64,000 nt of DNA, taken from the IMG/VR virus record IMGVR_UViG_3300028392_001993, positions 1 to 64,000 of that record; one strand, given 5' to 3'. Below the pieces are notes generated by a model. That model ran no database searches, was not told the DNA's origin, and saw nothing but the letters and a program-made list of their open reading frames with translations. How positions within the stretch are numbered: position 1 is the stretch's first letter; every line of letters begins with the position of its first letter. Shown in pieces: positions 1 to 64,000 of the stretch. The DNA comes from a virus. The translations under genes were made by a program, and so were the position numbers.

Positions 1-1271
1 CACTCTTGGTCAACACTCTGGCTCAAATGGATGCTGAAGTTTTACGGCCCTACGATGAACAACCAGACAAACCTGGCGCACCACAGACCGGCACAGGAAC
101 CTATGAACTGTTTGATAGACGCACTGGTGAGGCCATTCCCGACACTGAATTCTCTGCTCGCAATCAAGCAGATGTAAACACAAGATTAGATGATTATATC
201 AATTTTGGTCCCCACGGCATAGGCACAGTAGATGCTAGATTGGTGTTTGGTGCCAGACCCGTGGGTGATGCTGATCAAGGTACCCTGTCCAACAGTCTGC
301 GACCCACAGGTCCTGGACCTTGGGAAATCTACAACAGAGCGACTGGTAACTCGGCTGCTAACCTCAGTGTGGACGGCCGACCCATAACTGATCGTGCTCA
401 AGCACAACGCATGGCCATGGGAAGTATTGCCGCTGGACAACATGACAATTATGGCGTGAGAACTAGAGGCACACTTAGTGGGGCCAACATAGGCACACAA
501 ACCGACATGGAAAACCGCTTGGGTATGCCCAGTCAATCAGAGGACGCCAACTATGCAGTTGTGGATCGCCAAACTCTTGACCCGGTGTTTAGATTCCGTG
601 CAGCCGATAGAACCCAAGCCAATAGAATCTATGGTCTTTGGCTGACAGCCGCAGGCCTGCCCCAAACCACCGAAGACTACGGATTCCAAGAGATCAGACC
701 CGAATCTGTTGCTCAGCGACCTTCTGAAATCGCACGTGACTGGCGCATAGTGGATCGTGCGACTGACGAGACACTCAACACCGTACGTGGTGCCAGTCAG
801 GATCAGGCCCTGGCAGTGCGAGCCGACACAGCCCGCAGACATGGTGTTGATGCCAGTCAACTGAGCCTGCAGGTGATATTCAATCCAGCCGCGACCAATG
901 CGTCTGGTATCGTAGATCAGCGCAGTGACAGAACTGATGGCCGCAACACGGATTACTCATTCAGAGACTTGTTTGGCACCAACCCCACAGCAGATCAACA
1001 GCAGGGTGGCATAGTTGATGTGGCACCCGATGTGGCACAGAACTTCCCACAGGCTTCGGACAATGTGTATGGTGCAACAGGTCGCGCCAGTTCGGCACCA
1101 GCAGGCAATCAGTTTTCGGGACAGTGGCGGGTGGTTGATGTTCAGGGCCGTGAAGTATATCGTTTCCGTGGTGTGGGCAATAGTCAAGCCGATGCCAATA
1201 GAATTGCTTCATTATGGGCCATAGAAAACAACTATCGTGGCAACCTTCAAGTGTTACCGGTGATGATATGA
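1..1271 (+). CDS. Five-repeat putative virion protein (5' end cut by window)
   Basis: The frame is open to the left edge, so the true start lies outside; the first in-window candidate is TTG at 6. The product contains five diverged copies of a unit that begins with an aromatic residue and a x-[IVF]-[VFY]-[DN]-R-x-T core and ends in an Arg/Gln/Ala-rich helix. Counted from the TTG, copies start near residues 33, 106, 183, 246 and 374; the third and fifth are clearest and both end R-I-x-x-L-W. No enzyme motif is visible. It overlaps the next gene by ATGA. A repeated structural or internal-head protein is an inference from the repeats and from the neighbours, not from a recognised family. Confidence 0.7.
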   Translation, partial: LLVNTLAQMDAEVLRPYDEQPDKPGAPQTGTGTYELFDRRTGEAIPDTEFSARNQADVNTRLDDYINFGPHGIGTVDARLVFGARPVGDADQGTLSNSLRPTGPGPWEIYNRATGNSAANLSVDGRPITDRAQAQRMAMGSIAAGQHDNYGVRTRGTLSGANIGTQTDMENRLGMPSQSEDANYAVVDRQTLDPVFRFRAADRTQANRIYGLWLTAAGLPQTTEDYGFQEIRPESVAQRPSEIARDWRIVDRATDETLNTVRGASQDQALAVRADTARRHGVDASQLSLQVIFNPAATNASGIVDQRSDRTDGRNTDYSFRDLFGTNPTADQQQGGIVDVAPDVAQNFPQASDNVYGATGRASSAPAGNQFSGQWRVVDVQGREVYRFRGVGNSQADANRIASLWAIENNYRGNLQVLPVMI

Positions 1272-3328
1272 TCCTAACAGACTTGTTTGAATCCCAAGAA
1301 ATACACAACCAAGATCGACTGGATCAGGTGCTGGCACGTTGTATTGAAATGGTACACGAAAAAAATCGCGCCAATCCCAAAAAATATGGTAAGGTAGCGG
1401 CCTGTATCATTGACATGAAAAATCGCAAAGTGTTTGGCATAAACTCGCCTGGTGCCAATGGCACACGACGTCATGCTGAACGTGTGGCTATAGATGCTTA
1501 TCACAAGCGATATGGCAAGATCCTGCCTGGCGCCATTATTGTCACAACACTGAGTCCTTGCAACAGACCCATGGCCGAACGTGATGGTCCCAGTTGCCAA
1601 GACCTGCTGATGCAAGCGGGTATCGAAAAAGTCTATTCAGGCTATATGGATCCTAGTCAACATAGTGATCATCCATTCACAGAAGAAACAACCAAGAATG
1701 ATCAGTTGTGGGAGATCTGCAAACAACTCAGCGATAGTTTTGTACATGATGACCTTACAGAAGGTACTGAAAACCGTGCTGATGCTCAACAAGTGTTGGA
1801 CTATATTCATGGCACACACCATGAAAAGCTCACTCGAGAATTACAACGTGCAGTATTGAGCTATCCACAGTGGCAATTGAAAACTGTGCTATTACGCAGT
1901 TTACACATTCCTGACCAAGAGTATGACGATGAAGAACAAGAGCCCGAAGCGGATCCCTACAACCGAGTACAGGTAATAGACCCCGAACATGCCGGCGAAT
2001 ACAGCGCAAACTTTGTGGACAGTAGACCCATTGTGGTTGATCGTGAAGGTTGGATCATAGATGGCAATCACAGAGCCTGGGCTGCCGCAGAGTTATTGAA
2101 CAAAGACAGTATCAAAGCATGGGTTCCGGTTAAGAAACAAGGCGTAACAGAAGCCTTTGATCAACCTTATGCTGTTGAATGGAGCAAACAAAATGGTGAC
2201 TGGCATGCCACAGCCGACTTGGATGACGGCAGTGAACTGATTGTGTTGTTCATGGCACAAGGCGACAACAGCTGGATGGTAGAGTTTGAGCGTGACGAAA
2301 ACATGGACATCACCGGCGAAGGCGATGCTCCTCGTGTGTTTGCCACGGTGTTGACTGCTATGCAACAATTCATTGCCAAGCGTAAACCAGCAATGTTGAA
2401 TTTCAGCGCAGAGAAAGAAGACGACCCCACAGGCAGTAGAGCCCGACTGTATGATAGAATGATTCAGCGTTATATCACTGGTAGTGGTTACGATTTGACA
2501 AGAAAAGATGTGCCAGGTGGCGCAACTTATACGCTGACAAAACAAGCGCCGGGTGTGGCGGAAGGCTTGGATGATAATAGAGTTAGTTTTAAGGTACAAA
2601 AAGGTAAAAACAAATTTGCAACTACTTTAAGTGTTGGTGTTAACCCAGTAGGAGTATACCAATATGATGCTGATACAGGTCGTAGTGTGGCCGAGGTTTA
2701 TCCAGAATTCAAAGGCAAAGGATTAGGTAAATTATTAGTTTTACATGCTATCTATACCGCGGCCAAATTGGGATTAGATTTCCAAGAAGATGAATCAAGA
2801 ACTTCAGAGTATGATAATGTATTAGATAGTTTGAGTAGCAACGGTTATATTGTAGATGACGATGGTTATTGGTATGTTACCGGCGAAGGTGAACAATATC
2901 TACAACACTCATTAAAGCAAGGTGTGGCGGAAGGCGTCTATCGCGGCGACTGGGTACGACATCCAGACAATCCATGGCAGATAGGTCAAATACAAAGTAT
3001 TGACAATGGTCAAGCCGCGGTCATATGGAAAAAGACTGACAAAAGAAAGAAGGCAATGTCATCAACTCATGCAGTTGATGCCCTACAACATGCCAGGCGT
3101 GAGTTCTCTCAATTGACACAACCCACACATACACCGGGTATGGCAGAAAACTTTGCTGATGGTAAAAACCCTGGCCGCAAAGGACTTGCCAAACGCTCAG
3201 GTGTCAATACCAAAGCAAGTGTTAGCACTTTGAGAAATGTTGCCAAACATTCAACAGGTGAGAAGCAACGCATGGCACATTGGTTGGCCAACATGAAGGC
3301 TGGTAGAGCAAAGGCACGTAAAAAATGA
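1268..3328 (+). CDS. Multidomain fusion: deaminase, ParB-like, GNAT and unknown domains joined by G-V-x-E linkers
   Basis: Start ATG 1268 overlaps the upstream stop (ATGA); the N-terminus MILTDLFESQ resembles a capsid-targeting peptide. Domains in order: a zinc cytidine/riboflavin-type deaminase (H69-A-E, P-C98 and C110); a ParB/sulfiredoxin-like segment with D265-G-N-H-R; a domain (about 297-425) repeated in the next gene; a GNAT acetyltransferase (G483-K-G-L-G-K); a small SH3/KOW-like stretch (about 556-610); and a basic tail containing GRKGLAKRSG. Junctions carry L163-T-E-G, G292-V-T-E-A, G429-V-A-E-G, G552-V-A-E-G and G624-M-A-E-N. The first fits the T4 prohead-protease rule (L/I-x-E before G/A) as known from T4. 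That the chain is cut into separate head-internal proteins is an inference. Confidence 0.85.
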   Translation: MILTDLFESQEIHNQDRLDQVLARCIEMVHEKNRANPKKYGKVAACIIDMKNRKVFGINSPGANGTRRHAERVAIDAYHKRYGKILPGAIIVTTLSPCNRPMAERDGPSCQDLLMQAGIEKVYSGYMDPSQHSDHPFTEETTKNDQLWEICKQLSDSFVHDDLTEGTENRADAQQVLDYIHGTHHEKLTRELQRAVLSYPQWQLKTVLLRSLHIPDQEYDDEEQEPEADPYNRVQVIDPEHAGEYSANFVDSRPIVVDREGWIIDGNHRAWAAAELLNKDSIKAWVPVKKQGVTEAFDQPYAVEWSKQNGDWHATADLDDGSELIVLFMAQGDNSWMVEFERDENMDITGEGDAPRVFATVLTAMQQFIAKRKPAMLNFSAEKEDDPTGSRARLYDRMIQRYITGSGYDLTRKDVPGGATYTLTKQAPGVAEGLDDNRVSFKVQKGKNKFATTLSVGVNPVGVYQYDADTGRSVAEVYPEFKGKGLGKLLVLHAIYTAAKLGLDFQEDESRTSEYDNVLDSLSSNGYIVDDDGYWYVTGEGEQYLQHSLKQGVAEGVYRGDWVRHPDNPWQIGQIQSIDNGQAAVIWKKTDKRKKAMSSTHAVDALQHARREFSQLTQPTHTPGMAENFADGKNPGRKGLAKRSGVNTKASVSTLRNVAKHSTGEKQRMAHWLANMKAGRAKARKK

Positions 3329-3765
3329 AAATCTCAGAAGTATTCAACCAGCCCTATGCTTTTAGATGGGACAGCGACAGTGATAACGACACTTACAATG
3401 CTCATACACGACTGCCTGACGGCACCAATCTAACAATCAATTTCTATACCGATCCTGGTGTTGACGGCGATGAAGATTGGGTGGTTGAATTTTGGCGTGG
3501 CAGCCGTTTGGACATTTCCGGAGCCGGTGATCAACAGCGTGTGTTTGCCACAGTGCTAACAGCAATTGGCCAATTCATAGAAATGCAAGAACCTGAAACC
3601 CTGCGGTTCACAGCACACAAAGATGTTGAGCCTGGACAAAAGCCCATGAGCCGAAGCAACCTCTACGACCGACTGGTGCAACGCTATGCTCAAGCCTGGG
3701 GTTATAGATTGGATCGCAGTGACATGGCCGACACCACCGTTTACTTACTGTATAGAATAAGATGA
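3325..3765 (+). CDS. Stand-alone paralogue of the third domain of the upstream fusion protein
   Basis: The 146-residue product starts MKISEVFNQPYAFRW and aligns along its length with the fusion-protein domain beginning TEAFDQPYAVEW: both contain W-x-V-E-F, a D-I-[ST]-G-x-G-D segment, R-V-F-A-T-V-L-T-A, a L-Y-D-R-[LM]-[IV]-Q-R-Y motif and a G-Y-x-L-x-R tail. Its own N-terminal peptide (K-I-S-E-V-F) lines up with the internal linker (G-V-T-E-A-F), which suggests that the fusion arose by joining genes like this one. Start overlaps the previous stop by ATGA. Function is unknown; a head-internal protein is inferred from the N-terminus and position. Confidence 0.8.
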   Translation: MKISEVFNQPYAFRWDSDSDNDTYNAHTRLPDGTNLTINFYTDPGVDGDEDWVVEFWRGSRLDISGAGDQQRVFATVLTAIGQFIEMQEPETLRFTAHKDVEPGQKPMSRSNLYDRLVQRYAQAWGYRLDRSDMADTTVYLLYRIR

Positions 3766-3986
3766 TACCATACCAAAATAGCCACCGAGGCTCACAATAC
3801 AACTTACAGGAATCAGTTGCACCCGGATTCCATGTGTATCAAGCCCGAGTCAAAGTCAAAAATGAGTTGTACACCAATTCAATGGATGTGGCCATATTTG
3901 CCAAGAATCCCTCAATGGCACGCCAACTGCTGATGGCCCAGTACGGTAAAGAAAGTGTGATCACGGCTGTGGTACAAATCGCATAA
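3762..3986 (+). CDS. Small hypothetical protein (74 aa)
   Basis: Starts by ATGA overlap with the preceding gene, so translation is probably coupled. The middle and C-terminal part (YQARVKVKNELYTNSMDVAI, then ARQLLMAQYGKESV) reads like a small alpha/beta domain with alternating strand residues. A near-N-terminal L-Q-E-S-V-A-P-G segment resembles the V-x-E linkers of the upstream fusion protein. I do not recognise the family. It is the last gene of this co-directional run before a short gap and a radical SAM gene. Confidence 0.6.
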   Translation: MIPYQNSHRGSQYNLQESVAPGFHVYQARVKVKNELYTNSMDVAIFAKNPSMARQLLMAQYGKESVITAVVQIA

Positions 3987-4023
3987 TAACACCTTGTGTG
4001 TGGTTTGTTACTAATTAAGTACA

Positions 4024-4923
4024 ATGACTGAAAAAATTCACTTAGACAAACTTGAGTTCTACATTACCAATGTATGTAATCTCACCTGTTCAAACTGCAA
4101 CAGATACAACAACTTTCACTTTCGAGGCTGGGCCAAGTGGGATGACTACGCCGAAGATCTAGAACGACTGAGTCATCGTGTGCATGTGCAGAAGCCAGTT
4201 ATTCTAGGCGGAGAGCCACTGCTGAACCCTGACATTGTGAAGTGGATCAGAGGCTTACAACGTTTATGGCCCAACAGTTACTCCGCGCAAATACAAAGTA
4301 ACGGCACTAGAATCGATCGTGTGCCAGGGTTGTATGAAGCACTACAAGAGGTCGCTGGTAGTTGGATTGGTGTTAGTATACATCGACCTGAGGATCGTGA
4401 AGAAATATTTGTCAGGATCCGTAAATTTCTACAAGGCGATATAACCTACAGTGAAGACCCAAACAACTCAATGGGTAGTGTATATCAATTCAGAGACACT
4501 AACGGTGTTGAAGTACATGTATGGAACAATGACATGTTTGGCAACACAAACATACTTGAGCAGCCTAATGGTCGATTTGGACTTTACAATAGCGATCCCG
4601 ATCGTGCTCACGAAATCTGTTCATTTAGAAAATGGAAAAATTATCACTGGATAAATGGAAAAATTTACAAATGCGGTCCAGTGGCCTTGATGCCTGAATT
4701 TGATCAACAACATCAATTTGATATTAGTAATGAAGACCGAGAAATCCTAAATGGATATCGTGGACTGAGTATGGACGAGTTTGATTCGCGTGGTCAAGAA
4801 TTTTTCAACACCATTGACAATGTTATTCCACAATGCAAGTTTTGCCCAGAATCTATAGAATATCGTCCAGTATACTTTACCAATACCAAAAAGTCATGGC
4901 GTGTTGAATCAGTGACCGCTTGA
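4024..4923 (+). CDS. Radical SAM protein (299 aa)
   Basis: The radical SAM signature C-N-L-T-C-S-N-C (C-x3-C-x2-C) lies at about residues 18-25, followed by the G-G-E-P motif in VILGGEPLLNPD that contacts SAM in this superfamily. Later Cys residues (E-I-C-S-F, K-C-G-P and C-K-F-C-P-E) may ligate an auxiliary cluster. It is a clear paralogue of the protein at 57153-58187: both open with F-Y-I-T-N-V-C-N-L and share R-C/N-C-N-R-[YF]-N-N. It converges on the next gene, overlapping 15 nt tail to tail. Substrate unknown; a phage-encoded modification enzyme is inferred. Confidence 0.88.
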   Translation: MTEKIHLDKLEFYITNVCNLTCSNCNRYNNFHFRGWAKWDDYAEDLERLSHRVHVQKPVILGGEPLLNPDIVKWIRGLQRLWPNSYSAQIQSNGTRIDRVPGLYEALQEVAGSWIGVSIHRPEDREEIFVRIRKFLQGDITYSEDPNNSMGSVYQFRDTNGVEVHVWNNDMFGNTNILEQPNGRFGLYNSDPDRAHEICSFRKWKNYHWINGKIYKCGPVALMPEFDQQHQFDISNEDREILNGYRGLSMDEFDSRGQEFFNTIDNVIPQCKFCPESIEYRPVYFTNTKKSWRVESVTA

Positions 4924-5943
4924 TCCGCAACTGGTAACACAGGTATAAAGTCGGCCTTCAGCAATGCTGGGTCGTGCCCAAGTTTCATCCACACGATCAA
5001 ACCAGGCCAGGCAATGTGCCAGATCATACTCCAGGGCATTGTTCTCTTGCACTAGATCTTTCAGTTGTGTATTGCCTGCGTGATGCATTTGCTTGGGATA
5101 AAATCCTGTAAAGCAACAAGGATATACTGATCCATCGGCAGCAATGTAAATTTCTCGATTCTTCAAGTGTTTGCAATTGTATTCAATATTGGGTTTGTCT
5201 TGTGGAATTGAATCTTTGCTGACTGCAAACCAGGTCACGTGTCCTTCGAGCAGGTACTTGACTGGTGGCACTCCGTCAGCATATTCATTTTTGCCCAAGT
5301 AGTGGCTGTATTCGCCTGCTCTGGTAAAAACAGGACCAGTGTCTCTGCCATCATAGATATTTTCAAAACGCCAAAAGCCCATCTTTTCTGCCATGGCTCT
5401 GCACTCTGCTTCTTGATGACGATTGTGCTCAAACGGAACAAAACGCCAGATGGCACGCCCACCTGCATTGATATATGCCTGTGCATTTTCTATCACACGA
5501 TTCCAGTCTGTATCCTGACGATATAATCCGTGTGTGTCAGCAAGCCCGTCTATGGCAAATCCAATCTGTACCCCCGGTAGGGCCAATCGTGCCCACCATG
5601 CAGGACTACGCAAACTGCCATTGGTGTTGATGTTTACTGTGACTCTGTTTGCTACAACATATTCAACAATTTCTGCACCGTCTTTTGATAGAGCAAAATC
5701 TCCCAGGTTACCATTGAAGTTAACTCCTGTCCCGGGACGATCTGTATCTAGATGAACCCCTGTTAACTGTTTTAAAAATTCAGGAGTAAAAATATGACGG
5801 AATTGGGCCAATGAAAGTTCAACGTCAGGATACCCACTATTGTAATCACTGCCGCGATAGTTTCGCATACACATAGGGCATCGTGCATTGCACCGTGTGG
5901 TCAATTCCACGTGTGCTGTGCGTATTTGATCAAGTTTAAGCAT
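4909..5943 (-). CDS. Radical SAM/SPASM-like protein (344 aa)
   Basis: C-N-A-R-C-P-M-C (C-x3-C-x2-C) follows the typical H-V-E-L-T-T-R-C lead-in near the N-terminus. A C-terminal segment (ADGSVYPCCFTGFYP, then a late C-x3-C) looks like a SPASM or twitch auxiliary-cluster domain. It is the only minus-strand gene in the first 39 kb and converges with the previous radical SAM gene. TATAAATA on the minus strand (5958-5951) lies seven bases before the ATG, so its transcript should have almost no leader. This isolated opposite orientation suggests a later insertion. Substrate unknown. Confidence 0.88.
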   Translation of the reverse strand: MLKLDQIRTAHVELTTRCNARCPMCMRNYRGSDYNSGYPDVELSLAQFRHIFTPEFLKQLTGVHLDTDRPGTGVNFNGNLGDFALSKDGAEIVEYVVANRVTVNINTNGSLRSPAWWARLALPGVQIGFAIDGLADTHGLYRQDTDWNRVIENAQAYINAGGRAIWRFVPFEHNRHQEAECRAMAEKMGFWRFENIYDGRDTGPVFTRAGEYSHYLGKNEYADGVPPVKYLLEGHVTWFAVSKDSIPQDKPNIEYNCKHLKNREIYIAADGSVYPCCFTGFYPKQMHHAGNTQLKDLVQENNALEYDLAHCLAWFDRVDETWARPSIAEGRLYTCVTSCGSSGH

Positions 5944-5950
5944 CGTTAGA

Positions 5951-5958
5951 TATTTATA
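5951..5958 (-). promoter_or_regulatory. T4-late-type promoter element TATAAATA
   Basis: Exact TATAAATA on the minus strand, seven bases upstream of the ATG at 5943. By T4 late-promoter geometry transcription would start about two bases before that codon. Confidence 0.6.
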
Positions 5959-5982
5959 GGCGTAGTTTTTGCTAAATATTAT

Positions 5983-6288
5983 ATGCGAACAGAATTTGTA
6001 TTAGCACTAACTGATGTGTATTGTAGCTGGTCGGGAGAGCCGCCACGCTATAGATGTTATGTCAACGACGAATTGTTTACAGAACGTACCTGGATATGGA
6101 CCGAGCATTATCTAGAAGAACAGTTACAAATACTAGCCAAGCCCGGACAATATCGCATACACTATGAGTTGGTTGACACTGAAACTGCTAAAATGAAAAT
6201 CAACAACTATAGAATCAAGCACGGTCCTGCTAGTGTGGATCAAAAAGGCAACATAACAATTCAGGAATCCAACTATGAGAATGCATGA
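5983..6288 (+). CDS. Hypothetical protein (101 aa)
   Basis: Begins MRTEFVLALTDVYCSWSGEP and continues as a strand-rich small protein with R-Y-R-C-Y-V-N-D, I-H-Y-E-L-V-D and a G-N-I-T-I-Q tail, consistent with a compact beta fold. GCTAAATA lies four bases before the ATG, the spacing seen at several other genes here, so the message is probably leaderless; the promoter is back to back with that of the minus-strand radical SAM gene. Family not recognised. It heads the Dps-containing run. Confidence 0.6.
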   Translation: MRTEFVLALTDVYCSWSGEPPRYRCYVNDELFTERTWIWTEHYLEEQLQILAKPGQYRIHYELVDTETAKMKINNYRIKHGPASVDQKGNITIQESNYENA

Positions 6289-6493
6289 AATAATGGAAAC
6301 CGCGTCTGCAGGCACCAGCTGTGCAGGTGGCGTGGCCCCTGTGGCAATGCCATTAGGCATGGTATCAAGAAATGGCGGATCAATGCTGTCAGGTAAATAT
6401 GTAACGAGTTCGGATCCCACCCCAAACACGCCCAAGGAATACAAAAGGAATAAGAATGCTCGCGGACAGTTTAAAAATTCTATTAGCAACTGA
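6275..6493 (+). CDS. Small hypothetical structural-type protein (72 aa)
   Basis: Overlaps the upstream gene by 14 nt and the downstream Dps-like gene by 38 nt. The N-terminus MRMHEIMETASAGTS has the M-[KR]-[IM]-x-E-[IV] look of the neighbouring head-region proteins. The rest is Gly/Ala-rich, then polar and basic (KEYKRNKNARGQF). Start could also be the ATG two codons later. Function unknown; a short virion-associated protein is a guess from context. Confidence 0.55.
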   Translation: MRMHEIMETASAGTSCAGGVAPVAMPLGMVSRNGGSMLSGKYVTSSDPTPNTPKEYKRNKNARGQFKNSISN

Positions 6494-6899
6494 ATATGCC
6501 TTCAGTATCAAGGCTCAGCTGTTTCACTGGAATGTGGAAGGCCCTGACTTTGCACAACTGCACGAGTTTTTTGGTAACTTATACGAAGAAGTCTATGACG
6601 GTAGTATAGACAAAACAGCAGAATACATTCGAGCACTGGGAGATTACTCCCCTGGCAGCTTTGAACGTTTCTCTGAACTTTCAACTATCAAAGGACAAAC
6701 AAAGATTCCACGTGCCCGTCTCATGATCGAAGAACTGTTGGCCAACAACAACCAACTGCTTGATCTACTCAACGAAACATTTGCCACTGCTGAACAAGAG
6801 AATCAGCAAGGCATTGCAAATTTTATAGCAGAACGCATTGATGCTCAACAAAAGCACGGCTGGATGCTGAGAAGTTTCTTGAAAGACGAAAGAGCATGA
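6456..6899 (+). CDS. dps: Dps-like ferritin-fold protein (147 aa)
   Basis: The Dps ferroxidase signature is present near the N-terminus: F-H-W-N-V-E-G-P-D-F-A-Q-L-H, then an aromatic helix, D and A-E-Y-I-R-A-L-G, with the usual His, His, Asp and Glu spacing. Length is slightly below the 155-170 residues typical of bacterial Dps. Dps oxidises Fe(II) at dimer interfaces and stores it in a dodecamer, protecting DNA from hydroxyl radicals. It sits between structural-type genes, so it could be packaged or act late in the cell. With the FeoA-like and rubrerythrin genes further on it forms an iron/oxygen theme. Confidence 0.85.
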   Translation: MLADSLKILLATEYAFSIKAQLFHWNVEGPDFAQLHEFFGNLYEEVYDGSIDKTAEYIRALGDYSPGSFERFSELSTIKGQTKIPRARLMIEELLANNNQLLDLLNETFATAEQENQQGIANFIAERIDAQQKHGWMLRSFLKDERA

Positions 6900-7726
6900 C
6901 GGATCCGATTTATAAGATAATTGAGCGCCTGGCCTTGATTGAGGGCAAGACAACCCCAGTTGCAGTCAAGCACGGCTTGAACCAACAACAAAAAGCAGCC
7001 GGACAATTGCCGGCCTTGTTCAAGCCAACTGATATTAGTCCTACACTGACCAAGAAACCTTATCAAAATCACCCCATGGACGGTCGACTGGTTGGTGACT
7101 CTGTTGAGCCCAAGAAGCCCAGTCTTGAAGAAGCCATGCAAGAAGTTGAAGAAGACATGGTTAGCAAGGTCAAACAAAACTTTGCTGATTATCTTGAGAA
7201 GTTGGAAAAACAAAATCACCTCGACAGTCATTTGGTTCGTAAAGCCAAACACGATCTTGAAATTGGCGATGATCAAGAAGTAGACGAAGACGACTATGAA
7301 CCCGATATGACAGGTGATATAGAACATGATATCAAAGCAAACCCAGTTACCGCTTTAGGAACAGGAACGGTATTAGGACTAATAGGTATGGAAGAAGCCA
7401 CCTGGGACGCTGATGTAGCACCCATTGGTGATCCTGCTGACACAGAAGTAGCACACGGTGTTGAAGATCACATAGCAGCCTCAGTGGCAGCACCGGCAGC
7501 GCCGATGTCGGCGGTGAGTGAATCACCAGCAAGAACATACACCTTAAAAGATGGCACGTGCCTTGAGTGCTGGGGCGATGATGACAACGGTTACGAAGTC
7601 CGCCACGGTGAGCGCAAGTTACCCACACGTTTTCCCCGCATTGACCATGCTGACATGGCAGTAAAACTGTTTCAAAAGCGTAGACAGAAACAGGATCTAT
7701 CCCAAGATTATATAGAAGAACGATAA
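6896..7726 (+). CDS. Hypothetical acidic protein, probable virion/internal protein (276 aa)
   Basis: Starts four bases before the end of the Dps gene (ATGA). The first ~60 residues are polar; an acidic helical middle (SLEEAMQEVEEDM and a run of D/E near DEDDYEPD) is followed by an Ala/Pro-rich linker and a C-terminal 60-residue domain with TYTLKDGTCLECWGDDDNG and F-P-R-I-D-H-A-D-M-A. The C-terminal domain looks like a small antiparallel fold. No catalytic motif seen. The operon position between Dps and the 1210-residue LysM protein suggests a virion component. Confidence 0.65.
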   Translation: MTDPIYKIIERLALIEGKTTPVAVKHGLNQQQKAAGQLPALFKPTDISPTLTKKPYQNHPMDGRLVGDSVEPKKPSLEEAMQEVEEDMVSKVKQNFADYLEKLEKQNHLDSHLVRKAKHDLEIGDDQEVDEDDYEPDMTGDIEHDIKANPVTALGTGTVLGLIGMEEATWDADVAPIGDPADTEVAHGVEDHIAASVAAPAAPMSAVSESPARTYTLKDGTCLECWGDDDNGYEVRHGERKLPTRFPRIDHADMAVKLFQKRRQKQDLSQDYIEER

Positions 7727-7727
7727 T

Positions 7728-10700
7728 ATGATAGTAGACCAATTATTCACACCCAAGCCTCTCAAAGAAGGTGGCCCATATGACTTGCCAGGCAAGGACT
7801 ATGACCGTCCTGGTGATACTCCGCGCAAAGCACCCGCTAGCGATGAACACAATCCCTATCCTTTCAGTCCGGAAGAGGATGATGATTACTTCCGTGAAAT
7901 CTTCCGCAAGAAGCGTGAAGCGGCCGCTAAAGATCAAGGTGTGGCGGAAGATTATCGTGACAGCCCAAGGGCCGGAATAGATCCAGACTTTGATTCCTTG
8001 CTTCTTCGCAGAGATGCTAGGCGCAAGGGCATGACTGTGGCTCAATATAAACATTATCTAGCAACACAGGATCAAGACAGAGAATATGAATTGACCATTG
8101 GCCCAGCGGCTCGCGCAGAATTAAAACGTCAAGCAGATGAGATTGCAGAATTAAAACGTCAGCAGTTGCGACAAGAACGTTTAGAAGATGAAGCCGCGGC
8201 ACATCAACGTTATACAGAAAAAGCCGAACGTGAGATGGAAATGGAAAAGATCCGCAAGGCTTACCAACATGAACTTAATGTAATCAATAACAAACATACA
8301 AATAGTTTACAGACATTAAATGCAGAAAACTCACACGACATACGTAAGTTATCAATACAACAACAACACGAGTTGACTATGCTAAAAGCAAATCAACCCG
8401 AACGTCCTACACGCCCACAAAGACCCGGTCGCCCACAGCGACCCACTGCAGAACCCGAAGATGACTTTGAACCAGAACCTGAGATCAGTGTTAAACCAGC
8501 ACCAATGACGTCTAATAAACCCTCTATTGGTAATGCAAATTTTGATAGTGAAACCGGAAAACCATTAAAACCACAACAATGGCACACCAGCCAACAATTA
8601 CCATATAAAAAACCCCCAGCACTGGGTTATAAAAATGATGATGATGTAACTGATATTGAACCAAAAAAGTTAGGTGAAACTGGTATTGATCGTGCAGTCA
8701 ATGACAAAGGTCTTACTCAACAACGATGGCTACAGTTAGTTCAAACTAAATTTCCAGACGCTAAAATTGTTTGTGCAAAAATGATTGACGGACCATGTCG
8801 TGCCACGTTGCCCGATGGTAAAACACTGTCTTGGGTCAAAGTAGACCAAGGTACTGATGGCAACAACAATAGCACAGGCGGTGTCAAGCCTGTTGGGACA
8901 GGCAAGTATAAGGCTTTACAAACAGGCATAGATCAGCGCAAAGCGGCCAGAGATAAGATGCAAGCATATGTTGCAACCCTTCCAACTTATACTAGAAAAG
9001 GCATGTCTGAAAGCAAACGCAACAAACAACGCCGACTAAACGAAGCCCTGCTCATGGAAGATCCTGTCTATCGCAGATTCAAGCGTGTGGGTCGTTATAT
9101 CGCGGAACAAAAATTAACTGAACCAGAAATCTTACAAATCTTCTCCGACGCCGAAGCAGGCATGACTGACAAGGCCACAGGCGCCAACCGCACTTTTGCA
9201 GGCCGTGGTAAAGATGCCACTGTGGACTTTGCCAAAGATGTAGCCGGTGCTGTTAAAGGCGTTCTCAACAGCATACAAAATTCAGTTCCTGTGGCCGCAG
9301 TTGACACGGCGTACGATCAGGCCACTGATGCTTTAGGCGACTTGGCTGGTGGACAAAAAGGTGCTGTGATGGATGCGATCAAGAAGTATCGCAATCTTGT
9401 GAAACAATATCCCAAGACAGCAGGCTTTGCCAAGGCTGCATTGGTAGCTATCGCTGGTCTTGCCACAGGCGGTGCTGGTTTGCCTGCTATTGCTGGATTA
9501 ACATACGCATTGGACTCAGCCATCAAAGGCGACAAGTTATCCAGTGTTATTGGTAAAGGTGCCGGAGCGGCCGCATTGGCGGCCGCTGGTCAAGCCATAC
9601 ACGGTGGAGCCACACAAACAGGACCTGCTGATACAAATGCATTTACCAATGTGAATCAAATGGGCGACCACACAGGCGAATACGTTGACATGCCGGACGG
9701 TTCCGATATAGTAAGTCCATTGGTAGCACCACCACCTGAACTTGCTACATATACTGTGCAATCGGGTGATACCTTGAGTCAAATTGCCCAGGCCAACAAT
9801 ACCACAGTACAAGAACTGGTTGGACTTAATCCACAACTGGCCGCCGCAAGCGGTGCCATAGGCGGACAAGGACTTAATCCTGATGTCATATTCCCTGGAC
9901 AACAAATCACATTGCCACCAGCAACACCCGGTGCAGATGTCTATGCTGGGGCAGTTGGTACCAATGCCAACACCATGGCTGATATTGCTCGTGGTCAAGT
10001 GCCCAACAGCGCAATCACACAAGGTATGGCTGCTAGAAATGCAGTAAGAGAATCCATCAAGTATCGTGCAAGAATTTTACATGCTGACAAACTAATCGAT
10101 CAAAAGGCTACAGTGCTGAACTGGGCCTTGAGCGAAAGCGTTGGTCGTAAGAGCAAGAGTGTTAACTTGACTACCTTAGGCACTTACACAGTATTTGAAA
10201 ACATCGACCGTTATCGCCGAGCAATTCTTGAAGCAACACAACCTGGTCGTCCTGAACTGCCAGATCAATATCGTCCAGACTTGCCAGGCGGCGCAGGAGT
10301 GCAATCACAGCCTGGTATGATTGGTCGTGGACTCAATTGGCTAGATAACAAAGCCAAAGCAGTAGGTGGAGCACTCAGCAACTTTGGACACCAATTTACT
10401 ACCAATGTCACAAAAGAAAAACTCAAGATGAACTGGCATCAAGCTGGCAAACCCAGTGATTCAGATCAATTGGCCGCCTGGTTGGTTGGTCAAGGTGTGC
10501 CGCAACAGGTTGTGACCAGTGTGTTTGGCAAGATGGGTATTCCATACACAGCGCCTACTACAGTACAACCAGCAGGTCAATCAGATGAACCAACCGCTAC
10601 TTCTACTGCCACAAGACAAATGCCATGGTACGGAAAAGATGCAAATGGTAAAGTACGTGATTCTGAATCATTACGTGCCCGCGGCAATGCTGAACTAGTT

Positions 10701-11360
10701 AAACGTGGATTGCCTAATATGGCCAATGCAACATCACAAGTTGCCAAAGATATTATCGCTCAAACTGGTGGCGAGCCATTGTTAAGTCAACCAACTGCAA
10801 CAACTACCCCGGCCATAACTACAACTACCACCGCCGCAGGTCAGTTCCCCGGTGAAGATCCAAATGGTCCTGGCTATGTTGGCCGTAGAGAAGTTGCTCG
10901 TCGACAAGCCGCACGTGCCGCACAAACTAGTACAACGCCTGCTAAACCTAATTTTGCTCAACAAGGTGGTGGATACAAGAGTGTGAACTATGCACCCAAT
11001 ATCAAGACTGGTGTTGGTTTGCCTAAACCAACTACTCCTGCGGCACCAATTACAACGGTATCAAAAGGTGGCCTTGACAAGAAAACACAAGATTATATCA
11101 ATGCTATCAATGCCAAACAACCAGCAAGTTTAGCAGAGAACCGTATTGCTATCGCATTGAAACAGCCAGTAGCAGAAATGTTGCAAATGGTCGAGACCAA
11201 AGAAGATGTGCAAAAGATCAAACAGTTTGTTGATCAAACATTTGCCCGCTACGGTGCTGTGAATGAATCAGCATTTGCTTTGCGTAACCAAATACTTGAG
11301 CACATAACGCAAGTTGGTGCTCAACGTCGTAGAGAACACAGCCAGAAAGTGGCCCACTAA
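7728..11360 (+). CDS. Large coiled-coil, LysM-containing putative virion/internal protein (1210 aa)
   Basis: Starts MIVDQLFTPKPLKEGG, similar in style to the other head-region N-termini. G71-V-A-E-D repeats the linker seen in the 1268 fusion protein, with the same 13-nt DNA string (ggtgtggcggaag). Residues ~120-225 are a charged coiled coil; ~225-260 are Pro/Arg-rich repeats; ~540-630 are Ala/Gly-rich and hydrophobic; a LysM domain (YTVQSGDTLSQIAQANNTT) begins near residue 675, a fold that binds peptidoglycan or chitin. The C-terminus is Thr/Ala/Pro-rich, then helical. It could be an ejected or cell-wall-contacting protein. Exact role unknown. Confidence 0.75.
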   Translation: MIVDQLFTPKPLKEGGPYDLPGKDYDRPGDTPRKAPASDEHNPYPFSPEEDDDYFREIFRKKREAAAKDQGVAEDYRDSPRAGIDPDFDSLLLRRDARRKGMTVAQYKHYLATQDQDREYELTIGPAARAELKRQADEIAELKRQQLRQERLEDEAAAHQRYTEKAEREMEMEKIRKAYQHELNVINNKHTNSLQTLNAENSHDIRKLSIQQQHELTMLKANQPERPTRPQRPGRPQRPTAEPEDDFEPEPEISVKPAPMTSNKPSIGNANFDSETGKPLKPQQWHTSQQLPYKKPPALGYKNDDDVTDIEPKKLGETGIDRAVNDKGLTQQRWLQLVQTKFPDAKIVCAKMIDGPCRATLPDGKTLSWVKVDQGTDGNNNSTGGVKPVGTGKYKALQTGIDQRKAARDKMQAYVATLPTYTRKGMSESKRNKQRRLNEALLMEDPVYRRFKRVGRYIAEQKLTEPEILQIFSDAEAGMTDKATGANRTFAGRGKDATVDFAKDVAGAVKGVLNSIQNSVPVAAVDTAYDQATDALGDLAGGQKGAVMDAIKKYRNLVKQYPKTAGFAKAALVAIAGLATGGAGLPAIAGLTYALDSAIKGDKLSSVIGKGAGAAALAAAGQAIHGGATQTGPADTNAFTNVNQMGDHTGEYVDMPDGSDIVSPLVAPPPELATYTVQSGDTLSQIAQANNTTVQELVGLNPQLAAASGAIGGQGLNPDVIFPGQQITLPPATPGADVYAGAVGTNANTMADIARGQVPNSAITQGMAARNAVRESIKYRARILHADKLIDQKATVLNWALSESVGRKSKSVNLTTLGTYTVFENIDRYRRAILEATQPGRPELPDQYRPDLPGGAGVQSQPGMIGRGLNWLDNKAKAVGGALSNFGHQFTTNVTKEKLKMNWHQAGKPSDSDQLAAWLVGQGVPQQVVTSVFGKMGIPYTAPTTVQPAGQSDEPTATSTATRQMPWYGKDANGKVRDSESLRARGNAELVKRGLPNMANATSQVAKDIIAQTGGEPLLSQPTATTTPAITTTTTAAGQFPGEDPNGPGYVGRREVARRQAARAAQTSTTPAKPNFAQQGGGYKSVNYAPNIKTGVGLPKPTTPAAPITTVSKGGLDKKTQDYINAINAKQPASLAENRIAIALKQPVAEMLQMVETKEDVQKIKQFVDQTFARYGAVNESAFALRNQILEHITQVGAQRRREHSQKVAH

Positions 11361-11443
11361 ACTCAGCCCTTAGGACCGAGTGGGCGGCTTCTGCCCGGGC
11401 CAATGGATTCGCTACCTGGCGGCCCAAAACGAGCACATACAAG
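11361..11443. other. Intergenic GC-rich segment with imperfect hairpins
   Basis: No gene seen. A G/C-rich stretch can fold (GGGCC near 11397 with GGCCC near 11420) but no T-run follows, so I do not call a terminator. Confidence 0.35.
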
Positions 11444-11471
11444 TTGACATCTCCTAAATAACTGTTATAAT
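11444..11471 (+). promoter_or_regulatory. Consensus sigma-70-like promoter
   Basis: TTGACA (11444-11449), 16-base spacer, TATAAT (11466-11471), before the DsbA-like gene at 11491. An inverted repeat, TCTCCTAAA (11450-11458) with TTTAGGAGA (11478-11486), flanks the -10 box and contains the ribosome-binding site, so the site could be an operator or an RBS-masking hairpin. Confidence 0.75.
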
Positions 11472-11490
11472 AGTATTTTAGGAGATTTCT

Positions 11491-11751
11491 ATGACAGCAA
11501 AAACATTCAACGGCGATCAAAAGATCAAACTTACCCAAATTATCAATGAAGGCATGCAGGTCATGCACGAAATCGACACACTTCAGGGCGGACTCAATGA
11601 CACTATCAAAGCCGTAGCAGAAGAACTGGAAGTCAAGCCTGCTATTTTGAAGAAGGCTATCAAATTGGCACACAAGGCTGAATTTGGCAAGGAAAAACAA
11701 GATCACGAAACACTTGAGAATATTCTCGAGACCGTTGGTAAAACCTTATAA
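11491..11751 (+). CDS. DsbA-like dsDNA-binding protein (86 aa)
   Basis: A short all-helical protein: QKIKLTQIINEG, then NDTIKAVAEELEVKPAILKKA and a long C-terminal helix. Size and layout match T4 DsbA (89 residues), a double-stranded DNA-binding protein that helps late transcription in T4; the match is in pattern, not in many identical residues. It has its own consensus promoter and a strong Shine-Dalgarno (AGGAGA) overlapping the right arm of an inverted repeat. It lies just before the replication genes. Other small helical DNA-binding roles are possible. Confidence 0.55.
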   Translation: MTAKTFNGDQKIKLTQIINEGMQVMHEIDTLQGGLNDTIKAVAEELEVKPAILKKAIKLAHKAEFGKEKQDHETLENILETVGKTL

Positions 11752-11754
11752 TTT

Positions 11755-12789
11755 GTGATTAGAGTCTTCCCGGCAAAACAATTCCAAGGACAATATTGTC
11801 TATCACCCTTTGTCATGATTGAGGTCACACTCAATGGTGACGTGAGAATGTGCGGGTGTGGCGCCTGGATGCCCAGCACTATCGGAAACCTAACCAGGAC
11901 AACTCTTAAAGAAATGTTGTCCTCGGACTTGGCGCAAAAAATTAGACAAAGCATTATCGATGGGTCTTATGTTTATTGCAATGAAAAACTATGTGGGGTT
12001 ATTACTAATAATGCTCTAAACAGCATTGATACTGTTCCGCCTAATATCACAGCATTGTTTGATGATGTATCAAAATTTGAAATGCCACATCATATTAGTT
12101 TTCAAGGTGATGAAACCTGTAATCTAAGTTGTCCTAGTTGTCGTACCTCTATCAAAAAAACATCAGCAGATAAACTACAAGAACAACAACATATAGGAAA
12201 ACTTATTTCAAAAAATTTGTTTTCTGAACCCACTGATCAAAAAATAAAATTAGAACTAAGTGGCACAGGTGAAGTATTTGCTAGTCCTCTGTTGTTGAAT
12301 TTTATTAATTCAATCGATCCATCTAACTTTCCTAACCTAGAACTAGATATTGGTACCAACGGATTACTATGCGAACAGAATTGGCATCGACTGGGATTGA
12401 TGCAATCATCAGTAAAAAAAGTAACAGTGAGCATTGATGCTTCCCAAGCCAGCACATATGAAAGACTTCGTCGTGGTGGCAAGTGGGAAAATTTATTAGA
12501 GTCTATGAATTTTTTACAAAATAAAAAACATAGCCAAGGCATAGCATTACACACTAGAATGATTGTACAACAACAAAATTATCCTGAAATTGAATCATTT
12601 TATCAAATGTGTCAACAGTTTGATGTAGACATGGTAGAATATTCAAGAGTAACAAACTGGGGAACTTGGTCCCAAAAAGAATTTCAGTTTCACGATGTTG
12701 TTAATCCTGCACATGCTGAATATGAAATGGCACAAGCAGAAATTGCCAAAGTAAAAAAATTATCAGGCACATGGTTTGCAGGACTATAA
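11755..12789 (+). CDS. Radical SAM protein with N-terminal SPASM/twitch-like domain (344 aa)
   Basis: GTG start at 11755, three bases after the previous stop. Unusually, the N-terminal ~80 residues (VTLNGDVRMCGCGAW, G-N-L, then Y-V-Y-C-N-E) look like a SPASM or twitch auxiliary-cluster domain, which normally follows the core. The radical SAM core then starts with C-N-L-S-C-P-S-C near residue 122 and has a S-G-T-G-E motif in place of G-G-E-P. The last ~100 residues complete the barrel. Two other proteins here (48443-49645 and 62488-63597, both minus strand) share the same inverted order. Substrate unknown. Confidence 0.85.
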   Translation: MIRVFPAKQFQGQYCLSPFVMIEVTLNGDVRMCGCGAWMPSTIGNLTRTTLKEMLSSDLAQKIRQSIIDGSYVYCNEKLCGVITNNALNSIDTVPPNITALFDDVSKFEMPHHISFQGDETCNLSCPSCRTSIKKTSADKLQEQQHIGKLISKNLFSEPTDQKIKLELSGTGEVFASPLLLNFINSIDPSNFPNLELDIGTNGLLCEQNWHRLGLMQSSVKKVTVSIDASQASTYERLRRGGKWENLLESMNFLQNKKHSQGIALHTRMIVQQQNYPEIESFYQMCQQFDVDMVEYSRVTNWGTWSQKEFQFHDVVNPAHAEYEMAQAEIAKVKKLSGTWFAGL

Positions 12790-12792
12790 ATA
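12785..12792 (+). promoter_or_regulatory. T4-late-type promoter element TATAAATA
   Basis: Exact TATAAATA overlapping the end of the radical SAM gene, four bases before an ATG that opens a 23-codon frame in front of the polymerase. Predicted +1 is at that ATG. Confidence 0.5.
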
Positions 12793-12796
12793 TAGT

Positions 12797-12868
12797 ATGA
12801 GTCGCTCACGTTACGAGCATGTAGTATGGCCTACCAGCCACAAATGGAGAAAAATTGAGTTACATTGA
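12797..12868 (+). CDS. Possible 23-residue leader peptide in front of the polymerase
   Basis: ATG 12797 opens MSRSRYEHVVWPTSHKWRKI-E-L-H and stops at 12868, overlapping the polymerase start by 14 nt in another frame. The upstream TATAAATA would place +1 at this ATG, and terminating ribosomes would land on the polymerase TTG. Translational coupling is possible but coding is unproven at this length. Confidence 0.35.
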   Translation: MSRSRYEHVVWPTSHKWRKIELH

Positions 12869-15515
12869 CGCATTATTTGATCGTGAGCACGATCGCATTC
12901 ACACAGTAGAACGCCGCAATGGCGAACGAGTATATAGAGAGTATCCCGCCAACTACATATTCTATTATGATGATCCCCGAGGTAAATTCCAAAGCATCTA
13001 TGGCACACCCGTATCAAGATTTTCTACACGCAATAACAAAGAGTTCCGCAAGGAAGTCCGCGTTCACAGCCATCGGCCGCTTTACGAAAGCGACATCAAC
13101 CCAATCTTTAGATGCCTTGAAGAAAACTACAAGGACCAAGATGCGCCTGAACTTCACACAGCGTTTTTTGACATTGAGGTGGCGTTTGATCAAGATCGCG
13201 GCTTCTCACCTGTATCAGACCCTTTTAATCCCATTACTGCAATCTCGGTCTATCTGGACTGGCTAGATCAACTGGTAACACTTGCTGTGCCACCCAAACA
13301 TCTAAGTTGGGAAACAGCACAAGAACTGGTCAAAGACTTTGAAAACACAATCTTGTTTGCTGACGAAGCAGACATGATCAAGACCTTCCTAGACTTGATT
13401 GACGACGCAGACGTAGTATCAGGTTGGAATAGTGAAGGCTATGACATTCCTTATACTGTAAACAGATGTACTAGAGTGCTATCAAAAGATGACACACGCA
13501 AGTTTTGTTTGTGGGGGCAACTGCCCAAGAAGCGTATGTTTGAACGCTTTGGTGCCGAAAACGAAACCTATGACTTGATTGGTCGTGTGCATATGGACTA
13601 TATGCAACTGTATCGCAAGTACACCTATGAAGAACGCCACAGTTATAGCCTGGATGCTATTTGTGAATACGAACTGGGTGAACGCAAGACACAGTTCGAA
13701 GGCACCCTGGATAGTTTGTATAACCAACACTTCAAAACATTTATTGAATACAACCGCCAAGACACATTGTTGATTGGCAAGTTAGATAAAAAACTACGCT
13801 TCTTGGACCTGGCCAACGAACTGGCACACGCTAATACTGTGTTGCTCCAGACCACTATGGGTGCGGTAGCAGTAACTGAACAGGCTATTATCAATGAGGC
13901 CCACGAACGTGGCATGGTTGTGCCCAATCGCAAGCAACGCCTTACAGACGAGGATACACAGGCCGCGGGTGCCTATGTTGCTTATCCCAAGAAAGGTGTG
14001 CATGAGTGGATTGGTTCAGTTGACATTAACAGTCTGTATCCAAGTGCTATTCGCGCAATGAATATGGGTCCGGAGACTGTGGTAGGACAACTACGCCAGA
14101 CCATGACAGATCACTTGATCAAAGCCAACATGGCCAAAGGTCAGAGTTTTGCGGCTGCATGGGAAGGTATCTTTGCCAGTTTAGAATACACAGCCGTGAT
14201 GAATCGAGAACGTGGCACAGAGATTACCATTGACTGGGAGAACGGCGAAGAGAGTGTACACTCAGCCGCAGAGATCTGGAACATTATATTTGATTCAAAC
14301 CAACCTTGGATACTCACTGCTAACGGCACTATTCTTACATTTGAGAAGAAAGGTATCATTCCCGGCTTGCTAGAACGTTGGTATAGTGAGCGCAAGGACT
14401 TGCAGGCTCGAAAGAAGGACGCAAAAGATGCCAAAGAAATTGCTTTCTGGGACAAACGACAACTGGTTAAAAAGATTAATCTCAACAGTTTGTACGGGGC
14501 TATTCTTAACCCGGGCTGTAGGTTCTTTGACAAACGTATTGGACAGTCAACGACACTTACTGGTCGTTCAATTGCCCGGCACATGGACGCTCATCTTAAT
14601 GAGTGTATCACAGGCGAATATGACCACGTGGGCAAAGCAGTCATCTACGGGGACACAGACTCGTGTTATTTCTCCGCGTGGCCGGTCCTCAAGAAAGAAG
14701 TCGAAGAAGGCCGGATGGCATGGTCAAAAGAGGCTTGTATTCAACTGTATGACAGCCTTGCTGAGCAGGTCAACGAAAGTTTTCCCGGCTTCATGGAACA
14801 GGCGTTCCATTGTCCCAGGGATATGGGCGAATTGATCAAGTGTGGTCGTGAAACAGTGGCGGATCGTGGGCTGTTTATTACCAAGAAACGTTATGCTGTA
14901 AATGCCATTGACATTGAAGGTAAACGACTTGATATCAATGGTTCAATTGGCAAGACCAAAGCCACAGGACTTGACCTAAAACGCAGTGATACACCCAAAG
15001 TAATTCAAGACTTCTTGTTAGAAATTCTAAATAAACTACTTGCTGGCGCAGGTAAAGATGAGATTGTGGAACGTATTCGTGAATTCAAGTATGAGTTCAA
15101 AGAGCGTCCAGGTTGGGAGAAAGGCTCACCCAAGCGTGTGAATAACTTGACCAAGTACTTGGCAGAAGAAACACGATTAGGCAAGGCTAATATGCCCGGC
15201 CACGTGCGAGCCGCAATCAACTGGAATAACATGCGTAAGATGAATAGTGACAACTATAGTATGCAAATTGTGGATGGTATGAAAACTATTGTGTGTAAAC
15301 TCAAGTCAAATGCTCTAGGTTGGACATCGATTGGTTATCCCACAGACGAGCAACGGCTGCCAGCTTGGTTCACTGCATTACCATTTGATGATGGAGAGAT
15401 GGAAGCAACTGTGGTCGATGGTAAAGTTGATAACTTGCTGGGTGTGTTGGATTGGGATTTAGCATCAGCAACCAACACAGAAAATACATTTACTAGTTTG
15501 TTTGACTTCGAATGA
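12855..15515 (+). CDS. Family B DNA polymerase, T4 gp43-like (886 aa)
   Basis: Replicative polymerase with 3'-5' exonuclease. Exonuclease motifs: F-D106-I-E108 (Exo I), W-N-S-E-G-Y-D (Exo II) and Y-N-R-Q-D303 (Exo III). Polymerase motifs: D390-I-N-S-L-Y-P-S (A), K-x-x-x-N-S-L-Y-G near 543 (B) and Y598-G-D-T-D-S (C). Length is close to T4 gp43 (898). The TTG start at 12855 follows a GGAG Shine-Dalgarno and gives MSYIDALFDREHDRI, in keeping with T4-type N-termini. It is followed by ATGA overlap with a methyltransferase, then the sliding clamp. Confidence 0.97.
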   Translation: MSYIDALFDREHDRIHTVERRNGERVYREYPANYIFYYDDPRGKFQSIYGTPVSRFSTRNNKEFRKEVRVHSHRPLYESDINPIFRCLEENYKDQDAPELHTAFFDIEVAFDQDRGFSPVSDPFNPITAISVYLDWLDQLVTLAVPPKHLSWETAQELVKDFENTILFADEADMIKTFLDLIDDADVVSGWNSEGYDIPYTVNRCTRVLSKDDTRKFCLWGQLPKKRMFERFGAENETYDLIGRVHMDYMQLYRKYTYEERHSYSLDAICEYELGERKTQFEGTLDSLYNQHFKTFIEYNRQDTLLIGKLDKKLRFLDLANELAHANTVLLQTTMGAVAVTEQAIINEAHERGMVVPNRKQRLTDEDTQAAGAYVAYPKKGVHEWIGSVDINSLYPSAIRAMNMGPETVVGQLRQTMTDHLIKANMAKGQSFAAAWEGIFASLEYTAVMNRERGTEITIDWENGEESVHSAAEIWNIIFDSNQPWILTANGTILTFEKKGIIPGLLERWYSERKDLQARKKDAKDAKEIAFWDKRQLVKKINLNSLYGAILNPGCRFFDKRIGQSTTLTGRSIARHMDAHLNECITGEYDHVGKAVIYGDTDSCYFSAWPVLKKEVEEGRMAWSKEACIQLYDSLAEQVNESFPGFMEQAFHCPRDMGELIKCGRETVADRGLFITKKRYAVNAIDIEGKRLDINGSIGKTKATGLDLKRSDTPKVIQDFLLEILNKLLAGAGKDEIVERIREFKYEFKERPGWEKGSPKRVNNLTKYLAEETRLGKANMPGHVRAAINWNNMRKMNSDNYSMQIVDGMKTIVCKLKSNALGWTSIGYPTDEQRLPAWFTALPFDDGEMEATVVDGKVDNLLGVLDWDLASATNTENTFTSLFDFE

Positions 15516-16456
15516 AACTCAGCGAAATTGTTGCTTACTTAAATTTACTCAATTCACTTGATGTTCCAAGCGAATGCGATGCCGCGGTAAAAAAGCTAAG
15601 TCATGTAACGCATGTGGTTGCTGATAACGCTGGTCAATGGCAATCTGCCAGTGATAAGATTATTAAAACGTTTGATAATCTAGGTAGTATTATCGCAAAA
15701 TATTCTAGTGAAATTGAAGATCTTAAAGGAGAGTTAAGATCTGAAATAGAACAACGCGAGCAAGAATATCTCCAGGCTAGCATGCGTTTATATCGTGAAC
15801 AACTAATACACCGGCCTGTTGATCGCATTCTAAATACCCGTATGCGAATTGATGATAGCGATGATCTTTCTTTGCGTACCCACCTTAAAAATCTTACTGA
15901 TTGGCGAATGCCTGGCATGATAATAAGACCTGGCGTTGAAAACTACATCGAAGATATGGTTCCGTTAGATCCTTTATATGTTGTTGACCACCACAAAGAA
16001 TTAATTCGTGTCGCAACTAGCAAGTTTACTCCTGAATATCAACGTAGACTGCGAGAGTATGTAATAAATGACTGGGCCGACGGACCAATTTTATCAAAGA
16101 TGCCTAATAATCAATTTGGTGTAATATTTGCGTATCATTATTTTAATCACAAACCCATACCAATTATCAATAAATTTCTAACAGAGTTCTATGAAAAATT
16201 ACGCCCAGGTGGGTCAGTAATTATGACCTATAACAACTGTGATCTAGCACACGGAGTGATTCGTGCCGATCATATGTGGATGTTATATACTCCACGTAGA
16301 TTGATCGAACGCCATGCTCTAGCTGTGGGATTTGAATTAGTTCATGCTGTGGATGGCAAAGGAGATGTAAGTTGGCTAGAACTACGCAAACCTGGTGATA
16401 TTACTTCGCTGAGAGGCGGACAAACATTAGCCAAAATACTTGCAAAAACAGATTGA
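15512..16456 (+). CDS. SAM-dependent methyltransferase-like protein with N-terminal coiled coil (314 aa)
   Basis: Residues ~1-95 are helical, with a coiled coil around SSEIEDLKGELRSEIEQREQ. The C-terminal half has class I methyltransferase features: D-P-L-Y-V-V-D near the start of the fold, a F-Y-E-K-L-R-P-G-G-S-V strand-turn typical of motif V/VI, and a L-I-E-R-H-A-L-A-V-G-F-E tail. The glycine-rich motif I is weak. Starts by ATGA overlap with the polymerase, so it is translated with the replication genes. Target (nucleic acid or small molecule) not visible. Confidence 0.65.
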   Translation: MKLSEIVAYLNLLNSLDVPSECDAAVKKLSHVTHVVADNAGQWQSASDKIIKTFDNLGSIIAKYSSEIEDLKGELRSEIEQREQEYLQASMRLYREQLIHRPVDRILNTRMRIDDSDDLSLRTHLKNLTDWRMPGMIIRPGVENYIEDMVPLDPLYVVDHHKELIRVATSKFTPEYQRRLREYVINDWADGPILSKMPNNQFGVIFAYHYFNHKPIPIINKFLTEFYEKLRPGGSVIMTYNNCDLAHGVIRADHMWMLYTPRRLIERHALAVGFELVHAVDGKGDVSWLELRKPGDITSLRGGQTLAKILAKTD

Positions 16457-16487
16457 AACCTGTATACTTAACACTTAGGAGAAATTT

Positions 16488-17210
16488 ATGAGAGATTACT
16501 TATTAGACTTGGTAGAACACACTTATGACTTGGGCTGTATTGACCTAGTCAAGATTGTTGGAGATACTAGCAAAACTGAAATTGTGGGATTGGCGGAAGA
16601 TTTGAGTGTGGTTATTCGCGGCAACTTCCACAATCCCGTGGCAGACTTTGTGGGCACATTTGGTATGCCTAACTTGGGTAAACTAAAAACTTTGCTTAAC
16701 TTACAAGAGTACAAAGAAGATGCCAAACTTGCTATTACCAAACGTGCTGATGGTGAACCAGATGGTATTTTGTTTGAAAATAAAATTGGCGACTTTAAAA
16801 ACAACTATCGTTTTATGGCATCAGGTATTGTAAACGAAAAACTAAAGACTGCAAAGATCCGCCCTGTAACATGGCACATTGAGTTTGAACCAACCAATGC
16901 GGCTATTCAGCGAATGAAATGGCAAATGAGTGCCAACGCAGAAGAAGCCAACTTCCAGGCCAAAACTGAAGGCAATGATCTCAAGTTTTTCTTTGGTGAT
17001 CATTCAACACATTCAGGAAACTTTGTGTTCCATCCAGGTGTAGGCGGGCAATTGAAACGTGCGTGGGCCTGGCCTGCCAAACAGTTTGTGAGTATCATGG
17101 ACTTGACTGGTGACAAGAAGGTACGCATCAGCGACGACGGTGCCGCAGAGATCACTGTTGATTCAGGCCTGGCTGTATATCAATATCTATTGCCAGCACA
17201 AAGCAAATAA
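16488..17210 (+). CDS. Sliding clamp, T4 gp45-like (240 aa)
   Basis: Length and sequence texture match T4-type clamps (gp45, 228 residues): an N-terminal F-type helix, G-N-F-H-N-P-V-A-D-F-V-G-T-F-G-M region, L-x-x-L-L-x-L near 62-70, and a C-terminal strand-rich half (ISDDGAAEITVDSGLAVYQY). gp45 is a trimeric ring that gives the polymerase processivity and, in T4, activates late promoters, which fits the many TATAAATA elements here. A good AGGAGA Shine-Dalgarno precedes ATG 16488. The stop overlaps the next start (TAATG). Confidence 0.85.
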   Translation: MRDYLLDLVEHTYDLGCIDLVKIVGDTSKTEIVGLAEDLSVVIRGNFHNPVADFVGTFGMPNLGKLKTLLNLQEYKEDAKLAITKRADGEPDGILFENKIGDFKNNYRFMASGIVNEKLKTAKIRPVTWHIEFEPTNAAIQRMKWQMSANAEEANFQAKTEGNDLKFFFGDHSTHSGNFVFHPGVGGQLKRAWAWPAKQFVSIMDLTGDKKVRISDDGAAEITVDSGLAVYQYLLPAQSK

Positions 17211-18775
17211 TGACTGACCCTGTTGTTCAAGATAACTTAACTGCCAAGCAGAATGACTATGCTGTGTTCCTTCCGGCCATCAGCGGGTTTTATGCTACTT
17301 TTGTGGGCAAACAAAGAAATGAACCATACGTGGATCCGGCGAGATTGCCTCAGGGCATTACTGATATGGAGCAACTTAACTGGCTCAATTCCAACAAGGC
17401 TTTATTCCCGTATAAGTGGAGCCTATACTCCGGCGGCCATGCTAACCTCGATCTTGCAAAGCAAGACTGGTCAGAGGATATGGTCCGAAATAGAGAACCG
17501 GGAACGTTCATACTGGGGGACTCAGGCGGTTTTCAGATTGCTAAAGGCTTGTGGGAAGGTGATTGGCGAGCCAACTCAGGTTGTGCTAAAGCTCAAAAGA
17601 AAAGATCACTTATCTTAAACTGGTTAGACAATGTAGCTGACTATGGCATGATCTTGGATATCCCAACTTGGGTCATCCACGACAAGAAAGCAAGTGATGC
17701 ATGTCAGATAACCACACTACAAGAAGCAGTGGATGCCACAAAGTTCAATAATGAATACTTTATGAAACACCGCAAGGGTGTGGAGAATGGTGGTGCCAAG
17801 TTCTTGAATGTGTTGCAAGGTGACAATCATACGTCAGCAGATCAGTGGTATGAGACCATGAAGGAATACTGCGATCCTGTGAAGTATCCAGACACACACT
17901 TTGACGGTTGGTCAATGGGTGGACAAAACATGTGCGACGTACACCTAGTGCTTCGCAGACTGGTAGCACTACGCTATGACAATTTACTTCAAGAGGGCAA
18001 ACACGATTGGATGCATTTCTTGGGAACCTCCAAACTGGAGTGGGCTGTTTTATTAACTGTAATCCAAAGGGCCGTAAGAAAATATGTCAATCCACAATTC
18101 ACAATCTCGTTTGACTGCGCCAGTCCGTTCCTTGCAACAGCAAACGGACAAGTCTATTTTGAAAATGTCTTTGAACACGACAGTAAATGGTCGTATCGCA
18201 TGGCTCCTTCAGCCGACGACAAAAAGTACTCCACAGACACACGCAAGTGGGGAACAGGAGTAGTAGCAGACGGCATCTATCCACGTTGGGAAGATAGTCC
18301 AATAAGCAATCTGCTTAAGATGAAAGATATTTGCATCTACAAGCCCGGCGACCTAAATAAGATTGGCAAAGAAGGCAAGACAAGTTGGGACAGTTTCTCA
18401 TATGCTTTGCTTATGGGGCATAATGTCTGGATGCATCTGACCGCAGTACAAGAAGCCAACCGGCGTTTTGATGCAGGGGAGCATCCTGCTATGATGCGGC
18501 GCAGTACTGGAGACTATGCCAAGTTCGAAGACATTGTGGAAGCAATCTTTGCGGCACCAGATCGCGAAACCAGCGAAGCCATTATTGAAATGTACGACAC
18601 ATATTGGATGGAGATTGTGGGCACACGAGGATTCAAAGGCAAGAAAACCAAAAATGCTCGCACACAATTCAATGCGTTGTTTGAATTCGAAGAAACTGAC
18701 TCTGTACAACCAACCGATGATAGTGTACAATTAGACATATCAGCATTAGATCAATTAGAAAATGAACAGACCTGA
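17210..18775 (+). CDS. dpdA: TGT/DpdA-like guanine transglycosylase (521 aa)
   Basis: The tRNA-guanine transglycosylase signature G-D104-S-G-G-F-Q is present, with a second conserved acidic segment (S-F-D302-C-A-S-P-F) at the place of the TGT nucleophile. It lacks the Cys/His zinc site of bacterial Tgt and has a long C-terminal extension, as in phage DpdA proteins that exchange guanine in DNA for a 7-deazaguanine. Supporting context: folE, queD and queE are all in the window. Start overlaps the clamp stop. A tRNA substrate cannot be excluded. Modification of phage DNA to resist restriction is the inferred role. Confidence 0.8.
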   Translation: MTDPVVQDNLTAKQNDYAVFLPAISGFYATFVGKQRNEPYVDPARLPQGITDMEQLNWLNSNKALFPYKWSLYSGGHANLDLAKQDWSEDMVRNREPGTFILGDSGGFQIAKGLWEGDWRANSGCAKAQKKRSLILNWLDNVADYGMILDIPTWVIHDKKASDACQITTLQEAVDATKFNNEYFMKHRKGVENGGAKFLNVLQGDNHTSADQWYETMKEYCDPVKYPDTHFDGWSMGGQNMCDVHLVLRRLVALRYDNLLQEGKHDWMHFLGTSKLEWAVLLTVIQRAVRKYVNPQFTISFDCASPFLATANGQVYFENVFEHDSKWSYRMAPSADDKKYSTDTRKWGTGVVADGIYPRWEDSPISNLLKMKDICIYKPGDLNKIGKEGKTSWDSFSYALLMGHNVWMHLTAVQEANRRFDAGEHPAMMRRSTGDYAKFEDIVEAIFAAPDRETSEAIIEMYDTYWMEIVGTRGFKGKKTKNARTQFNALFEFEETDSVQPTDDSVQLDISALDQLENEQT

Positions 18776-19289
18776 ACACGAAAATGTCAACTTCTTTATA
18801 GGCACAGAAGTAGAACGCACTCCTGCATTTGGCCAACGTACTTTGTTTGTTGTGGGCTGGCAACCCGTGCTTGAGATTGTTCGACTACTGGCCGAACACA
18901 ACTCGTATATAGACAAGTCCAAGCATATTGAACACATCTTCTTTGGTGCTAATCACAGTTTCCATCCTGCCAACAGACTGGAGTGGCAACGCTGGGAAAG
19001 TATGATTGAACCGTTCCTGGGCGATGGATATCTATGTAGTTTAGACATTCCAATCACCCACGTGGACGAGTTTCACGATGGCCCCCTCTGCGACTACAGA
19101 AATTTTATTCCACAAATTCGAGTAAGTCTGCCCTATACAAAGTTGTGGAATTATAATACAATGTTAAAAATAGATGATAAGGACTTTGATGCTACCAATC
19201 CTGGTGTTTGGTGTCATAGTTTGCAGAGTCTAATGAGTCGTGAAACATTTACTAGTTGGGATGATTACAAGGGAGATTCAAAACTATGA
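18762..19289 (+). CDS. Hypothetical protein coupled to the transglycosylase (175 aa)
   Basis: Overlaps the transglycosylase by 14 nt. Features: F-F-I-G-T-E-V-E-R near the N-terminus, W-Q-P-x-x-E-I-V-R-L-L helix, H-I-F-F-G-A-N-H-S-F-H, a D-I-P-I-T-H-V-D-E-F-H strand and a Cys-containing tail. Several conserved-looking His and Asp residues could bind a metal or nucleotide. I do not recognise the family. Position suggests a role in the same DNA-modification step. Confidence 0.6.
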   Translation: MNRPEHENVNFFIGTEVERTPAFGQRTLFVVGWQPVLEIVRLLAEHNSYIDKSKHIEHIFFGANHSFHPANRLEWQRWESMIEPFLGDGYLCSLDIPITHVDEFHDGPLCDYRNFIPQIRVSLPYTKLWNYNTMLKIDDKDFDATNPGVWCHSLQSLMSRETFTSWDDYKGDSKL

Positions 19290-19738
19290 ATCAAAGAGAT
19301 CAAGCATTAACAGAACAACGTGAGCGAATCATGAGCCAAGCAAAACGTAAAATCTGGATCACATTCCGCAAAGAAGGTATACATTGCTACCCAGCGGCTG
19401 CCACTGATCCTAGTCTGGCCACAGGCGATGAATATGATGTTAGTTTCCTTGGCACACCACATCGTCACATATTCCACTTTAGAGTGTGGATTGATGTGCT
19501 ACACAACGATCGTGACATTGAGTTTATCCAGTTCAAACGCTGGTTAGAAAACTTGTACAAAGACGGCATCTTGCAACTGGACTATAAAAGTTGTGAAATG
19601 ATGGCTGACGATTTGTACGCTGAAATTTCTGCACGGTATCCAGATCGTGCAGTATGGATTGAGGTTGCCGAAGATGGTGAGAACGGCGCCTTAATTAAAT
19701 ATGAACTTTCTCGCCCTAGCAATTCAATTAAAATTTAA
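19286..19738 (+). CDS. Hypothetical protein, possible T-fold (150 aa)
   Basis: ATGA overlap with the upstream gene. After a helical N-terminus it has P-H-R-H-I-F-H-F-R-V-W-I-D-V, then D-R-D-I-E-F-I-Q-F-K-R-W-L, a Y-K-S-C-E-M-M-A-D-D-L helix and a final I-E-V-A-E-D-G-E-N strand. This strand-helix-strand order resembles the tunnelling (T-fold) enzymes such as QueD, QueF and PTPS, but the QueF Cys/Glu pattern is not clear. Assignment to pterin/deazaguanine chemistry is inference from fold pattern and context. Confidence 0.55.
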   Translation: MNQRDQALTEQRERIMSQAKRKIWITFRKEGIHCYPAAATDPSLATGDEYDVSFLGTPHRHIFHFRVWIDVLHNDRDIEFIQFKRWLENLYKDGILQLDYKSCEMMADDLYAEISARYPDRAVWIEVAEDGENGALIKYELSRPSNSIKI

Positions 19739-19747
19739 GGAAATTAA

Positions 19748-19972
19748 ATGGCCAAGCCATCACTCAAATCCAACCCACGTGTCGCTGAGATCTTTAATGA
19801 TCTAGAAGTGTTCTTGGAGTTCTGTCAGGACTTTGGATATCGTTTCAACGAATCGGACCTGTATAACTTTAAGAGTTATGCCTGGCAACAGTTCAACAAG
19901 TGGCATCAAGGCAAGAATGCCAAGAACATGTGGAACGAGGATGCTCGTAGATTTGCAGGATTCCGTGCATGA
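19748..19972 (+). CDS. Small conserved-type phage protein (74 aa)
   Basis: Preceded by AAGGAAA. The product MAKPSLKSNPRVAEIFNDLE, then F-C-Q-D-F-G-Y-R-F-N-E-x-D-L-Y and Q-Q-F-N-K-W, is mostly helical with many aromatic residues. It is of the kind often found next to structural or replication genes in T4-like phages, but I cannot name a function. Overlaps the next start (ATGA). Confidence 0.55.
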   Translation: MAKPSLKSNPRVAEIFNDLEVFLEFCQDFGYRFNESDLYNFKSYAWQQFNKWHQGKNAKNMWNEDARRFAGFRA

Positions 19973-21171
19973 GGAAACTGTTTTACATGGGCTTAGAAAG
20001 TTACGAAGCCCGATACACACTACAATTAACCAACTGGAACCAACGTGTGTTTGACCGTAGAGGTCTTGACGTTGTGTACGTTCCAGGTACTACTATCGAT
20101 AACACACAGGCCATATCAGTTGGTCAGGTGTTAGATGCACACGGTCGCAGTTACTTTGGTATGAGCCAGATGATGAACTTGGTTCAACTCATGAAGAACG
20201 GTGATGTATCTGGTGAGGACGTGATATACTTTGAAGATATGTTCCAACCGGGCATTGAGTCATTGCCTTATATCATGGATCAAATTCCCCAAGAACAACG
20301 TCCGCAAGTATGGGTGCGTTGTTTAGCACAGGCCATCGACCCCGATGACTTTGTACATGTCTGGGGCATGGCAGGATGGATGAGCACATATGAAAAGATG
20401 GTCAATCACTTTGTTACTGGAGTTCTTGCTACCAACGAGGAGATGGTGGCTCATATGCGGATTGCTGGTTGGACTGCTCCGATCTACAACATTTCCGGTC
20501 TTGCATTTGGAAAAGCAGAAGTTCTTGAGCGTGCTGGCGGTAAAGAAAATATTAAACCGTTCGCAGAGCGTCCACGACGAGTTGGGTTTGCGGCTCGTTT
20601 CGATCAAGAGAAACAACCTGGCTTCTTTATGGACCTTATTGAGATGTATGGTGAACTCACCAGCGAGCCTTGTGAGTTTGCAATATACAGTGGCGGACCT
20701 CTGCGAAGCAACAACCCAGAGTATGTTGAACGTGCCCGCCGTATGGAGGCACAGGGGAAACTCAAAATATACGACAACATAACAAAGAATGAATACTATG
20801 CTCATCTTAACAACACTCGTGTGCTTTTTAATTGCGCTCTTCAGGACTGGGTATCTAACACCGTCAGTGAGGCTGATACTCTTGGCTGTAACGTGCTCTA
20901 CCCTGCTTATCGCAGTTTCCCCGAGACTTTCGCAAATGATCCCAACCGTTTATACGTTCCCTGGTCTATAGATGATGCTTATCACAAGATGCAAATGCTC
21001 TTGCGTGAACCACATCATAATATGGGGTTGATCTCAGACTGGAATAACGGAACTGTTGATCGCGTCATTGATATCTTACAAGGCAACGGCGAGCAGTGGA
21101 ACCGAGCAGGTAATCGGTATCGTGACCACGTGGCTCACGAAAAATATCAAGTGGTAAAGATTGAATCATGA
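19969..21171 (+). CDS. Glycosyltransferase, GT4/GT-B-like (400 aa)
   Basis: The C-terminal half has the layout of a GT-B glycosyltransferase: R-R-V-G-F-A-A-R-F-D-Q-E-K-Q-P (donor-domain strand and loop), F-A-I-Y-S-G-G-P, then N-E-Y-Y-A-H-L-N-N-T-R-V-L-F-N-C and a V-S-E-A-D-T-L-G-C segment corresponding to the E-x7-E sugar-nucleotide site, with an acidic residue present. Such enzymes transfer a sugar from NDP-sugar to an acceptor. It overlaps galE downstream by ATGA, giving a sugar module. Acceptor (DNA base, tail or lipid) unknown. Confidence 0.75.
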   Translation: MRKLFYMGLESYEARYTLQLTNWNQRVFDRRGLDVVYVPGTTIDNTQAISVGQVLDAHGRSYFGMSQMMNLVQLMKNGDVSGEDVIYFEDMFQPGIESLPYIMDQIPQEQRPQVWVRCLAQAIDPDDFVHVWGMAGWMSTYEKMVNHFVTGVLATNEEMVAHMRIAGWTAPIYNISGLAFGKAEVLERAGGKENIKPFAERPRRVGFAARFDQEKQPGFFMDLIEMYGELTSEPCEFAIYSGGPLRSNNPEYVERARRMEAQGKLKIYDNITKNEYYAHLNNTRVLFNCALQDWVSNTVSEADTLGCNVLYPAYRSFPETFANDPNRLYVPWSIDDAYHKMQMLLREPHHNMGLISDWNNGTVDRVIDILQGNGEQWNRAGNRYRDHVAHEKYQVVKIES

Positions 21172-22115
21172 TTGCAGTAACAGGAGCCTCGGGCTATATT
21201 GGTGGACAGATTGCGCTAAAGTTAGCTGATGCTGGTCAAAAAGTATTAGGTATTGATCTCCGACTATGCCATAGTGGATTATATAGTTCATTTACAGATT
21301 TTGTTCAAGGAGACTTTGCTGACGAAGCATCATTAACTAGACTACTTGAGGCACAACCCACTGCTATCATTCATTGTGCTGGCACAAGTCTAGTAGGGCC
21401 CAGTGTAAAGAATCCTGCTGAGTACTACAAAAACAACGTGGCCAAGACCATGGCACTGCTGGATATTGTGAGATCGGCTTTGCCCAAGACTAGATTTATA
21501 TTCAGTTCTAGTGCGGCTGTGTACGGCGAACCTATCATGAATCCCTGTCACGAAGTCGATCCTTGCGAACCAATCTCTCCATATGGAGAGAGCAAACGTA
21601 TGATAGAACAAATACTAGAAAGTTACCACCGTGCATACGGGTTAGACTATGTGGCGTTCCGCTACTTCAATGCCTGTGGTGCTGATCCCCAAGGTAGACA
21701 TGGACAGGATCCAGGCGCAACGCACGTGATTGCTCGTTTACTAGAAGCCACAAGAGATGGCGGACAGTTCAATATTTACGGCAATGATTATCCTACCGAT
21801 GACGGCACTTGCATACGTGACTATGTACACGTAGATGATATTGCTCACGCACATATTTTGGCTCTAAATCCTATAATTGAATCTGGGGTGTACAATCTTG
21901 CCGAAGGTACAGGCACCAGTGTTCAACAAATTATCGATCGTGCCCAGGATGTGTTAGGTAAAATGCCCAATGTTGGCGTTGAATCTCGTCGTACTGGAGA
22001 TCCTGCCATGCTCACCGCCAATCCAGAAAAGTTTGATCGCGTAATTGGAATGCCGTGGCGTAATTATAATTTGTCCGATGTAATCAACCATACCTGGGCC
22101 TGGTATGTTCGATAA
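21168..22115 (+). CDS. galE: UDP-glucose 4-epimerase-like NAD-dependent epimerase (315 aa)
   Basis: Short-chain dehydrogenase-type Rossmann start M-I-A-V-T-G-A-S-G-Y-I-G (NAD-binding G-x-x-G-x-x-G), the S-S-S-A-A-V-Y-G strand, catalytic Y-G-E-S-K (Y-x3-K), and the GalE-typical R-Y-F-N-A-C-G-A with T-C-I-R-D-Y-V-H-V-D-D. Slightly shorter than E. coli GalE (338). It interconverts UDP-hexose C4 epimers, supplying the neighbouring glycosyltransferases. Overlaps both neighbours. Confidence 0.9.
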   Translation: MIAVTGASGYIGGQIALKLADAGQKVLGIDLRLCHSGLYSSFTDFVQGDFADEASLTRLLEAQPTAIIHCAGTSLVGPSVKNPAEYYKNNVAKTMALLDIVRSALPKTRFIFSSSAAVYGEPIMNPCHEVDPCEPISPYGESKRMIEQILESYHRAYGLDYVAFRYFNACGADPQGRHGQDPGATHVIARLLEATRDGGQFNIYGNDYPTDDGTCIRDYVHVDDIAHAHILALNPIIESGVYNLAEGTGTSVQQIIDRAQDVLGKMPNVGVESRRTGDPAMLTANPEKFDRVIGMPWRNYNLSDVINHTWAWYVR

Positions 22116-22701
22116 GATTCTAAAGTTCGAACAAGAACTAGCAGAATTCACTGGCGCACCATATGCTATTATGACCGATTGCTGTACTCATGCAATTGAG
22201 TTATGCTTGCGATATGATCAAGTTCAAGAATGTGCGTTCACTCCTTATACCTATTTAAGTATTCCTATGCTTATGCATAAGTTAGGTATCAAATACAATT
22301 ATTTAGATCATGCCTGGCAGCGATGGGTAGGCGAATATCCGTTTGTAGATACACGAATTTGGGATAGTGCCCGTAGATTAGAACGCAATATGTATCGCTC
22401 AAATACCATGCAATGTTTGAGTTTTGGACATGATAAACCTTTACATATAGGCCGTGGTGGTGCTATAATACTTGATGACAAGACAGCATATGATGCAATA
22501 ATTCGTATGAGGTATGACGGTCGCGATCTAAATATCACACCCTGGATAGCACAACGTGAGTTTAGAGTTGGATATCATTACAAGCCCACACCAGAAGAAG
22601 CCATACAAGGGCTGGCATTACTAGAAGGCCTTAAAGAATTTTGTTCCGAACCAAGACACGTTGACTATCAAGATTTAAGAACTATCACAATCAAGGAATA
22701 A
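22105..22701 (+). CDS. Short DegT/DnrJ-type aminotransferase-like protein (198 aa)
   Basis: Matches the large-domain core of DegT/DnrJ/EryC1 sugar aminotransferases: F-E-Q-E-L-A-E-F-T-G-A-P-Y-A start, T-P-Y-T-Y-L-S-I-P, a D-S-A-R segment, and S-F-G-H-D-K-P-L-H-I-G-R-G-G-A containing the PLP lysine position. At 198 residues it is about half the usual ~370, with the C-terminal domain missing, so it may be a minimal or degenerate form, or act as a subunit. It overlaps galE by 11 nt, consistent with an amino-sugar pathway. Confidence 0.7.
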   Translation: MFDKILKFEQELAEFTGAPYAIMTDCCTHAIELCLRYDQVQECAFTPYTYLSIPMLMHKLGIKYNYLDHAWQRWVGEYPFVDTRIWDSARRLERNMYRSNTMQCLSFGHDKPLHIGRGGAIILDDKTAYDAIIRMRYDGRDLNITPWIAQREFRVGYHYKPTPEEAIQGLALLEGLKEFCSEPRHVDYQDLRTITIKE

Positions 22702-22702
22702 G

Positions 22703-23404
22703 ATGACAGACAACAGTTTAAACCTATCGCAAGTAATTCGCAAGCGTCTAATAGATGCAGACAAGCGGTTCTGGGCAGGTGACAACATCAGTGAGTATAT
22801 CACCGACAAAGAAAAAGACTTACTAGTTGATGAACTTACTGGAAAATTCGAAGGTGTACTAGAAAGTTTAATCATTGATACCAAAACTGATCCAAACTCT
22901 AAAGGCACTGCTCGACGTTTAGCAAAGATGTATGTATATGAAATTATGGCTGGCAGGTACGAGGAGAGTCCTAATGCTACGGCTTTCCCGAACGATACGG
23001 ACGGAGCATACGACGGTATGCTTGTGGTGCGTTCAGAGCTTAAGAGCATGTGTAGCCATCATCACCAGCCTGTTACAGGTGTGGCTTATATTGGAATCAT
23101 TGCTGGTCCCAAACTCATTGGTCTTTCCAAGTACACCCGTATCGCACAGTGGTGTGCTAGAAGAGGAACACTCCAAGAAGAACTTTGCATGGACATTGCA
23201 CGTGAAATCGAGTTTGCGACTGGATCAAAAGACGTGGCAGTTTATATTCAAGCAACACATGGATGTTGTGAGAATCGCGGTATTATGGCACACAGTAGTC
23301 TCACGCAAACCACAGTTTTGCGTGGAAACTTCAAATCAGACCAAAGTGTAAAGAAGGAATTCTTTGACAATATCAAACTACAACAGGACTTTGCACCAAG
23401 ATGA
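22703..23404 (+). CDS. folE: GTP cyclohydrolase I
   Basis: Hallmarks of type I GTP cyclohydrolase: M-C-S-H-H-H-Q-P with the zinc Cys and catalytic His, G-L-S-K-Y-T-R-I, L-C-M-D-I-A-R-E-I and H-G-C-C-E-N-R-G with the second zinc Cys. 233 residues, near the usual length. It converts GTP to dihydroneopterin triphosphate, the first step toward folate and, with QueD/QueE/QueC, toward 7-deazaguanines. Located between sugar-type genes, so it is part of the phage modification operon. Confidence 0.95.
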   Translation: MTDNSLNLSQVIRKRLIDADKRFWAGDNISEYITDKEKDLLVDELTGKFEGVLESLIIDTKTDPNSKGTARRLAKMYVYEIMAGRYEESPNATAFPNDTDGAYDGMLVVRSELKSMCSHHHQPVTGVAYIGIIAGPKLIGLSKYTRIAQWCARRGTLQEELCMDIAREIEFATGSKDVAVYIQATHGCCENRGIMAHSSLTQTTVLRGNFKSDQSVKKEFFDNIKLQQDFAPR

Positions 23405-23802
23405 TTAGTTACGCAACCCTAACAGCCGCACAGGACGGTAAAGTAGCACCCTGGACCAATAATGTACCTGAACTCAGCAACACTCACATAGCCGTATTTC
23501 GTGATGCATATCCTGTTACAGAAGGTCACTTGTTGTTTGTGCCAAGAGCCAACACCGATGAGTCTATTGTGGTAGCTCTAGGTCTAGCATTGTTAACCGG
23601 GCGGCAAATGGTGCAAAACAATCAGTGCGATGCATTCAATGTTGGGCTAAATATGGGTACTGCCGCAGGGCAGACAGTAATGTACCCACACGTACACTTG
23701 ATACCAAGAATGCACGGTGATACTCCCGATCCCATTGGCGGTGTACGTAATGTGGTTGCCGGTCAAGGCAACTACAAAACCAACACTTATCAACAACCAT
23801 AA
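23401..23802 (+). CDS. HIT-family protein (133 aa)
   Basis: ATGA overlap with folE. The C-terminal motif G-Q-T-V-M-Y-P-H-V-H-L-I-P-R aligns with the HIT signature (F-H-V-H-F-H-I-I-P-R): the catalytic middle His and third His are kept, the first His is replaced by Tyr. N-terminal G-H-L-L-F-V-P-R is also HIT-like. HIT enzymes cleave or transfer nucleotidyl groups (Ap4A, NMP-sugars). The altered triad could reduce hydrolysis or favour transfer; that is inference. Confidence 0.8.
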   Translation: MISYATLTAAQDGKVAPWTNNVPELSNTHIAVFRDAYPVTEGHLLFVPRANTDESIVVALGLALLTGRQMVQNNQCDAFNVGLNMGTAAGQTVMYPHVHLIPRMHGDTPDPIGGVRNVVAGQGNYKTNTYQQP

Positions 23803-23805
23803 ACT

Positions 23806-24711
23806 ATGACCACACCATTACAAGCCAATCTAGTTGGCATTGCCACAGCACCCGCTGACTGTGTTGCCGATCCGTTGAAGGATCAACTGGTAAACACCAT
23901 TGTAAAATCCATTACCACCAATTGGTTAGAGGATGACCATGTGGTGCCTCAATTTCTCAGACGATATCGAAAATGGATCGAAAGCACAAAACTAAATCGT
24001 GTGTCAGGACTAGATAATTTTCCCAGTGTGACTTATTCACAAGGTACAACTGAGAGTTTTGATAAATTTTATTTGCGACATCACCGTCGTCGCTTTCGTT
24101 GTTTCCGTGGTGATTACTTGTATCATGAACTTACCTGGAAACACTTAGATTATGATTGGGCGTACATTGATGATGAACCACTACAAACCAATGATGCTGT
24201 GGTATTCAGTTTGCCCTTTGCTGACACCGGCGACCAAAAACACACTCAAGCAATGTTAGATCGTTGTTTAGAACTAGGAATACCTGTGTTAATAGATTCA
24301 GCATTTTTTGGTATCTGTTCAGACGTTGATTTTGATTATAGTCATCCTGCTATCACGGATGTTACCATGAGCCTTAGCAAGCCGTTCCCAGTATACGGAA
24401 TGCGTATTGGCATTAGATTTAGCAAAGATACCGCAGATGGATTGAATATCTATGGTAATACTCACTACGTCAACAAGTTTGGTGCGGCTGTGGGCATACA
24501 ACTTTTCAATCATCAAAACCCAGACAAAATATTCACTCGCTATAGAGATCAACAGTTGGCCTGGTGCAAACAGTATGACCTAGTGCCCAGTAAATGTGTG
24601 ACCTTTGGACTGGACTACAATCACAAGTATGACAATCACAATCGTGGAAGTGTAGACAGCAACCGTATTTGCTTTGCCAAGTTCTTTAACAAAGGCCATC
24701 TGCCATTATGA
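23806..24711 (+). CDS. PLP-dependent aminotransferase fold protein (301 aa)
   Basis: The central region reads V-L-I-D-S-A-F-F-G followed by V-T-M-S-L-S-K-P-F-P-V-Y-G-M-R-I-G, the arrangement of the PLP-binding Asp and the Schiff-base Lys of fold-type I aminotransferases. The N-terminal substrate part and the short C-terminal part are divergent, giving 301 residues against ~380 in the family. Lies between a HIT protein and a PP-loop enzyme in one overlapping run; likely part of the same small-molecule or nucleobase pathway. Confidence 0.75.
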   Translation: MTTPLQANLVGIATAPADCVADPLKDQLVNTIVKSITTNWLEDDHVVPQFLRRYRKWIESTKLNRVSGLDNFPSVTYSQGTTESFDKFYLRHHRRRFRCFRGDYLYHELTWKHLDYDWAYIDDEPLQTNDAVVFSLPFADTGDQKHTQAMLDRCLELGIPVLIDSAFFGICSDVDFDYSHPAITDVTMSLSKPFPVYGMRIGIRFSKDTADGLNIYGNTHYVNKFGAAVGIQLFNHQNPDKIFTRYRDQQLAWCKQYDLVPSKCVTFGLDYNHKYDNHNRGSVDSNRICFAKFFNKGHLPL

Positions 24712-25544
24712 CTTGGCGGTTTGGCGGCCATAATGATTGGTTTTCAGTTAGTGTTAGTGAGCCAAATTTTCGATTGAGATTTAACAGTCGTGCATCGACC
24801 CTATACCAAAATTTTGACGATGCGGCAGATCATGCCGCTCAGTTGTTGTTCAAGGAATGGGGCGATCGTCCACTTTATCTATCATTAAGCGGCGGGCTCG
24901 ACAGCGAATTCACTGCAAGAATATTACTTAAGAATAAAATTCCATTTATACCAATTATAGTCAAAATTGGAACTCTAAATCAGTCTGAGTCGTGGTACGC
25001 TGAGTATTGGTGCCATGTCAATTCAATTCAACCAATAATTTTAGAGTACACTATTGATGCTTATGTAGATTGCCTTGCTTTACTTTCTCCCAAACTAAAA
25101 CAAATCAAAAACTTTTACATGACTACATCTATGCTGATCTATGAATACGTAGATCAACTTGACGGTTATTGTATATTCTGTGGTGGTGATGTTAACCTTG
25201 ATTCAGCAAGTGGAAAATTTTACTGTCGTAGTTTGGATTTTGCCTCCAATCTAGTCGATGATAGTAGACACCCAACATCTTTTTTTATGTATACTCCGGA
25301 ACTTGTCCTAAGTTATATCAATAAATTTGACATTGCTCAAGATGAGCAGTATAATAAGTTAAGTTTTTACAATGTAACACCTCGACCCAAGATTGATTAC
25401 ATACCAGCATTAAATGCTAACAGTCAATATCGGGAGGTTATGGGCAAACTTTCTCATCTTTTAAAAACGGATCCTTTTGATACTGACACTCAAAAATTTT
25501 GGTATGGTACTAAAGAACAACTCATACAAACTTTACAACCATAA
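24708..25544 (+). CDS. PP-loop ATPase, asparagine-synthase/QueC-like (278 aa)
   Basis: The ATP-pyrophosphatase P-loop L-S-L-S-G-G-L-D-S-E-F-T-A (S-G-G-x-D-S) is at about residues 58-70, after a short N-terminal domain. Enzymes of this fold adenylate a carbonyl before amidation, nitrile formation or thiolation. The zinc Cys set of QueC is not evident (an isolated I-F-C-G-G exists), so it is not a standard QueC although the context lacks one. It ends the co-directional run that includes folE. Substrate unknown. Confidence 0.8.
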   Translation: MTWRFGGHNDWFSVSVSEPNFRLRFNSRASTLYQNFDDAADHAAQLLFKEWGDRPLYLSLSGGLDSEFTARILLKNKIPFIPIIVKIGTLNQSESWYAEYWCHVNSIQPIILEYTIDAYVDCLALLSPKLKQIKNFYMTTSMLIYEYVDQLDGYCIFCGGDVNLDSASGKFYCRSLDFASNLVDDSRHPTSFFMYTPELVLSYINKFDIAQDEQYNKLSFYNVTPRPKIDYIPALNANSQYREVMGKLSHLLKTDPFDTDTQKFWYGTKEQLIQTLQP

Positions 25545-25626
25545 ATATTTCTCACAAGCGGCCTTTGGCGTTCATCCCGCTATACAAACTCTGCCAGCCT
25601 ATGCTCATTAACATAGGAGAAACAGC
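25545..25626 (+). promoter_or_regulatory. Structured 5' leader of queD with RBS hairpin
   Basis: CATAAATA (25543-25550) may be a late promoter. The following leader can form AGCGG...CCGCT and then CCTATG (8-base loop) CATAGG, whose right arm runs into the AGGAG Shine-Dalgarno of queD. A regulatory role is possible; I could not match a known preQ1 riboswitch consensus. Confidence 0.4.
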
Positions 25627-26133
25627 ATGACAACATTAAATCCCGTAGTTTACAAATACACCTCAACCAAAGAGTATCACGACGCATTTCCGTGTGCGTA
25701 TAGACAGTGGAGGGCAGACAGTCATTGTAACTTGATACACGGTTATTCGTTTAGTATGAAGTTTTACTTTGGCACTAATGAACTAGATGTACGTAACTGG
25801 GCAGCCGATTACGGTGGGCTCAAGGAACTTAAAAAAACCTTAGAAGATCAATTTGATCACACACTTATTGTGGCAGCAGATGATCCTGAAATGGAAACAT
25901 TTAAATTGCTACAAGAAAAAAACATGGCCAAGATTGTGGTGTTACCAAGGCTCGGATGCGAAGGACTTAGCGATATGCTGTACAAGTATGTGAATGGTGT
26001 TTACATTCCAGAGATGTGGGGTCCTGGCGAGGCGGCTCGCCTGTGGTGCTATCGTGTGGAAGTACGTGAAACACAAAGCAATATGGCTTATCGTGAAGGC
26101 CATCGTGAATGGAATGAAGATTTATTTGCATGA
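25627..26133 (+). CDS. queD: 6-carboxytetrahydropterin synthase-like protein
   Basis: QueD/PTPS features: an N-terminal F-P-C-A-Y-R with catalytic-Cys position, C-N-L-I-H-G-Y-S-F (zinc H-x-H-like pair with the preceding His), D-V-R-N-W-A-A-D-Y-G-G-L, then Q-F-D-H-T-L. The usual P-T-x-E segment is replaced by R-L-G-C-E-G. 168 residues, longer than bacterial QueD (~120). It converts dihydroneopterin triphosphate to carboxytetrahydropterin for 7-deazaguanine synthesis, working between FolE and QueE. The leader ahead of it is structured. Confidence 0.85.
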   Translation: MTTLNPVVYKYTSTKEYHDAFPCAYRQWRADSHCNLIHGYSFSMKFYFGTNELDVRNWAADYGGLKELKKTLEDQFDHTLIVAADDPEMETFKLLQEKNMAKIVVLPRLGCEGLSDMLYKYVNGVYIPEMWGPGEAARLWCYRVEVRETQSNMAYREGHREWNEDLFA

Positions 26134-26972
26134 TAGAACACGAGTTTGATATTGCTATGCTGTTGGCCACCCGTGGCCGCACTGATATGTTGGATCGCAG
26201 TATCCGTAGTTTAGTAACTCTTGCAGATGACCCTGGTCGTATACAACTGATGTTTGCATTCGACCGGGACGACGACATTGGGTTCGATTACTTTACGGAA
26301 CATCTCCAGCCTTGGTTAGATACTCAAGATGTTGGGTATACTGCCATGCGATTCGACCGTATGGGTTATATCAATCTCCACAAGTACAACAACGCACTAG
26401 CCGCCAAATCCAGTGCTCGTTGGCTTATGATTTGGAATGATGATGCTGTGATGCAAAGTCAAGGGTGGGATACCACTATTATGAGCCACGAAGGGCAGTT
26501 TAAAGTACTCAGCTTTAAGACTCATAATATGCATCCTTACAGTATCTTTCCTATTGTACCTAGGACGTGGCTTGATTTGTTAGGTTATATCAGTCCACAT
26601 CCAACACAAGATGGATGGGTTAGTCAACAGGCGTATATGTTAGACATTTATGAACGCATTGATGTAAATGTACTACACGACCGATTTGACTTAACTGGCA
26701 ACAATAATGATGAGATATTTAATAATCGCCCTATGCTAGAAGGCAATCTCAATCATCCCATGGACTTTCACAGTCCGCAACAGATCAAACTAAGACAAGG
26801 TGACTGTGCTAAGTTAGCTACATATATGCACGAACAAGGAATCAGCACTGAGTTCTTTGAAAATATATTTAAGGGTACGCAAGATCCTTGGGAAAAATTG
26901 CGACAAAACGATCCAAACAGCCAGATGTTTGCCTTTGAAAGTCCAAACAAGGATCTAAGAAATGTTAAATAG
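26130..26972 (+). CDS. GT-A-type glycosyltransferase-like protein (280 aa), first of a pair
   Basis: Family 2-like start (F-D-I-A-M-L-L-A-T-R-G-R, then R-S-I-R-S-L) and an acidic W-N-D-D-A-V-M motif equivalent to the metal-binding D-x-D of GT-A enzymes. The C-terminal half has H-N-M-H-P-Y-S-I-F-P-I and D-L-T-G-N-N. The gene at 29006-29857 is a close paralogue over the whole length; the two flank a B12-type radical SAM gene. Sugar donor and acceptor unknown. Overlaps queD (ATGA). Confidence 0.78.
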   Translation: MIEHEFDIAMLLATRGRTDMLDRSIRSLVTLADDPGRIQLMFAFDRDDDIGFDYFTEHLQPWLDTQDVGYTAMRFDRMGYINLHKYNNALAAKSSARWLMIWNDDAVMQSQGWDTTIMSHEGQFKVLSFKTHNMHPYSIFPIVPRTWLDLLGYISPHPTQDGWVSQQAYMLDIYERIDVNVLHDRFDLTGNNNDEIFNNRPMLEGNLNHPMDFHSPQQIKLRQGDCAKLATYMHEQGISTEFFENIFKGTQDPWEKLRQNDPNSQMFAFESPNKDLRNVK

Positions 26973-26975
26973 AGT

Positions 26976-28958
26976 ATGACATACAAAATTGCCTGGGTCC
27001 AGCCCAACTTCCAACAAGGACCTAAAGAGTTCAATGCTCACTATTTGCCATACTCAGCTGGCGTAATATGGAGTTATGCCTTAACTGATCCTTGGGTTAA
27101 AGAAAACTTTGAATGCACAGACATGGTCTGGCGTAGAGATGCTGTGGAACCCCTGGCACAAAAACTTGCCGCCAACGATGTGGTTACATTTAGTACCTAT
27201 GTATGGAACCACCAATACAACTATACTCTAGCACGTATGGTCAAACAATTGAATCCCAACTGCTTGATCATCTTTGGTGGTCCTGAACCTGCTATTACAG
27301 ATCCAGATATCTTTGTCAAAGAACCTTACATGGATCTTGTGATTTGCTTTGAGGGAGAGATTACATTCCGTAATGTAATGCGAGCTTTTGAGTCGCGCAA
27401 CTTTGATGAGATTCCCGGACTGTTGGTCAACAAGAACGGTACAGCACTAAACACCGGCGATGCCAAGCGTATCGAAGCACTTGGAGAAATTCCTAGTCCA
27501 TACTTGAGTGGGGTGTTTGACAAGATTGTGGCAGAGAATCCTGGCATAGAGTGGAACGGCACACTAGAAACCAATCGTGGTTGTCCGTTTGCTTGTACCT
27601 TCTGTGACTGGGGTAGTTTGACCTATAACAAGGTCAAGCACTTTGATGTACAAAGAGTTTATGATGAACTGGAATGGATGGCAAAGCACCGGTGTGGGTT
27701 TATCAGTATTACTGATGCAAACTTTGGTATGTTCCCCGAACGTGATAATCTCATCGCCGATAAAATTATCGAAGTACAGAGCAAGTATGGATATCCAAAA
27801 ACGTTTAGCGTGGCCTGGGCAAAAAACCAAAAGAAAGAGGTTGTGGACATTGTCAAGAAACTTTTGGATGCCCCAGGTTTCAATCAAGGACTTACCTTAT
27901 CTGTGCAGAGTCTCGACGTGGACGTCTTGGAAAATATCCGCAGAAAAAACATGGAAATGAACAAGTTGGAAGAAGTGTTTGAACTGTGTGAACAGCGCAA
28001 CATTCCAACCTACACAGAACTTATTCTTGGCTTGCCTGGCGAAAGTTTAAAGACCTGGAAGGACAACTTCTGGAAACTGTTCCGTATGGGCAACCACACA
28101 GGCCTTACTGTGTTCCAAGCGCAGTTGTTGGAAAATGCAGAGATGAATCTACTGCAAAAGAAACTGTTCAAGATTGGTTCGCAACGTGTGACTGATTACT
28201 TCTCTGGTTCCTACTCTAATGAACACATTGAAGAAGGTATTGATATTATTACTAGCACCAAAGACTTGCCTTTTGAAATCATGTTGGATGCTGAAATCTT
28301 CTCGTGGTACATCAACACTTTTCACATCAATGGTGTGAGCACTTTGTTGAGTCGCTTGGTCTACAAGTATCTTGACATAGACTACAGTGTATTCTACGAA
28401 GACTTGTTTGAGTTTCTACAGCACGACGAATGGTTTGTAAAAGAACAAACAGAGGTGCGCCAGTATTTCAGTAACTGGATGACACAAGGTCAAATTCGTC
28501 ATCCCAACATTGGCGGCATTGAGATTCATGGTTGGAACTTGATTCACCGCAGTATCTTGAACATGCACGTGGAACATCAATATGAAAACATCTTTGCCAA
28601 ACTTGAAGCGTTTATGAGCCGATACAATTTGCCCAAGGAATTGTTAGACAATGTGATGAAGTTTCAAAAGAAATATCTCATTGCATACGATGATGTTGCC
28701 CAGTATCCACAGAAACTAGAACTAGATTACAACATCTGGGAATATTTGACATTTGATCAACCATTGCAACAAGGTGCAGTGATATATAATTTAGACTTTC
28801 CCGAAGACAAGACCATGAGCTTTCCACGATTCCTGGAACTGTTCTATTTTGCAAGACGTAGAAACTTTGGCAAAGCCACAGTAGATACCATAGATGGCAG
28901 TACCAACAACAGTGCCCGAAGAGGCGAAGCCGCTGTGCAAGCAATGGCTATAATATAA
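26976..28958 (+). CDS. B12-binding-type radical SAM protein (660 aa)
   Basis: An N-terminal Rossmann-like domain (residues ~1-160, with I-I-F-G-G-P-E-P-A) has the layout of a cobalamin-binding domain, though a D-x-H-x-x-G is not obvious. The radical SAM core follows with G-C-P-F-A-C-T-F-C-D-W-G (C-x3-C-x2-C) near residue 202 and a T-E-L-I-L-G-L-P-G-E strand. The ~250-residue C-terminal extension is unassigned. Such enzymes do methylations or ring rearrangements on unreactive carbons. GTTAAATA lies four bases before the ATG inside the end of the previous gene. Confidence 0.85.
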   Translation: MTYKIAWVQPNFQQGPKEFNAHYLPYSAGVIWSYALTDPWVKENFECTDMVWRRDAVEPLAQKLAANDVVTFSTYVWNHQYNYTLARMVKQLNPNCLIIFGGPEPAITDPDIFVKEPYMDLVICFEGEITFRNVMRAFESRNFDEIPGLLVNKNGTALNTGDAKRIEALGEIPSPYLSGVFDKIVAENPGIEWNGTLETNRGCPFACTFCDWGSLTYNKVKHFDVQRVYDELEWMAKHRCGFISITDANFGMFPERDNLIADKIIEVQSKYGYPKTFSVAWAKNQKKEVVDIVKKLLDAPGFNQGLTLSVQSLDVDVLENIRRKNMEMNKLEEVFELCEQRNIPTYTELILGLPGESLKTWKDNFWKLFRMGNHTGLTVFQAQLLENAEMNLLQKKLFKIGSQRVTDYFSGSYSNEHIEEGIDIITSTKDLPFEIMLDAEIFSWYINTFHINGVSTLLSRLVYKYLDIDYSVFYEDLFEFLQHDEWFVKEQTEVRQYFSNWMTQGQIRHPNIGGIEIHGWNLIHRSILNMHVEHQYENIFAKLEAFMSRYNLPKELLDNVMKFQKKYLIAYDDVAQYPQKLELDYNIWEYLTFDQPLQQGAVIYNLDFPEDKTMSFPRFLELFYFARRRNFGKATVDTIDGSTNNSARRGEAAVQAMAII

Positions 28959-28968
28959 AAATAATCCG

Positions 28969-28997
28969 TAGACAACAGCCAACCATTGTGTTATAAT
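28969..28997 (+). promoter_or_regulatory. Sigma-70-like promoter
   Basis: TAGACA (28969-28974), 17 bases, TATAAT (28992-28997). Predicted +1 is about two bases before the ATG at 29006. Confidence 0.65.
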
Positions 28998-29005
28998 ATA
29001 CAACT

Positions 29006-29857
29006 ATGACTGACTTTGATTCTGATATCGCAGTATTACTGCCCACTAGAGCTCGCACCACCATGGTGGAACGAAGCATTAAAAGTTTATTTGAATTAGC
29101 TGAGCAACCTGATCGAGTTGAAATCGTATTTGGTTACGACAACGACGACACAGTGGGCTTTGATTATTTTAACAAAACCGTGCGTCCTTGGATGGACAAA
29201 AAATCTATTACATATTCGGCCATGAAGTTTGAACCCATGGGCTATATTCGACTCAATGAATATGTAAATGCCATGGCCAAGACTACCAGAGCCAAATGGT
29301 ATATCATCTGGAATGATGATGCGGTGATGCGTACTGTGGGCTGGGATACAGAGATCATTGCCCAAAATGGCAAGTTTAACTTGTTGGCTTTCCATACACA
29401 TAATCAACATCCTTACAGTATCTTTCCTATTATTCCATACAAATGGTTTGAGCTATTAGGTTATCTATGTCCTCACCAAATTGGTGATGCTTGGACTAGC
29501 CAACAGGCTTATATGCTGAACATATTCAAACGTATTGATGTTGTGGTCAAACACGACCGCTATGACCTGACAGGAAACAATCAGGATTCAACATTTGCCA
29601 ATCGTCCTATGAAGGAAACAAATCCATTTGAGCCCGGTGATTTTAACCATGTAGACATGACTAATTTACGAATAAGTGATTGTGTTAAATTGGCCAACTA
29701 TATGAAAAGTATTGGTATGGATACGCAATATTTTGAAAACATTCTAGCAGGCAAACAAGATCCCTGGGAGATGTTGGTACGTAACGATGTGCTCCGACAA
29801 CAAGTACAATGGAAAATAGATCACGATAATCAACGAGTAGAAAGACCAAAAAAATGA
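29006..29857 (+). CDS. GT-A-type glycosyltransferase-like protein (283 aa), second of a pair
   Basis: Paralogue of 26130-26972: same opening (D-I-A-V-L-L-P-T-R-A-R-T), G-F-D-Y-F, W-N-D-D-A-V-M-R metal motif, H-N-Q-H-P-Y-S-I-F-P-I, S-Q-Q-A-Y-M-L and the D-L-T-G-N-N tail. It has its own promoter with only about two bases of leader, unlike its operon-embedded sibling. The GT-radical SAM-GT order suggests two related transfers around one radical modification. Acceptor unknown. Confidence 0.78.
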   Translation: MTDFDSDIAVLLPTRARTTMVERSIKSLFELAEQPDRVEIVFGYDNDDTVGFDYFNKTVRPWMDKKSITYSAMKFEPMGYIRLNEYVNAMAKTTRAKWYIIWNDDAVMRTVGWDTEIIAQNGKFNLLAFHTHNQHPYSIFPIIPYKWFELLGYLCPHQIGDAWTSQQAYMLNIFKRIDVVVKHDRYDLTGNNQDSTFANRPMKETNPFEPGDFNHVDMTNLRISDCVKLANYMKSIGMDTQYFENILAGKQDPWEMLVRNDVLRQQVQWKIDHDNQRVERPKK

Positions 29858-30636
29858 CAGATCACAATTTAGAAGAACGTATTGTGCGTTACTGGAACGC
29901 ACAGCCTTGCAATATTAAGCATGGCAAAAGCGAAGTAGGTACCTTGGAGTTTTACCAAGAAGTTACCGAACGTAGGTATCGGGTGGAACCACACATGAAA
30001 GAATTTGCTAGTTTTCATCTCTGGACCGGGAAACGTGTGTTGGAGATTGGCTGCGGCATTGGTACTGATGCGGCTGAGTTTGCTAGACTTGGTGCAGACT
30101 ATACTGCCATTGACATCAGTACCAATACAATCGAGTTGGCCAAGAAACGTTTTGAAGTAGAAGGTCTCGAAGGTACATTTGTTTGTGGTGACGCTAGCGA
30201 TCCTAAAACATACAAGGATTTGGGCAAGTTTGATTTAGTATACAGTTGCGGCGTGATGCATCATTTCCCTAAAATTGACGAAATGATTCAAAATGCTTAT
30301 GATGCGTTAGAACCAAATGGAGAGTTTAGATTTTTGGTATATGCCAAGAACTCCTGGAAGTACAGTATGATTCGTAAAGGTCTGGATCAATTTGAAGCAC
30401 AAGCAGGTTGCCCTTTTGCACAGGCTTACTCAAATGACGAAGTATATAAACTTTTGGGCGATCGATTCCACATTGAGAGGTTGCGTCAGGCCCACTGTTT
30501 CATGTATAATGTAGAAGCGTACAAACAAGGAAGATATGAACTGGAGCCGTGGTTTGCGGCCATGCCAGAAGAAATGCGCGAAGCGGTGAAAGAATATTTA
30601 GGTTGGCATTTGTTAGTTAAAGCAAGGAAAGTATGA
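29854..30636 (+). CDS. Class I SAM-dependent methyltransferase (260 aa)
   Basis: Clear motif I V-L-E-I-G-C-G-I-G-T-D-A near residue 61, motif II acidic residue in Y-T-A-I-D-I-S, and post-motif D-L-V-Y-S-C-G-V-M-H-H-F. N-terminal ~50 residues include Y-W-N-A-Q-P-C-N, a lead-in seen in small-molecule methyltransferases of this group. ATGA overlap with both the glycosyltransferase and queE. A small metabolite or modified nucleoside is a more likely substrate than protein, by family type only. Confidence 0.85.
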   Translation: MTDHNLEERIVRYWNAQPCNIKHGKSEVGTLEFYQEVTERRYRVEPHMKEFASFHLWTGKRVLEIGCGIGTDAAEFARLGADYTAIDISTNTIELAKKRFEVEGLEGTFVCGDASDPKTYKDLGKFDLVYSCGVMHHFPKIDEMIQNAYDALEPNGEFRFLVYAKNSWKYSMIRKGLDQFEAQAGCPFAQAYSNDEVYKLLGDRFHIERLRQAHCFMYNVEAYKQGRYELEPWFAAMPEEMREAVKEYLGWHLLVKARKV

Positions 30637-31484
30637 GTAAACTCAAAGTAGCAGAACTGTTTTATAGTGTGCAAGGAGAAGGCCGGTACATGGGTGTGCC
30701 TAGTGTGTTCTTGCGTGTGTTTGGATGTAACTTTAAATGTGCCGGTTTTGGCATGCCTCGAGGAGAACTAAGTGATGAAGCAAACAACATTAACCCAGAT
30801 CTGTATACTGAGTATAAGTCGTTGCCTCTTGTGTCTACAGGTTGTGATAGTTACGCTAGTTGGGATCCTAGGTTTCGTCATCTTAGTCCCGTTCTTGATA
30901 CTGGTACGATTGCCGATGCTATTGTGGATACGCTACCGTACAAGGAATGGCGCGACGAACATCTCGTGATCACTGGTGGTGAACCATTGCTAGGTTGGCA
31001 ACGTGCTTACCCAGATTTGTTGGGTCATCCCAAGATGTCAAACTTGAAAGAGATTACATTTGAAACAAATGGTACTCAACCACTGGACGATTCTTTTAAA
31101 CAACATCTGCACACATGGACCTTACATCATGGTCAAGACTTTTATAGAGAAGTAACATTCAGTGTCAGTGCCAAGTTACCCGGCTCAGGTGAGTCATGGG
31201 CAGATGCTATATGTCCAGAAGTGGTGTGTGAATATGAAGAATATGGTTACACATACTTGAAATTGGTAATAGCAACAGAACAGGATTTGACAGATGCAGA
31301 ACGTGCAGTTGAAGAATATCGTGCGGCTGGGTTTACTGGTCATGTGTATGTTATGCCTGTTGGCGGGGTTGAGCGGGTGTACCATCTTAATAATAGAGCA
31401 GTGGCAGAGATGGCAATGCGAAAAGGCTGGAGATACTCAGACAGACTCCAAGTCCCGCTGTTTAAAAACGAATGGGGAACCTGA
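30633..31484 (+). CDS. queE: 7-carboxy-7-deazaguanine synthase-like radical SAM protein
   Basis: QueE-like start: F-Y-S-V-Q-G-E-G-R-Y-M-G-V-P-S-V-F-L-R and V-I-T-G-G-E-P-L-L. QueE makes CDG from carboxytetrahydropterin after QueD. The cluster motif is unusual: G-C-N-F-K-C-A-G-F has Phe where the third Cys of C-x3-C-x2-C should be; the next Cys comes about 40 residues later in S-T-G-C-D-S. Other QueE proteins also have variable Cys spacing, so activity is plausible. Overlaps neighbours by a few bases. Confidence 0.88.
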   Translation: MSKLKVAELFYSVQGEGRYMGVPSVFLRVFGCNFKCAGFGMPRGELSDEANNINPDLYTEYKSLPLVSTGCDSYASWDPRFRHLSPVLDTGTIADAIVDTLPYKEWRDEHLVITGGEPLLGWQRAYPDLLGHPKMSNLKEITFETNGTQPLDDSFKQHLHTWTLHHGQDFYREVTFSVSAKLPGSGESWADAICPEVVCEYEEYGYTYLKLVIATEQDLTDAERAVEEYRAAGFTGHVYVMPVGGVERVYHLNNRAVAEMAMRKGWRYSDRLQVPLFKNEWGT

Positions 31485-31873
31485 TGGGAATATTTGATCG
31501 ATTTCGCAAAAAGCCGGAACCAAAAGTCCGGGCCGAGCCTAAACCTAAGGCACCAGAGAAAACTGAAAAACAACTGGCCACCGAAAAAAACGAGCCTTAT
31601 GTTAGTATTCTCAGGATGGATATCGATCCCAACAACTTGCACCAAGGTGCATTTGAACTAGACTGGAATGAAATCTTTGTGGCACGGCTGGTCAAGGCCG
31701 GTTATATGATGAAACCCGACGATGTTGATGCCGAGATTGTGGATCGGTGGTTCCAAAATATCTGCAGGCATGTTGTTATGGAAACTTGGGAACAGGAACA
31801 GGCCATAAACAAATACAGCAATCAGTATGTAAACAGCCGCGACATCGGTGGCGGCCGGAGTGAAGTAAGTTGA
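31484..31873 (+). CDS. Hypothetical protein (129 aa)
   Basis: The ATG at 31484 shares a base with the queE stop (TGATG). The N-terminus (MGIFDRFRKKPEPK) is basic, then a Lys/Pro/Glu-rich linker, then a compact C-terminal domain with P-Y-V-S-I-L-R-M-D-I-D-P, W-N-E-I-F-V-A-R-L and a W-F-Q-N-I-C helix. I do not recognise it. A membrane-proximal or adaptor role is possible from the basic linker but unsupported. Confidence 0.6.
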   Translation: MGIFDRFRKKPEPKVRAEPKPKAPEKTEKQLATEKNEPYVSILRMDIDPNNLHQGAFELDWNEIFVARLVKAGYMMKPDDVDAEIVDRWFQNICRHVVMETWEQEQAINKYSNQYVNSRDIGGGRSEVS

Positions 31874-32568
31874 ATATATACTTTAATGGTGATAGTTATG
31901 TTGAGGGTACAGAACTTGATGATCCTGCAACTCAAAGTTTTGCCGCAAAGTTATCTGCTAAATTAAATGCACAATTTATAAATCAAGCAGAGAATGGTTC
32001 GAGCAACAGTTTGATCATACGCAAGATGACCGAGTACTTGTACCAGTGCAAACAAACAAACACTTTTCCAGATCTTGTTGTAATTGGTTGGAGCGAGGCC
32101 ACTCGAGAAGACTGTTTTATACTCAATGAGTATAGATCGCTTGCTGGAACTGGTCCTGATCATGAACTCATTGATCCTGATGAGTATAGATATTGGAGTT
32201 ATAACAATCAAAACTGGCAGTACCGGCACCAACTATGTAAGTTTTATAATAGAGCCATACACAACCTGCACCTAGAATTACAATATTTAAAAATACCTCA
32301 TTTGTTCTTCAATGCTATTGAACCTTTAAACAAGATAGAGATTTCAGCTCCAGGTATAGCCCATGAAAATGGAAATAATATTTTAAAATTAGAGTGGCAT
32401 GACTGTTATTTTTATCCTTATGATAGACTTGATATGGCCTGGCGAGATTGGGCAACCGAACGTAATTATCAGCAAGTTACTCCTGACTTTTATCATTTTA
32501 AAGAAGATTGTCATGCAGCCTGGACAGACGTAATCTACAATTATATTAAAGAAAAAAACATAGCATGA
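31870..32568 (+). CDS. SGNH/GDSL-hydrolase-like protein (232 aa)
   Basis: TTG start overlapping the previous stop. Block I is Y-F-N-G-D-S-Y-V-E-G (G-D-S nucleophile region), followed by N-Q-A-E-N-G-S-S-N-S (block II/III-like) and a late F-K-E-D-C-H-A-A-W (D-x-x-H, block V). SGNH enzymes deacylate or deacetylate sugars and lipids. A second, diverged copy lies at 33273-34001 with a nucleotidyltransferase between them. Probably part of the sugar pathway. Confidence 0.75.
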   Translation: MNIYFNGDSYVEGTELDDPATQSFAAKLSAKLNAQFINQAENGSSNSLIIRKMTEYLYQCKQTNTFPDLVVIGWSEATREDCFILNEYRSLAGTGPDHELIDPDEYRYWSYNNQNWQYRHQLCKFYNRAIHNLHLELQYLKIPHLFFNAIEPLNKIEISAPGIAHENGNNILKLEWHDCYFYPYDRLDMAWRDWATERNYQQVTPDFYHFKEDCHAAWTDVIYNYIKEKNIA

Positions 32569-33047
32569 TATTCAATCACATCAAACAACTCAAACAAGAC
32601 GGAAAGAAAATTGGCATTACTTTCTCCACTTTCGATATGCTCCACGCAGGACACATTGCCATGCTCTCGGAAGCCAAGAATCACTGTGACTACCTGATCT
32701 GTGGGCTCCAAACAGACCCGACTATCGATAGACCTGACACTAAAAATCACCCTATACAAAGTATTGTGGAGCGACAAATACAATTGGCCGCATGCCGTTA
32801 CGTTGATGAAGTTGTTGTGTATCAAACCGAACAAGATCTTATTGACTTGCTGTTGATACTGCCATTAGATGTTCGCATACTAGGTGTGGAATATCAAGAC
32901 AAGGATTTCTCTGGTCGTGACGAATGTTATGATCGCGGCATCGAGTTGGTGTTCAATGGTAGAGATCATTCGTTCTCCAGTTCAAGTCTACGCAAACGTG
33001 TGGTCGCGGCTGAAACTTACAAGGTGTTAAAAGATGGAACCACTTAA
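32565..33047 (+). CDS. Cytidylyltransferase-like nucleotidyltransferase (160 aa)
   Basis: H-x-G-H motif in S-T-F-D-M-L-H-A-G-H-I, and the second ATP-binding signature S-S-S-L-R-K-R-V near the C-terminus, as in glycerol-3-phosphate cytidylyltransferase, RfaE and PPAT. Transfers an NMP to a phosphorylated sugar or alcohol. Located between two SGNH proteins in an overlapping run, consistent with activation of a sugar or polyol. Exact substrate not readable. Confidence 0.85.
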   Translation: MIFNHIKQLKQDGKKIGITFSTFDMLHAGHIAMLSEAKNHCDYLICGLQTDPTIDRPDTKNHPIQSIVERQIQLAACRYVDEVVVYQTEQDLIDLLLILPLDVRILGVEYQDKDFSGRDECYDRGIELVFNGRDHSFSSSSLRKRVVAAETYKVLKDGTT

Positions 33048-33276
33048 ACCACCAGCCACATACAAAGTTTACACAGTAATTAAACAAACCGGCATGAGCA
33101 TGAACTATGTTTATGTATCTATGCAGAGTAGCATAAACTACGGGGCTGGTTTTTACGGGACCAGACGCGAAGCCGAGCAGGCTCGCACGTTCGAACTGCT
33201 CAAAGAAACCACAGTGCCTAAACCTCAGTTTCATGTTTTTGAACTTGAAGTGCCCAACCCAGCATACCAAGAATGA
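33034..33276 (+). CDS. Small hypothetical protein (80 aa)
   Basis: Overlaps the nucleotidyltransferase by 14 nt and the next gene by 4. MEPLKPPATYKVYTVIKQTG, then Y-V-Y-V-S-M-Q-S, an E-A-E-Q-A-R-T-F-E-L-L helix and Q-F-H-V-F-E-L-E-V: a small alpha/beta protein. Family and role not recognised. Confidence 0.55.
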   Translation: MEPLKPPATYKVYTVIKQTGMSMNYVYVSMQSSINYGAGFYGTRREAEQARTFELLKETTVPKPQFHVFELEVPNPAYQE

Positions 33277-34001
33277 TACTGTACGTAAATGGTTGCAGTC
33301 ACAGTGCGGCCGCAGAAGCCGCTGTTGTTCATTCTTGGGCCTGTGATGATGGAGCATTATGGCAACGCGGCGATGAGCCGCATCCTGAAAATCTAGCAGT
33401 CAGTTATGGTCGACATATTGCTGATGCATTGGGTGCAGAGTTAATTTGTCAGGCCAGTTCTGGAGGCAGTAACGATCGTATTATACGTATCACAAAGAAA
33501 TGGATTGAAAATAATCCAGACAAATTGGCTGATACATTTATGATCTTACAATGGACCACTTGGGAACGAGAAGAGTGGTTTCACAAAGGTAAATGGTATC
33601 AAGTTAACGCATCAGGTATAGACATAGTGCCACCCGAGTTACAAGAACGCTACAAAAACTACGTTATAAATGTAGACTGGAATATCAAAACCCCCGAAGC
33701 ACACGAAAAGATTTGGGCAATGCATCAGTACCTTAATGAGCAGGGCATACGACATTTGTTCTTTAGTGGACATAGTACATTTAGTGATATCCAAAATCAA
33801 TTTGATTGGGGCAAGGACTATATGCATCCATATGTTCGGGAAGAATCCTACCATAATTGGCTAATAAACAACGGTGGAACCTATTCTCACCCCGAAGGTT
33901 ACCATTTTGATGCCAAAAGTCATAGACTTTGGGCAGATCATGTGTTACAATACATCTATGATAACAACTTGATTGCATCTGATGAAATACGTACTGATTG
34001 A
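33273..34001 (+). CDS. SGNH-hydrolase-like protein, second copy (242 aa)
   Basis: Paralogue of 31870-32568: Y-V-N-G-C-S-H-S (block I, with Cys in place of the Asp of G-D-S), A-S-S-G-G-S-N-D-R-I-I-R, W-T-T-W-E-R-E-E and a C-terminal G-Y-H-F-D-A-K-S-H-R-L-W-A-D-H. The catalytic Ser and the D-x-x-H tail remain. Its 3' end overlaps the RNase H gene by 20 nt. Probably an esterase or deacetylase in the sugar pathway. Confidence 0.7.
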   Translation: MILYVNGCSHSAAAEAAVVHSWACDDGALWQRGDEPHPENLAVSYGRHIADALGAELICQASSGGSNDRIIRITKKWIENNPDKLADTFMILQWTTWEREEWFHKGKWYQVNASGIDIVPPELQERYKNYVINVDWNIKTPEAHEKIWAMHQYLNEQGIRHLFFSGHSTFSDIQNQFDWGKDYMHPYVREESYHNWLINNGGTYSHPEGYHFDAKSHRLWADHVLQYIYDNNLIASDEIRTD

Positions 34002-35031
34002 CACTGCCAATATGTTTTTTCGTGCTAGACACGGAGCGTTTAGAGCCGCAGACTCTTGGACCAAACTAGGCTTTGCTCTGCACGTTACACTAATGGCAGT
34101 GAACAAGATGGCCAAGCGATTTGAAGCAGATCACGTGGTGTTTGCACTGGAAGGACGCTCGTGGCGCAAGGACTACTATAAACCTTACAAGGCTAACCGT
34201 GCTGTGGCTCGGGGTAAAATGACCGAAGAGGAAGCAGAAGAAGATAAACTGTTCTGGGAAACATATGACGAACTGACTAAATACTTGGCTACTAAAACTA
34301 ATTGTAGCGTTATCCGATGTGCCACTGCCGAAGCAGATGATATCATAGCACGTTGGATTGCTTTGCACCCCCAAGACGAACACGTTATTATCAGCTCAGA
34401 TTCTGACTTTGTACAATTACTTGCACCCAACGTCACACAATACAATGGCATTAGTGATGAACTGTTAACTCTGGAGGGCATATTTGATGCTAAAGGTAAC
34501 CACGTCAATGATAAGAAAACTAAACAGCCAAAAACGATCCCGGATCCGGCCTGGTTGTTATTTGAGAAGTGTATGCGTGGCGACAGCTCAGACAACGTAT
34601 TCAGTGCGTATCCTGGAGTACGTGAGAAAGGCACAAAGAATAAAGTTGGTCTCCGTGAGGCCTTTGGAGACAGAGACCGTCGCGGATACAATTGGAACAA
34701 TCTAATGTTGCAACGTTGGACCGACCATGAGGGTGCCGAGCACCGTGTGTTAGATGACTATGAACGCAATCGTGTGCTAGTTGATCTTACAGCACAACCA
34801 GATGATATCAAGAACACTATAGACACAGCCATATGTGAGCAAGTGAGTCACAAGGATGTAGGACAAGTGGGAGTGAGATTTATGCAATTCTGCGGCAAGT
34901 ACGAATTGAACAAATGTAGCGATGCGGCCGAACAGTTTGGTCGCTGGCTCAATGAAACATATAAAGGAGTGCTAGATGATATTAGCCAAACCAGTAGTAG
35001 ACAATCAGTATTACATACTCAAGAAGGATGA
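33982..35031 (+). CDS. T4 RNase H-like 5'-3' exonuclease (FEN family)
   Basis: FEN/T4 RNase H motifs: Y-V-L-I-D-T-A-N-M-F-F-R-A-R at the N-terminus, F-A-L-E-G-R-S-W-R-K with Y-K-A-N-R, A-E-A-D-D-I-I-A-R, I-S-S-D-S-D-F-V-Q-L and G-D-S-S-D-N; the acidic metal ligands are all present. It removes RNA primers and flaps on the lagging strand, acting with the polymerase and clamp above. ATG 33982 is preferred over the upstream in-frame ATG because it begins at the conserved strand. Confidence 0.92.
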   Translation: MKYVLIDTANMFFRARHGAFRAADSWTKLGFALHVTLMAVNKMAKRFEADHVVFALEGRSWRKDYYKPYKANRAVARGKMTEEEAEEDKLFWETYDELTKYLATKTNCSVIRCATAEADDIIARWIALHPQDEHVIISSDSDFVQLLAPNVTQYNGISDELLTLEGIFDAKGNHVNDKKTKQPKTIPDPAWLLFEKCMRGDSSDNVFSAYPGVREKGTKNKVGLREAFGDRDRRGYNWNNLMLQRWTDHEGAEHRVLDDYERNRVLVDLTAQPDDIKNTIDTAICEQVSHKDVGQVGVRFMQFCGKYELNKCSDAAEQFGRWLNETYKGVLDDISQTSSRQSVLHTQEG

Positions 35032-35416
35032 TCGCAAGATTGGCCAACTTGAAGTAAAAGAAAACGGTAATTGTACAATAAAAATTCTCGATAGTGTAGT
35101 AAGTTATAAAACTATCAAGATGGCTCGAGAGGCGGTTGACATCCAATTCGAGCCAGCTGAAACAGCAACTCCATTACCACCAAACGTGGTTTATGGTCAC
35201 GAAGTCGCGGGCGAAGTGTTTAATCCATTATGGGATGTCAAACACAAGTTACCATTGTTCACCAGAGAAGACAAAAGCAAGTCGTGGTTTGCCGCGGGTT
35301 GGTACAAGGTCAAGCAACATCGCAAATGGCGAGCTGTGCAACACCCTAAACTTATCACCTTGGAGCGTTATGCTTATCAAGGTCCCTTTCAAACCAAGGA
35401 ACAAGCAAGTGACTAA
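34976..35416 (+). CDS. Hypothetical protein (146 aa)
   Basis: Overlaps the RNase H gene by 56 nt in another frame. N-terminal strands (YYILKKDDRKIGQLEVKENG), a linker with P-L-P-P-N-V, then W-F-A-A-G-W-Y-K-V-K-Q-H-R-K-W-R and a final Y-A-Y-Q-G-P-F-Q-T-K. Two small strand-rich halves are likely. I cannot name the family; position suggests a replication-associated accessory protein. Confidence 0.6.
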   Translation: MILAKPVVDNQYYILKKDDRKIGQLEVKENGNCTIKILDSVVSYKTIKMAREAVDIQFEPAETATPLPPNVVYGHEVAGEVFNPLWDVKHKLPLFTREDKSKSWFAAGWYKVKQHRKWRAVQHPKLITLERYAYQGPFQTKEQASD

Positions 35417-35765
35417 TCCATTTAGAGATCAAGAAAAATTCATGCGAGCCTGCGAACAAACAGTAGGCGAGTTCAATGAGGCACAATATCAACTGTATTG
35501 TAATCTTATCAGTGAAGAATTCAACGAACTGGTAGCGAGTACAACCAAAGTAGACGATCTTGATGCACTCATTGATATCCTTGTTGTCACAATTGGTGCT
35601 ATCCATAGTCTTGGGGCAGATCCCGAAGGTGCTTGGAAGGAAGTGATGTCAACAAACTTTGCCAAGATTGACCGACAAACGGGTCGGGTACGCAAACGCG
35701 AGGACGGCAAGGTACTCAAACCTGCTGGCTGGACTCCTCCAGAACTGGAACAGTTTGTGAAATGA
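35409..35765 (+). CDS. MazG-like NTP pyrophosphohydrolase (118 aa)
   Basis: GTG start at 35409 overlapping the previous stop. The all-alpha NTP-PPase pattern is visible: L-I-S-E-E-F-N-E-L (E-E-x-x-E), then D-A-L-I-D-I-L-V-V (D-x-x-x-D) and the G-R-V-R-K-R-E-D-G-K-V-L-K-P segment common in phage versions. MazG-type enzymes hydrolyse NTPs/dNTPs or ppGpp-like nucleotides; in phages they are thought to adjust nucleotide or alarmone pools. Confidence 0.85.
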   Translation: MTNPFRDQEKFMRACEQTVGEFNEAQYQLYCNLISEEFNELVASTTKVDDLDALIDILVVTIGAIHSLGADPEGAWKEVMSTNFAKIDRQTGRVRKREDGKVLKPAGWTPPELEQFVK

Positions 35766-35977
35766 GTTTGCATATAAATCGCTTCGTAGACAGCATCAAA
35801 GCACACGAATCGCGTGGTCAACGTGATTTTGTTATGACCATGCGTGAAGCCAAAGATCTGCATAGTGATATTACAAAACTATTACTAACTTTAGAGTCCT
35901 TGCATACCCGAAATACCCAGCCAAAAGAAGAAATAATTACGGTAGAATTGAGTGGTGGCAGTTTCAAAACCACGTAG
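35762..35977 (+). CDS. Small hypothetical protein (71 aa)
   Basis: ATGA overlap with the MazG-like gene. A helical protein: N-R-F-V-D-S-I-K-A-H-E-S-R-G-Q-R-D-F-V-M, then A-K-D-L-H-S-D-I-T-K-L-L-L-T-L-E. The strong amphipathic helices suggest a small dimer. Function unknown. Confidence 0.55.
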   Translation: MSLHINRFVDSIKAHESRGQRDFVMTMREAKDLHSDITKLLLTLESLHTRNTQPKEEIITVELSGGSFKTT

Positions 35978-36008
35978 TTTTTGAGATAAATAAACTACGG
36001 AGATAATG

Positions 36009-36305
36009 ATGTCAAGACCCAAACCAAATGTGTTGATCGAACACACTGACAAAGCAACTTACAAGACCGAACAAGTGTTGGCCTCCGAAGGCGTGTGGGC
36101 AGTTTTTTATGATACTAAACCTATCAATTTGAAAACTTCTAATATGCTCACACAATATCCAGGACCCAAGTACAAGAAGGTCAGCTTCTCAAATCCTGGC
36201 CATGCCAAAAACTTGGCACGTAAACTCAACACACAATTCAAGACCGACAAGTTCACAGTCGTGCTCTTGACGCAGGGGGCGCAAGTATACCCCGATGCCA
36301 AGTAA
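36009..36305 (+). CDS. Hypothetical protein (98 aa)
   Basis: Two adjacent ATGs occur; 36009 has better spacing from the GGAG. A GATAAATA element lies about 20 bases upstream. Product: basic, with V-W-A-V-F-Y-D-T-K-P-I-N-L-K-T, Y-P-G-P-K-Y-K-K-V-S-F-S and an N-L-A-R-K-L-N helix. It could be a small nucleic-acid binding protein; family not recognised. Overlaps the next gene by 11 nt. Confidence 0.55.
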   Translation: MSRPKPNVLIEHTDKATYKTEQVLASEGVWAVFYDTKPINLKTSNMLTQYPGPKYKKVSFSNPGHAKNLARKLNTQFKTDKFTVVLLTQGAQVYPDAK

Positions 36306-36654
36306 ACAATACCTTACCCAACAACTGTTAAATCAATTACCGGCAGATGACCGGCTCAGTGTTGAGCAGGCATTAAAATCGTGGTGGCAAGATCCGCGTG
36401 ACGATAGTGGATTGAGATTGAGTATTTCAGGCTACGATGTTTTTAAATTTTTAAAAATTGAACTGCACGATTTCGAATTTACCAAGGCAATGAGTCCCAG
36501 TTTGTTGATGACCTTGAATCGTAAACTGGACTGCCCTTACTTTCTCAAGGGCAGTAAGACCCCTAAGTTAATTTTGTTTGGTAGTCAGCAAGCCATCATG
36601 TATGCCATGTACGGTGATATGGAAAAGTTTTTACGCTATTTGGATCGTACATAA
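36295..36654 (+). CDS. Hypothetical protein (119 aa)
   Basis: Mostly helical: [23 protein letters not shown], then F-K-F-L-K-I-E-L and a C-terminal [14 protein letters not shown]. No motif seen. It is followed by the duplicated dyad ahead of the GIY-YIG gene, where this transcription unit probably ends. Confidence 0.55.
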
Positions 36655-36715
36655 AATGTAACCCAAAGTATTACTTTTTAGAAACCCAAAAATGTAACAA
36701 AAAGTACTACTTTTT
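36653..36715 (+). repeat. Duplicated 27-nt element with inner dyad, operator-like
   Basis: Two copies at 36653-36679 and 36689-36715 share AAAATGTAAC, then AAAGTA-N-TACTTTTT; in each, AAAGTA and TACTTT form a dyad. The copies are 36 nt apart, upstream of the promoter of the nuclease gene at 36777. Likely a repressor operator, possibly with weak termination at the T-runs. Confidence 0.6.
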
Positions 36716-36741
36716 TGTTGCAAAATACAATGAAATTTCGG

Positions 36742-36770
36742 TTGACCAGAAATGTCCATTTTGCTATAAT
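36742..36770 (+). promoter_or_regulatory. Sigma-70-like promoter, ATG at +1
   Basis: TTGACC (36742-36747), 17 bases, TATAAT (36765-36770), then six bases and the ATG at 36777, the expected +1. Shares the TTTGCTATAAT box with the promoter at 37114. Confidence 0.75.
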
Positions 36771-36776
36771 ACTTGT

Positions 36777-37124
36777 ATGGAACTTAAAAAGCAGTCACGC
36801 AAAAAGCGCACCGATCGTACACACATTGTTTACTTCATCCAAATTGGACTAGAGTACTACATTGGTGTTACAGCAAAAACCCAACGCACAATAACAATGT
36901 CGTTGCGCTCACGCATCAACAAGCATATCTATCGCTCACGCACAGAAGACAAATCATGGCGCCTGTACGAAGCAATTCGTGGCGCTGGTGAGTCGGCTGT
37001 TAATTTTGCAATCATAGACATTGTGCGTGGCAAGACCCAAGCACACCAACTAGAGCGCGAACTAATACGAAAGTATACACCTGCTCTCAACACTGATGTG
37101 CGTACAAAAACGGTTGACCAATAA
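36777..37124 (+). CDS. GIY-YIG nuclease domain protein (115 aa)
   Basis: GIY-YIG signature near the N-terminus: [17 protein letters not shown], followed by [11 protein letters not shown] with the conserved Arg and His, and a Glu in the C-terminal helix (Q-L-E-R-E-L-I). Only the catalytic domain is present, without the DNA-binding modules of I-TevI. The promoter places +1 on the ATG, so the message should be leaderless. Homing-type or nicking role is likely. Confidence 0.8.
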
Positions 37125-37142
37125 TTACCGATTTGCTATAAT
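37114..37142 (+). promoter_or_regulatory. Sigma-70-like promoter
   Basis: TTGACC (37114-37119) overlapping the end of the GIY-YIG gene, 17 bases, TATAAT (37137-37142). Drives the run of small genes from 37173, with a normal leader and AAGGA Shine-Dalgarno. Confidence 0.75.
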
Positions 37143-37172
37143 ATACACATAAAGACACAAAAGGAACCTAAA

Positions 37173-37436
37173 ATGAGTTGGAACAGTTTTATTGCACAAG
37201 TAGCCGAAGATCAAGCAAACGCACTAGTATTTGGCCACAGTCGCCGCATTACCGGTGCCGGGCAAGCCGCTTATATACGCTACGGCAAGGGCCCACGTGC
37301 ATTGTATAATGCATTAGACAAAGCCCTGCCTGCCGCTATAGACCGTGCAAAAGCCAGAAAAAATGCAAGTCACATTGCCGAATTGGAACGTGCTGGTTTT
37401 ACAGTAACTAAAAACACAGAAACACAAGGAGCCTAA
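37173..37436 (+). CDS. Small hypothetical protein (87 aa)
   Basis: First gene of a sigma-70-like transcription unit. MSWNSFIAQVAEDQANALVF, then R-Y-G-K-G-P-R-A-L-Y-N-A-L-D-K-A-L and A-K-A-R-K-N-A-S-H-I: helical and basic, with a helix-turn-helix-like middle. Early-type position and basic character suggest DNA or RNA binding; unproven. Confidence 0.55.
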   Translation: MSWNSFIAQVAEDQANALVFGHSRRITGAGQAAYIRYGKGPRALYNALDKALPAAIDRAKARKNASHIAELERAGFTVTKNTETQGA

Positions 37437-37437
37437 A

Positions 37438-37785
37438 ATGACAGTAACAGTAAACGGTGTCAAAGTAGACACAATCGTAGCCGAAGCCAAGTCAGCCGCT
37501 CGTGAAGCCGCTGAACGTTTCTTCCAAGAAAAACTAAACGGTCGAGATCAGTTTGCCTGTGGCTTTGCCTGGGTTGACATCTTTGGTGTCAAGGGCAATA
37601 CCAAACTGGGTCGTGCTCTCAAAGAAGCAGGCGTGAGCAAGAGTCACACAGGTGCTTTCCAAATTTGGAATCCAGCCAATATGTACGTGCAAAACGTAGA
37701 CACCCTGGAAGCAGGTGCCCAAGCGGCGGCTGATGTGTTTAAGAAATACGGCTTCTCTGCCTACGCTGGTAGCCGTTTAGACTAA
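37438..37785 (+). CDS. Hypothetical protein (115 aa)
   Basis: AAGGAG Shine-Dalgarno overlapping the previous stop. Features: A-K-S-A-A-R-E-A-A-E-R-F-F helix, F-A-C-G-F-A-W-V-D-I-F-G-V-K-G-N-T-K-L-G, and F-Q-I-W-N-P-A-N-M-Y-V-Q with a C-terminal A-A-A-D-V-F-K-K-Y-G. A well-packed alpha/beta domain of unknown family, of a type seen among small early genes of large phages. Confidence 0.6.
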   Translation: MTVTVNGVKVDTIVAEAKSAAREAAERFFQEKLNGRDQFACGFAWVDIFGVKGNTKLGRALKEAGVSKSHTGAFQIWNPANMYVQNVDTLEAGAQAAADVFKKYGFSAYAGSRLD

Positions 37786-37793
37786 GGAAAATT

Positions 37794-37865
37794 ATGATCG
37801 AAATGTTCTTATTCCTGGCCATTACCTTTGCAATCAAAGTTTGGTTTATTAACAAATATATGTAA
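37794..37865 (+). CDS. Single-span membrane peptide (23 aa)
   Basis: ATG 37794 follows AAGGAAA with good spacing and opens a 23-codon frame, M-I-E-M-F-L-F-L-A-I-T-F-A-I-K-V-W-F, almost entirely one hydrophobic segment. The next gene again follows an AAGGAAA. Tiny membrane peptides are common among early phage genes; function unknown. Confidence 0.5.
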   Translation: MIEMFLFLAITFAIKVWFINKYM

Positions 37866-37874
37866 GGAAATCAT

Positions 37875-38057
37875 ATGAGACTATCACCACTTGACGAGCG
37901 TATGAACGCAGACATTGATGCGCTGATTGCCAAATTGGAAGCGGCAAAGACCTCACGCACTTATCTACAACGTGCAAGCCTTGTGGGCAAGGTTGCTGAA
38001 CAGTGCCAAAGTTATGAATTTTATTGGGAAGATAGACTTTACAGTTTAATGGACTAA
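37875..38057 (+). CDS. Small hypothetical protein (60 aa)
   Basis: Good Shine-Dalgarno (AAGGAAA). A helical hairpin: R-M-N-A-D-I-D-A-L-I-A-K-L-E-A-A-K, then R-A-S-L-V-G-K-V-A-E-Q-C-Q-S-Y and E-D-R-L-Y-S-L-M-D. Function unknown. Confidence 0.5.
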   Translation: MRLSPLDERMNADIDALIAKLEAAKTSRTYLQRASLVGKVAEQCQSYEFYWEDRLYSLMD

Positions 38058-38059
38058 CT

Positions 38060-38284
38060 ATGCAAAAGCGGGTTAAAGAATTAATGGCACAGACGCTGGA
38101 CGAAAAGTTCAGCCATACCTGGACCACCTTGACCCCCGCGGACTTGGAAAAGTTTGTGAAACACTTTGCTGAGTTGTTGATCCGCGACTGTGCTGATGTT
38201 GCCTACAGGTTTGATGGACTTACACTAGGACAAGGCTACACCATTGCCAAGCACATCAAAAAGAACTATGAGGTTGAAGAATGA
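38060..38284 (+). CDS. Small hypothetical protein (74 aa)
   Basis: MQKRVKELMAQTLDEKFSHTW, then L-E-K-F-V-K-H-F-A-E-L-L-I-R-D-C and G-Y-T-I-A-K-H-I-K-K-N-Y. Two helices of this kind (F-A-E-L-I-V-x-E-C) recur in small T4-like phage proteins. Overlaps the next gene (ATGA). Function unknown. Confidence 0.55.
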   Translation: MQKRVKELMAQTLDEKFSHTWTTLTPADLEKFVKHFAELLIRDCADVAYRFDGLTLGQGYTIAKHIKKNYEVEE

Positions 38285-38457
38285 ACGAACTTGAAACTGC
38301 CCTAAAAAATCACGACTGGAGTCTGGATGGATGGAAAACTCGTACTGAACTAGATCGATTGATGAAAGAGAATCCCGATACAGGCAAAGCACTATGGGAA
38401 CAATATTGTCCGTGGAGTGATACCAATGGTGGGTATATCAAATGGAGTCAGAAATGA
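38281..38457 (+). CDS. Small hypothetical protein (58 aa)
   Basis: ATG 38281 overlaps the previous stop and the frame closes at 38457, where it overlaps the next start. Product MNELETALKNHDWSLDGWKT, then L-M-K-E-N-P-D and A-L-W-E-Q-Y-C-P-W-S, acidic and Trp-rich. Coding is supported by two ATGA junctions. Function unknown. Confidence 0.55.
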   Translation: MNELETALKNHDWSLDGWKTRTELDRLMKENPDTGKALWEQYCPWSDTNGGYIKWSQK

Positions 38458-38690
38458 ACCAGATCAGTCAGTATCTCGTCAGCATTGATCGGCCACCCTA
38501 TGTGGATGGTCGGCGAGTAGGGCAGGCCACACCTTGTCGAAGTTATGGTCAGCCCTCTTGGTTTATCTCATTTTATGATGGCTATACTCATACAAGTGAT
38601 CCGGTGTTTACTGACGAAGACGGCCTGAACGGCGCACCCACCGTTCGAGAATACGCAAACAATTTAGGATATGAACCATGTATCAATTAA
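38454..38690 (+). CDS. Small hypothetical protein (78 aa)
   Basis: Start ATG 38454 chosen because it overlaps the preceding stop (ATGA). MNQISQYLVSIDRPPYVDGR, then a Ser/Tyr/Gly-rich middle and N-L-G-Y-E-P-C. Function unknown. Confidence 0.5.
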   Translation: MNQISQYLVSIDRPPYVDGRRVGQATPCRSYGQPSWFISFYDGYTHTSDPVFTDEDGLNGAPTVREYANNLGYEPCIN

Positions 38691-38875
38691 TCTTTACATT
38701 TTTGGTTGTGACCAAGGCAGGGCTTCCGGGCTTTAATATAGAACACATCAGTCAGTTTCGTGAAATAGAGGACTGTGAAAAGACCAAGACCGCCATGGTT
38801 GCATACATGGACAAGTTAGTGCGAGAGAACAAAATGTTCCCGGGCGTGTTTGAATGTCAAAAGGTACAGCGATGA
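38678..38875 (+). CDS. Small protein with N-terminal signal or anchor (65 aa)
   Basis: Hydrophobic start M-Y-Q-L-I-F-T-F-L-V-V-T, then a soluble part with two Cys residues (E-D-C-E-K, F-E-C-Q-K). Overlaps both neighbours. Resembles in layout the 59-residue product at 44890: hydrophobic N-terminus, charged helix and a late Cys. A small exported phage protein is likely. Confidence 0.5.
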   Translation: MYQLIFTFLVVTKAGLPGFNIEHISQFREIEDCEKTKTAMVAYMDKLVRENKMFPGVFECQKVQR

Positions 38876-39141
38876 ACAAAGAAATTACACTCACTCCTGC
38901 GGGTGGCCGATTCTATCGTGCCATGGCCTTCCACTGGGTTACTGTGGTATTTGTCATGCCGGTACTAGCCACGTTCATGATTGCGGCCATACTGAATCCT
39001 TTTTGGTTTCGCGATTCAATGTTTAACTTTGTAGAACGCCGGGTTAATGAATTCACCCGCTGGCGTAACAATGTGAAATACCGCATCTATCTTGGATGTG
39101 ACCCCGTTGTTTGGCACACCCTCAAAGGCGACTTAAAGTGA
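38872..39141 (+). CDS. Membrane protein (90 aa)
   Basis: ATG 38872 overlaps the previous stop. One long hydrophobic segment at about residues 22-45 (A-F-H-W-V-T-V-V-F-V-M-P-V-L-A-T-F) in front of a basic cytoplasmic-type tail (V-E-R-R-V-N-E-F-T-R-W-R). Function unknown. Confidence 0.55.
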   Translation: MNKEITLTPAGGRFYRAMAFHWVTVVFVMPVLATFMIAAILNPFWFRDSMFNFVERRVNEFTRWRNNVKYRIYLGCDPVVWHTLKGDLK

Positions 39142-39446
39142 ACAAGTTGATTCGTAAGGGTTGTGTAGCAGTAATTTATTCGCCCGAGTTTGGTGCAGGC
39201 TGGTCAACATGGAATCGCAAATATCCTGAAATTTTGTTTGATCCTGCTATTGTTGAATTCGTAGAAAAAGATCAATCTCAAGAACTGCAAGTGTATGTCA
39301 CTCTCAAATACCCCGGCATCTATGACGGTGGTATAGTGGGATTAAAAATAGAGTGGATTCCTGAAGGCTCTTTTTTTCGTGTGAATGAACACGATGGTGC
39401 TGAAAGTATCGAATTAAGAGACAGGATCAAGTGGATACAGGCTTGA
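39138..39446 (+). CDS. Hypothetical protein (102 aa)
   Basis: GTG start overlapping the previous stop (GTGA). R-K-G-C-V-A-V-I-Y-S-P-E-F-G-A-G-W-S-T-W-N at the N-terminus, then V-E-F-V-E-K, L-K-Y-P-G-I-Y-D-G-G and I-E-W-I-P-E-G-S-F-F-R-V. Well-conserved texture, strand-rich; family not named. Last gene before the first tRNA pair. Confidence 0.6.
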   Translation: MNKLIRKGCVAVIYSPEFGAGWSTWNRKYPEILFDPAIVEFVEKDQSQELQVYVTLKYPGIYDGGIVGLKIEWIPEGSFFRVNEHDGAESIELRDRIKWIQA

Positions 39447-39471
39447 CAATAAATAGATTTCCTGTTACAGT
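39443..39471 (+). promoter_or_regulatory. Sigma-70-like promoter of the tRNA-Ile2/Arg pair
   Basis: TTGACA (39443-39448), 17 bases, TACAGT (39466-39471); expected +1 about three bases before the tRNA. Confidence 0.6.
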
Positions 39472-39480
39472 ACACTTATA

Positions 39481-39557
39481 GCCTTGGTAGCTCAGTTGGT
39501 CAGAGCAGGCGACTCATAATCGCTTGGTCGGGGGTTCAAGTCCCTCCCAAGGCACCA
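39481..39557 (+). tRNA. tRNA-Ile2 (CAT anticodon)
   Basis: Seven-base acceptor stem GCCTTGG/CCAAGGC, encoded CCA, loop CTCATAA. The whole anticodon arm and variable region (GGCGACTCATAATCGCTTGG) is the one of bacterial tRNA-Ile2, which needs lysidine at C34 to read AUA, so I call Ile rather than elongator Met. Confidence 0.85.
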
Positions 39558-39561
39558 GCCG

Positions 39562-39636
39562 CTGGCGTTCGTTCAACGGATAGGACACGATTCTTCTAAA
39601 GTCGTTATAGAGGTTCGATTCCTCTACGCCGGACCA
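39562..39636 (+). tRNA. tRNA-Arg (TCT)
   Basis: Acceptor CTGGCGT/ACGCCGG, anticodon loop CTTCTAA, T-arm AGAGG-TTCGATT-CCTCT, encoded CCA. Its 3' end overlaps the end of the minus-strand oxygenase gene by 13 nt. Confidence 0.9.
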
Positions 39637-40163
39637 AATCCTGATACTGTGATAGCAATGCGCGGAACAGTGATATTTTCTACATTGTGAATTTTTGTAA
39701 CGTCAATGTAATGCCATCTGTGATGTTCTAGGATCACGGAATCTGTCAATTCAATGTCATTGAGAGAAATTGCCTCGTTAGTTTTACTAGGCCGAATATC
39801 AGGATTCAGTTTATGTTTATAAAAACATGTGGTGGCTGTGGAATCAGTTAGTATATAATTGATTGCAAATATTCTAGGATAATCCATATGAGGATAAATT
39901 CTATCACCATCAAACATGCAATGTATCCTGGCTTGCCATACATTTTTATTTACTATTTCTTGATCATTTAACCAAGAGATCAATTGCTTTGGTGGTAGGT
40001 ATTGTTTGTATTGAGCAAAATTTTTTCGAGGATAGTCAACACTGATTTGATCAATGTTACTTACTACTGGCCATTTAAGATTAGGTTCTAAATTATCAAA
40101 GTCCAGGCACATGGCTTCTAATTCAATTGGTAATTTTGGATAGTCAAGATATTTGTACAACAT
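39624..40163 (-). CDS. 2OG-Fe(II) oxygenase-like protein (179 aa)
   Basis: Iron-binding H-x-D in I-Y-P-H-M-D-Y-P-R, with a distal His and Arg in I-H-N-V-E-N-I-T-V-P-R-I-A (His, then Arg nine residues later, as for 2-oxoglutarate binding). Typical double-stranded beta-helix layout in 179 residues. ATTAAATA on the minus strand lies five bases before the ATG, predicting a leaderless transcript. Its 3' end is antisense to tRNA-Arg. One of four such proteins here; hydroxylation target unknown. Confidence 0.78.
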   Translation of the reverse strand: MLYKYLDYPKLPIELEAMCLDFDNLEPNLKWPVVSNIDQISVDYPRKNFAQYKQYLPPKQLISWLNDQEIVNKNVWQARIHCMFDGDRIYPHMDYPRIFAINYILTDSTATTCFYKHKLNPDIRPSKTNEAISLNDIELTDSVILEHHRWHYIDVTKIHNVENITVPRIAITVSGFGPA

Positions 40164-40184
40164 GAAACTATTTAATCTAAATAT

Positions 40185-40219
40185 TTGACTATGTTAACTT
40201 CTTGTGTTAACATAGTCAA
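40185..40219 (+). repeat. Perfect 14-bp inverted repeat ending one base before a start codon
   Basis: TTGACTATGTTAAC (40185-40198), 7-base loop, GTTAACATAGTCAA (40206-40219), then ATG 40221. The left arm supplies a TTGACT -35 and the right arm a TAACAT -10 (17 apart), so the repeat spans the promoter and could be an operator. Confidence 0.75.
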
Positions 40220-40220
40220 T

Positions 40221-40433
40221 ATGACAGAACTTAACGACGCACTTCAAATTCACACACCAGCTAAAGAAAACACTATTAGTTTTTACATTGCAGGCAACGA
40301 CGAAATGCTAAAAATATCCCCCGCCGGTTTTTATGTACGTGGCAAGCGAGTTCCAATGGATGACAAAGAAGCACAAACTGTATATAATTCATTCCAGGCC
40401 TGGTTAACTTGGCAGAACTTGCAACGCCGCTAA
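40221..40433 (+). CDS. Small hypothetical protein (70 aa)
   Basis: ATG 40221 preferred over an in-frame TTG at 40185 because that TTG is part of the inverted repeat and -35 box. MTELNDALQIHTPAKENTIS, then F-Y-I-A-G-N-D-E-M-L-K-I-S-P-A-G-F-Y-V-R-G-K-R-V and a W-L-T-W-Q-N-L tail. There is no Shine-Dalgarno and predicted +1 is at the ATG. Such short phage proteins with G-F-Y-V-R-G-K are frequent in T4-like genomes; function unknown. Confidence 0.65.
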   Translation: MTELNDALQIHTPAKENTISFYIAGNDEMLKISPAGFYVRGKRVPMDDKEAQTVYNSFQAWLTWQNLQRR

Positions 40434-40451
40434 ATATTTCTGGAGGACATT

Positions 40452-40628
40452 ATGGAACCCATCAAACCTGTAAAACTTGCAGATGCTGTAAAAGAGGCAC
40501 TTGCAAAAAAACATCAAGCCGCGCACCCTGATGCGAAACTTAGTAAAACACAACAAAAAGCCGCCAAACGTGGCACTCCAGCAATTACTGGAAAACCCAT
40601 GCGAAAGGTCACTGGCCGAGGAGGCTAA
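40452..40628 (+). CDS. Small basic protein (58 aa)
   Basis: ATG 40452 with TGGAGGA Shine-Dalgarno; GCTAAATA lies just upstream. Product: V-K-L-A-D-A-V-K-E-A-L-A-K-K-H, then L-S-K-T-Q-Q-K-A-A-K-R-G-T-P and a G-R-G-G end, strongly basic. It ends two bases before the next start, and its last codons contain that gene's GAGGAGG Shine-Dalgarno. A nucleic-acid binding role is likely by charge only. Confidence 0.6.
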   Translation: MEPIKPVKLADAVKEALAKKHQAAHPDAKLSKTQQKAAKRGTPAITGKPMRKVTGRGG

Positions 40629-40629
40629 T

Positions 40630-41112
40630 TTGAGCAAAGTAAATAGCAGTCCCGAACGTCATACATTTCAAAATTCTTCAGATGAATTAGCTGAAGTACT
40701 TGAACGTTTACGGAATCAAGATCAGGACCGCATAACCGATCCTGAGTGGCAAAAAGATAACTTAGAATACGATCTTCGCAGTACCAAATGGATCTGCGAT
40801 AAAACAAAAAGTACCAAGACTTACGCTCAAAACTTGTATGCGGCCCTGTGCAATCAGGACTGGCAACGCAATGATGTTTGGCCGTTGCTGAAAGATCAAC
40901 GCTGGCATTGCAGTTGGCGATATGCTGGTGGTATTGTGGCTGACATGCGTGAAGAAGGCGATTACATTGACTGGTACTGTTCGGGCATACAAGGCGAGCC
41001 CGATGATGACTGGGTAGATCTAGGGCATGTGCCTGAAGGCACTGTGACCGATCAAATACGTGAAGATTTTTTTCGATTGGGTTGGATTCCGGTTGACGAA
41101 AACAAAGATTAA
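40630..41112 (+). CDS. Hypothetical protein (160 aa)
   Basis: TTG start at 40630 placed by a strong GAGGAGG six bases upstream. Acidic and Trp-rich: D-E-L-A-E-V-L-E-R-L-R-N-Q, D-L-R-S-T-K-W-I-C, Y-A-A-L-C-N-Q-D-W-Q-R-N-D-V-W-P-L-L, C-S-W-R-Y-A-G-G-I-V-A and D-W-Y-C-S-G. The pattern around Y-A-A-L-C-N suggests a compact conserved phage family I cannot name. Confidence 0.65.
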   Translation: MSKVNSSPERHTFQNSSDELAEVLERLRNQDQDRITDPEWQKDNLEYDLRSTKWICDKTKSTKTYAQNLYAALCNQDWQRNDVWPLLKDQRWHCSWRYAGGIVADMREEGDYIDWYCSGIQGEPDDDWVDLGHVPEGTVTDQIREDFFRLGWIPVDENKD

Positions 41113-41121
41113 AGGTATAAT
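41093..41121 (+). promoter_or_regulatory. Sigma-70-like promoter, ATG at +1
   Basis: TTGACG (41093-41098), 17 bases, TATAAT (41116-41121), six bases, ATG 41128 at the expected +1. Confidence 0.72.
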
Positions 41122-41127
41122 ATACAC

Positions 41128-41361
41128 ATGAACAAATATATAGAAAAAATCCCACGCAGTTTTGCCAAGGTGCTGAGCTGGCGTATTATCATTATTGGTC
41201 AATACATTGGCATTGGGTATTTTACTACCGGTAGTCTTGCATTTGGTGTTGGCCTTGCTGGGGTCACCACTGTGGTAAACAGTTGCCTGTATTTTTTCCA
41301 CGAACGTGCTTGGAACCGGGCAGGATGGGGCAAAGATGCAGTCACTCCTGCTGTCGAATAA
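41128..41361 (+). CDS. DUF2061-like membrane protein (77 aa)
   Basis: I-P-R-S-F-A-K-V-L-S-W-R-I-I-I-I-G-Q-Y, a second hydrophobic segment (G-S-L-A-F-G-V-G-L-A-G-V-T) and the family-typical F-H-E-R-A-W-N-R-A-G-W-G-K end. Two membrane spans with the C-terminus cytoplasmic is the usual picture. The transcript should be leaderless. It overlaps the following PP-loop gene by 26 nt. Role unknown. Confidence 0.75.
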   Translation: MNKYIEKIPRSFAKVLSWRIIIIGQYIGIGYFTTGSLAFGVGLAGVTTVVNSCLYFFHERAWNRAGWGKDAVTPAVE

Positions 41362-42562
41362 AGATCGTTATGGTTACTATACTGTGGGCAAGTTCAAAAC
41401 CTACAGCAAACTAGAGGCCATAGAACACAGCGGAAAAGTTCACCTGCCGGTCAAGTGGAACTTCAACTGTGACACATTTGAAAAGTTTGACTGGACACAA
41501 GAACCTCCGGGTAGTCTAGACTTTTGGTATGCGGCTCGTGCTAGGCAAATAAGAGAAAAATACGATTATCTTGTGCTGTGGTATTCCGGCGGCGCAGATA
41601 GTCATAATGTTCTCATGAGCTTTGTAAAAAATAATATCTTCATTGACGAGATTGCACAATTTCATAACTTAGCCGGTGAAAAAGGCAACAAGCAATCCTG
41701 GGTCAATGAAGAAGTATTTGCGACTTCAATTCCTACTACTCAGTCCCTAATAGAAAACAATCCTGTATATCGCAACACAAAACACAGACTAGTAGACTTG
41801 TCAGAGTTAGAATTTGATCTACTAAAAATAGACGATAACAAGTGGGATTACTTTTACAAAGTCACAAGATTTCTTAGCCCCAATACTCTAGCGCGAAGTT
41901 ACAAAAGAGAACTTATCCCTGACTATCAGATCTTGATGGATCAAGGCAAAAGCGTTTGTTTTATACATGGCTCTGAAAAGCCCAAGGTAGAAAATCGAAA
42001 CAACAAATGGTACATGGTGTTCAACGACTGCTTGGACAATGTGGTAACCCCAAGAACGCAGATGTTAAATCGAGAGTGGGAACATGATGAATTATTTTAC
42101 TGGTCAGACGAACTGCCACAACTGGTTGCCAAACAAGCACATGTGATCAAAAAGTTCATGTCTCAACTTACTCCCGACAAAGCTGACAATGTGAATGTGT
42201 TTAGCGATCAACGCAGTAAAAAAATTCCCGATATTTCATACAGCAATATTGTAATTGATTCTGTTGAATACCGGCTTCTGCCCGACGGCTTACATCAACT
42301 GATCTATCCTGACTGGAATCCTAACTTTATTGTGTGCGGCAAAACCCCCAGTGCCGCATATAGCAATAGAGATACCTGGATGTTTGATAGTATTGCTCCT
42401 GATCTAGGACAACGTTATTATAACCGTGGGTTATTGCATCTTAGACAACTAGTGAAACGTGCCAATCCAGACTATTGGTTTGAATATCCATATGATCCTG
42501 CATCCGGTATTCCTTATAATGGTGGCATGCAACACATGTACAACCGATACTGTATAACTTAA
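41336..42562 (+). CDS. PP-loop ATPase, ~400-aa phage family, copy 1
   Basis: Shared layout of three proteins here (copies at 42563 and 51815): an N-terminal ~80 residues with G-Y-Y-T-V-G-K-F-K-T-Y-S-K-x-E-A, W-N-F-N, R-A-R-Q-I-R-E-K-Y-D-Y, then the P-loop L-W-Y-S-G-G-A-D-S-H-N, I-D-E, and later Y-W-S-D-E-L-P-Q-L, Q-A-H-V-I-K-K-F. Members adenylate a substrate using ATP. ATG 41336 chosen because it precedes the first conserved block. No cysteine motif for thiolation is obvious. Product unknown. Confidence 0.82.
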   Translation: MQSLLLSNKDRYGYYTVGKFKTYSKLEAIEHSGKVHLPVKWNFNCDTFEKFDWTQEPPGSLDFWYAARARQIREKYDYLVLWYSGGADSHNVLMSFVKNNIFIDEIAQFHNLAGEKGNKQSWVNEEVFATSIPTTQSLIENNPVYRNTKHRLVDLSELEFDLLKIDDNKWDYFYKVTRFLSPNTLARSYKRELIPDYQILMDQGKSVCFIHGSEKPKVENRNNKWYMVFNDCLDNVVTPRTQMLNREWEHDELFYWSDELPQLVAKQAHVIKKFMSQLTPDKADNVNVFSDQRSKKIPDISYSNIVIDSVEYRLLPDGLHQLIYPDWNPNFIVCGKTPSAAYSNRDTWMFDSIAPDLGQRYYNRGLLHLRQLVKRANPDYWFEYPYDPASGIPYNGGMQHMYNRYCIT

Positions 42563-43753
42563 ATGAGTTCAATAAAATTAGAAAACAATCCCAAACTAGG
42601 GTATTATAAAGTAGGCGACAAAACGTTCTACAGCAAGCCCGAGGCCTTGGTCGAAGCAACCAAAACCAATCAGTTTCCTGAGTGGAATTTTAGCCGCCAC
42701 ATCTTTGATGCAGTGAACTGGCTGGTAGAACCGCAGACTGATCTGCGTATGTTGTATCGCATACGTGCTCAACAACTGCGTGACCGGTATGACTGGATTA
42801 GAGTAGAAGCCAGCGGCGGCGGCGATTCAACCACTGCGGTGTTGAGTTTTCTCAACAATGGCATTCACCTGGATGAAGTTGTGTTTCGTTATCCCAAGAC
42901 CGGAGAGAAGGATGTACACAACGACCCATTCAATACCAAGTGTGAAAACACTCTAAGCGAATGGGAGTTTGCTGCCAAGCCCTTGCTACAATGGATTGCC
43001 ACTCACCACTCCACAGTAAAAATTACTGTGCATGACTATTCAGAAAACATGCTGGAAGGTGGGGCAGACGAAACTTGGGTGTTCAACAGCAAAGATTATT
43101 TTCAACCAGGACATGCATTCAAGCACGACAACATTGGCTTGATCGATCATCGTCGTGATGCAGATGCAGGCAAGAGCATTTGTGTGTTGTATGGCATCGA
43201 CAAACCCAAGATGTGTATCCGAGATGGCCGTTGGTTTGTGTACTTTATGGATCTACAGGCCAATCATTCTAATTCTGTAGTGTACGAATACACCAACATC
43301 ACCAACGAGTATTTTTACTGGACCCCGGACTTGCCTGAGATTATACACAAACAGGCACACATCATCAAGAACTGGTTTAGTCTTCCGCAGAATCAATTCT
43401 TACAATATCTAGTGCGTTGGCCCAATCACTCTATTGCTAATCGTACTGCATACGAAGCCATGGTCAAACCCTTGATCTATCCAGACTATGATCCTGCTAC
43501 ATTTCAAGTTGCCAAGCCTACCAACAGTTTTTACAACGAAATGGACTTTTGGTTCTACAAAAACTTTCAAGAAACTCGAGCGTTCCAAATCTGGGAAGCA
43601 GGTTTAAAACTGTTGGTGGACAACATTGATTTGAAATATTTTAACACTGAACTAGGACGTCCTGTGGGGTTCATAGGATTCCTCAGCCCATTCTACGATT
43701 TGGGTCCGGCTCAATATGTAAACACCGGGGTGAATAATTTTTCAAAATTCTAA
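42563..43753 (+). CDS. PP-loop ATPase, ~400-aa phage family, copy 2
   Basis: Directly follows copy 1 (TAAATG). Conserved: L-G-Y-Y-K-V-G-D-K-T-F-Y-S-K-P-E-A, R-I-R-A-Q-Q-L-R-D-R-Y-D, P-loop E-A-S-G-G-G-D-S-T-T, I-H-L-D-E-V, I-D-K-P-K, Y-F-Y-W-T-P-D-L-P-E-I and K-Q-A-H-I-I-K. The P-loop is preceded by V-E-A where the sisters have L-x-Y, a modest change. Two tandem copies followed by a Bug receptor suggest related substrates or a heteromer. Confidence 0.82.
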   Translation: MSSIKLENNPKLGYYKVGDKTFYSKPEALVEATKTNQFPEWNFSRHIFDAVNWLVEPQTDLRMLYRIRAQQLRDRYDWIRVEASGGGDSTTAVLSFLNNGIHLDEVVFRYPKTGEKDVHNDPFNTKCENTLSEWEFAAKPLLQWIATHHSTVKITVHDYSENMLEGGADETWVFNSKDYFQPGHAFKHDNIGLIDHRRDADAGKSICVLYGIDKPKMCIRDGRWFVYFMDLQANHSNSVVYEYTNITNEYFYWTPDLPEIIHKQAHIIKNWFSLPQNQFLQYLVRWPNHSIANRTAYEAMVKPLIYPDYDPATFQVAKPTNSFYNEMDFWFYKNFQETRAFQIWEAGLKLLVDNIDLKYFNTELGRPVGFIGFLSPFYDLGPAQYVNTGVNNFSKF

Positions 43754-43921
43754 TAGAGCATAAGTAGAATCAGCAACGCCGATACAGTATCGACGTCGGA
43801 AACATATTGACGCCTGGGGTAGCGAAACCCTTTTACTGGTGTGTTACACATAGAACGCCGATCTCCGTAGCAGATTCTCTGCAAGCTCTTAAACTTATTG
43901 ACACTAACTTTAGGAGAAATC
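43754..43921 (+). other. 168-nt intergenic leader with hairpins
   Basis: No gene seen. CGATA-CAG-TATCG (about 43781-43793) and GGGT...ACCC followed by TTTT (43817-43834) could fold; the latter is a weak terminator candidate. A good TTTAGGAGA Shine-Dalgarno ends the leader before the Bug receptor. Confidence 0.4.
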
Positions 43922-44836
43922 ATGTCAAAAATTCTAGCAACCTTGTTGGCTGCCATTGCCATCACCGCGGCTCAGGCTCGCGAAAACATCACAATCTTGT
44001 ATGCTTACAGCGCAGGTGATTCAGTAGCCAACTACCATCGAACCATTGCCAACGAAGCAAACAAGATCCAAGACCGATATAACTTTGTATTTGATGCCAA
44101 ACCCGGGGCCGGAGGTGCTATTGCATCCAACCAGGCACTGGGCACACCAAATACTATCTTGGCACACTCAACTGCGTTCTTTGTTCGTCCAGTTGTGTTT
44201 CCCAACGAAAGTTACGACATTGCTCGATTCCGGCAACAATACGTTCACTGTATGGCGCCCATGGCAGTGACCAGCAGTCGATATCGATCGCTGAAAGATG
44301 TTCCTACCACGGCTACCGTGGGTATCAGTGGCTTGGGAGTTACCACACACCTGGCTGCAATTGAACTCAAGAAAAAGTTTCCTGACCTGAACATTATCCC
44401 ATTCAAATCAACCACAGACTCAATGTTGAGCATGGTGGGTGGGCAAACTGACTTGCACATTGGTTTTATATCAGAAGCAGAGCAATGGAGCCGGGATAAT
44501 ACCAGCAGTGATCGCAAGGTCTCTGTGTTGGGTATTACTGGCAACAAAACAGTCAACGGTTATACTCCCCTGGCAAAACTGGGTCTTGATCCCAGTTTCG
44601 CTGACATGAATGTGGGGCATCACATGGTGCTTCCTGTCACAATTGATGATGCAAAACGCAAAGAGTTTTATGAAATTTTTGCCAAGGCCTCTCGAACAGA
44701 TGCAGTACGTGCGGCCTATGCTGTGGACTATTGCGAACCACAATCAGTCAAGTACGAAGACTTAAACAAGTTTTTTGTGTTTCATACTGAGTACTGGCGC
44801 AAATTGGCCAGTCAAGTTAAACTAGACAACAAGTAA
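43922..44836 (+). CDS. Bug/TctC-family periplasmic binding protein, copy 1 (304 aa)
   Basis: Signal peptide M-S-K-I-L-A-T-L-L-A-A-I-A-I-T-A-A-Q-A with a plausible cut after A-Q-A. Mature part has the family layout: F-D-A-K-P-G-A-G-G-A-I-A-S-N (the P-G-G/A-x-G ligand loop), T-A-T-V-G-I-S-G-L-G, L-S-M-V-G-G-Q-T-D-L and P-L-A-K-L-G-L. Bug proteins bind carboxylates in the periplasm of proteobacteria. A phage copy is unusual; two PP-loop genes are immediately upstream. Role during infection is unknown. Confidence 0.83.
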   Translation: MSKILATLLAAIAITAAQARENITILYAYSAGDSVANYHRTIANEANKIQDRYNFVFDAKPGAGGAIASNQALGTPNTILAHSTAFFVRPVVFPNESYDIARFRQQYVHCMAPMAVTSSRYRSLKDVPTTATVGISGLGVTTHLAAIELKKKFPDLNIIPFKSTTDSMLSMVGGQTDLHIGFISEAEQWSRDNTSSDRKVSVLGITGNKTVNGYTPLAKLGLDPSFADMNVGHHMVLPVTIDDAKRKEFYEIFAKASRTDAVRAAYAVDYCEPQSVKYEDLNKFFVFHTEYWRKLASQVKLDNK

Positions 44837-44862
44837 ACACATCGGCAGATTCCCTGACTACT

Positions 44863-44870
44863 TATAAATA
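44863..44870 (+). promoter_or_regulatory. T4-late-type promoter element TATAAATA
   Basis: Exact TATAAATA 19 bases before the ATG at 44890; unlike many others here it leaves a ~14-base leader with TTAGGAA. Confidence 0.65.
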
Positions 44871-44889
44871 TAGCAGTTAGGAATTTGCT

Positions 44890-45069
44890 ATGAGCCGGAC
44901 ATTGATCTGGGTGTTGAGTTGGAGTGTGTTAGGACCAGTGCCTGAGTCGGGCGAACAAGCCAAGTTCAAAACTCAAGCAGAATGCGAACAGGCTCGAGTT
45001 CAAAAGCGTGAAGAATACCAGGCACAGAAAAAACAGATTGTGGCTAGTTGTCACCAGAGTACCAAATAG
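44890..45069 (+). CDS. Small protein with N-terminal hydrophobic segment (59 aa)
   Basis: ATG 44890 after TTAGGAA. Hydrophobic start M-S-R-T-L-I-W-V-L-S-W-S-V-L-G, then a charged helix with A-E-C-E-Q-A-R-V-Q-K-R-E-E and a late V-A-S-C-H. A small exported or anchored protein with two Cys, similar in layout to the 38678 product. Ends just before the tmRNA promoter. Confidence 0.6.
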   Translation: MSRTLIWVLSWSVLGPVPESGEQAKFKTQAECEQARVQKREEYQAQKKQIVASCHQSTK

Positions 45070-45070
45070 T

Positions 45071-45099
45071 TTGACATCAAATCAATTTTGTGGTATAAT
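45071..45099 (+). promoter_or_regulatory. Perfect consensus promoter of the tmRNA
   Basis: TTGACA (45071-45076), 17 bases, TATAAT (45094-45099); expected +1 near 45106. Confidence 0.8.
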
Positions 45100-45105
45100 A
45101 AATAC

Positions 45106-45466
45106 TTGAACAGCGTAAACTGTTACTGAGAAAAGGATTCAAGACCCGGGGGCAGTGCCCGGCAGGTCCACCATAAGCATACTTAAATCTCTACAAAACC
45201 GAAAGGTTGGGATCAGGGCTGGTACACCGGATTACTCTAGGGAAACCTATAAGTGCGGATAGACCATAGTATGCTTTTGATGGGCCTGACACAGGATCGA
45301 TTGGGTCAAGAGTACAAGTAATGGCGCTCGGTAGGCGATGACCGTTAATCAAGCAAAACAAGTATCTGCAAACGATGATACATACCTCTTAGCCGCAAAC
45401 GCCTAAGAGCGAGGCAGTTATGCCTTGTAACCAAAAATAGCAATAGGGACTTCGGTCCCTATTTTT
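45106..45466 (+). ncRNA. ssrA: Circularly permuted two-piece tmRNA
   Basis: The acceptor piece comes first: CCGGGGGCAGTGCCCGG (T-arm with a non-standard loop), CAGGTCC, A, CCA (45171-45173). A 108-nt intervening segment follows, closed by AAGCATACT/AGTATGCTT. The coding piece begins GGGCCTG at 45282. GGGCCTG pairs with CAGGTCC in all seven positions with G3-U70, the alanine identity pair. GGGTC (coding) pairs with GACCC (acceptor) and AGTAA with TTACT as helix P2. The tag frame 45368-45406 reads ANDDTYLLAANA and stop. The T-arm loop resembles alphaproteobacterial permuted tmRNAs (from memory). tmRNA rescues stalled ribosomes. Confidence 0.88.
45442..45466 (+). terminator. Rho-independent terminator of the tmRNA
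   Basis: AATAGGGAC, TTCG loop, GTCCCTATT and a T-run; nine base pairs. Confidence 0.88.
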
Positions 45467-46079
45467 ATGGGTATTGCCAAGTCCAGGAGCCATCTTGCTT
45501 ATAAAGTCGTGTTCTTCCTTTAACTTTAGCAGATAGTTTAGAGGCACCTTTTCTGCCATTTTCTGCCGCAGTTGGATTAGGCAATCCTTTATTCCACGGA
45601 GTCGCACCTTTATTTCTGGATACAGACGATGTATAATTTGAACCATTAAATTTTGCGGCACAGGATTGACTACACCAAGCCTTTTCTCTAATCGGGTGAT
45701 GACAAAACTCTATCTTACCAAATAAGTTAGAACATTGAATGCAGGTGTATTGTCGTGTCTCTTTTGGTCTAGTTTTAGTGCGTTTATTTTGAGCAGATAA
45801 CAATTTTGAATGCTCTATCCTTGCCTTCTCGTAATGTCTGTTCGAATACTTCTTTAATCTGCCCATTAGATTTACAGCATGCCATAATGTTCCGCCGTGT
45901 ATCTTCGCTAATAATATATGGGCTATATAATGCTCACGAGCAGTTAGATCAACCAAGTTAGAAGGTTCGTTAGTTCCTCCTAAACACTTTGGAATAATAT
46001 GGTGTTCTTCTTTGTAGCCAGTAGTAGTTCTAAGTTTGGCTCTTTCTATCAGCGATGTATAATGGTTTAAATAATTCAT
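45465..46079 (-). CDS. HNH homing-type endonuclease with zinc ribbon (204 aa)
   Basis: HNH core near the N-terminus: Y-K-E-E-H-H-I-I-P-K-C-L-G-G-T-N-E-P-S-N-L-V-D-L. Then a zinc ribbon: Y-T-C-I-Q-C-S-N-L-F and W-C-S-Q-S-C-A-A-K-F-N, and a Lys/Gly-rich C-terminal repeat (R-N-K-G-A-T-P-W-N-K-G) of NUMOD type. The C-S-Q-S-C-A-A module is shared with the HNH at 58634. CATAAATA five bases before the ATG predicts a leaderless late message. It lies tail to tail with the tmRNA. Confidence 0.85.
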   Translation of the reverse strand: MNYLNHYTSLIERAKLRTTTGYKEEHHIIPKCLGGTNEPSNLVDLTAREHYIAHILLAKIHGGTLWHAVNLMGRLKKYSNRHYEKARIEHSKLLSAQNKRTKTRPKETRQYTCIQCSNLFGKIEFCHHPIREKAWCSQSCAAKFNGSNYTSSVSRNKGATPWNKGLPNPTAAENGRKGASKLSAKVKGRTRLYKQDGSWTWQYP

Positions 46080-46130
46080 AACTTTATTTATGCTTTCGTA
46101 GCCTAATATACCTCGTAACAGAAACCACCA

Positions 46131-46152
46131 AACCCGCTTCGGCGGGTTTTTT
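46131..46152 (+). terminator. Rho-independent terminator
   Basis: AACCCGC, TTCG, GCGGGTT and six Ts. There is no plus-strand gene just upstream, so it may stop read-through antisense to the HNH gene. Confidence 0.8.
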
Positions 46153-46158
46153 AATTTG

Positions 46159-46166
46159 TATAAATA
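46159..46166 (+). promoter_or_regulatory. T4-late-type promoter element TATAAATA
   Basis: Exact TATAAATA 20 bases before ATG 46187, leaving a leader with TTAGGAG. Confidence 0.6.
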
Positions 46167-46186
46167 AATGATATTAGGAGTATAGC

Positions 46187-46510
46187 ATGAGCACCGATTT
46201 TTTAAAAAAATACATCGATATCATCAATGAAGCAGAACAACCACAAGTTCAACTTGATGAAGATGGTCCTTACAGCAAAAAGCAAATTAACTGGGTTATA
46301 AAATACAACCAGCATGACAAGTATGAGGGCAAGGGCGCAGTCTTTAATGTAGATTCCACTGCTAGAAAGGTACGTTGGAAACAACCTCTTAACTATGACG
46401 TAAAGGAATTTGAGAAGGTCGGCTTGGACGTATGGGACCGGAAATTGCGTCAAGCAGTCACTAACGCAGTCTTGGCCCAAATGCCCCCTGCCCCTGGGTA
46501 CGACAACTAA
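46187..46510 (+). CDS. Hypothetical protein (107 aa)
   Basis: Own late promoter, Shine-Dalgarno and terminator, so a single-gene unit. N-terminal F-L-K-K-Y-I-D-I-I-N-E-A-E looks like the capsid-type leader helices of T4-like phages; the rest has Q-I-N-W-V-I-K-Y-N-Q, K-V-R-W-K-Q-P-L and a helical tail ending Q-M-P-P-A-P-G-Y. Function unknown; a late product is likely. Confidence 0.65.
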   Translation: MSTDFLKKYIDIINEAEQPQVQLDEDGPYSKKQINWVIKYNQHDKYEGKGAVFNVDSTARKVRWKQPLNYDVKEFEKVGLDVWDRKLRQAVTNAVLAQMPPAPGYDN

Positions 46511-46526
46511 TTTTCACAAACACCAG

Positions 46527-46550
46527 AACCCGCTTCGGCGGGTTTCTCTT
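46527..46550 (+). terminator. Rho-independent terminator
   Basis: AACCCGC, TTCG, GCGGGTT, then T/C-rich tail; same stem-loop as at 46131. Confidence 0.75.
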
Positions 46551-46601
46551 GTCAACCCTTTCGAGGGCTAAGGCGTTGTATATGTATGTCAAGGAGACAT
46601 C

Positions 46602-46766
46602 ATGCAACATGCTATCAAATGTGACAATTGGGGAAAACCCGGCAAAAATGAAGTGGTGAGATTCATGCCTGTTAACTTGGCCAGGTTTAGAAACTGCCCA
46701 GACTGTGATCGTAAACGAATCACTGCTTGCAAAGATCCTGCTTGCAATCGAACCCGAAAGCCTTGA
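46602..46766 (+). CDS. Small zinc-ribbon-like protein (54 aa)
   Basis: ATG 46602 six bases after AAGGAG. Cys pairs C-P-D-C (in F-R-N-C-P-D-C-D-R-K-R) and two further Cys (T-A-C-K-D-P-A-C-N-R) give a four-Cys knuckle that could bind zinc. Basic overall. Its stop codon overlaps the -35 box of the next promoter. Possibly a small regulator; family not recognised. Confidence 0.5.
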   Translation: MQHAIKCDNWGKPGKNEVVRFMPVNLARFRNCPDCDRKRITACKDPACNRTRKP

Positions 46767-46791
46767 CTCTTATACAATTCTCATATATAAT
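46763..46791 (+). promoter_or_regulatory. Sigma-70-like promoter, ATG at +1
   Basis: TTGACT (46763-46768), 17 bases, TATAAT (46786-46791), six bases, ATG 46798. Confidence 0.72.
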
Positions 46792-46797
46792 ACACTT

Positions 46798-46875
46798 ATG
46801 AAACAAACAACTACAATCGTTACAATCGTTCGCTCAGAACATGAGTGGGATTGCCATTGGGGGCTTTGCCTGTAA
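46798..46875 (+). CDS. Leaderless 25-residue peptide before a terminator
   Basis: M-K-Q-T-T-T-I-V-T-I-V-R-S-E-H-E-W-D, then C-H-W-G-L-C-L. The start codon is the predicted +1 and a strong terminator follows 23 bases after the stop, so this is a ~130-nt transcript. It may be an attenuator-type leader peptide or an unrelated short RNA; the unit at 55993-56202 has the same plan. Confidence 0.4.
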   Translation: MKQTTTIVTIVRSEHEWDCHWGLCL

Positions 46876-46898
46876 TACGAAAGTACTACCCTGCAAAG

Positions 46899-46926
46899 AC
46901 CCTCCACTTCGGAGGGTTTTCTTTTT
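46899..46926 (+). terminator. Rho-independent terminator
   Basis: ACCCTCC, 5-base loop, GGAGGGT, then TTTTCTTTTT. Confidence 0.85.
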
Positions 46927-46931
46927 AGTGC

Positions 46932-46960
46932 TAGACCATAAATTGAAACTCTGCTACAAT
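46932..46960 (+). promoter_or_regulatory. Promoter of the 1.2-kb structured RNA region
   Basis: TAGACC (46932-46937), 17 bases, TACAAT (46955-46960); follows a terminator, and no gene starts within the next 1.2 kb. Confidence 0.55.
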
Positions 46961-47269
46961 AGAACTTAACAAAGCAACAAAGTAGATCGATACTAGTTGT
47001 AACAGATCTTTAAAAATCGTATTTCATTTAGTCCTGGTAACAGGGACTATATGAGAACACATTAGGGTTACCAGACCCGTTAGAGGCATTGGTAGAAGTG
47101 AATTGACACCGGCGGGTGTCCACTTGCTACCAGTCATGAAGCCGGCTCTCTACTGTAAAAAGTAGATCCAGAAAAGCGGCGGATCGTCTGGCAGTAATGA
47201 CCGTGGTGACTTGGTCTCGCAAGCCAAGCAGAACGAGATCCACAACGGTTCCCAAATGTTTTTTCATAT

Positions 47270-47345
47270 GGTGGGTTCATCTAGAGGCCTAGGATAGTGC
47301 CCTTTCACGGCATTCACACCGGTTCGAATCCGGTACCCACTACCA
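47270..47345 (+). tRNA. tRNA-Glu (TTC)
   Basis: Acceptor GGTGGGT/ACCCACT (G1-U72), anticodon loop CTTTCAC, T-arm ACCGG-TTCGAAT-CCGGT, encoded CCA. Lies inside the structured RNA region; a 13-bp stem begins five bases after its CCA. Confidence 0.9.
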
Positions 47346-47785
47346 TACGAAAACACACTGGAGATAAGCAGGAACTTGTGGCCACGAGGTCGCCTCGTCC
47401 AGTGTGTTTTTATATGGTCACTATATAGAAATACATTGCCGAGGAGCGACGTCTTTACCATGGGCTCCGACCATAAAGAGAGGTAGTGTGTTTCTATATA
47501 GCAATCATATAGAAGTATTCTTGGCATAAGTCAAAGCGAGAGAAGAAGCCTAGTATCTGCAGATGCGAAAGTTTCAGTGGTGCAAGTCCCCTCCTAGGCC
47601 TGCTGTTGAGAGTGCTTCTATATGGTAGATGTTATAGTCAAGCATCGATAAGGTATCGTGTATGGACGCATACACTATTCGGGTCACAGCGGCCGGCGAC
47701 TGATCCTAATATAACTGCATCGGCTTTTGCACTCTTAGCGGAGGACGCATAAATTGGCATTCTCGGTGCTTGACTATGATATTTT

Positions 47786-47860
47786 GGTCTGATAGTATAT
47801 CGGTTAGTATCCCACACTGTCACTGTGGGGAGACGGGTTCGATTCCCGTTCAGACCGCCA
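47786..47860 (+). tRNA. tRNA-Asp (GTC)
   Basis: Acceptor GGTCTGA/TCAGACC, discriminator G, loop CTGTCAC, T-loop TTCGATT, encoded CCA. Within the structured RNA region. Confidence 0.93.
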
Positions 47861-48184
47861 AGTTTGAAGCCACACCGCCTGGGCACTTCTCTCAGTAATG
47901 AGACACTAGGTCCTGCAACCGTGGCTTCTCCCCAACGTTCCAGCGTCACTGGATAGTCTGACCCAGACGATGAGAAGTGTGATGACACACACGGGTGGTT
48001 CTGAAACGGCGAAGTTTCACTGAGCAATCAGCGGTCTAACCTAACCGGCGTTGGCAATACGAGAACGGTCCCTGTCGAGAAGCGGGTGGAAGGTGTGACG
48101 AAAATACTTGTGTGGCAGTCCATGACGAGCCTAACAAATTTTCTATCTCACTATAATTACCGCCGGGGGACGCAGAGCACTTGA

Positions 48185-48421
48185 TCAAGCAGTGTGCTGA
48201 GCATTTGCGTACTCAATCCATTCTGAATTGATCTTGCCAGCATCGCCATTGTGAGATGCAGGGTCTGCATCGGGGTTGGCATTTTTCCATTCATTGTAAA
48301 CTTTAGTGGCTTCGTGCCAGTTTTGTTCACGAGCGGCATCATCTTTTATCCACGCATCAAAATCAAGTTTACCGTCATCAAATGTCCAAACACGTTTGTT
48401 AAAATCTGTCCAAGTTGCCAT
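48185..48421 (-). CDS. Small hypothetical protein (78 aa)
   Basis: MATWTDFNKRVWTFDDGKLD, then W-I-K-D-D-A-A-R-E-Q-N-W-H-E-A and a helical tail. GGATAAATA and AGGAG precede the start. Acidic and Trp-rich; no family recognised. It follows the radical SAM gene on the same strand. Confidence 0.55.
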   Translation of the reverse strand: MATWTDFNKRVWTFDDGKLDFDAWIKDDAAREQNWHEATKVYNEWKNANPDADPASHNGDAGKINSEWIEYANAQHTA

Positions 48422-48442
48422 AATATTTCTCCTGTGCAGTAT

Positions 48443-49645
48443 TTATCCGTTACGGGCAATCCAATCAGCCCAGAGCGCATGCCACTCTGGGAATACTTCA
48501 GCAAAACTTTCACTGCGGAGTTGGTCAAGTTTAGCATTATGATACCAAAACGATATTTGTTTTTCGTGGGTGTAATCCGGAGGAGTCCCCATCAAAAACT
48601 TAACAACTTCTCTAAATCGATCAATGGTTTTGAATTTTTCAGCCACTTTGAGTTTGAGTTCGTAAGGCATATATTGAATATTGTTGTGGGGTTCGTCTAA
48701 TACATAATTTTCAAAACTTATGGGCCATTTGCGTTTGAGCCCTTCGGCGTGTAGTTCATCCATGTCAAACACATTTAAAATAGTGGGACTGCAACGAATG
48801 TGTGTTTTTATGTTTGGATACGGGGCTACGTCTATTAGATACTTGTCAGTTACTGCTAGAACTTCGTCCCATTTGCTACCGTAACGTAAATAATCGTTTT
48901 TTGCCCCTACCCCATCAATACTGATAGCAAAATTAACCAGTTTGAATTCTTTGAAGTAGTCTACCAACTTAGGATCATAGATTGTGCCATTGGTATGTGT
49001 TCCGAGTATTTGATTCTTGGCGCCACCTGTACTGACTGCAGACTCTAGGATTTTGTAACTTAACGGAATCATCAATGGTTCGCCACCGTACAAGTCCCAA
49101 AATACCAGTTCTTTTTGCCACTCATCAAATGTGGCTTCAAGAGGTTTGTTATTTTTGTAGATAGTGGTATGAGGTTCCCATTTTTTTAACCAAATCTTAA
49201 ACGGTTTATCGTAGCCATCGTCCTTGTCAAATTCGTAGGCATCTTTGAACCACGATGTACTGGTAATTTCGTTGCAACTACGGCAGGCGTTGTTGCATTG
49301 TATGCCCGGTTTAATTATGATGACCCGGGGCTGATCTGGATGCGATTCAACATCAGCAAAGTCTAGATTTACTTGTTGCCGCATACTAACAACACCAATT
49401 TCCTCTTTCTGCCAACAACTATCACATTCTTTAATGCGTTCACCGTTTTCTAAATGTTGAACAAATTCTTGTCTATGCGGAGACTTCCACACCCGTTTAA
49501 GATCATCGTTAACATCAAACATATGATGATGTTCTGCTGTGGTATCTTTGTACCACCAGGTGCAAATCGGACAGGGACTGACCATGCCACTCATATCCAA
49601 CATAAGAGATAGTTCAGCAAGTTTACATTTGGTATCGTATTTCAT
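48443..49645 (-). CDS. Radical SAM protein with N-terminal twitch domain (400 aa)
   Basis: N-terminal cysteine domain first (S-P-C-P-I-C-T-W-W, then I-K-E-C-D-S-C-W-Q), a twitch/SPASM-like arrangement, then the core with I-Q-C-N-N-A-C-R-S-C (C-x3-C-x2-C) and W-D-L-Y-G-G-E-P-L. Also I-S-I-D-G-V-G in the barrel. ATG 49645 is preferred to an in-frame GTG 18 bases upstream because GTTAAATA lies five bases before it. Divergent from the B12-type radical SAM gene at 49749. Substrate unknown. Confidence 0.87.
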   Translation of the reverse strand: MKYDTKCKLAELSLMLDMSGMVSPCPICTWWYKDTTAEHHHMFDVNDDLKRVWKSPHRQEFVQHLENGERIKECDSCWQKEEIGVVSMRQQVNLDFADVESHPDQPRVIIIKPGIQCNNACRSCNEITSTSWFKDAYEFDKDDGYDKPFKIWLKKWEPHTTIYKNNKPLEATFDEWQKELVFWDLYGGEPLMIPLSYKILESAVSTGGAKNQILGTHTNGTIYDPKLVDYFKEFKLVNFAISIDGVGAKNDYLRYGSKWDEVLAVTDKYLIDVAPYPNIKTHIRCSPTILNVFDMDELHAEGLKRKWPISFENYVLDEPHNNIQYMPYELKLKVAEKFKTIDRFREVVKFLMGTPPDYTHEKQISFWYHNAKLDQLRSESFAEVFPEWHALWADWIARNG

Positions 49646-49748
49646 AACTATATTTAACGACACAACCTTTTGGTAATTTAATTAAAGTCATCCCCCCAAG
49701 GATGAGAAGTGCTATGACAAAAATCATCTGGTAAATATATCACGCAAC

Positions 49749-51704
49749 ATGACAGATTCTAAAAAACAAATTTTCGAAATTAAAACAGTTTCTGACAACG
49801 AGCCTGTGGTAATTGAAAATTCAATGGGCGAAAATTCGCCACATTTGGCCATACTAGAAACCATTGGTACTCTGAGTCGCGGTAGGCCTCAAAAAAATCT
49901 AGATCGAATAATTATCAATCCAGTTACAAAACAAACACGAGTAGCAATGGTATTGCTTCCTTATTGGTCCATACACCACGCACCGTATAATATTGCACGT
50001 CTGGTAGGTTTGGCAAAGGCTGCAGGATTTAGCAGTTGTGCATTTGACGTCAATGTGGAAACTTACAATTTAACAGACAAAAAAGAATTATGGCATTCAT
50101 ACCTGTCTTGGAAATGGGAACAGCCGGAATATTACTATGCAGATATACATCCGTTCATTGAATCTACTCTGTTAGATCAAATTGACAAGATTGTAGAATT
50201 CAAGCCAGATGTCATTGGATTTAGTATATACTATTGTAATAATGAGACTGTGGCCTGGGCGGTGCCAAAGATCAGAGAAAAGTTACCTAATGTAAAAATA
50301 ATAGTGGGCGGATCTCAAGTGATCCAAGGAAAACTTAAATATGCAGAATTATTTGATCACGTGGTCAAAGGTGAAGGAGAACAAGTGTTCCTTGACATCC
50401 TAGAGAAAATTGAAAACAAAACACCTATCTCTGAACGCTTTCTAAGTTATCCTAAAGATCAACGCATTGATCTAGATTCCATGCCGTGGCCAGACTACGC
50501 AGACTTTGACTTGAGTTTGTATCAGTATGGTGCTGCCGTAGGGTCAGAAATCAGTCGAGGGTGTATAGCAAAATGCGAGTACTGTATTGAAACACAATTT
50601 TGGCGTTATCGCGGCAGAGTTGCTACCACAGTAGTTGATGAAATTGAATATCAGTACAAAACATTTGGCGTTAGAGCCATACACTTTGTTGACAGTTTGG
50701 TCAATGGTAATTTAAAAGAGTTAAGAGCATTTGCACTCGGAGTAGTAGCAAAGGGCATGACTGACCTTGCATGGGCCGGTTATGCTCGATCCGACGGTCG
50801 AATGGATCTTGCATATCTGCAGGATTTAAAAAATGGTGGGTGTCACTTTTTAAATTTTGGAGTAGAGTCGGGTAGCAACAAGACACTTGCATTGATGAAG
50901 AAAAATGTCACCCGAGAAGAGATGGAACAAAATTTTAAGGATCTCAAAACAGTAGGCATTAACGCTTACAGTAATTGGATTGTTGGATTTCCCGGAGAGG
51001 AAATCGCCGACGTTGCAGACTCGTTGATTTTTTTATGGCGCACCAGAGATACTGCCATACGTCATTATAGTTTAAACTTATGTTACAACGAGCCGGGCAC
51101 TCCATTGGGAACCAATCCTGACAAGTTTAATATCAGTAGCACTGAGTGGGCCGGCAAATGGATCACTAAAGATTATCGCAATACCAATATACACCGACTG
51201 ATTAGATATAAATCTTTGTTAATATTCACCGCTCACATGCGTCGACATTTGGTTCGACCACACGAAGGTTGGGGGCTTGGGGGTATGGAACGTTACAATT
51301 TTGAAAATCACTACACGTTTTTGTACGATCCGAAGAATGCAAGAAATGTTATAGACTACGACGATTTTGATTACAACATTATAAAAATCAATGTCAATCC
51401 CGTGGCCGATAGTATGGTTAACGAAATATGGCCTTTGCTGAGAACTTTGTATCTTGCCTGGGGTGCATACGAGTTTAGTGTACGTTTTGATCAAGACGAG
51501 GATTTTAAAGAATTTGGAAATCAATTTGTTTTTTCGCCAACTTTTGAAGAAAAATTTAAATTCGATGGCAACGTTTGGTTTAAGATTGATGCCGCTGGCA
51601 ATTGGCAGGCCAAATTAGATTATGTATTTGATTCTGCTATTCCCAACTTGAACTTTGATCTACATTTTGATGAGACGGGAAATTGGGAAAGAATTTCCCG
51701 ATAG
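49749..51704 (+). CDS. B12-binding-type radical SAM protein (651 aa)
   Basis: N-terminal ~60 polar residues, then a Rossmann-like domain (V-A-M-V-L-L-P-Y-W-S, K-I-I-V-G-G-S-Q) of the cobalamin-binding kind, then G-C-I-A-K-C-E-Y-C-I-E (C-x3-C-x2-C) and S-N-W-I-V-G-F-P-G-E-E. A ~200-residue C-terminal part is unassigned. Similar in size to the protein at 26976 but clearly diverged. GGTAAATA lies 11 bases before the ATG. Possible methylase or ring-forming enzyme. Confidence 0.85.
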   Translation: MTDSKKQIFEIKTVSDNEPVVIENSMGENSPHLAILETIGTLSRGRPQKNLDRIIINPVTKQTRVAMVLLPYWSIHHAPYNIARLVGLAKAAGFSSCAFDVNVETYNLTDKKELWHSYLSWKWEQPEYYYADIHPFIESTLLDQIDKIVEFKPDVIGFSIYYCNNETVAWAVPKIREKLPNVKIIVGGSQVIQGKLKYAELFDHVVKGEGEQVFLDILEKIENKTPISERFLSYPKDQRIDLDSMPWPDYADFDLSLYQYGAAVGSEISRGCIAKCEYCIETQFWRYRGRVATTVVDEIEYQYKTFGVRAIHFVDSLVNGNLKELRAFALGVVAKGMTDLAWAGYARSDGRMDLAYLQDLKNGGCHFLNFGVESGSNKTLALMKKNVTREEMEQNFKDLKTVGINAYSNWIVGFPGEEIADVADSLIFLWRTRDTAIRHYSLNLCYNEPGTPLGTNPDKFNISSTEWAGKWITKDYRNTNIHRLIRYKSLLIFTAHMRRHLVRPHEGWGLGGMERYNFENHYTFLYDPKNARNVIDYDDFDYNIIKINVNPVADSMVNEIWPLLRTLYLAWGAYEFSVRFDQDEDFKEFGNQFVFSPTFEEKFKFDGNVWFKIDAAGNWQAKLDYVFDSAIPNLNFDLHFDETGNWERISR

Positions 51705-51727
51705 TTTTTACATATAAGTAAGAATAC

Positions 51728-51802
51728 CGCGGGGTGGAGAAGAGGTAACTCACTAGGCTCATAATCTAGAGATCGGCGGTTCGATTCCGTCTCCCGCAAC
51801 CA
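51728..51802 (+). tRNA. Initiator-type tRNA-fMet (CAT)
   Basis: 5' end CGCGGGG against TCCCGCA gives the C1xA72 mismatch that marks bacterial initiator tRNAs; loop CTCATAA; T-loop TTCGATT; encoded CCA. The anticodon stem (CTAGG/TCTAG) lacks the three G-C pairs of classical initiators, so initiator function is likely but not certain. Confidence 0.82.
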
Positions 51803-51814
51803 ATTCCCAAACTA

Positions 51815-53011
51815 ATGAAATTTTTTGAAGATACATCTGCCTCATCTGATGATGTAAAGCATCATGGTTTTTACATTGTCAATGGCAAAAATTATCTGTA
51901 TCGGTACAATGCACTGGTGGCGGCCACACAGGCCAAGTGCGAACTAGAGTGGCGCTTCAATGACGAAGTGTACAATAGCATAGATTGGTCTATACCACTA
52001 AACAAACCCATACTTGAAATTTATCGTGAGCGGGCACAACAACTGCGTGACAAATACGACTATCTAATTCTTTCTTATAGTGGCGGGTCTGACAGCGACA
52101 ACATTCTTCGTGCGTTTGTGGACAACAATATACATCTTGACGAAGTGTGGATTGACTGGCCACACGGCATAATGGACAAAACTGGATTTAAACCATCTTT
52201 TGATTTGAGTCATGAGAATCTTGCCAGCGAATGGCACTACACCATTGAACCTAAACTTCGAGAGTTGGCTAAAAATCATCCCGGGGTAAAAATACACATA
52301 TCCGATACCACAAGTCAGGGTATTGTAGATGACCTTGAGGACACTTCTGTTATTGTGGGATTTAGAACATCTTACCAAAACATAAGACGCATGAGGTATA
52401 TTTGCAATTATCAACAAAATATGTACGACAACGGTATTGATGTTGCACTTGTATCCGGTATAGAGAAACCATCAGTGACACTAACCCCCGATAACATGAT
52501 TGCGGCGGTGTTTCATGAGTTACCGACTGTTTTTAAAAACGATGTCACTCCGGATCGCCACACTGTGATAGAATATTTTTATTGGACACCTGAGTATCCG
52601 CATATTGTAGTAAACCAAGCGCACGAACTCATAAGATATTTTCAACAGCACGTGGAAGAATTTAAAAATTTAGAAGAGCACTTGAGAACTAATAAATATG
52701 CAATACACCGCTCGATGAGTCTAGATCGAGCTGTGAACATATCCTGTTATCCTACTTGGGATAACTGTTTTCAAACAGATAAATTCTTCTACACATTTGC
52801 CAGTAATCAGTTCAACAAATTGTTGATCCCGTTTATTCGCACAGAACAATTTGCTAAAACATACTATCATCGTTACTTCAATGATGCCAACATCATTGAT
52901 CCCAAACTGATTTTTCATCCGGTTTACAAGAATCGATCAAAAGTTTGTTACAAATATTATCCCGTTATGAGTTTACAAAAATTTTATCAAGGAGTCGTTA
53001 GAAATGTTTAA
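51815..53011 (+). CDS. PP-loop ATPase, ~400-aa phage family, copy 3
   Basis: Starts 12 bases after the tRNA-fMet CCA with no Shine-Dalgarno. Same layout as copies 1 and 2: G-F-Y-I-V-N-G-K-N-Y-L-Y, W-R-F-N-D, R-E-R-A-Q-Q-L-R-D-K-Y-D-Y, P-loop L-S-Y-S-G-G-S-D-S-D-N, I-H-L-D-E-V, G-I-E-K-P, Y-F-Y-W-T-P-E-Y-P and N-Q-A-H-E-L-I. It overlaps the second Bug receptor by 8 nt, repeating the PP-loop/Bug order of 42563-44836. Confidence 0.82.
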   Translation: MKFFEDTSASSDDVKHHGFYIVNGKNYLYRYNALVAATQAKCELEWRFNDEVYNSIDWSIPLNKPILEIYRERAQQLRDKYDYLILSYSGGSDSDNILRAFVDNNIHLDEVWIDWPHGIMDKTGFKPSFDLSHENLASEWHYTIEPKLRELAKNHPGVKIHISDTTSQGIVDDLEDTSVIVGFRTSYQNIRRMRYICNYQQNMYDNGIDVALVSGIEKPSVTLTPDNMIAAVFHELPTVFKNDVTPDRHTVIEYFYWTPEYPHIVVNQAHELIRYFQQHVEEFKNLEEHLRTNKYAIHRSMSLDRAVNISCYPTWDNCFQTDKFFYTFASNQFNKLLIPFIRTEQFAKTYYHRYFNDANIIDPKLIFHPVYKNRSKVCYKYYPVMSLQKFYQGVVRNV

Positions 53012-53960
53012 AAATATCATCAGTATTGTTTGTTTGCTATTTGCCATGGCCGCTAATGCAACAGAGATGCCAGCAGAGCTAAAAGGCAAGACTATTCGAT
53101 ATGTTGTGCCCACGGCACCAGGTTCACTGAGTGATGTGCGTTCACGTGAAGTGCTTGACGTTGTATCAAAGCAAACTGGACTGACATTTGTGATCACTTA
53201 CAAACCAGGCAATAAAAACGGGGTTGGCATGCAAACCATTGCAGAGTCAGCACCCGATGGCCTGACCATGGGTTGGACCAGTTCGCCCACACGCATCATC
53301 TACGATCTCAAGAACGCAACTGGCTTCCCCAAGCGTGATGAGCTTGTGCCGTTTGTGAATCTTTGGAAATTCTCCAATGTGGTATCTGCAGATGTCAATG
53401 CACCGTTTAATACCATGCGAGAGGCTTTGACGTATATTCGAGCAAATCCAAACCGACTAAACTATGCTCAAGTTGATGCAGTATCAGCTATTACACTAGA
53501 AAGATTGTTCAACAACGACAATAAAGACACAGTGGTTGGTATTCCAATGACCACCTTTCCCGAAGCAATTGCATTGATGAAAAACAAACAGATGACTTTT
53601 ATTGCCACTAGCATTGGATACGCACAAGACAATGCCTCACACATCAAGATGTTGGCCACCACTGGCGCCACAAGACATTCAACATTGCCTAACATTCCCA
53701 CTGTGGGAGAGTTTGTGCCAGGATTTGAAATGCCATCATATGGTTCAGCATTTTTGCCACGTGGTGTACCACAACACATCTTGAACTACTACAATGAAGT
53801 GTTTGTGACTGCACTGCGTAATCCTGAGTTACAGTCCAAAATGCGAACCTGGGAATACGAACCTTGTGTAGATAATCTAGCACAGACACAGGCAGTATAT
53901 GATCGAGAATATGTGCGCTTTGACCGTATGATCAAACAAACCAAGATTGAAATCAAATGA
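53004..53960 (+). CDS. Bug/TctC-family periplasmic binding protein, copy 2 (318 aa)
   Basis: Signal peptide M-F-K-N-I-I-S-I-V-C-L-L-F-A-M-A-A-N-A, then K-T-I-R-Y-V-V-P-T-A-P-G-S-L-S-D (ligand-loop position), Y-K-P-G-N-K-N-G-V-G, L-A-T-T-G-A-T-R and L-P-N-I-P-T-V-G-E-F-V-P-G-F-E typical of Bug receptors. Diverged from copy 1. Translated with the PP-loop gene (8-nt overlap) and with the SDR downstream (ATGA). Binds a small carboxylate in family members; the ligand here is unknown. Confidence 0.88.
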   Translation: MFKNIISIVCLLFAMAANATEMPAELKGKTIRYVVPTAPGSLSDVRSREVLDVVSKQTGLTFVITYKPGNKNGVGMQTIAESAPDGLTMGWTSSPTRIIYDLKNATGFPKRDELVPFVNLWKFSNVVSADVNAPFNTMREALTYIRANPNRLNYAQVDAVSAITLERLFNNDNKDTVVGIPMTTFPEAIALMKNKQMTFIATSIGYAQDNASHIKMLATTGATRHSTLPNIPTVGEFVPGFEMPSYGSAFLPRGVPQHILNYYNEVFVTALRNPELQSKMRTWEYEPCVDNLAQTQAVYDREYVRFDRMIKQTKIEIK

Positions 53961-54499
53961 AAGTTGCAATCACCGGACACTCTCGAGGACTTGGCCGTGT
54001 GTTGTGGGATAGATTTGCGGCACAGGATGATGTAGAGCTAGTGGGCTTTTCAAGAAGCAACGGCTACGACATTGTCAAGGCACAAGATAAAATTGTTGCA
54101 GAATCACTTGACTGTGATTTGTTTATCAACAATGCCTACAATGGCTTTGCCCAGGTGGATCTCTTGGTCAAGATGGTGGATGCTTGGAAACACCAGCCCA
54201 ACCGACACATTATTAATGTCAGCAGTTTGTCATCGTATCACGACAAACGCAGAATGTGGCCTTATAGCATACACAAGATTGCACTAGACCGACAAGCAGA
54301 ACAGATTCAATCAAACTTTTTGTGGCCCAAGGTCATTAACTTTCGTCCTGCACTATTTGAAAGCGATATGGGCTACTCTAGTGAGTTCAATCGCTGGCGT
54401 CAGAAAATTCCCGTAGATACCATGGCCGATGTGGTGATGTACACTGTTGACAATCGGCACCGGTTTACCATCAAGGATATAGTTGTCGATCACGCCTGA
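53957..54499 (+). CDS. Short-chain dehydrogenase/reductase-like protein (180 aa)
   Basis: N-terminal T-G-H-S-R-G-L-G (T-G-x3-G-x-G), then F-I-N-N-A-Y (N-N-A-G-like), N-V-S-S-L-S-S and catalytic Y-S-I-H-K (Y-x3-K). Shorter than usual (~250), missing much of the C-terminal substrate region. Likely NAD(P)-dependent; acts with the upstream genes by overlap. Its 3' end overlaps the convergent oxygenase gene by 29 nt. Confidence 0.82.
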   Translation: MKVAITGHSRGLGRVLWDRFAAQDDVELVGFSRSNGYDIVKAQDKIVAESLDCDLFINNAYNGFAQVDLLVKMVDAWKHQPNRHIINVSSLSSYHDKRRMWPYSIHKIALDRQAEQIQSNFLWPKVINFRPALFESDMGYSSEFNRWRQKIPVDTMADVVMYTVDNRHRFTIKDIVVDHA

Positions 54500-55067
54500 C
54501 ATCCATGGCCTTTAGTCGAGCAATGGTTGGCGAGTCGTCCCAGAATCCAATCTGAATAGCAGTTCTACCACCGTCAGGCATGGGTTCAATTGAGTGTAAT
54601 ACCTGTGCATTGATCAAGTACCATTCACCTACAGGCATACGATGTCTGCAAATTTCTGTCAAGTTATCATAAGTCTTTGGATACTCTTTCACAAGGGGTC
54701 TAATGTAAGGCTTGCCTTCTTCCAGCCAGTGGATTGTGTCCACTGCTGGTCCACCTGTTTGCAACAACCAAATCAGTGTCCAGTTACGACTTGTGTCATG
54801 ATGTGGACAGGCCCAGCCAGCGCCATGAATACTTACCCCGATATCGGTGTAGTCTGTGCCCACATGTTCGTGTACCCAATCTTTGATACCTTGACTGACA
54901 TCGAACCTGTCATAGGGTGTGTTGATAAATTTAATGCCTTTGCGTGTGCAGATGCGATCTATTTGTTTGGCCAATTGTTTGCTGGTATCATAAGCGTCTG
55001 GTGCTTCATAAAGCTCGCGTGGCAGTGGGGGGAGATCTGGAAAGATCATGAGTTCTTCTGGAGTCAT
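54471..55067 (-). CDS. 2OG-Fe(II)/aspartyl hydroxylase-like protein (198 aa)
   Basis: H-x-D in C-P-H-H-D-T-S-R-N-W, the distal His in I-N-A-Q-V-L-H-S-I-E-P and Arg in G-G-R-T-A-I-Q-I, matching the iron and 2-oxoglutarate ligands of cupin-fold oxygenases. Transcribed from the minus half of a palindromic TATAAATATTTATA, back to back with another oxygenase gene. Target unknown. Confidence 0.78.
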   Translation of the reverse strand: MTPEELMIFPDLPPLPRELYEAPDAYDTSKQLAKQIDRICTRKGIKFINTPYDRFDVSQGIKDWVHEHVGTDYTDIGVSIHGAGWACPHHDTSRNWTLIWLLQTGGPAVDTIHWLEEGKPYIRPLVKEYPKTYDNLTEICRHRMPVGEWYLINAQVLHSIEPMPDGGRTAIQIGFWDDSPTIARLKAMDVRRDRQLYP

Positions 55068-55090
55068 TTATGTGCTTTCAAGTTGGGAGA

Positions 55091-55104
55091 TATAAATATT
55101 TATA
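55091..55104. promoter_or_regulatory. Palindromic, two-way T4-late-type promoter
   Basis: TATAAATATTTATA reads TATAAATA on both strands and lies centrally between two divergent oxygenase genes. Each side leaves ~23 bases of leader without a Shine-Dalgarno. Confidence 0.65.
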
Positions 55105-55127
55105 CAACACCTCTTTCCTATTAAAAT

Positions 55128-55955
55128 ATGAATCCTTACGAAAATATAGCCTACGCTCGACTCAACCTTGACTTTGATCATCGACTGTTTGCTCTGGAGT
55201 TTGATAAATTAATCTCTCCACACAGCACCGCAATCAACAATGGCAAGCAAAGTTGGGAACGAACACGTCGACTCAATCAGACATGGGGCATGGTAGATCC
55301 TGAAACATACGATAAGTGTACTGTAGAGATAGCCTATAAACAGATTGAGATGAGAGGAATACCACAGTGGCAAATGACTCAATTAATGTATATGGAGCCC
55401 GAAGAGTCTGATTCTGAAATGCTCAGAAGAGAAGCAGACTTTGGTGGCACTTATGCTCGAAACCTCGCTCTGCATCGTGAATGGAAAATTAAACCACAGT
55501 TTGAAAAACTAAAACTTATAAAGTTTATCAAGGCATTACCTTTCAAGCGAATGAACAGTATACATTGTGTGAGTCTTGATCCAGGAAGTTTTGCCAGTAT
55601 ACATCGAGATAGTCGTTGGTTTGAAGGTAGTGATGTACCCAACGTGGCCGGTAAGAATGGTGTTATTCGACAAGGGTTTGTTATTATTACATTAAACATC
55701 AGTGACGGCGGTGTCCCATTGTACTGGGCGTTTGACAACAAATATGTGAACGATGCATATCATGCAAACGACCCAGTTTACATAACCAGCGATTACTTCT
55801 TACACGGTGTGCCTGTTTGTGCCAGTCGTCGTAGACAAATAAGAATTACTGGTATTCCCACAGATGATCTTGCCAACCTAATAGACCAAGACAGTAAAAT
55901 AATGGTGCCGCCGGACATGGAGTATGCTGTTGGTGATCAATGGTATCCTGGATAA
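55128..55955 (+). CDS. 2OG-Fe(II) oxygenase-like protein (275 aa)
   Basis: H-x-D in F-A-S-I-H-R-D-S-R-W, distal His in Y-F-L-H-G-V-P-V and Arg in R-R-R-Q-I-R-I-T-G. N-terminal ~120 residues are a separate helical region with Trp/Met-rich Q-W-Q-M-T-Q-L-M-Y-M. Divergent from the oxygenase at 54471. No Shine-Dalgarno. Target unknown. Confidence 0.72.
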   Translation: MNPYENIAYARLNLDFDHRLFALEFDKLISPHSTAINNGKQSWERTRRLNQTWGMVDPETYDKCTVEIAYKQIEMRGIPQWQMTQLMYMEPEESDSEMLRREADFGGTYARNLALHREWKIKPQFEKLKLIKFIKALPFKRMNSIHCVSLDPGSFASIHRDSRWFEGSDVPNVAGKNGVIRQGFVIITLNISDGGVPLYWAFDNKYVNDAYHANDPVYITSDYFLHGVPVCASRRRQIRITGIPTDDLANLIDQDSKIMVPPDMEYAVGDQWYPG

Positions 55956-55992
55956 CGTTGTAAAAATACAACATCAAGTTTGCCAAAAACAA

Positions 55993-56021
55993 TTGACACA
56001 CAAAGGTAAATAAACTATAAT
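55993..56021 (+). promoter_or_regulatory. Perfect consensus promoter with ATG next to +1
   Basis: TTGACA (55993-55998), 17 bases, TATAAT (56016-56021); the ATG at 56029 is one base after the expected +1. Confidence 0.78.
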
Positions 56022-56028
56022 TGATACT

Positions 56029-56139
56029 ATGAAAACGACACTTTGTTTATTGCAACCCAAGAATATGTTCAGTCAGACATCTGCCTGGTCACACGCCTAT
56101 GGTCGCTTGACAAGCATTCTAGGAGACACAGGGTCTTAA
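56029..56139 (+). CDS. 36-residue near-leaderless peptide before a terminator
   Basis: M-K-T-T-L-C-L-L-Q-P-K-N-M-F-S-Q-T-S, ending G-D-T-G-S. A terminator follows 28 bases later. The plan matches the unit at 46763-46926: consensus promoter, start at +1, 25-36 codons, stem-loop with TTTTCTTTTT. Coding is uncertain; the transcript is likely. Confidence 0.4.
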   Translation: MKTTLCLLQPKNMFSQTSAWSHAYGRLTSILGDTGS

Positions 56140-56167
56140 ATAGTACGCAATCGTATCTTATTCAAAG

Positions 56168-56202
56168 ACCCTGGAACTAAAAACTCCGGGGTTTTTCTTT
56201 TT
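56168..56202 (+). terminator. Rho-independent terminator
   Basis: ACCCTGGA, 9-base loop, TCCGGGGT (one G-U), then TTTTTCTTTTT. Confidence 0.8.
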
Positions 56203-56215
56203 AAGGAGAACTTAG

Positions 56216-56263
56216 ATGACCGAAGAAGAATATTGGAAGTGGATTCAAGAGAACGTGCAATAA
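56216..56263 (+). CDS. Possible 15-residue peptide
   Basis: AAGGAGA followed by ATG 56216 and M-T-E-E-E-Y-W-K-W-I-Q-E-N-V-Q, then stop. Good ribosome site, but very short and just after a terminator. Confidence 0.3.
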   Translation: MTEEEYWKWIQENVQ

Positions 56264-56462
56264 ACGTTCAAAGTGCAACAGGAAACGCGGTCCTGTGCCT
56301 CACTCAAAACCGGCACAAACGGGCGGCCTCGGGGATGGCTTGTGTTCTTGTACATAAAAAAATCCGAGCGTATTAAAGCATTCTCTATCTGCAAGGAGAC
56401 AAGTGGGTTCATCCATGAAGAGTGCTTTAGTACACGCATTCCAAAGAGTGCGTAAATACTTT
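56264..56462 (+). other. 199-nt gap with two adjacent hairpins
   Basis: No convincing gene. ACAGGA/TCCTGT and TGTGCC/GGCACA hairpins occur near 56278-56318. CGTAAATA at the end serves the next gene. Confidence 0.4.
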
Positions 56463-57053
56463 ATGGAAATTATTGTTCACAAGCATTTTACTATCAGATC
56501 CGATGCTGATGTACTCAAACAATACAACACTCCAATCTGGGAAGTTGAGATCCGATCTGACATAATAGACTCGTCTGAGTTTGAGTCTGCATTGCGGTGC
56601 GATGATAATTTTCAAATGAATCCAGGACATAACTCTTTCTTGCGTGGTGCTTGTAACAGAACTGGAGCAGTTGCTGATTTGTTAAACGAGTCCCAGCAAG
56701 GGTTTTTGCTAGACCTTGTGTCCGAAACACCAGAATTTAAATCTAGATATCCTCGTAAAGATCAATATCAAACAAAAACACATTGGTTTGCTGATATAAT
56801 TAGGGATCAAGCAGGATTTGCTATGGGGCCGCATATTGACAATAGTCATATCATGGTGCAGATGGTGGTTAATTTGTTGCAAGACAATACAACCGCAACA
56901 GAATTTTATCAGTTTAACAATTCAGTGCCGTATTATCGTGCGCCACTCAAACGCAATCAAGGTATAGTGTTTGTGAACACCCCCGGCGCTGTACACAGAA
57001 TCGCCAACATTGATCAAACACGTTGGATCTTGTATGGTGGTCTAACAATATAA
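56463..57053 (+). CDS. 2OG-Fe(II) oxygenase-like protein (196 aa)
   Basis: H-x-D in M-G-P-H-I-D-N-S, then T-A-T-E-F-Y-Q-F and the distal His/Arg in P-G-A-V-H-R-I-A-N-x-D-Q-T-R-W. ATG 56463 is chosen over two upstream in-frame ATGs because CGTAAATA lies four bases before it, the leaderless spacing seen elsewhere. Followed at once by tRNA-Trp. Fourth such oxygenase in the window; target unknown. Confidence 0.75.
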   Translation: MEIIVHKHFTIRSDADVLKQYNTPIWEVEIRSDIIDSSEFESALRCDDNFQMNPGHNSFLRGACNRTGAVADLLNESQQGFLLDLVSETPEFKSRYPRKDQYQTKTHWFADIIRDQAGFAMGPHIDNSHIMVQMVVNLLQDNTTATEFYQFNNSVPYYRAPLKRNQGIVFVNTPGAVHRIANIDQTRWILYGGLTI

Positions 57054-57055
57054 TT

Positions 57056-57132
57056 GGCTCCGTAGTTCAGTCCGGCAGAACGTTGGTCTCCAAAACCAAA
57101 TGTCAGAGGTTCAAATCCTTTCGGGGTCGCCA
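57056..57132 (+). tRNA. tRNA-Trp (CCA)
   Basis: Acceptor GGCTCCG/CGGGGTC with two wobble pairs, loop CTCCAAA, T-loop TTCAAAT, discriminator G, encoded CCA. Confidence 0.92.
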
Positions 57133-57152
57133 ATGTTTATAAGTATGCTATC

Positions 57153-58187
57153 GTGCTAAAACTTAATTATTGTGAATTTTACATAACCAATGTATGCAAT
57201 TTGAACTGCTCGCGTTGCAATAGATTTAACAACTATGCGTTCTCCGGACATTATAAATGGAACGAGTATGCTGAGGTATACAAAAGTTGGTCAGAAAAAC
57301 TAGATGTTGGCAGAATTGGCATCTTGGGCGGTGAGCCTATGCTCAATCCCGAATTTGATGTATGGGTTGAAGAAATTGCTAAACTTTGGCCCAGGGCCTC
57401 CATATTGATTATAACCAATGGAACTCAATTTCACCGTTGGCCTATGTTGTATAAGTTGCTAGAAAAATATCAAGGCAGAGTCAGAATTGATATTAATCGC
57501 CATGATATAAATGCTGAGGCGGAAGTAGTTCGCAATGTTGAACAATTTTTTCCCGGAGATTACAAAAAGTTTTATGTCAATGACGGGTATTACACACAAG
57601 GCCCTGACCATGTTAAGCATTTTAATTTTGCAGATAACGGAATAAAATATGAGGTTTGGGAAGACCAAACATACAAACTTGCATGGAGAGATCACAATCA
57701 GATCTTTGTTAGATATGGTCTTGCAAATACATTTAGTAAGATACCAATAGAACGTTATGATGATCGAGTTAAATTAGTTTATTGGAGTGATCCAACCGCC
57801 GCTATATCTATTTGCGGTGGCAAAGAATCTCATCATTTTCTCAATGGTAAACTTTACAAATGTAATGTCTCTGCAATATTACCAAATTTTATCAAGCAAT
57901 TTGATGTTGCTATGACAGATCAACAAAAAGAGTTAATTGAATCTTATGAACCAGCAGAAATAACATGGAACAATGATAAATTAACAGAATTTGTTGAAGG
58001 GTTACGGCAGACTCGATGTATCGAGCAGTGTCGGTTATGTCCAGATGTGCTAGATGCAAAAGAGTTTCAAGCAGGTATTAAAAAGGTACATATAAAAAAA
58101 ATACAGAATTTGGAGAGTGAGAAGCATTGGCGACTTCAGGAGACTGTAAATCTTCCACCTTACGGTATACGGGGTTCGAATCCCTGA
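57153..58187 (+). CDS. Radical SAM protein whose 3' end runs into tRNA-Tyr (344 aa)
   Basis: GTG start after TATAAGTA. C-N-L-N-C-S-R-C (C-x3-C-x2-C) at about residues 14-21, I-L-G-G-E-P-M-L, and late C-R-L-C-P cluster-type Cys. Paralogue of the protein at 4024. The last ~25 codons are inside tRNA-Tyr in the sense direction, so the C-terminus (E-S-E-K-H-W-R-L-Q-E) is encoded by tRNA sequence; RNase P cutting would remove it from the message. Substrate unknown. Confidence 0.85.
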   Translation: MLKLNYCEFYITNVCNLNCSRCNRFNNYAFSGHYKWNEYAEVYKSWSEKLDVGRIGILGGEPMLNPEFDVWVEEIAKLWPRASILIITNGTQFHRWPMLYKLLEKYQGRVRIDINRHDINAEAEVVRNVEQFFPGDYKKFYVNDGYYTQGPDHVKHFNFADNGIKYEVWEDQTYKLAWRDHNQIFVRYGLANTFSKIPIERYDDRVKLVYWSDPTAAISICGGKESHHFLNGKLYKCNVSAILPNFIKQFDVAMTDQQKELIESYEPAEITWNNDKLTEFVEGLRQTRCIEQCRLCPDVLDAKEFQAGIKKVHIKKIQNLESEKHWRLQETVNLPPYGIRGSNP

Positions 58188-58197
58188 CTCTCCACCA
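58112..58197 (+). tRNA. tRNA-Tyr (GTA)
   Basis: Acceptor GGAGAGT/ACTCTCC, loop CTGTAAA, long variable arm, T-loop TTCGAAT, encoded CCA. Overlaps the end of the radical SAM gene in the same direction. Confidence 0.92.
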
Positions 58198-58205
58198 AAT
58201 AGTTG

Positions 58206-58234
58206 TTGACACAACCGCACGTTAACTATATAAT
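58206..58234 (+). promoter_or_regulatory. Perfect consensus promoter of tRNA-Ser
   Basis: TTGACA (58206-58211), 17 bases, TATAAT (58229-58234); +1 about two bases before the tRNA. Confidence 0.8.
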
Positions 58235-58242
58235 ACTATAAT

Positions 58243-58332
58243 GGAGACGTGGCCGAGTGGCCGATGGCACCGGATTACTAACCCGGCGAGGTAGCAATAC
58301 CTCCGTGAGTTCGAATCTCACCGTCTCCGCCA
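58243..58332 (+). tRNA. tRNA-Ser with ACT anticodon
   Basis: Class II: acceptor GGAGACG/CGTCTCC, discriminator G, long variable arm GAGGTA/TACCTC, encoded CCA. The loop reads TTACTAA, giving ACT, where bacteria use GCT for AGY codons; A31-C39 at the stem end is mispaired. Confidence 0.82.
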
Positions 58333-58337
58333 AAAAT

Positions 58338-58574
58338 ATGACACTGACATTAAACGATTTGAAAGCGAATGACCAGGCTGTGATAGCCAGCGTCACTAAC
58401 GAACGACTACAACAAATGGGCATTGTGCCCACTAGGGTTGTGACTGTATTGAGACGCAAGCCTGGTTGTCTTCACATACGTGTGGGTAGCACTGAGTGGG
58501 CCATACGTGATCAAGACGCTCGGTCAGTAAAAATTATTCCACGGGAGCCGCCGGGTGTGGCAGCAGACTGTTAA
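58338..58574 (+). CDS. FeoA-like domain protein (78 aa)
   Basis: Starts five bases after the tRNA-Ser CCA. L-N-D-L-K-A-N-D-Q-A-V-I-A-S-V, L-Q-Q-M-G-I-V-P-T-R-V-V-T-V-L and W-A-I-R-D-Q-D-A-R-S-V-K-I-I follow the FeoA SH3-like layout. FeoA assists the ferrous transporter FeoB. The last 12 codons lie in tRNA-Asn. Small FeoA-like domains also occur as regulators. Confidence 0.78.
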   Translation: MTLTLNDLKANDQAVIASVTNERLQQMGIVPTRVVTVLRRKPGCLHIRVGSTEWAIRDQDARSVKIIPREPPGVAADC

Positions 58575-58618
58575 TCTGTGCGAAAGCAAGCTAGGTTCGA
58601 GCCCTAGCCGTGGAGCCA
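58538..58618 (+). tRNA. tRNA-Asn (GTT)
   Basis: Acceptor TCCACGG/CCGTGGA, discriminator G, loop CTGTTAA, T-loop TTCGAGC, encoded CCA. The variable region is enlarged to ~11 nt with a GC-GAAA-GC mini-hairpin. Confidence 0.88.
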
Positions 58619-58633
58619 ATCATAAATAACTAT

Positions 58634-59239
58634 ATGTATAAATGTATAGAATGTGATAAATCGTTTAATAGTATTATGGCATTGACTGGACATAAACGAA
58701 TGCACGGTCAATCCAATGGTAAATCTAAAAAAATATTTTGCTCTTGTTTGATTACTCGCATAGCAATGCCATATCAATATTTGGCAGAGTATCAAGCAAA
58801 ATTGATTGGGTGTAAACAATGTAATAAACTGTTTAAACCAGATAGCAACAAAAAAACTTTTTGTTCTCAATCCTGTGCCGCAACATATAATAATACTGTT
58901 TACGTAAAACGCCTGAAAAAAGAAAAGCCACCAAAGATCATTCGAGAGAAAAAAGTTTACACAGAAACTGAGAAAAAATCTAAAAACGTTTCGGCAGTTC
59001 AAGCATATCGTGCTAGAAAATACAGTGCAACATTACCAGACACAGATCGCAAACTTATCAACAAGATTTACGAAATGTGCCCAAACGGATACGAAGTAGA
59101 TCATATTATTGCATTAAGCGAAGGTGGGCCTCATCATCAAGACAATTTGCAATACCTTCCTGCTATGGAAAATAGACGAAAGAATAGAACGCAAAATTAC
59201 AATAGAAGCCTTGCTATCAATTGGCAAGATATGTTATAA
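58634..59239 (+). CDS. HNH endonuclease with C2H2 finger and zinc ribbon (201 aa)
   Basis: N-terminal C2H2 zinc finger (Y-K-C-I-E-C-D-K-S-F, then L-T-G-H-K-R-M-H), a zinc ribbon (G-C-K-Q-C-N-K-L-F, F-C-S-Q-S-C-A-A) and a C-terminal HNH (Y-E-V-D-H-I-I-A-L-S-E-G-G-P-H-H-Q-D-N-L-Q-Y-L). ATG 58634 follows CATAAATA by five bases, as for the HNH at 46079. The finger probably adds DNA recognition. Homing-type endonuclease inserted next to tRNAs. Confidence 0.85.
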   Translation: MYKCIECDKSFNSIMALTGHKRMHGQSNGKSKKIFCSCLITRIAMPYQYLAEYQAKLIGCKQCNKLFKPDSNKKTFCSQSCAATYNNTVYVKRLKKEKPPKIIREKKVYTETEKKSKNVSAVQAYRARKYSATLPDTDRKLINKIYEMCPNGYEVDHIIALSEGGPHHQDNLQYLPAMENRRKNRTQNYNRSLAINWQDML

Positions 59240-59252
59240 TAAGAAAAAATTT

Positions 59253-59328
59253 GCCCTTATAGCTCAGTTGGTAGAGCAACGGTTTTGTAAACCGTAGGTC
59301 CCGTGTTCGAGTCATGGTGGGGGCACCA
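59253..59328 (+). tRNA. tRNA-Thr (TGT)
   Basis: Acceptor GCCCTTA/TGGGGGC with two wobble pairs, loop TTTGTAA, T-loop TTCGAGT, encoded CCA. TATAAT at 59235 overlapping the HNH stop may be its promoter. Confidence 0.9.
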
Positions 59329-59339
59329 AAGGAAATGTA

Positions 59340-59606
59340 ATGGCTAAACTACTGATAGTTACCTGGATCCCAGGCAAAGACGAATCTAAGAATCAAAAGT
59401 CAGAAACAGCAAGAAATATCAAACTAGGTATGATGTGTGTTAAGGGCAAAGTAAATCCTTTTGATTTTAAAGTAACAGACAAATTTACCACACAACGACG
59501 TTGGCGGGATCAAGAATCAGTAGACGAGTACATCAAATTTCTCTACGAATTAGAAACAAGATATGGTGGCCGGTTGGTCAAAATTCAAGTCAAAGATGTT
59601 GACTAA
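59340..59606 (+). CDS. Hypothetical protein (88 aa)
   Basis: Starts 11 bases after the tRNA-Thr CCA with AAGGAAA. MAKLLIVTWIPGKDESKNQK, then R-N-I-K-L-G-M-M-C-V-K-G-K-V, F-T-T-Q-R-R-W-R-D and a helical V-D-E-Y-I-K-F-L-Y-E-L-E. Family unknown. Confidence 0.55.
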   Translation: MAKLLIVTWIPGKDESKNQKSETARNIKLGMMCVKGKVNPFDFKVTDKFTTQRRWRDQESVDEYIKFLYELETRYGGRLVKIQVKDVD

Positions 59607-59627
59607 ACTGTGCAATCACAGTATAAT
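59599..59627 (+). promoter_or_regulatory. Sigma-70-like promoter of tRNA-Gly
   Basis: TTGACT (59599-59604), 17 bases, TATAAT (59622-59627); -35 overlaps the previous stop. Confidence 0.72.
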
Positions 59628-59635
59628 AAAAATAT

Positions 59636-59709
59636 GCGGAGTTGGCATATTGGTTGTGTCCCAGCCTTCCAAGCTGGTTAAACGAGTTCGATTCTCGTAC
59701 TCCGCTCCA
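59636..59709 (+). tRNA. tRNA-Gly (TCC)
   Basis: Acceptor GCGGAGT/ACTCCGC, loop CTTCCAA, T-loop TTCGATT, encoded CCA. Confidence 0.93.
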
Positions 59710-59719
59710 AAGGAACATT

Positions 59720-60079
59720 ATGGATTATTGGGGAAATCATCTTATATTAGATTGCAGTGGTTGTGATCCTGATCGAATCCGTGATCCTGTACTGTTAGAT
59801 CGCTGGATCAGAGCACTTGTGATTGACATAGACATGAAGGCACACGGCGAACCTATCATAACTTACAATGGCGAAGAGCCTTATCACTCAGGCTATACTG
59901 TGGTGCAAGTTATTACTACTTCCAGCATTGTGGCTCACTTTATTGACAACCCGGCTAGTTGTTATCTGGATGTGTTTAGTTGTAAACCATTTGACATAGA
60001 AAAAGTCAAGTCAAGTATGAGAATCACGTTCGGTGCTGAACGTATGCGACAGTATTATATCACGCGACAAGCGGATTAA
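59720..60079 (+). CDS. speD: S-adenosylmethionine decarboxylase-like protein (119 aa)
   Basis: ATG 59720 after AAAGGAAC, ten bases from the tRNA-Gly CCA. L-I-L-D-C-S-G-C, then G-Y-T-V-V-Q-V-I-T-T-S-S-I-V-A-H with the Ser that would become the pyruvoyl group, and L-D-V-F-S-C-K-P-F-D. These are the SpeD/AdoMetDC landmarks in the ~120-residue prokaryotic size. Makes decarboxylated SAM for spermidine synthesis; polyamines help pack phage DNA. Cleavage site Ser is inferred by alignment pattern. Confidence 0.82.
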   Translation: MDYWGNHLILDCSGCDPDRIRDPVLLDRWIRALVIDIDMKAHGEPIITYNGEEPYHSGYTVVQVITTSSIVAHFIDNPASCYLDVFSCKPFDIEKVKSSMRITFGAERMRQYYITRQAD

Positions 60080-60088
60080 GGAAAACAT

Positions 60089-60313
60089 ATGGACATGGAT
60101 CAAGCGGCTGTATTCTTAGCCGGCTCAATTTTGACAGCACTGGGCTTTATAGCCGTGGTGATTGGTCTTGTGGTGATTAATAATATCATTGCTCGATACT
60201 GGAAACCTGTTAGAATCTTTACCGAAGACAGTTGGCATGGTTTCAGCAGTTCAGCAAGATTTGCCGAGCCACAAGAAATTGAAAAAACACAAGAACCCAC
60301 ATTGAAGAAATAA
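60089..60313 (+). CDS. Small membrane protein (74 aa)
   Basis: One transmembrane segment at about residues 6-33 (V-F-L-A-G-S-I-L-T-A-L-G-F-I-A-V-V-I), then a cytoplasmic-type tail R-Y-W-K-P-V-R-I-F-T-E-D-S-W. AAGGAAA Shine-Dalgarno. Follows speD. Function unknown. Confidence 0.6.
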   Translation: MDMDQAAVFLAGSILTALGFIAVVIGLVVINNIIARYWKPVRIFTEDSWHGFSSSARFAEPQEIEKTQEPTLKK

Positions 60314-60314
60314 C

Positions 60315-60563
60315 ATGTGGAGTTATATCATAACTTTCTTTGCAGTATTTGCAACTGATTTGATTTACGTTTACTTTGTAAAGTCAATTCAAGACAATCG
60401 TCCACTCATGGCTGCATGGTGGTCGATGGCAGTGACATTCACAGCCAGTGTGGCAGTTATCAACTACACAGAAGATCACTGGGCCCTGATTCCAGCACTG
60501 GCGGGTGCCTACTGTGGCACATTGTTTGGCATGTGGATCAAAAGAAAAATCAACGGAGTATAG
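60315..60563 (+). CDS. Small membrane protein (82 aa)
   Basis: Three hydrophobic segments (I-I-T-F-F-A-V-F-A-T, A-A-W-W-S-M-A-V-T-F-T-A-S, L-I-P-A-L-A-G-A-Y-C-G-T) and a basic end (K-R-K-I-N-G-V). Its last codons overlap tRNA-Pro. Function unknown. Confidence 0.6.
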   Translation: MWSYIITFFAVFATDLIYVYFVKSIQDNRPLMAAWWSMAVTFTASVAVINYTEDHWALIPALAGAYCGTLFGMWIKRKINGV

Positions 60564-60630
60564 CACAGCCTGGTAGTGCGCCTGGTTTGGGACCAGGAGG
60601 TCGTAGGTTCGATCCCTGCTACTCCGACCA
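60554..60630 (+). tRNA. tRNA-Pro (TGG)
   Basis: Acceptor CGGAGTA/TACTCCG, loop TTTGGGA, T-loop TTCGATC, encoded CCA. Confidence 0.92.
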
Positions 60631-60634
60631 ATAG

Positions 60635-60712
60635 GCAACGGTGGCAGAGAGGCCCAATGCATGGGATTGCAAATCCCAAAAGCCGCTGGTTCGAATCCAG
60701 CCCGTTGCTCCA
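60635..60712 (+). tRNA. tRNA-Cys (GCA)
   Basis: Acceptor GCAACGG/CCGTTGC, loop TTGCAAA, T-arm GCTGG-TTCGAAT-CCAGC, discriminator T, encoded CCA. Confidence 0.92.
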
Positions 60713-60717
60713 AACCA

Positions 60718-60809
60718 GGAAGATGATGCAGTGGCGTTGGTGCCGCGACTGGCCTTGAAAACCAGGTTCTCAGAAATGGGATGGGGTTCGACTCCTCCGT
60801 CTTCCGCCA
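60718..60809 (+). tRNA. tRNA-Ser (TGA)
   Basis: Class II: acceptor GGAAGAT/GTCTTCC, discriminator G, loop CTTGAAA, variable arm TCTCA/TGGGA, T-loop TTCGACT, encoded CCA. Confidence 0.9.
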
Positions 60810-60814
60810 AATAT

Positions 60815-60888
60815 GCCTCGTTCGTCTAATGGTAGGGCCGCGTCTTTACACGGCGCAGACGGCAGTTCGATTCTGTCACGAGGTACCA
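60815..60888 (+). tRNA. tRNA-Val (TAC)
   Basis: Acceptor GCCTCGT/ACGAGGT (G1-U72), anticodon stem GCGTC/GGCGC around TTTACAC, T-loop TTCGATT, encoded CCA. Confidence 0.88.
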
Positions 60889-60889
60889 A

Positions 60890-61123
60890 TTATGCCTCTT
60901 TAGCTGATGTGGTCATAGCACCGGACTGAAAATCCGGGGAACCAGGGTCGGAACCTGGAGGAGGCACCACAAACGTAGTATCAAGTTGAAATTCTTTCTT
61001 GGGATTGATCAGCATGGCATTGAGTGTAAACTCGCGTGTGACTGTAGAATAGAATCGTTGTTGGTAAACACCTTGTGCCGCTTGGTACAAGGATAGCATA
61101 GCGTCATCAGCAGTTGTAATCAT
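60890..61123 (-). CDS. Small hypothetical protein antisense to tRNA-Phe (77 aa)
   Basis: ATG 61123 is five bases after an exact TATAAATA on the minus strand (an earlier in-frame ATG at 61129 overlaps the box itself). M-I-T-T-A-D-D-A-M-L-S-L-Y-Q-A-A-Q, then V-T-R-E-F-T-L-N-A-M-L-I-N-P-K-K. The last ~26 codons are the complement of tRNA-Phe, which gives a Pro/Ser-rich tail. Small gene made credible by the promoter; function unknown. Confidence 0.5.
   Translation of the reverse strand: MITTADDAMLSLYQAAQGVYQQRFYSTVTREFTLNAMLINPKKEFQLDTTFVVPPPGSDPGSPDFQSGAMTTSAKEA
60894..60969 (+). tRNA. tRNA-Phe (GAA)
   Basis: Acceptor GCCTCTT/AGGAGGC, loop CTGAAAA, encoded CCA. The T-loop is GTCGGAA rather than TTCGANN. 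The end of a minus-strand gene runs antisense through it. Confidence 0.9.
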
Positions 61124-61128
61124 AAGCA

Positions 61129-61136
61129 TATTTATA
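61129..61136 (-). promoter_or_regulatory. T4-late-type promoter element TATAAATA
   Basis: Exact TATAAATA on the minus strand; +1 would be the ATG at 61123. It abuts tRNA-Ile on the other strand. Confidence 0.55.
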
Positions 61137-61211
61137 GCCTCCGTAGCTCAGTGGTAGAGCACGATCTTGATAAGGTCGGGGTCGGTGGATCGTTCCCACC
61201 CGGCGGCACCA
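61137..61211 (+). tRNA. tRNA-Ile (GAT)
   Basis: Acceptor GCCTCCG/CGGCGGC with a T4-C69 mismatch, loop TTGATAA, T-arm GGTGG-ATCGTTC-CCACC, encoded CCA. T-loop positions 54 and 58 are A and T, swapped from the standard T and A. Confidence 0.88.
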
Positions 61212-61263
61212 ATTTTTTAAAAGGAGATCTGTCATGACAAGTGACAAGAGTGATAAGATTAGT

Positions 61264-61337
61264 GGGGGTGAAACTTTAAGGTGAAGTAACTGGCTTTTAA
61301 CCAGTAAAACTCGGATCGTTCCCGAGCACCCCTACCA
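61264..61337 (+). tRNA. tRNA-Lys (TTT)
   Basis: Acceptor GGGGGTG/CACCCCT (G1-U72), loop CTTTTAA, T-arm CTCGG-ATCGTTC-CCGAG with the same swapped T-loop, encoded CCA. Confidence 0.9.
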
Positions 61338-61377
61338 TATAAAAACACATTTGACAACCAGGGTGTTTTTATATGGT
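61334..61377 (+). repeat. 15-bp inverted repeat linking tRNA-Lys and tRNA-His
   Basis: ACCATATAAAAACAC (61334-61348) and GTGTTTTTATATGGT (61363-61377), perfect, 14-base loop. The left arm includes the Lys CCA and the right arm the first bases of tRNA-His. A likely processing hairpin; a similar ACCATA...TATATGGT stem follows tRNA-Glu. Confidence 0.8.
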
Positions 61378-61451
61378 GCGTGTCGTCAAGTGGTTAAGAC
61401 CTCGGATTGTGATTCCGATACACGTGGGTTCGAATCCCATCATGCACCCCA
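61375..61451 (+). tRNA. tRNA-His (GTG)
   Basis: Acceptor GTGCGTG/CATGCAC, extra 5' G (61375) opposite discriminator C, loop TTGTGAT, T-loop TTCGAAT, encoded CCA. Confidence 0.92.
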
Positions 61452-61460
61452 AGTTTTTGT

Positions 61461-61534
61461 TCGGGAATAGTGTAATGGTAACACTACAGACTTTGACTCT
61501 GTCATTCTAGGTTCGACCCCTAGTTCCCGTGCCA
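61461..61534 (+). tRNA. tRNA-Gln (TTG)
   Basis: Acceptor TCGGGAA/TTCCCGT with a weak first pair as usual for Gln, loop CTTTGAC, T-loop TTCGACC, discriminator G, encoded CCA. Confidence 0.9.
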
Positions 61535-61541
61535 GTATTCA

Positions 61542-61618
61542 GCCCCGATGACGGAATTGGTATACGTGTTGGTCTTAGAAGCCAAATTTTGCGAGTTCGA
61601 GTCTCGCTTGGGGCACCA
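61542..61618 (+). tRNA. tRNA-Leu (TAG) without long variable arm
   Basis: Acceptor GCCCCGA/TTGGGGC, loop CTTAGAA, T-arm GCGAG-TTCGAGT-CTCGC, Leu-like D-arm, encoded CCA. Between anticodon and T stems there are only five bases (ATTTT), although bacterial tRNA-Leu is normally class II. Confidence 0.85.
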
Positions 61619-61632
61619 TTAATAAAACTGTA

Positions 61633-62130
61633 ATGTCTACAGAGTTAAATAAAAGGCAAATGATGAAAAAACTAGACATTGACCAAGTGGCAGCGTTTAT
61701 CCGTGGCCAAACTCCCGAAACTCGAATCTATCTTGGTTGTGATAGTGAACGTGTGAAAGTTGACGGTAAATGGTATGCTGATTACATTCTTGCTATTGTA
61801 GTCCACATCAACGGCAACAACGGTTGCAAACTGTTTGGTGAAGTACAACGTGAACGCGACTGGGATCAACGGGCATCACGGCCAGCGTTGCGATTAATGA
61901 CCGAAGTTTACAAAGTAAGTGAATTATACTTGAAACTTGAAGAAGTGCTAGACGGTCGTGAGGTTGAAGTCCATCTTGATATTAACCCAGACGAGATGTA
62001 TGGCTCAAGTTGTGTGATCAGCCAAGCCGTTGGTTACATCAAAGGTGTATGCAATGTTATACCTTTTGTCAAGCCAGAAGCGTTTGCGGCTAGTTATGCC
62101 GCAGATAGATTCAAGAGTCTAGCGGCATAA
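61633..62130 (+). CDS. RNase H-like fold, DUF458/YkuK-type protein (165 aa)
   Basis: Begins 14 bases after the tRNA-Leu CCA. R-I-Y-L-G-C-D-S-E-R-V, W-Y-A-D-Y-I-L-A-I-V-V-H-I, an E-V-H-L-D-I-N-P strand and S-Q-A-V-G-Y-I-K-G follow the DUF458 pattern, an RNase H-like fold with acidic residues at the start of strands 1 and 4. Such proteins are common in large phages; nuclease activity is not established. Confidence 0.78.
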   Translation: MSTELNKRQMMKKLDIDQVAAFIRGQTPETRIYLGCDSERVKVDGKWYADYILAIVVHINGNNGCKLFGEVQRERDWDQRASRPALRLMTEVYKVSELYLKLEEVLDGREVEVHLDINPDEMYGSSCVISQAVGYIKGVCNVIPFVKPEAFAASYAADRFKSLAA

Positions 62131-62136
62131 GTTAAT

Positions 62137-62211
62137 GCAGGATTAATTCAGTGGTAGAATGTCTCGTTGCCAACGAGAATGTCATCGGTTCGAACCCGAT
62201 ATCCTGCTCCA
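62137..62211 (+). tRNA. tRNA-Gly (GCC)
   Basis: Acceptor GCAGGAT/ATCCTGC, loop TTGCCAA, T-loop TTCGAAC, encoded CCA. Confidence 0.93.
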
Positions 62212-62216
62212 AGTTT

Positions 62217-62397
62217 AAAGAAAGTGTGTTAGAAACAGATCGACTATCGGCCCAACTACTAGGGATCTAGTTAATCCAGCGCCGCTGAACGGGCGAGAGC
62301 CGCGGTAGACTGCTAGTCACAGTCGTGTCATGTTGCTGGAGGGAAGGGAGTGCAGTCTTGTATTCCGAACCCTTAAACATCAGGTAGTACTTTCTTT
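62217..62397 (+). ncRNA. Structured RNA segment between tRNA-Gly and tRNA-Thr
   Basis: ORF-free. Closed by AAAGAAAGT (62217-62225) with ACTTTCTTT (62389-62397); inside, AACTA/TAGTT near 62263 and AGACTGC (62307-62313) with GCAGTCT (62352-62358). Nested pairing of this kind suggests a folded RNA of ~180 nt, similar in style to the 47-48 kb region. No family recognised. Confidence 0.5.
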
Positions 62398-62404
62398 ATT
62401 TCAT

Positions 62405-62478
62405 GCTCCTATAGTATAAAGGTATTACACGGCATTGGTAATGCCGAAACGGAGGATCGTTACCCCCTAGGAGCACCA
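62405..62478 (+). tRNA. tRNA-Thr (GGT)
   Basis: Acceptor GCTCCTA/TAGGAGC, loop TTGGTAA, encoded CCA. T-arm GGAGG-ATCGTTA-CCCCC has one A-C mismatch and the swapped 54/58 bases. Confidence 0.87.
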
Positions 62479-62481
62479 GTT

Positions 62482-62556
62482 CGGCCTTTAGTTCAACGGA
62501 TAGAATACGTGGCTTCGAACCATGTGATGGGAGTTCGATTCTCTCAGGGTCGGCCA
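62482..62556 (+). tRNA. tRNA-Arg (TCG)
   Basis: Acceptor CGGCCTT/AGGGTCG with wobble pairs, loop CTTCGAA, T-loop TTCGATT, discriminator G, encoded CCA. Overlaps antisense the end of the radical SAM gene. Confidence 0.9.
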
Positions 62557-63597
62557 TCTATGTTCATATATTCGACGAACAGTTGATTCAAATTGATTTC
62601 TTGATTTTGGGTCTTGTTTGACTGACTGTATGGTGTCACATAATTTTTTTACAAATTGTTTTTGTGTTGGAGTTATTTGATACTGCTCGCATTGATCTTG
62701 TAGCATGTTGACCATGTCAATTCGTTCTTGCTTTGAAAATATTGCCCACCCAAGGTATTCGGGTTGAATCAAGTTGGTCACTCTAGTTGGTCTACGTTGT
62801 CGATTGCACCAATCCAGTGTGGGTACTAGTTGTTGTATGTTGAGTGCCTGTACAACAAAGTGAAAATTTATATCAGCCTCGGGCAATTGTTTAATCAACT
62901 GACTGGTATTATTGACAAAGTTATCCCATACAGCAGGATAACGCATGATTTCATAACCTTCTTTATATCCGTCTACACTGATTTGTAATTCTAAATTTTT
63001 GATTTGCTTTAGCCGGTCAAGATGTGAGTCTAGTATTACAGTGGCATTGGTCACAATGCGAAGTGATATTTGCTGTGCTATCACAAAATCCATAATTTCT
63101 AAATTGCCCTTGGTCAAGAAAAATTCGCCACCAATTATACTGATGCTTTCAATGTTATTGACTTTGGACAGCATCTCTAGTTGTTGTTGGGCAGTGTTGT
63201 TTTCGCGACTGAGATCAATGTTTTCTATTCCGATAATGAATCGTTCTTTGGATAGCGCGGTACTATACGGTGGCGAACACATTATACATTTTAAATTGCA
63301 CACATTGCTGGGCATGAGTTCATATCGAACTCCTGATATGTTGCTTAACGCCTGATTGGCATGATGTCTGTAACTGGTTTGATTCTGTGCCTCTTGGTGT
63401 TGACACACCGTACACCCATCGGGCCAATCAGTAGCCGATTGTAACTGTTGTATTTCGTTGCTGGCGTAATATTGTTCCAAGGTTTGATAGTGCTGGTCGG
63501 TTTTATAAACACAACAAGGCAAAATTTTTACTTGGGAATCTGGAGTGGTATCAAAACGAATATTGTGATGGATGGCCGCACAACGAAAATCAGTCAT
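62488..63597 (-). CDS. Radical SAM protein with N-terminal twitch domain (369 aa)
   Basis: ATG 63597 (MTDFRCAAIHHN) is chosen because AGTAAATA lies four bases upstream; a longer in-frame start at 63642 exists. N-terminal Cys domain (I-L-P-C-C-V-Y-K, W-P-D-G-C-T-V-C-Q-H), then the core C-N-L-K-C-I-M-C and S-I-I-G-G-E-F. The final ~20 residues are encoded opposite tRNA-Arg. Third member of the inverted-order group with 11755 and 48443. Substrate unknown. Confidence 0.86.
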   Translation of the reverse strand: MTDFRCAAIHHNIRFDTTPDSQVKILPCCVYKTDQHYQTLEQYYASNEIQQLQSATDWPDGCTVCQHQEAQNQTSYRHHANQALSNISGVRYELMPSNVCNLKCIMCSPPYSTALSKERFIIGIENIDLSRENNTAQQQLEMLSKVNNIESISIIGGEFFLTKGNLEIMDFVIAQQISLRIVTNATVILDSHLDRLKQIKNLELQISVDGYKEGYEIMRYPAVWDNFVNNTSQLIKQLPEADINFHFVVQALNIQQLVPTLDWCNRQRRPTRVTNLIQPEYLGWAIFSKQERIDMVNMLQDQCEQYQITPTQKQFVKKLCDTIQSVKQDPKSRNQFESTVRRIYEHRWPTLRESNSHHMVRSHVFYPLN

Positions 63598-63648
63598 ACA
63601 ATATTTACTCACTATTATCCTCATAGAAAAATTCAATAACAAAATGCC

Positions 63649-63678
63649 TTGACTTAGGCAATTACTATACTATATAAT
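63649..63678 (+). promoter_or_regulatory. Sigma-70-like promoter of the rubrerythrin gene
   Basis: TTGACT (63649-63654), 18 bases, TATAAT (63673-63678), then a leader with AAGGAGGAAA. Confidence 0.7.
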
Positions 63679-63701
63679 AGTGTTGTCTACAAGGAGGAAA
63701 T

Positions 63702-64000
63702 ATGACACAATCTGTAAAAGGTACACTTACCGAAGAAAACTTAAAAGCGGCATTTGCCGGAGAAAGCCAGGCCAATCGCCGTTATCTGTATTTTGCAAAC
63801 ATGGCCGATGTGGCCGGCGACAATGACATCTCGGCCCTGTTCCGTAGCACAGCCGAAGGCGAAACAGGCCACGCACACGGTCACATGGAATACCTGATTG
63901 ATGGTGGTTCGGGAGATCCTGCCACAGGCATGGCAGCCAAGACCACTGCTGAAGCATTAGAATCAGCCATACACGGCGAAACACATGAGTACACCGACAT
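63702..64000 (+). CDS. Rubrerythrin (3' end beyond window)
   Basis: ATG 63702 after AAGGAGG. F-A-G-E-S-Q-A-N-R-R-Y-L-Y-F-A gives the first di-iron Glu, F-R-S-T-A-E-G-E-T-G-H-A-H-G-H the E-x-x-H pair, and A-I-H-G-E-T-H-E-Y the next ligands, as in rubrerythrin. Family members reduce peroxide with a di-iron centre. The gene is open at the right edge, so presence of the C-terminal rubredoxin domain cannot be judged. Unusual in a phage. Confidence 0.88.
   Translation, partial: MTQSVKGTLTEENLKAAFAGESQANRRYLYFANMADVAGDNDISALFRSTAEGETGHAHGHMEYLIDGGSGDPATGMAAKTTAEALESAIHGETHEYTD

Follow-up and report, generated by a model that had tools for sequence, protein, structure and literature searches.

The window analysed here is a stretch of 64,000 nucleotides, and the 178 kb record behind it is that of a T4-like jumbo phage. 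This phage identity was concluded from matches to the major head protein, the portal protein and the DNA polymerase, and the head protein shares 66% identical residues with that of Pseudomonas phage PA5oct. A tail-sheath Pfam model was dropped as phage marker because its sensitivity was too low. The original prediction held that the window encodes three PP-loop proteins of one family and two Bug/TctC receptors, with two PP-loop genes in tandem before the first receptor gene and the third one overlapping the second receptor gene. We found all five genes as open reading frames in exactly this arrangement, and the following analyses indicate that the observation had been understated. The region involves the following features:

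41306-42562, plus strand: PP-loop protein 1 (PP1), GTG start with an alternative ATG at 41336, SGGADS motif
42563-43753, plus strand: PP-loop protein 2 (PP2), directly after PP1, SGGGDS motif
43922-44836, plus strand: Bug/TctC-type receptor 1 (Bug1), Sec-type signal sequence MSKILATLLAAIAITAAQA
51815-53011, plus strand: PP-loop protein 3 (PP3), SGGSDS motif, predicted fold like asparagine synthetase B (AsnB) and beta-lactam synthetase, no glutaminase
53004-53960, plus strand: Bug/TctC receptor 2 (Bug2), signal sequence, 8 nt overlap with PP3
53957-54499, plus strand: short-chain-dehydrogenase-like (SDR-like) protein, adh_short E 3.2e-5, below the cut-off
54471-55067, minus strand: HxD...H protein, possible module neighbour, resembling 2OG-Fe(II) oxygenases by its HxD/H motif only

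The SDR-like gene shares 4 nt with the 3' end of Bug2, and in one related locus (L194) its homologue lies two genes after a Bug-PP pair. For the protein encoded at 54471-55067, neither a Pfam family above cut-off nor a PHROG was found, and its family is enriched around the modules (11 near, 1 far). The window carries 23 tRNA genes, and a tRNA-Met ends 13 nt upstream of PP3. Radical SAM genes at 48443-51704 were considered as module members and were dropped, as such genes are common across the whole record. PADLOC returned no match to a defence system and thus, a defence reading was abandoned.

PP1 and PP2 share 26% and 28% identical residues with PP3, and when PP3 was used as tblastn query, PP2 (E 2.5e-38) and PP1 (E 3.3e-24) were both retrieved. 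The family has no named counterpart in Pfam, NCBIfam or PHROGs, and PP1 itself matched nothing in these three libraries. No Pfam match at all was obtained for 62 of 63 members; the remaining one gave a weak QueC match (E 0.005), and the QueC equivalog score was 16.5 bits against a cut-off of 150. Among the same 63 members, the models for QueC (PF06508) and TilS (PF01171) did not assign the family, and PF00733 (Asn_synthase) recognized none at E 0.01. Searching the PDB sequences with the family profile yielded nothing credible, and the E. coli AsnB sequence aligned with this profile at the PP-loop motif alone. This motif is well preserved: SGGxDS is exact in 100 of 107 distinct members (seven depart), and the PP-loop residues together with a C-terminal lysine (Lys323) are more than 90% conserved across 110 distinct members. 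None of the 107 proteins begins with Met-Cys, as an N-terminal cysteine nucleophile would imply, and none has a signal-like N-terminus. The family is nearly exclusive to phages. Its homologues in Bacteriovoracales lie in other gene surroundings, where no Bug is found, and cultured phages gave no match to the PP and Bug proteins of the window or to the PP protein at the family centre.

The AlphaFold2 model of PP3 (pLDDT 85, pTM 0.89) places the SGGxDS motif between a strand (residues 83-87) and a helix (residues 92-102). With this motif following the first strand of a Rossmann-like core, the PP proteins belong to the PP-loop ATP pyrophosphatase superfamily. The best structural matches of the model were AsnB, ASNS and beta-lactam synthetase (Z 11.4-8.5), with other PP-loop enzymes at about 7.6 and lower; for AsnB (1ct9), the VIA Z was 11.4 with an rmsd of 5.4 over 291 residues at 9% identity. 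The N-terminal stretch ahead of the synthetase part measures only about 60 residues, and the Ntn glutaminase domain that characterizes the AsnB family is absent from the PP family. PP3 is thus predicted to resemble the asparagine/beta-lactam synthetase fold without glutaminase, a likeness that is structural, with sequence support limited to the PP-loop.

Bug2 is a TctC protein according to Pfam (PF03401, E 1.7e-32, 113.5 bits, cut-off 27), and Bug1 scored just under this cut-off (25.6 bits, E 1.1e-5). The profile of the Bug1 clade (A6) matched the solved tripartite tricarboxylate transporter (TTT) receptors TphC, TBP, BugD and Bug27 (1.9e-20 to 3.2e-14). Bug2 was modelled with a pLDDT of 93, and its model superimposed on the TTT receptor 5oei with a VIA Z of 34.2 (293 of 299 residues), the next unrelated fold following at Z 16.7. 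As judged from this model, Bug2 is an intact two-lobed TTT receptor. A hydrophobicity rule, which is not a trained predictor, indicated a signal-like N-terminus in 91 of 92 distinct phage Bugs. A single-protein scan of viral contigs with Bug2 gave no matches.

The pairing of PP and Bug genes is not unique to this genome. Scanning viral contigs yielded 331 PP relatives, and in the neighbourhood analysis that the original prediction had proposed, 30 of 67 distinct PP genes had a direct Bug neighbour on the same strand, compared with 15 of 308 for the other genes in these loci (Fisher p 3e-15). In 27 of these 30 cases, the gap was 25 nt or less or the genes overlapped, and both gene orders occurred. 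Forty-five distinct PP/Bug pairs abut or overlap in either order, and 32 of 46 distinct Bugs have a PP gene as direct neighbour. The association also holds for whole records, since TctC was found in 33 of 42 PP-bearing records and in 1 of 20 records that are related by their capsid but lack PP (p 2.6e-8). The PP tree implies at least 32 changes of Bug adjacency and six of TctA/B adjacency, and from these many changes it follows that the linkage with PP arose repeatedly. PP and Bug distances are correlated (Mantel test, rho 0.62, p 0.0005), a correlation to which shared phage descent may contribute. Taken together, the adjacency, record-level and tree tests indicate that the co-occurrence of PP and Bug is more than chance. 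A direct Bug neighbour is missing for 37 of the 67 distinct PP genes and thus, PP may also act without a paired receptor; 20 of the 67 adjoin another PP gene.

TctA, TctB and DctP were not found in the record behind the window, which may be incomplete. In several relatives, TctA, TctB or both are encoded in the module block, TctA being present in 9 of 44 records and TctB in 5 of 15. The gene orders of these blocks vary: porin-TctA-Bug-PP (L194), Bug-TctB-TctA-PP (L213), TctB-TctA-Bug-PP (L212), PP-TctB-TctA (L226/L234) and TctA-Bug-PP-PP (L017). Of 19 distinct phage loci obtained by scanning for TctA independently of PP, 7 contain a PP gene and the remaining 12, which form the majority, have none within about 10 kb. 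The TRAP receptor DctP is an extra partner in relatives (PF03480, E 9.4e-34 to 1.6e-55). It is often split into two genes, none of 31 DctP proteins has a signal-like N-terminus, and its permease DctM was absent from all 44 records. In L184, a gene for a phosphate-binding-like protein lies near the module. TctA and DctP matches among cultured phages were rejected; by our reading, these records are host DNA (Salmonella, E. coli) or unannotated faecal contigs.

We interpret the PP/Bug genes as a phage-borne cassette for uptake and activation of carboxylates, and we assign a probability of roughly 0.6 to this reading. The genes and their architecture, the recurrent tight linkage, the permease genes in the blocks of relatives and the predicted folds and export signals are the observations behind it. 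Bug would be exported to the periplasm, capture an organic acid and pass it to the tripartite tricarboxylate permease TctA/TctB, which some relatives encode themselves and which the host would presumably provide for this phage. In the cytosol, the PP-loop enzyme may then convert the carboxylate to an acyl-adenylate with release of pyrophosphate, and attack by an amine or ammonia would yield an amide. The acid would thus be trapped as amide or channelled into a phage-specific product. The genomic data show that the genes are coupled; that the PP-loop enzyme acts on the very acid that is taken up, that an amine reacts with it and that infection benefits are inferences. The proposal that a cytosolic adenylating enzyme and a periplasmic carboxylate receptor jointly handle a small acid gains from the recurrent pairing, and the TctA/TctB genes in the same block support a sequence in which a small acid is captured, imported and then modified at the expense of ATP. 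The proposal is thereby supported in part, and ligand, activity and role in infection stay predictions. As several PP/Bug pairs occur per genome and diverge from each other, they may serve different substrates instead of a common one. A tentative extension, which we consider possible but doubtful, is a full relay in many jumbo phages that would involve porin, Bug, TctAB, a cytosolic and often two-chain DctP holding the acid, and glutaminase-less amide synthetases, each PP/Bug pair serving one acid.

Other scenarios account for parts of these data. Bug might be a signal or decoy that engages host TctAB or a sensor kinase and raises uptake or blocks the permease, with PP working on a separate host metabolite. 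In Bordetella, BctC engages BctDE, and the most common state, several Bugs per phage and no permease, which is also that of our record as to TctA, would fit such a role. However, a pure signal has no need for the permease that several relatives carry in the Bug/PP block, and the linkage of PP with Bug would be left unexplained, so that we regard this scenario as unlikely. Still less probable is that PP amidates an internal carboxylate for hypermodified DNA, a surface sugar or a metal-binding product, while Bug/TctAB imports precursor or product. Carbamoyltransferase- and amidinotransferase-like reading frames in the record (from the L174-L175 sequences) and the location of Bacteriovoracales PP genes near membrane proteins with a spermidine-synthase domain and a methyltransferase-like gene point in this direction, but beside the module, we found no recurrent set of genes that would make a defined product, and partner enrichment gave only the oxygenase-like family and small unknowns.

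The tRNA genes of the window, one of them just ahead of PP3, and the single QueC-like member might suggest that the PP-loop proteins modify tRNAs or nucleobases, as enzymes of the TilS, QueC or MnmA type do, and lie by chance in a tRNA-rich accessory region. We consider this very improbable, as the closest structures are enzymes amidating small-molecule carboxylates and not TilS (1ni5, Z 7.2), nearly all members lack a Pfam match and PP is strongly linked to transport genes. Similarly little weight is given to mere clustering of unrelated cargo in phage accessory regions. The region is indeed rich in other cargo (radical SAM, SDR and oxygenase-like genes) and the loci were sampled around PP with limited flanks, but Bug is nine times less frequent as a neighbour of the other genes in these loci, genes that overlap or nearly touch are seen repeatedly, the adjacency has arisen many times, and the capsid-matched control extends the co-occurrence of PP and TctC to whole records.

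Phages boost phosphate and nitrogen uptake of their hosts via single transport genes. Large viruses of bacteria that are mainly known from metagenomic data repeatedly encode a secreted acid receptor, and sometimes a whole transporter, in one block with unnamed ATP-using enzymes, suggesting import and activation of acids in the infected cell. If this is true, such phages would use defined organic acids from around their hosts as food or as building material, combining uptake with an ATP-dependent enzyme of their own in divergent copies, and a widespread phage protein family named in no library would obtain its first function. Ligand screening of the Bug receptor would offer a direct handle on the substrate of the PP enzyme, and the signal-less, split DctP would mean that a transport receptor has been put to a new purpose.

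Compared with known systems, the cassette resembles PstS and other auxiliary uptake genes of phages, for which a phage-supplied periplasmic receptor improves host uptake, but it differs by its TTT receptor, by possible permease and porin genes and by a dedicated PP-loop enzyme. TctA has likewise been observed on phage DNA in a viral contig of SUP05 bacteria (PMC4164917), but as a domain match only, and neither a receptor nor a PP-loop partner is mentioned in the passage concerned. Beyond this match, our literature search found no paper joining TTT or TRAP receptors with phages. With asparagine synthetase B, beta-lactam synthetase and carbapenam synthetase, PP3 shares the PP-loop motif and its best overall structural match, whereas the PP family lacks their N-terminal nucleophile, is 7-9% identical to them and has no Pfam Asn_synthase match. 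TTT receptors are usually, but not obligatorily, encoded together with TctA and TctB, and orphan Bugs are common in Burkholderiales. Adjoining cognate TctA/TctB genes, as in TTT systems, are also seen in relatives of this phage. The phage Bugs share fold (Z 29-34), length, signal sequence and Pfam match with the known TctC/Bug receptors (PF03401; TphC, TBP, BugD, Bug27, MatC). Unlike these, they are encoded by phages, are at best 29% identical to bacterial plasmid copies and have a gene order tied to a PP-loop enzyme.

All five genes placed in the window by the original prediction were borne out by an ORF check:

41306-42562 (+), PP-loop protein PP1
42563-43753 (+), PP-loop protein PP2
43922-44836 (+), TctC/Bug-type receptor Bug1
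51815-53011 (+), PP-loop protein PP3
53004-53960 (+), TctC/Bug-type receptor Bug2

The PP-loop motifs of the three PP proteins read SGGADS, SGGGDS and SGGSDS, and their proposed membership in one family holds, with PP1 and PP2 being 26-28% identical to PP3. Bug2 clearly matched PF03401 (E 1.7e-32); Bug1 by itself fell slightly below the cut-off and its TctC/Bug assignment is clear via its clade. PP3 and Bug2 overlap by 8 nt, Bug2 and an SDR-like gene starting at 53957 by 4 nt, and these overlaps suggest that 51815-54499 is one transcription unit. The record (178,197 bases) encodes a DNA polymerase and major head and portal proteins of phage type; the head protein shares 66% identity with its counterpart in the Pseudomonas jumbo phage PA5oct.

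Other accessory genes were also seen. The region 39481-62556 carries 23 tRNA genes scattered among accessory genes and covering most amino acids. Radical SAM-like genes, including SPASM type and a B12-binding one, are numerous in one phage record (window 4024-5943, 48443-51704, 57153-58187, 62488-63642; L175:5275-9018). A second, shorter PP-loop family (24708-25541, +) adjoins an unknown 301-aa protein and recurs in related phages; one relative (306 aa) is weakly QueC-like. An HxD...H (2OG-oxygenase-like) family has two members here, at 39627-40163 (-) and 54474-55067 (-), and is enriched around PP, Bug and TctA genes of other phages (11 near, 1 far).

Neighbourhood analysis showed that the PP-Bug pairing is not unique to this genome but recurs across viral contigs. 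Scanning with the three PP proteins yielded 331 relatives in viral contigs, from which 79 distinct loci were retained; the records sampled are metagenomic and mostly fragments. A Bug gene was the direct same-strand neighbour (<=300 nt) of 30 of 67 distinct PP genes, counted within 1.5 kb flanks that limit such counts, versus 15 of 308 other genes in the same loci. Shuffling within loci (2000 runs) gave a mean of 12.2 adjacencies and a maximum of 21. In 27 of the 30 cases the genes overlapped or lay <=25 nt apart, the overlaps being upper bounds since ORFs begin at the first start codon. PP preceded Bug in 25 of 45 distinct pairs and followed it in 20. TctC was present in 33/42 PP-bearing records versus 1/20 head-protein-related records (p 2.6e-8) lacking PP by the same profile that detects it in PP-bearing genomes. 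Mapped onto a FastTree tree built from 110 PP proteins, adjacency to Bug switches at least 32 times, a figure that truncated loci may inflate, and therefore the linkage is not one inherited event. PP and Bug distances correlate (rho 0.62, p 0.0005; 0.32 for divergent pairs only), with shared phage history as a caveat.

Searches of Pfam, NCBIfam, PHROGs and PADLOC turned up no named family specific to the PP proteins; among models of viral proteins, only uncharacterised ones from uncultured Caudovirales are close to PP in structure. In pattern-based collection scans, one PP pattern gave five matches over 84,980 genomes, four of them in Bacteriovoracales. The fifth is a 3 kb contig, probably phage, in a Methylococcaceae bin, with a signal-less DctP (TRAP receptor) and further PP pieces; the same bin was the only positive among 398 Pseudomonadota genomes. 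The family is thus close to phage-exclusive. The Bacteriovoracales chromosomes (L115:5578-16449, L117:5000-16691, L114, L116) carry one PP homologue each and no Bug; in L115 and L117 it lies near HTTM proteins and membrane proteins with a spermidine-synthase domain, and in L114 and L116 one of the neighbouring genes is similar to a gene family of phages (MFDLFFMSYDEPEAD).

Full-length TctA was found in 9/44 related records and TctB in 5/15, and DctM was absent (0/44). A PP-independent TctA scan found PP in 7 and Bug in 8 of 19 distinct loci. A permease inside PP-Bug blocks turns a curious pairing into a transport system with an enzyme.

Block order in related loci
L194: porin-TctA-Bug-PP
L195: as L194 plus one extra gene
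L213: Bug-TctB-TctA-PP
L212: TctB-TctA-Bug-PP
L017: TctA-Bug-PP-PP
L226, L234: Bug-DctP-x-x-PP-TctB-TctA

Porin_4 family porins occur in some PP-Bug-permease blocks. All relatives of the L194 porin found on plasmids come from Burkholderiales, and this, together with the Bug expansion, suggests Burkholderiales as hosts. Additional uptake genes of these phages are a phosphate-binding-protein-like receptor near the module (L184:10246-11247) and, between DctP and PP, what we take from its sequence to be an MFS-type transporter (L197:12130-13410).

DctP, absent from the window's record, often adjoins the PP-Bug pair in relatives (PF03480 E down to 1.6e-55). Export signals were called by a simple hydrophobicity test, and none of 31 distinct full-length DctP copies had a signal-like N-terminus. 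In 18 distinct cases DctP is split into two adjacent ORFs, one of ~157 residues and a second of ~162 that begins with MK[IL]RTNRNPVAQ. A sequencing slip is made less likely by the variety of the junctions, among which are a 14 nt overlap, ATGA and gaps. Two loci carry one N-half followed by two C-halves (L045:3988-5477, L164:4995-6533); further loci of this signal-less or split set are L049:10219-11175 and L154:4956-5953. We conjecture that DctP holds the acid in the cytosol.

The Bug2 model (pLDDT 93) aligned at Z 34 with TTT receptor structures that contain oxoadipate or terephthalate, and Z fell from 29 to 16.7 on leaving that family. The PP3 model (pLDDT 85, pTM 0.89) matched AsnB (Z 11.4), human ASNS (11.2), beta-lactam synthetase (10.1) and carbapenam synthetase (8.7), followed by LarE, NAD synthetase and TilS (Z ~7). 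Its N-terminal 60 residues are modelled as a hairpin plus helices inside the AsnB-aligned range and are a candidate for a shrunken glutaminase remnant. Conservation in the family is highest at R78, S89, G91, D93, D109, E139, G215-x-D/E-K218, F255 and K323, the last of which may correspond to the lysine used in catalysis by AsnB and beta-lactam synthetase.

Enzymes of the AsnB and beta-lactam synthetase fold convert a carboxylate and ATP to acyl-AMP, which then passes to ammonia or an amine, as is established for those two enzymes, and carboxylates are the ligands of TTT receptors. The data show the genes, how they are linked, the permease genes placed with them in relatives, the folds as predicted and the signals for export. 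The simplest joint reading of the transport genes and the PP enzyme is that an acid would be imported and then adenylated and amidated. Bug and PP would thereby share a substrate, and the window's phage would presumably use host TctAB and draw some benefit. The N-terminal glutaminase nucleophile Cys is missing in every PP member (0 of 107 distinct).

Follow-up and report, generated by a model that had tools for sequence, protein, structure and literature searches.

A permuted phage tmRNA gene with a tag ending in Ala-Asn-Ala and a candidate RNA family in its intervening segment

The tmRNA locus and its surroundings

The window, a stretch of 64,000 nucleotides, comes from an IMG/VR virus contig of 178,197 bp (IMGVR_UViG_3300028392_001993) and carries a two-piece tmRNA gene (Table 1). 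An initial annotation, made from the letters alone, had placed the acceptor piece ahead of the coding piece, joined by an acceptor stem with a G3-U70 pair and separated by 108 nt; coordinates and folding agree with this description. The acceptor stem GGGCCUG/CAGGUCC has seven pairs including G3-U70, and unconstrained co-folding of both pieces recovers this stem, the T-arm and the stop-codon hairpin. A resume codon region and a short tag frame with a stop codon are present, as in permuted tmRNAs. The consensus promoter claimed in the annotation is borne out by a complete sigma-70 match, and its position suggests that transcription would start near the 5' end of the acceptor piece. The claimed terminator stands in part: the hairpin is followed by TTTAT on its plus-strand side by eye, whereas the terminator scan calls a terminator on the minus strand only. 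A second permuted tmRNA was not found in the record.

Between positions 39481 and 62556 of the window, ARAGORN finds 23 tRNA genes, which share a strand and lie chiefly within 57056-62556. Just 5' of the tmRNA gene, 43898-44836 gives a weak match to a TctC-like tricarboxylate receptor (25.5 bits, below the cut-off of 27), and 26976-28958 encodes a radical SAM and B12-binding protein, here in a phage. The 204-aa product of the convergent homing endonuclease gene has no Pfam match.

Table 1. Features at and around the permuted tmRNA gene (window positions).
Feature	Position	Strand	Basis or remark
Sigma-70 promoter TTGACA-17-TATAAT	45071-45099	+	12/12 consensus positions; extended -10 (TG before -10)
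Acceptor piece of two-piece tmRNA, closing in encoded CCA	45106-45173	+	exact 5' end inferred
T-arm CCGGG-GGCAGUG-CCCGG, resembling the alpha_tmRNA consensus	45146-45162	+	covariance model alignment
Acceptor stem 3' strand, partner of 45282-45288, G3-U70 retained	45163-45169	+	model and folding
Intervening segment, 108 nt, inferred to be missing in mature tmRNA	45174-45281	+	sequence reading
Structured RNA element (model R1), 9-bp closing stem 45176-45184/45268-45276	45176-45276	+	covariance model
tmRNA coding piece, 3' end approximate	45282-45430	+	Rfam models, folding
Module boundary within mosaic gene	45324-45351	+	sequence comparison
Tag frame ANDDTYLLAANA (45368-45403), stop codon TAA (45404-45406)	45368-45406	+	sequence reading
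Hairpin CUCUUAG..CUAAGAG enclosing last tag codons and stop codon	45386-45409	+	folding
Terminator-like hairpin between convergent tmRNA and endonuclease genes	45442-45463	+	terminator scan: minus strand only
Homing endonuclease gene, 204 aa, convergent with tmRNA	45465-46079	-	phrog_655, E 2.2e-45

Family membership and proposed working of the gene

A covariance search had been named as the check on the two-piece reading, with a match to a one-piece model as the counter-evidence. In this search the permuted model RF04321 (tmRNA_permuted) matches 45112-45406 on the plus strand with 108.1 bits (gathering score 47, E 3.8e-20). The alpha_tmRNA model (RF01849) also passes, with 85.1 bits against a cut-off of 50, and beta_tmRNA (RF01850) lies slightly below its cut-off of 84 with 81.2 bits. 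The one-piece model RF00023 has no match to the locus at its gathering score. Related genes are numerous: RF04321 matches 14 of 22 viral records retrieved by a tag-start pattern that is blind to the tag end, and 10 of 19 further viral records retrieved by a pattern requiring the ending -ANA. Covariance models and the many viral relatives both back the reading as a two-piece phage tmRNA. A similarity search with the locus in 50,697 phage records gave no match.

ARAGORN calls no tmRNA at the locus despite the RF04321 match, and 13 of the 14 tag-start relatives score higher (121 to 149 bits) than the window gene with its 108.1 bits. Both observations might point to a decaying copy without function. 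However, promoter, acceptor stem, T-arm, tag frame and stop codon are all complete, and the tag peptide is unchanged despite synonymous codon changes (see below); we consider decay very improbable.

By analogy with the known family, a single transcript would arise from the gene's own sigma-70 promoter, and host tRNA-processing enzymes would cut it at two sites, 3' of the CCA (45173) and 5' of position 45282. Acceptor and coding pieces would remain paired, receive alanine and act together with host SmpB on stalled ribosomes. No SmpB gene was found in the 178,197-bp record, hence a host SmpB partner has to be assumed. A working two-piece tmRNA that passes through transcription, processing, charging and rescue is, with good confidence, the likely product of this locus.

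The phage and its nearest known systems

The DNA polymerase (phrog_262) is nearest to that of the Sinorhizobium jumbo phage Phosso (51%), followed by Agrobacterium phage Atu_ph07 and other jumbo phages including 121Q, whose record labels its polymerase gene T4 gp43-like. The gene belongs to a T4-like and probably jumbo phage, and the record, which is shorter than those phages, may be a fragment. Permuted tmRNAs occur in four of eight isolate phages searched. Phosso (PV764938.1) is among them; its tag is ANDNVSTKVALAA and its intervening segment is longer and different. The tags of Phosso, DLP_6 and Mendera all end in Ala-Ala. Xanthomonas phage XacN1 (AP018399.1) has equal-scoring permuted tmRNAs at 37231-37530 and 356026-356325, the first with no annotated feature around it; the two copies are possibly terminal repeats.

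A phage-encoded, permuted tmRNA is in itself not new, as excerpts of two reports show (PMC9004378, PMC11915505). The gene order, acceptor stem, T-arm, resume codon and tag frame of the window gene are those of the RF04321 family, for which the latter report is the source as far as its excerpt tells (PMC11915505). The window gene differs from this family in that its tag gains Asn-Ala after an ordinary tag and its intervening segment holds a structured RNA. Of 133 unique phage tmRNAs, 53 were reported to have a two-piece structure in the excerpted account that describes the Methylophilales phage Melnitz, whose tmRNA gene is assigned a glnA riboswitch in its 3' domain (PMC9004378). The Melnitz tmRNA is phage-encoded and permuted like that of the window and belongs to a different phage; tag endings and RNAs of the R1 type are not mentioned in that excerpt. 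Earlier phage tmRNAs are catalogued in PMC4131195, likewise seen as an excerpt.

The ending -ANA is a recurrent viral variant

The window tag ends in -ANA, and the usual (non-defining) hydrophobic-Ala-Ala ending is absent. This ending, flagged as odd in the initial annotation, is real and recurs in other viral tmRNAs. Two of the 14 tag-start relatives carry it, L034 with ANDELFLMMANA and L037 with ANDDTYLLAANA. A second blind pattern, which combined the acceptor end with the coding start at a distance of 85 to 115 nt and ignored the tag, gave at least 119 loci (L167-L285). Among the matches listed, a tag could be read in 94 of 119, with the endings LAA (77), MAA (8), MVA (3), IAA (3), VAA (1), LVA (1) and ANA (1). 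LAA, MAA, IAA or VAA thus close 89 of these 94 listed tags, and a polar next-to-last residue other than that of -ANA was seen in none of them. Over both samples not selected by ending, -ANA amounts to 3 of 108 tags, the larger sample again covering the matches listed.

The pattern requiring -ANA retrieved 21 viral stretches, nine of which are -ANA tmRNAs (L002, L010 and seven of the ten RF04321-positive records). Eight distinct viral -ANA tags are known from these searches: ANDDTYLLAANA, ANDELFLMMANA, ANDANFKVAANA, ANDAQFLVAANA, ANDSTYALRANA, ANDSHFLQAANA, ANDSTYLIAANA and ANDSQYLVAANA. All eight are 12 residues long where the pattern permitted 11 to 17, and six consist of a usual [LVIQ]AA-ended 10-mer followed by Asn-Ala. 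Because some of the eight were picked for -ANA, their common ending is no evidence by itself; their common length and the two blind samples are. The ending is therefore a recurrent viral variant and no private oddity of the window. The tag ANDDTYLLAANA is common to the window and L063, and the two genes differ there in four codons. Since all four differences are synonymous, the tag peptide is under selection in at least this lineage. A literature search at the level of titles and abstracts found no account of -ANA tags or of genes nested in permuted tmRNAs.

When applied to 84,980 genomes of bacteria and archaea, the -ANA pattern matched 42 stretches. ARAGORN calls a tmRNA in three of them, one of which, L091, has an -ANA tag. 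In the same run ARAGORN misses 6 of 25 viral loci, hence its silence is no proof for the other 39; by eye, the sequence preceding the remaining in-frame -ANA matches is unlike tmRNA. As a yardstick, of 369 genomes from a single class, 49 contain the equivalent Ala-Ala-ended pattern. Read whole (L303), the contig of L091 has bacterial-looking genes and then a one-piece ssrA gene at 9803-10152 with the tag ADEDYALAA. Within L303:9803-10456, the 3' end of the one-piece ssrA doubles as acceptor piece of a permuted tmRNA with the tag ANDDTYLLAANA, and an endonuclease relative and, by eye, phage-like genes lie downstream. The arrangement would reflect integration of an element at ssrA, or else an assembly that was joined across the acceptor sequence common to both genes; under either reading the -ANA half would be viral.

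A structured RNA element in the intervening segment

The annotation had described the intervening segment as closed by a 9-bp repeat. The repeat exists, but the segment is more than a spacer and comprises a structured RNA with relatives elsewhere. The closing stem is free in sequence; next come a hairpin whose base is AUC/GAU, the strand CAGGGCUGGUACACC of 15 nt, a third hairpin and the motif AUAGACC. A strict core pattern matched 12 viral stretches. A 16-letter core pattern matched 51, many of which are by eye chance matches in protein-coding sequence. Requiring the core and a closing stem of at least six pairs left 27 distinct copies, 18 of which were used to build the covariance model R1. 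Among the at least 119 tag-blind loci, R1 adds copies in L197, L218 and L279, with an altered core that was not fixed by the patterns, which brings the number of distinct copies to 30. The L279 copy sits in a permuted tmRNA according to Rfam, and those of L197 and L218 in an intervening segment by position. The window itself scores 93.0 bits with R1, its own row having been part of the model.

Seven of the 27 copies lie in tmRNA intervening segments (window, L070, L072, L074, L075, L147, L152), six immediately 5' of an acceptor piece (L002, L076, L077, L136, L139, L146), seven near tRNA genes (L067, L068, L073, L131, L132, L151, L157) and seven in other contexts; part of these assignments is based on flanking letters at sites where ARAGORN is silent. 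The 178,197-bp record has a single copy.

The 18 aligned rows have a covariation score of 0.404 (0.153 when shuffled). Their cells pair in 89.3% of cases, a figure that shuffling lowers to 72.7% and sliding to 31 to 39%, and 16 of 26 pairs have changes on both sides. For 31 model-fitted rows, which are biased toward the model and include the weak L162, 88.5% of cells pair and 20 of 21 pairs have changes on both sides. The helices with covariation support are the closing stem and the two hairpins. RNAalifold offers an alternative core pairing of AGGG with CUCU, some of whose bases were fixed by the search patterns.

Searched against 4227 Rfam models, the insert (45176-45276) has no separate match, and the copies in L131, L128 and L279 hit only the surrounding tmRNA models and one chance-level match. 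The insert alone gives weak 28-base matches to Arthrobacter phages among phage records (E 0.9) and no match among plasmids. R1 found nothing at E 0.01 in 369 bacterial genomes of one class (strict filters, no positive control), and a literature search on the core letters returned no related paper. Some candidates were set aside: six loci from a relaxed element pattern (L080 to L085) are chance by eye and are not matched by R1; L162 is a weak R1 match (E 0.005, 0.0028) that resembles an unrelated hairpin; and a hairpin upstream in phage Mendera looks alike by eye without an R1 match.

On these comparisons, the intervening segment is very likely an independent folded RNA cassette that belongs to a real RNA family. 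Whether it serves the tmRNA is a separate matter, as a selfish or passenger sequence could also settle there: the inserts of other tmRNAs are quite different, and the element is found outside tmRNAs too. Stem and core are nevertheless retained over diverse contexts with strong covariation, and its strand matches that of the adjacent tRNA or tmRNA gene in every case where such a gene is called, making a mere passenger quite unlikely. A role as self-cleaving RNA or processing signal is conceivable, though rather doubtful. Theta ribozymes that adjoin phage tRNAs are likewise small folded RNAs; as described in an excerpt of PMC10879173, they have an HDV-like fold with a nested double pseudoknot and cleave themselves, whereas the window element consists of a closing stem and two hairpins and has no Rfam match.

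Other cargo in viral intervening segments

A precedent for cargo is a tRNA-Ala inside the intervening sequence of one permuted tmRNA, reported as unique and, unlike the window, from a nominally archaeal MAG (excerpt of PMC11915505). ARAGORN finds no tRNA in the 92 distinct inserts among the matches listed for the tag-blind loci L167-L285. Of these listed inserts, which come from viruses other than that of the window, 38 contain a ribosome-binding-site-like motif and an ATG frame (at least 20 residues, ATG within the first 22 nt of the insert), compared to a mean of 0.6 and a maximum of 3 of 92 after dinucleotide shuffling. The micro-ORFs include a CxxC protein family (MKYTALCPxCF, nine members) and the membrane-like families MNDNL.. 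(seven) and MQKCRACD.. (five). In six families with countable synonymous change, pN/pS is 0.21 to 0.46; two pairs are without any. Two further inserts are of note: the 270-nt intervening segment of L063 has an 83-aa frame (MYRKGLFTGILISIAAYF...) between acceptor and coding pieces, and the 94-nt segment of L029 looks like a degenerate tRNA by eye, with no ARAGORN call.

A mosaic gene next to a homing endonuclease

The two halves of the window gene have different relatives. Positions 45129-45324 are 92% identical to L152 and 45130-45324 are 89% identical to L072, both of which bear the tag ANDSQFALAA. For 45351-45567, the match is to L037 (90% identity), a gene with another acceptor piece and another intervening segment. 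L169, with the tag ANDSQYLVAANA, aligns with 45351-46153 at 74%, endonuclease included. The sequence comparison shows that the tag-bearing 3' half was exchanged as a module. The adjacent homing endonuclease may have helped this exchange, a suggestion that we regard as possible but less than probable. As a general cause of -ANA the endonuclease was rejected: it suits only the window, L169, L303 and L037 (here as a remnant), and seven of the -ANA loci outside the window lineage have no such gene nearby (L057, L058, L062, L063/L065, L064, L066); L034 extends only 313 bases past the stop codon, which restricts the check there. At L169:651-759, the insert has window-like flanks (ACATACTTAAA...CATAGTATGT) around an inner RNA of another kind, which looks like a swap of the cassette.

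What the -ANA tag may do

tmRNA links ribosome rescue with protein destruction. The window tag can be read as an ordinary 10-aa degron, ANDDTYLLAA, extended by Asn-Ala, which would replace the free Ala-Ala end to which ClpX docks. According to an excerpt of PMC7652416, a change of either of the two final Ala residues in the ssrA tag increases the KM for ClpXP while Vmax is little affected, and the alpha-carboxylate is contacted. With Ala-Ala shifted inward and Asn next to last, docking by ClpX should weaken. Escape from ClpXP, which the initial annotation proposed alongside redirection, is plausible by this analogy, and the retained C-terminal Ala and AND..Y start would make adaptor-aided degradation possible. 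We tentatively suggest that the tag would still free proteins from the ribosome, while their degradation would be slowed or would depend on an adaptor, and give this just short of an even chance.

Two other explanations bear on the same residues. With a host adaptor, or by way of a different protease, the tag might still work well as a degron, leaving protein fate unchanged. This would fit the retained AND..Y part and an ADAS-ended tag that still binds SspB and is a substrate, if a less efficient one, of E. coli ClpXP (excerpt of PMC8512704). The raised KM for tags with a changed penultimate or last Ala (PMC7652416, as excerpted) argues against it, as does the lack of a clear bacterial -ANA tmRNA in the 84,980 genomes searched, and we regard it as unlikely, if a serious contender. 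Alternatively, -ANA might simply follow from RNA structure, if GCN AAY GCN are needed as the tip of the stop-codon hairpin and the peptide end is unimportant. Being within the hairpin, the last tag codons could be held by RNA structure alone. The window stem CUCUUAG/CUAAGAG is compensated in L063 as CUAUUAG/CUAAUAG, and the ANA codons fall in or near the hairpin loop in seven of eight folded -ANA sequences (the exception is L064). However, coding for Ala-Asn-Ala always yields such a loop, hence the recurrence of Asn-Ala is not explained by the hairpin, and the tags of window and L063 differ by the synonymous changes and nothing else. A purely structural origin is thus improbable.

Implications

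Taken as a whole, the locus is probably a working-looking permuted phage tmRNA with a lengthened tag, an RNA cassette and an exchanged 3' module. Genes of this kind are known; the tag variant recurs, and the RNA family inside is probably new. The recurrence of the -ANA tag, the structured insert and the mosaic gene go beyond the published phage two-piece tmRNAs. More speculatively, and on balance doubtfully, the intervening segment might be a general nesting site for independent genes that are co-transcribed and released (a folded, possibly self-cleaving RNA here, membrane- or zinc-finger-like micro-proteins elsewhere), while some tmRNAs would write a masked degron that separates rescue from proteolysis. 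Judging by the nested micro-ORFs, phages seem to place coding sequence in the portion of a non-coding gene that is discarded, and the insert of the window is a candidate RNA family adjoining phage tRNA and tmRNA genes. If the tag hides the destruction signal, this would be a natural uncoupling of the two functions and would help to ask why phages carry tmRNA.
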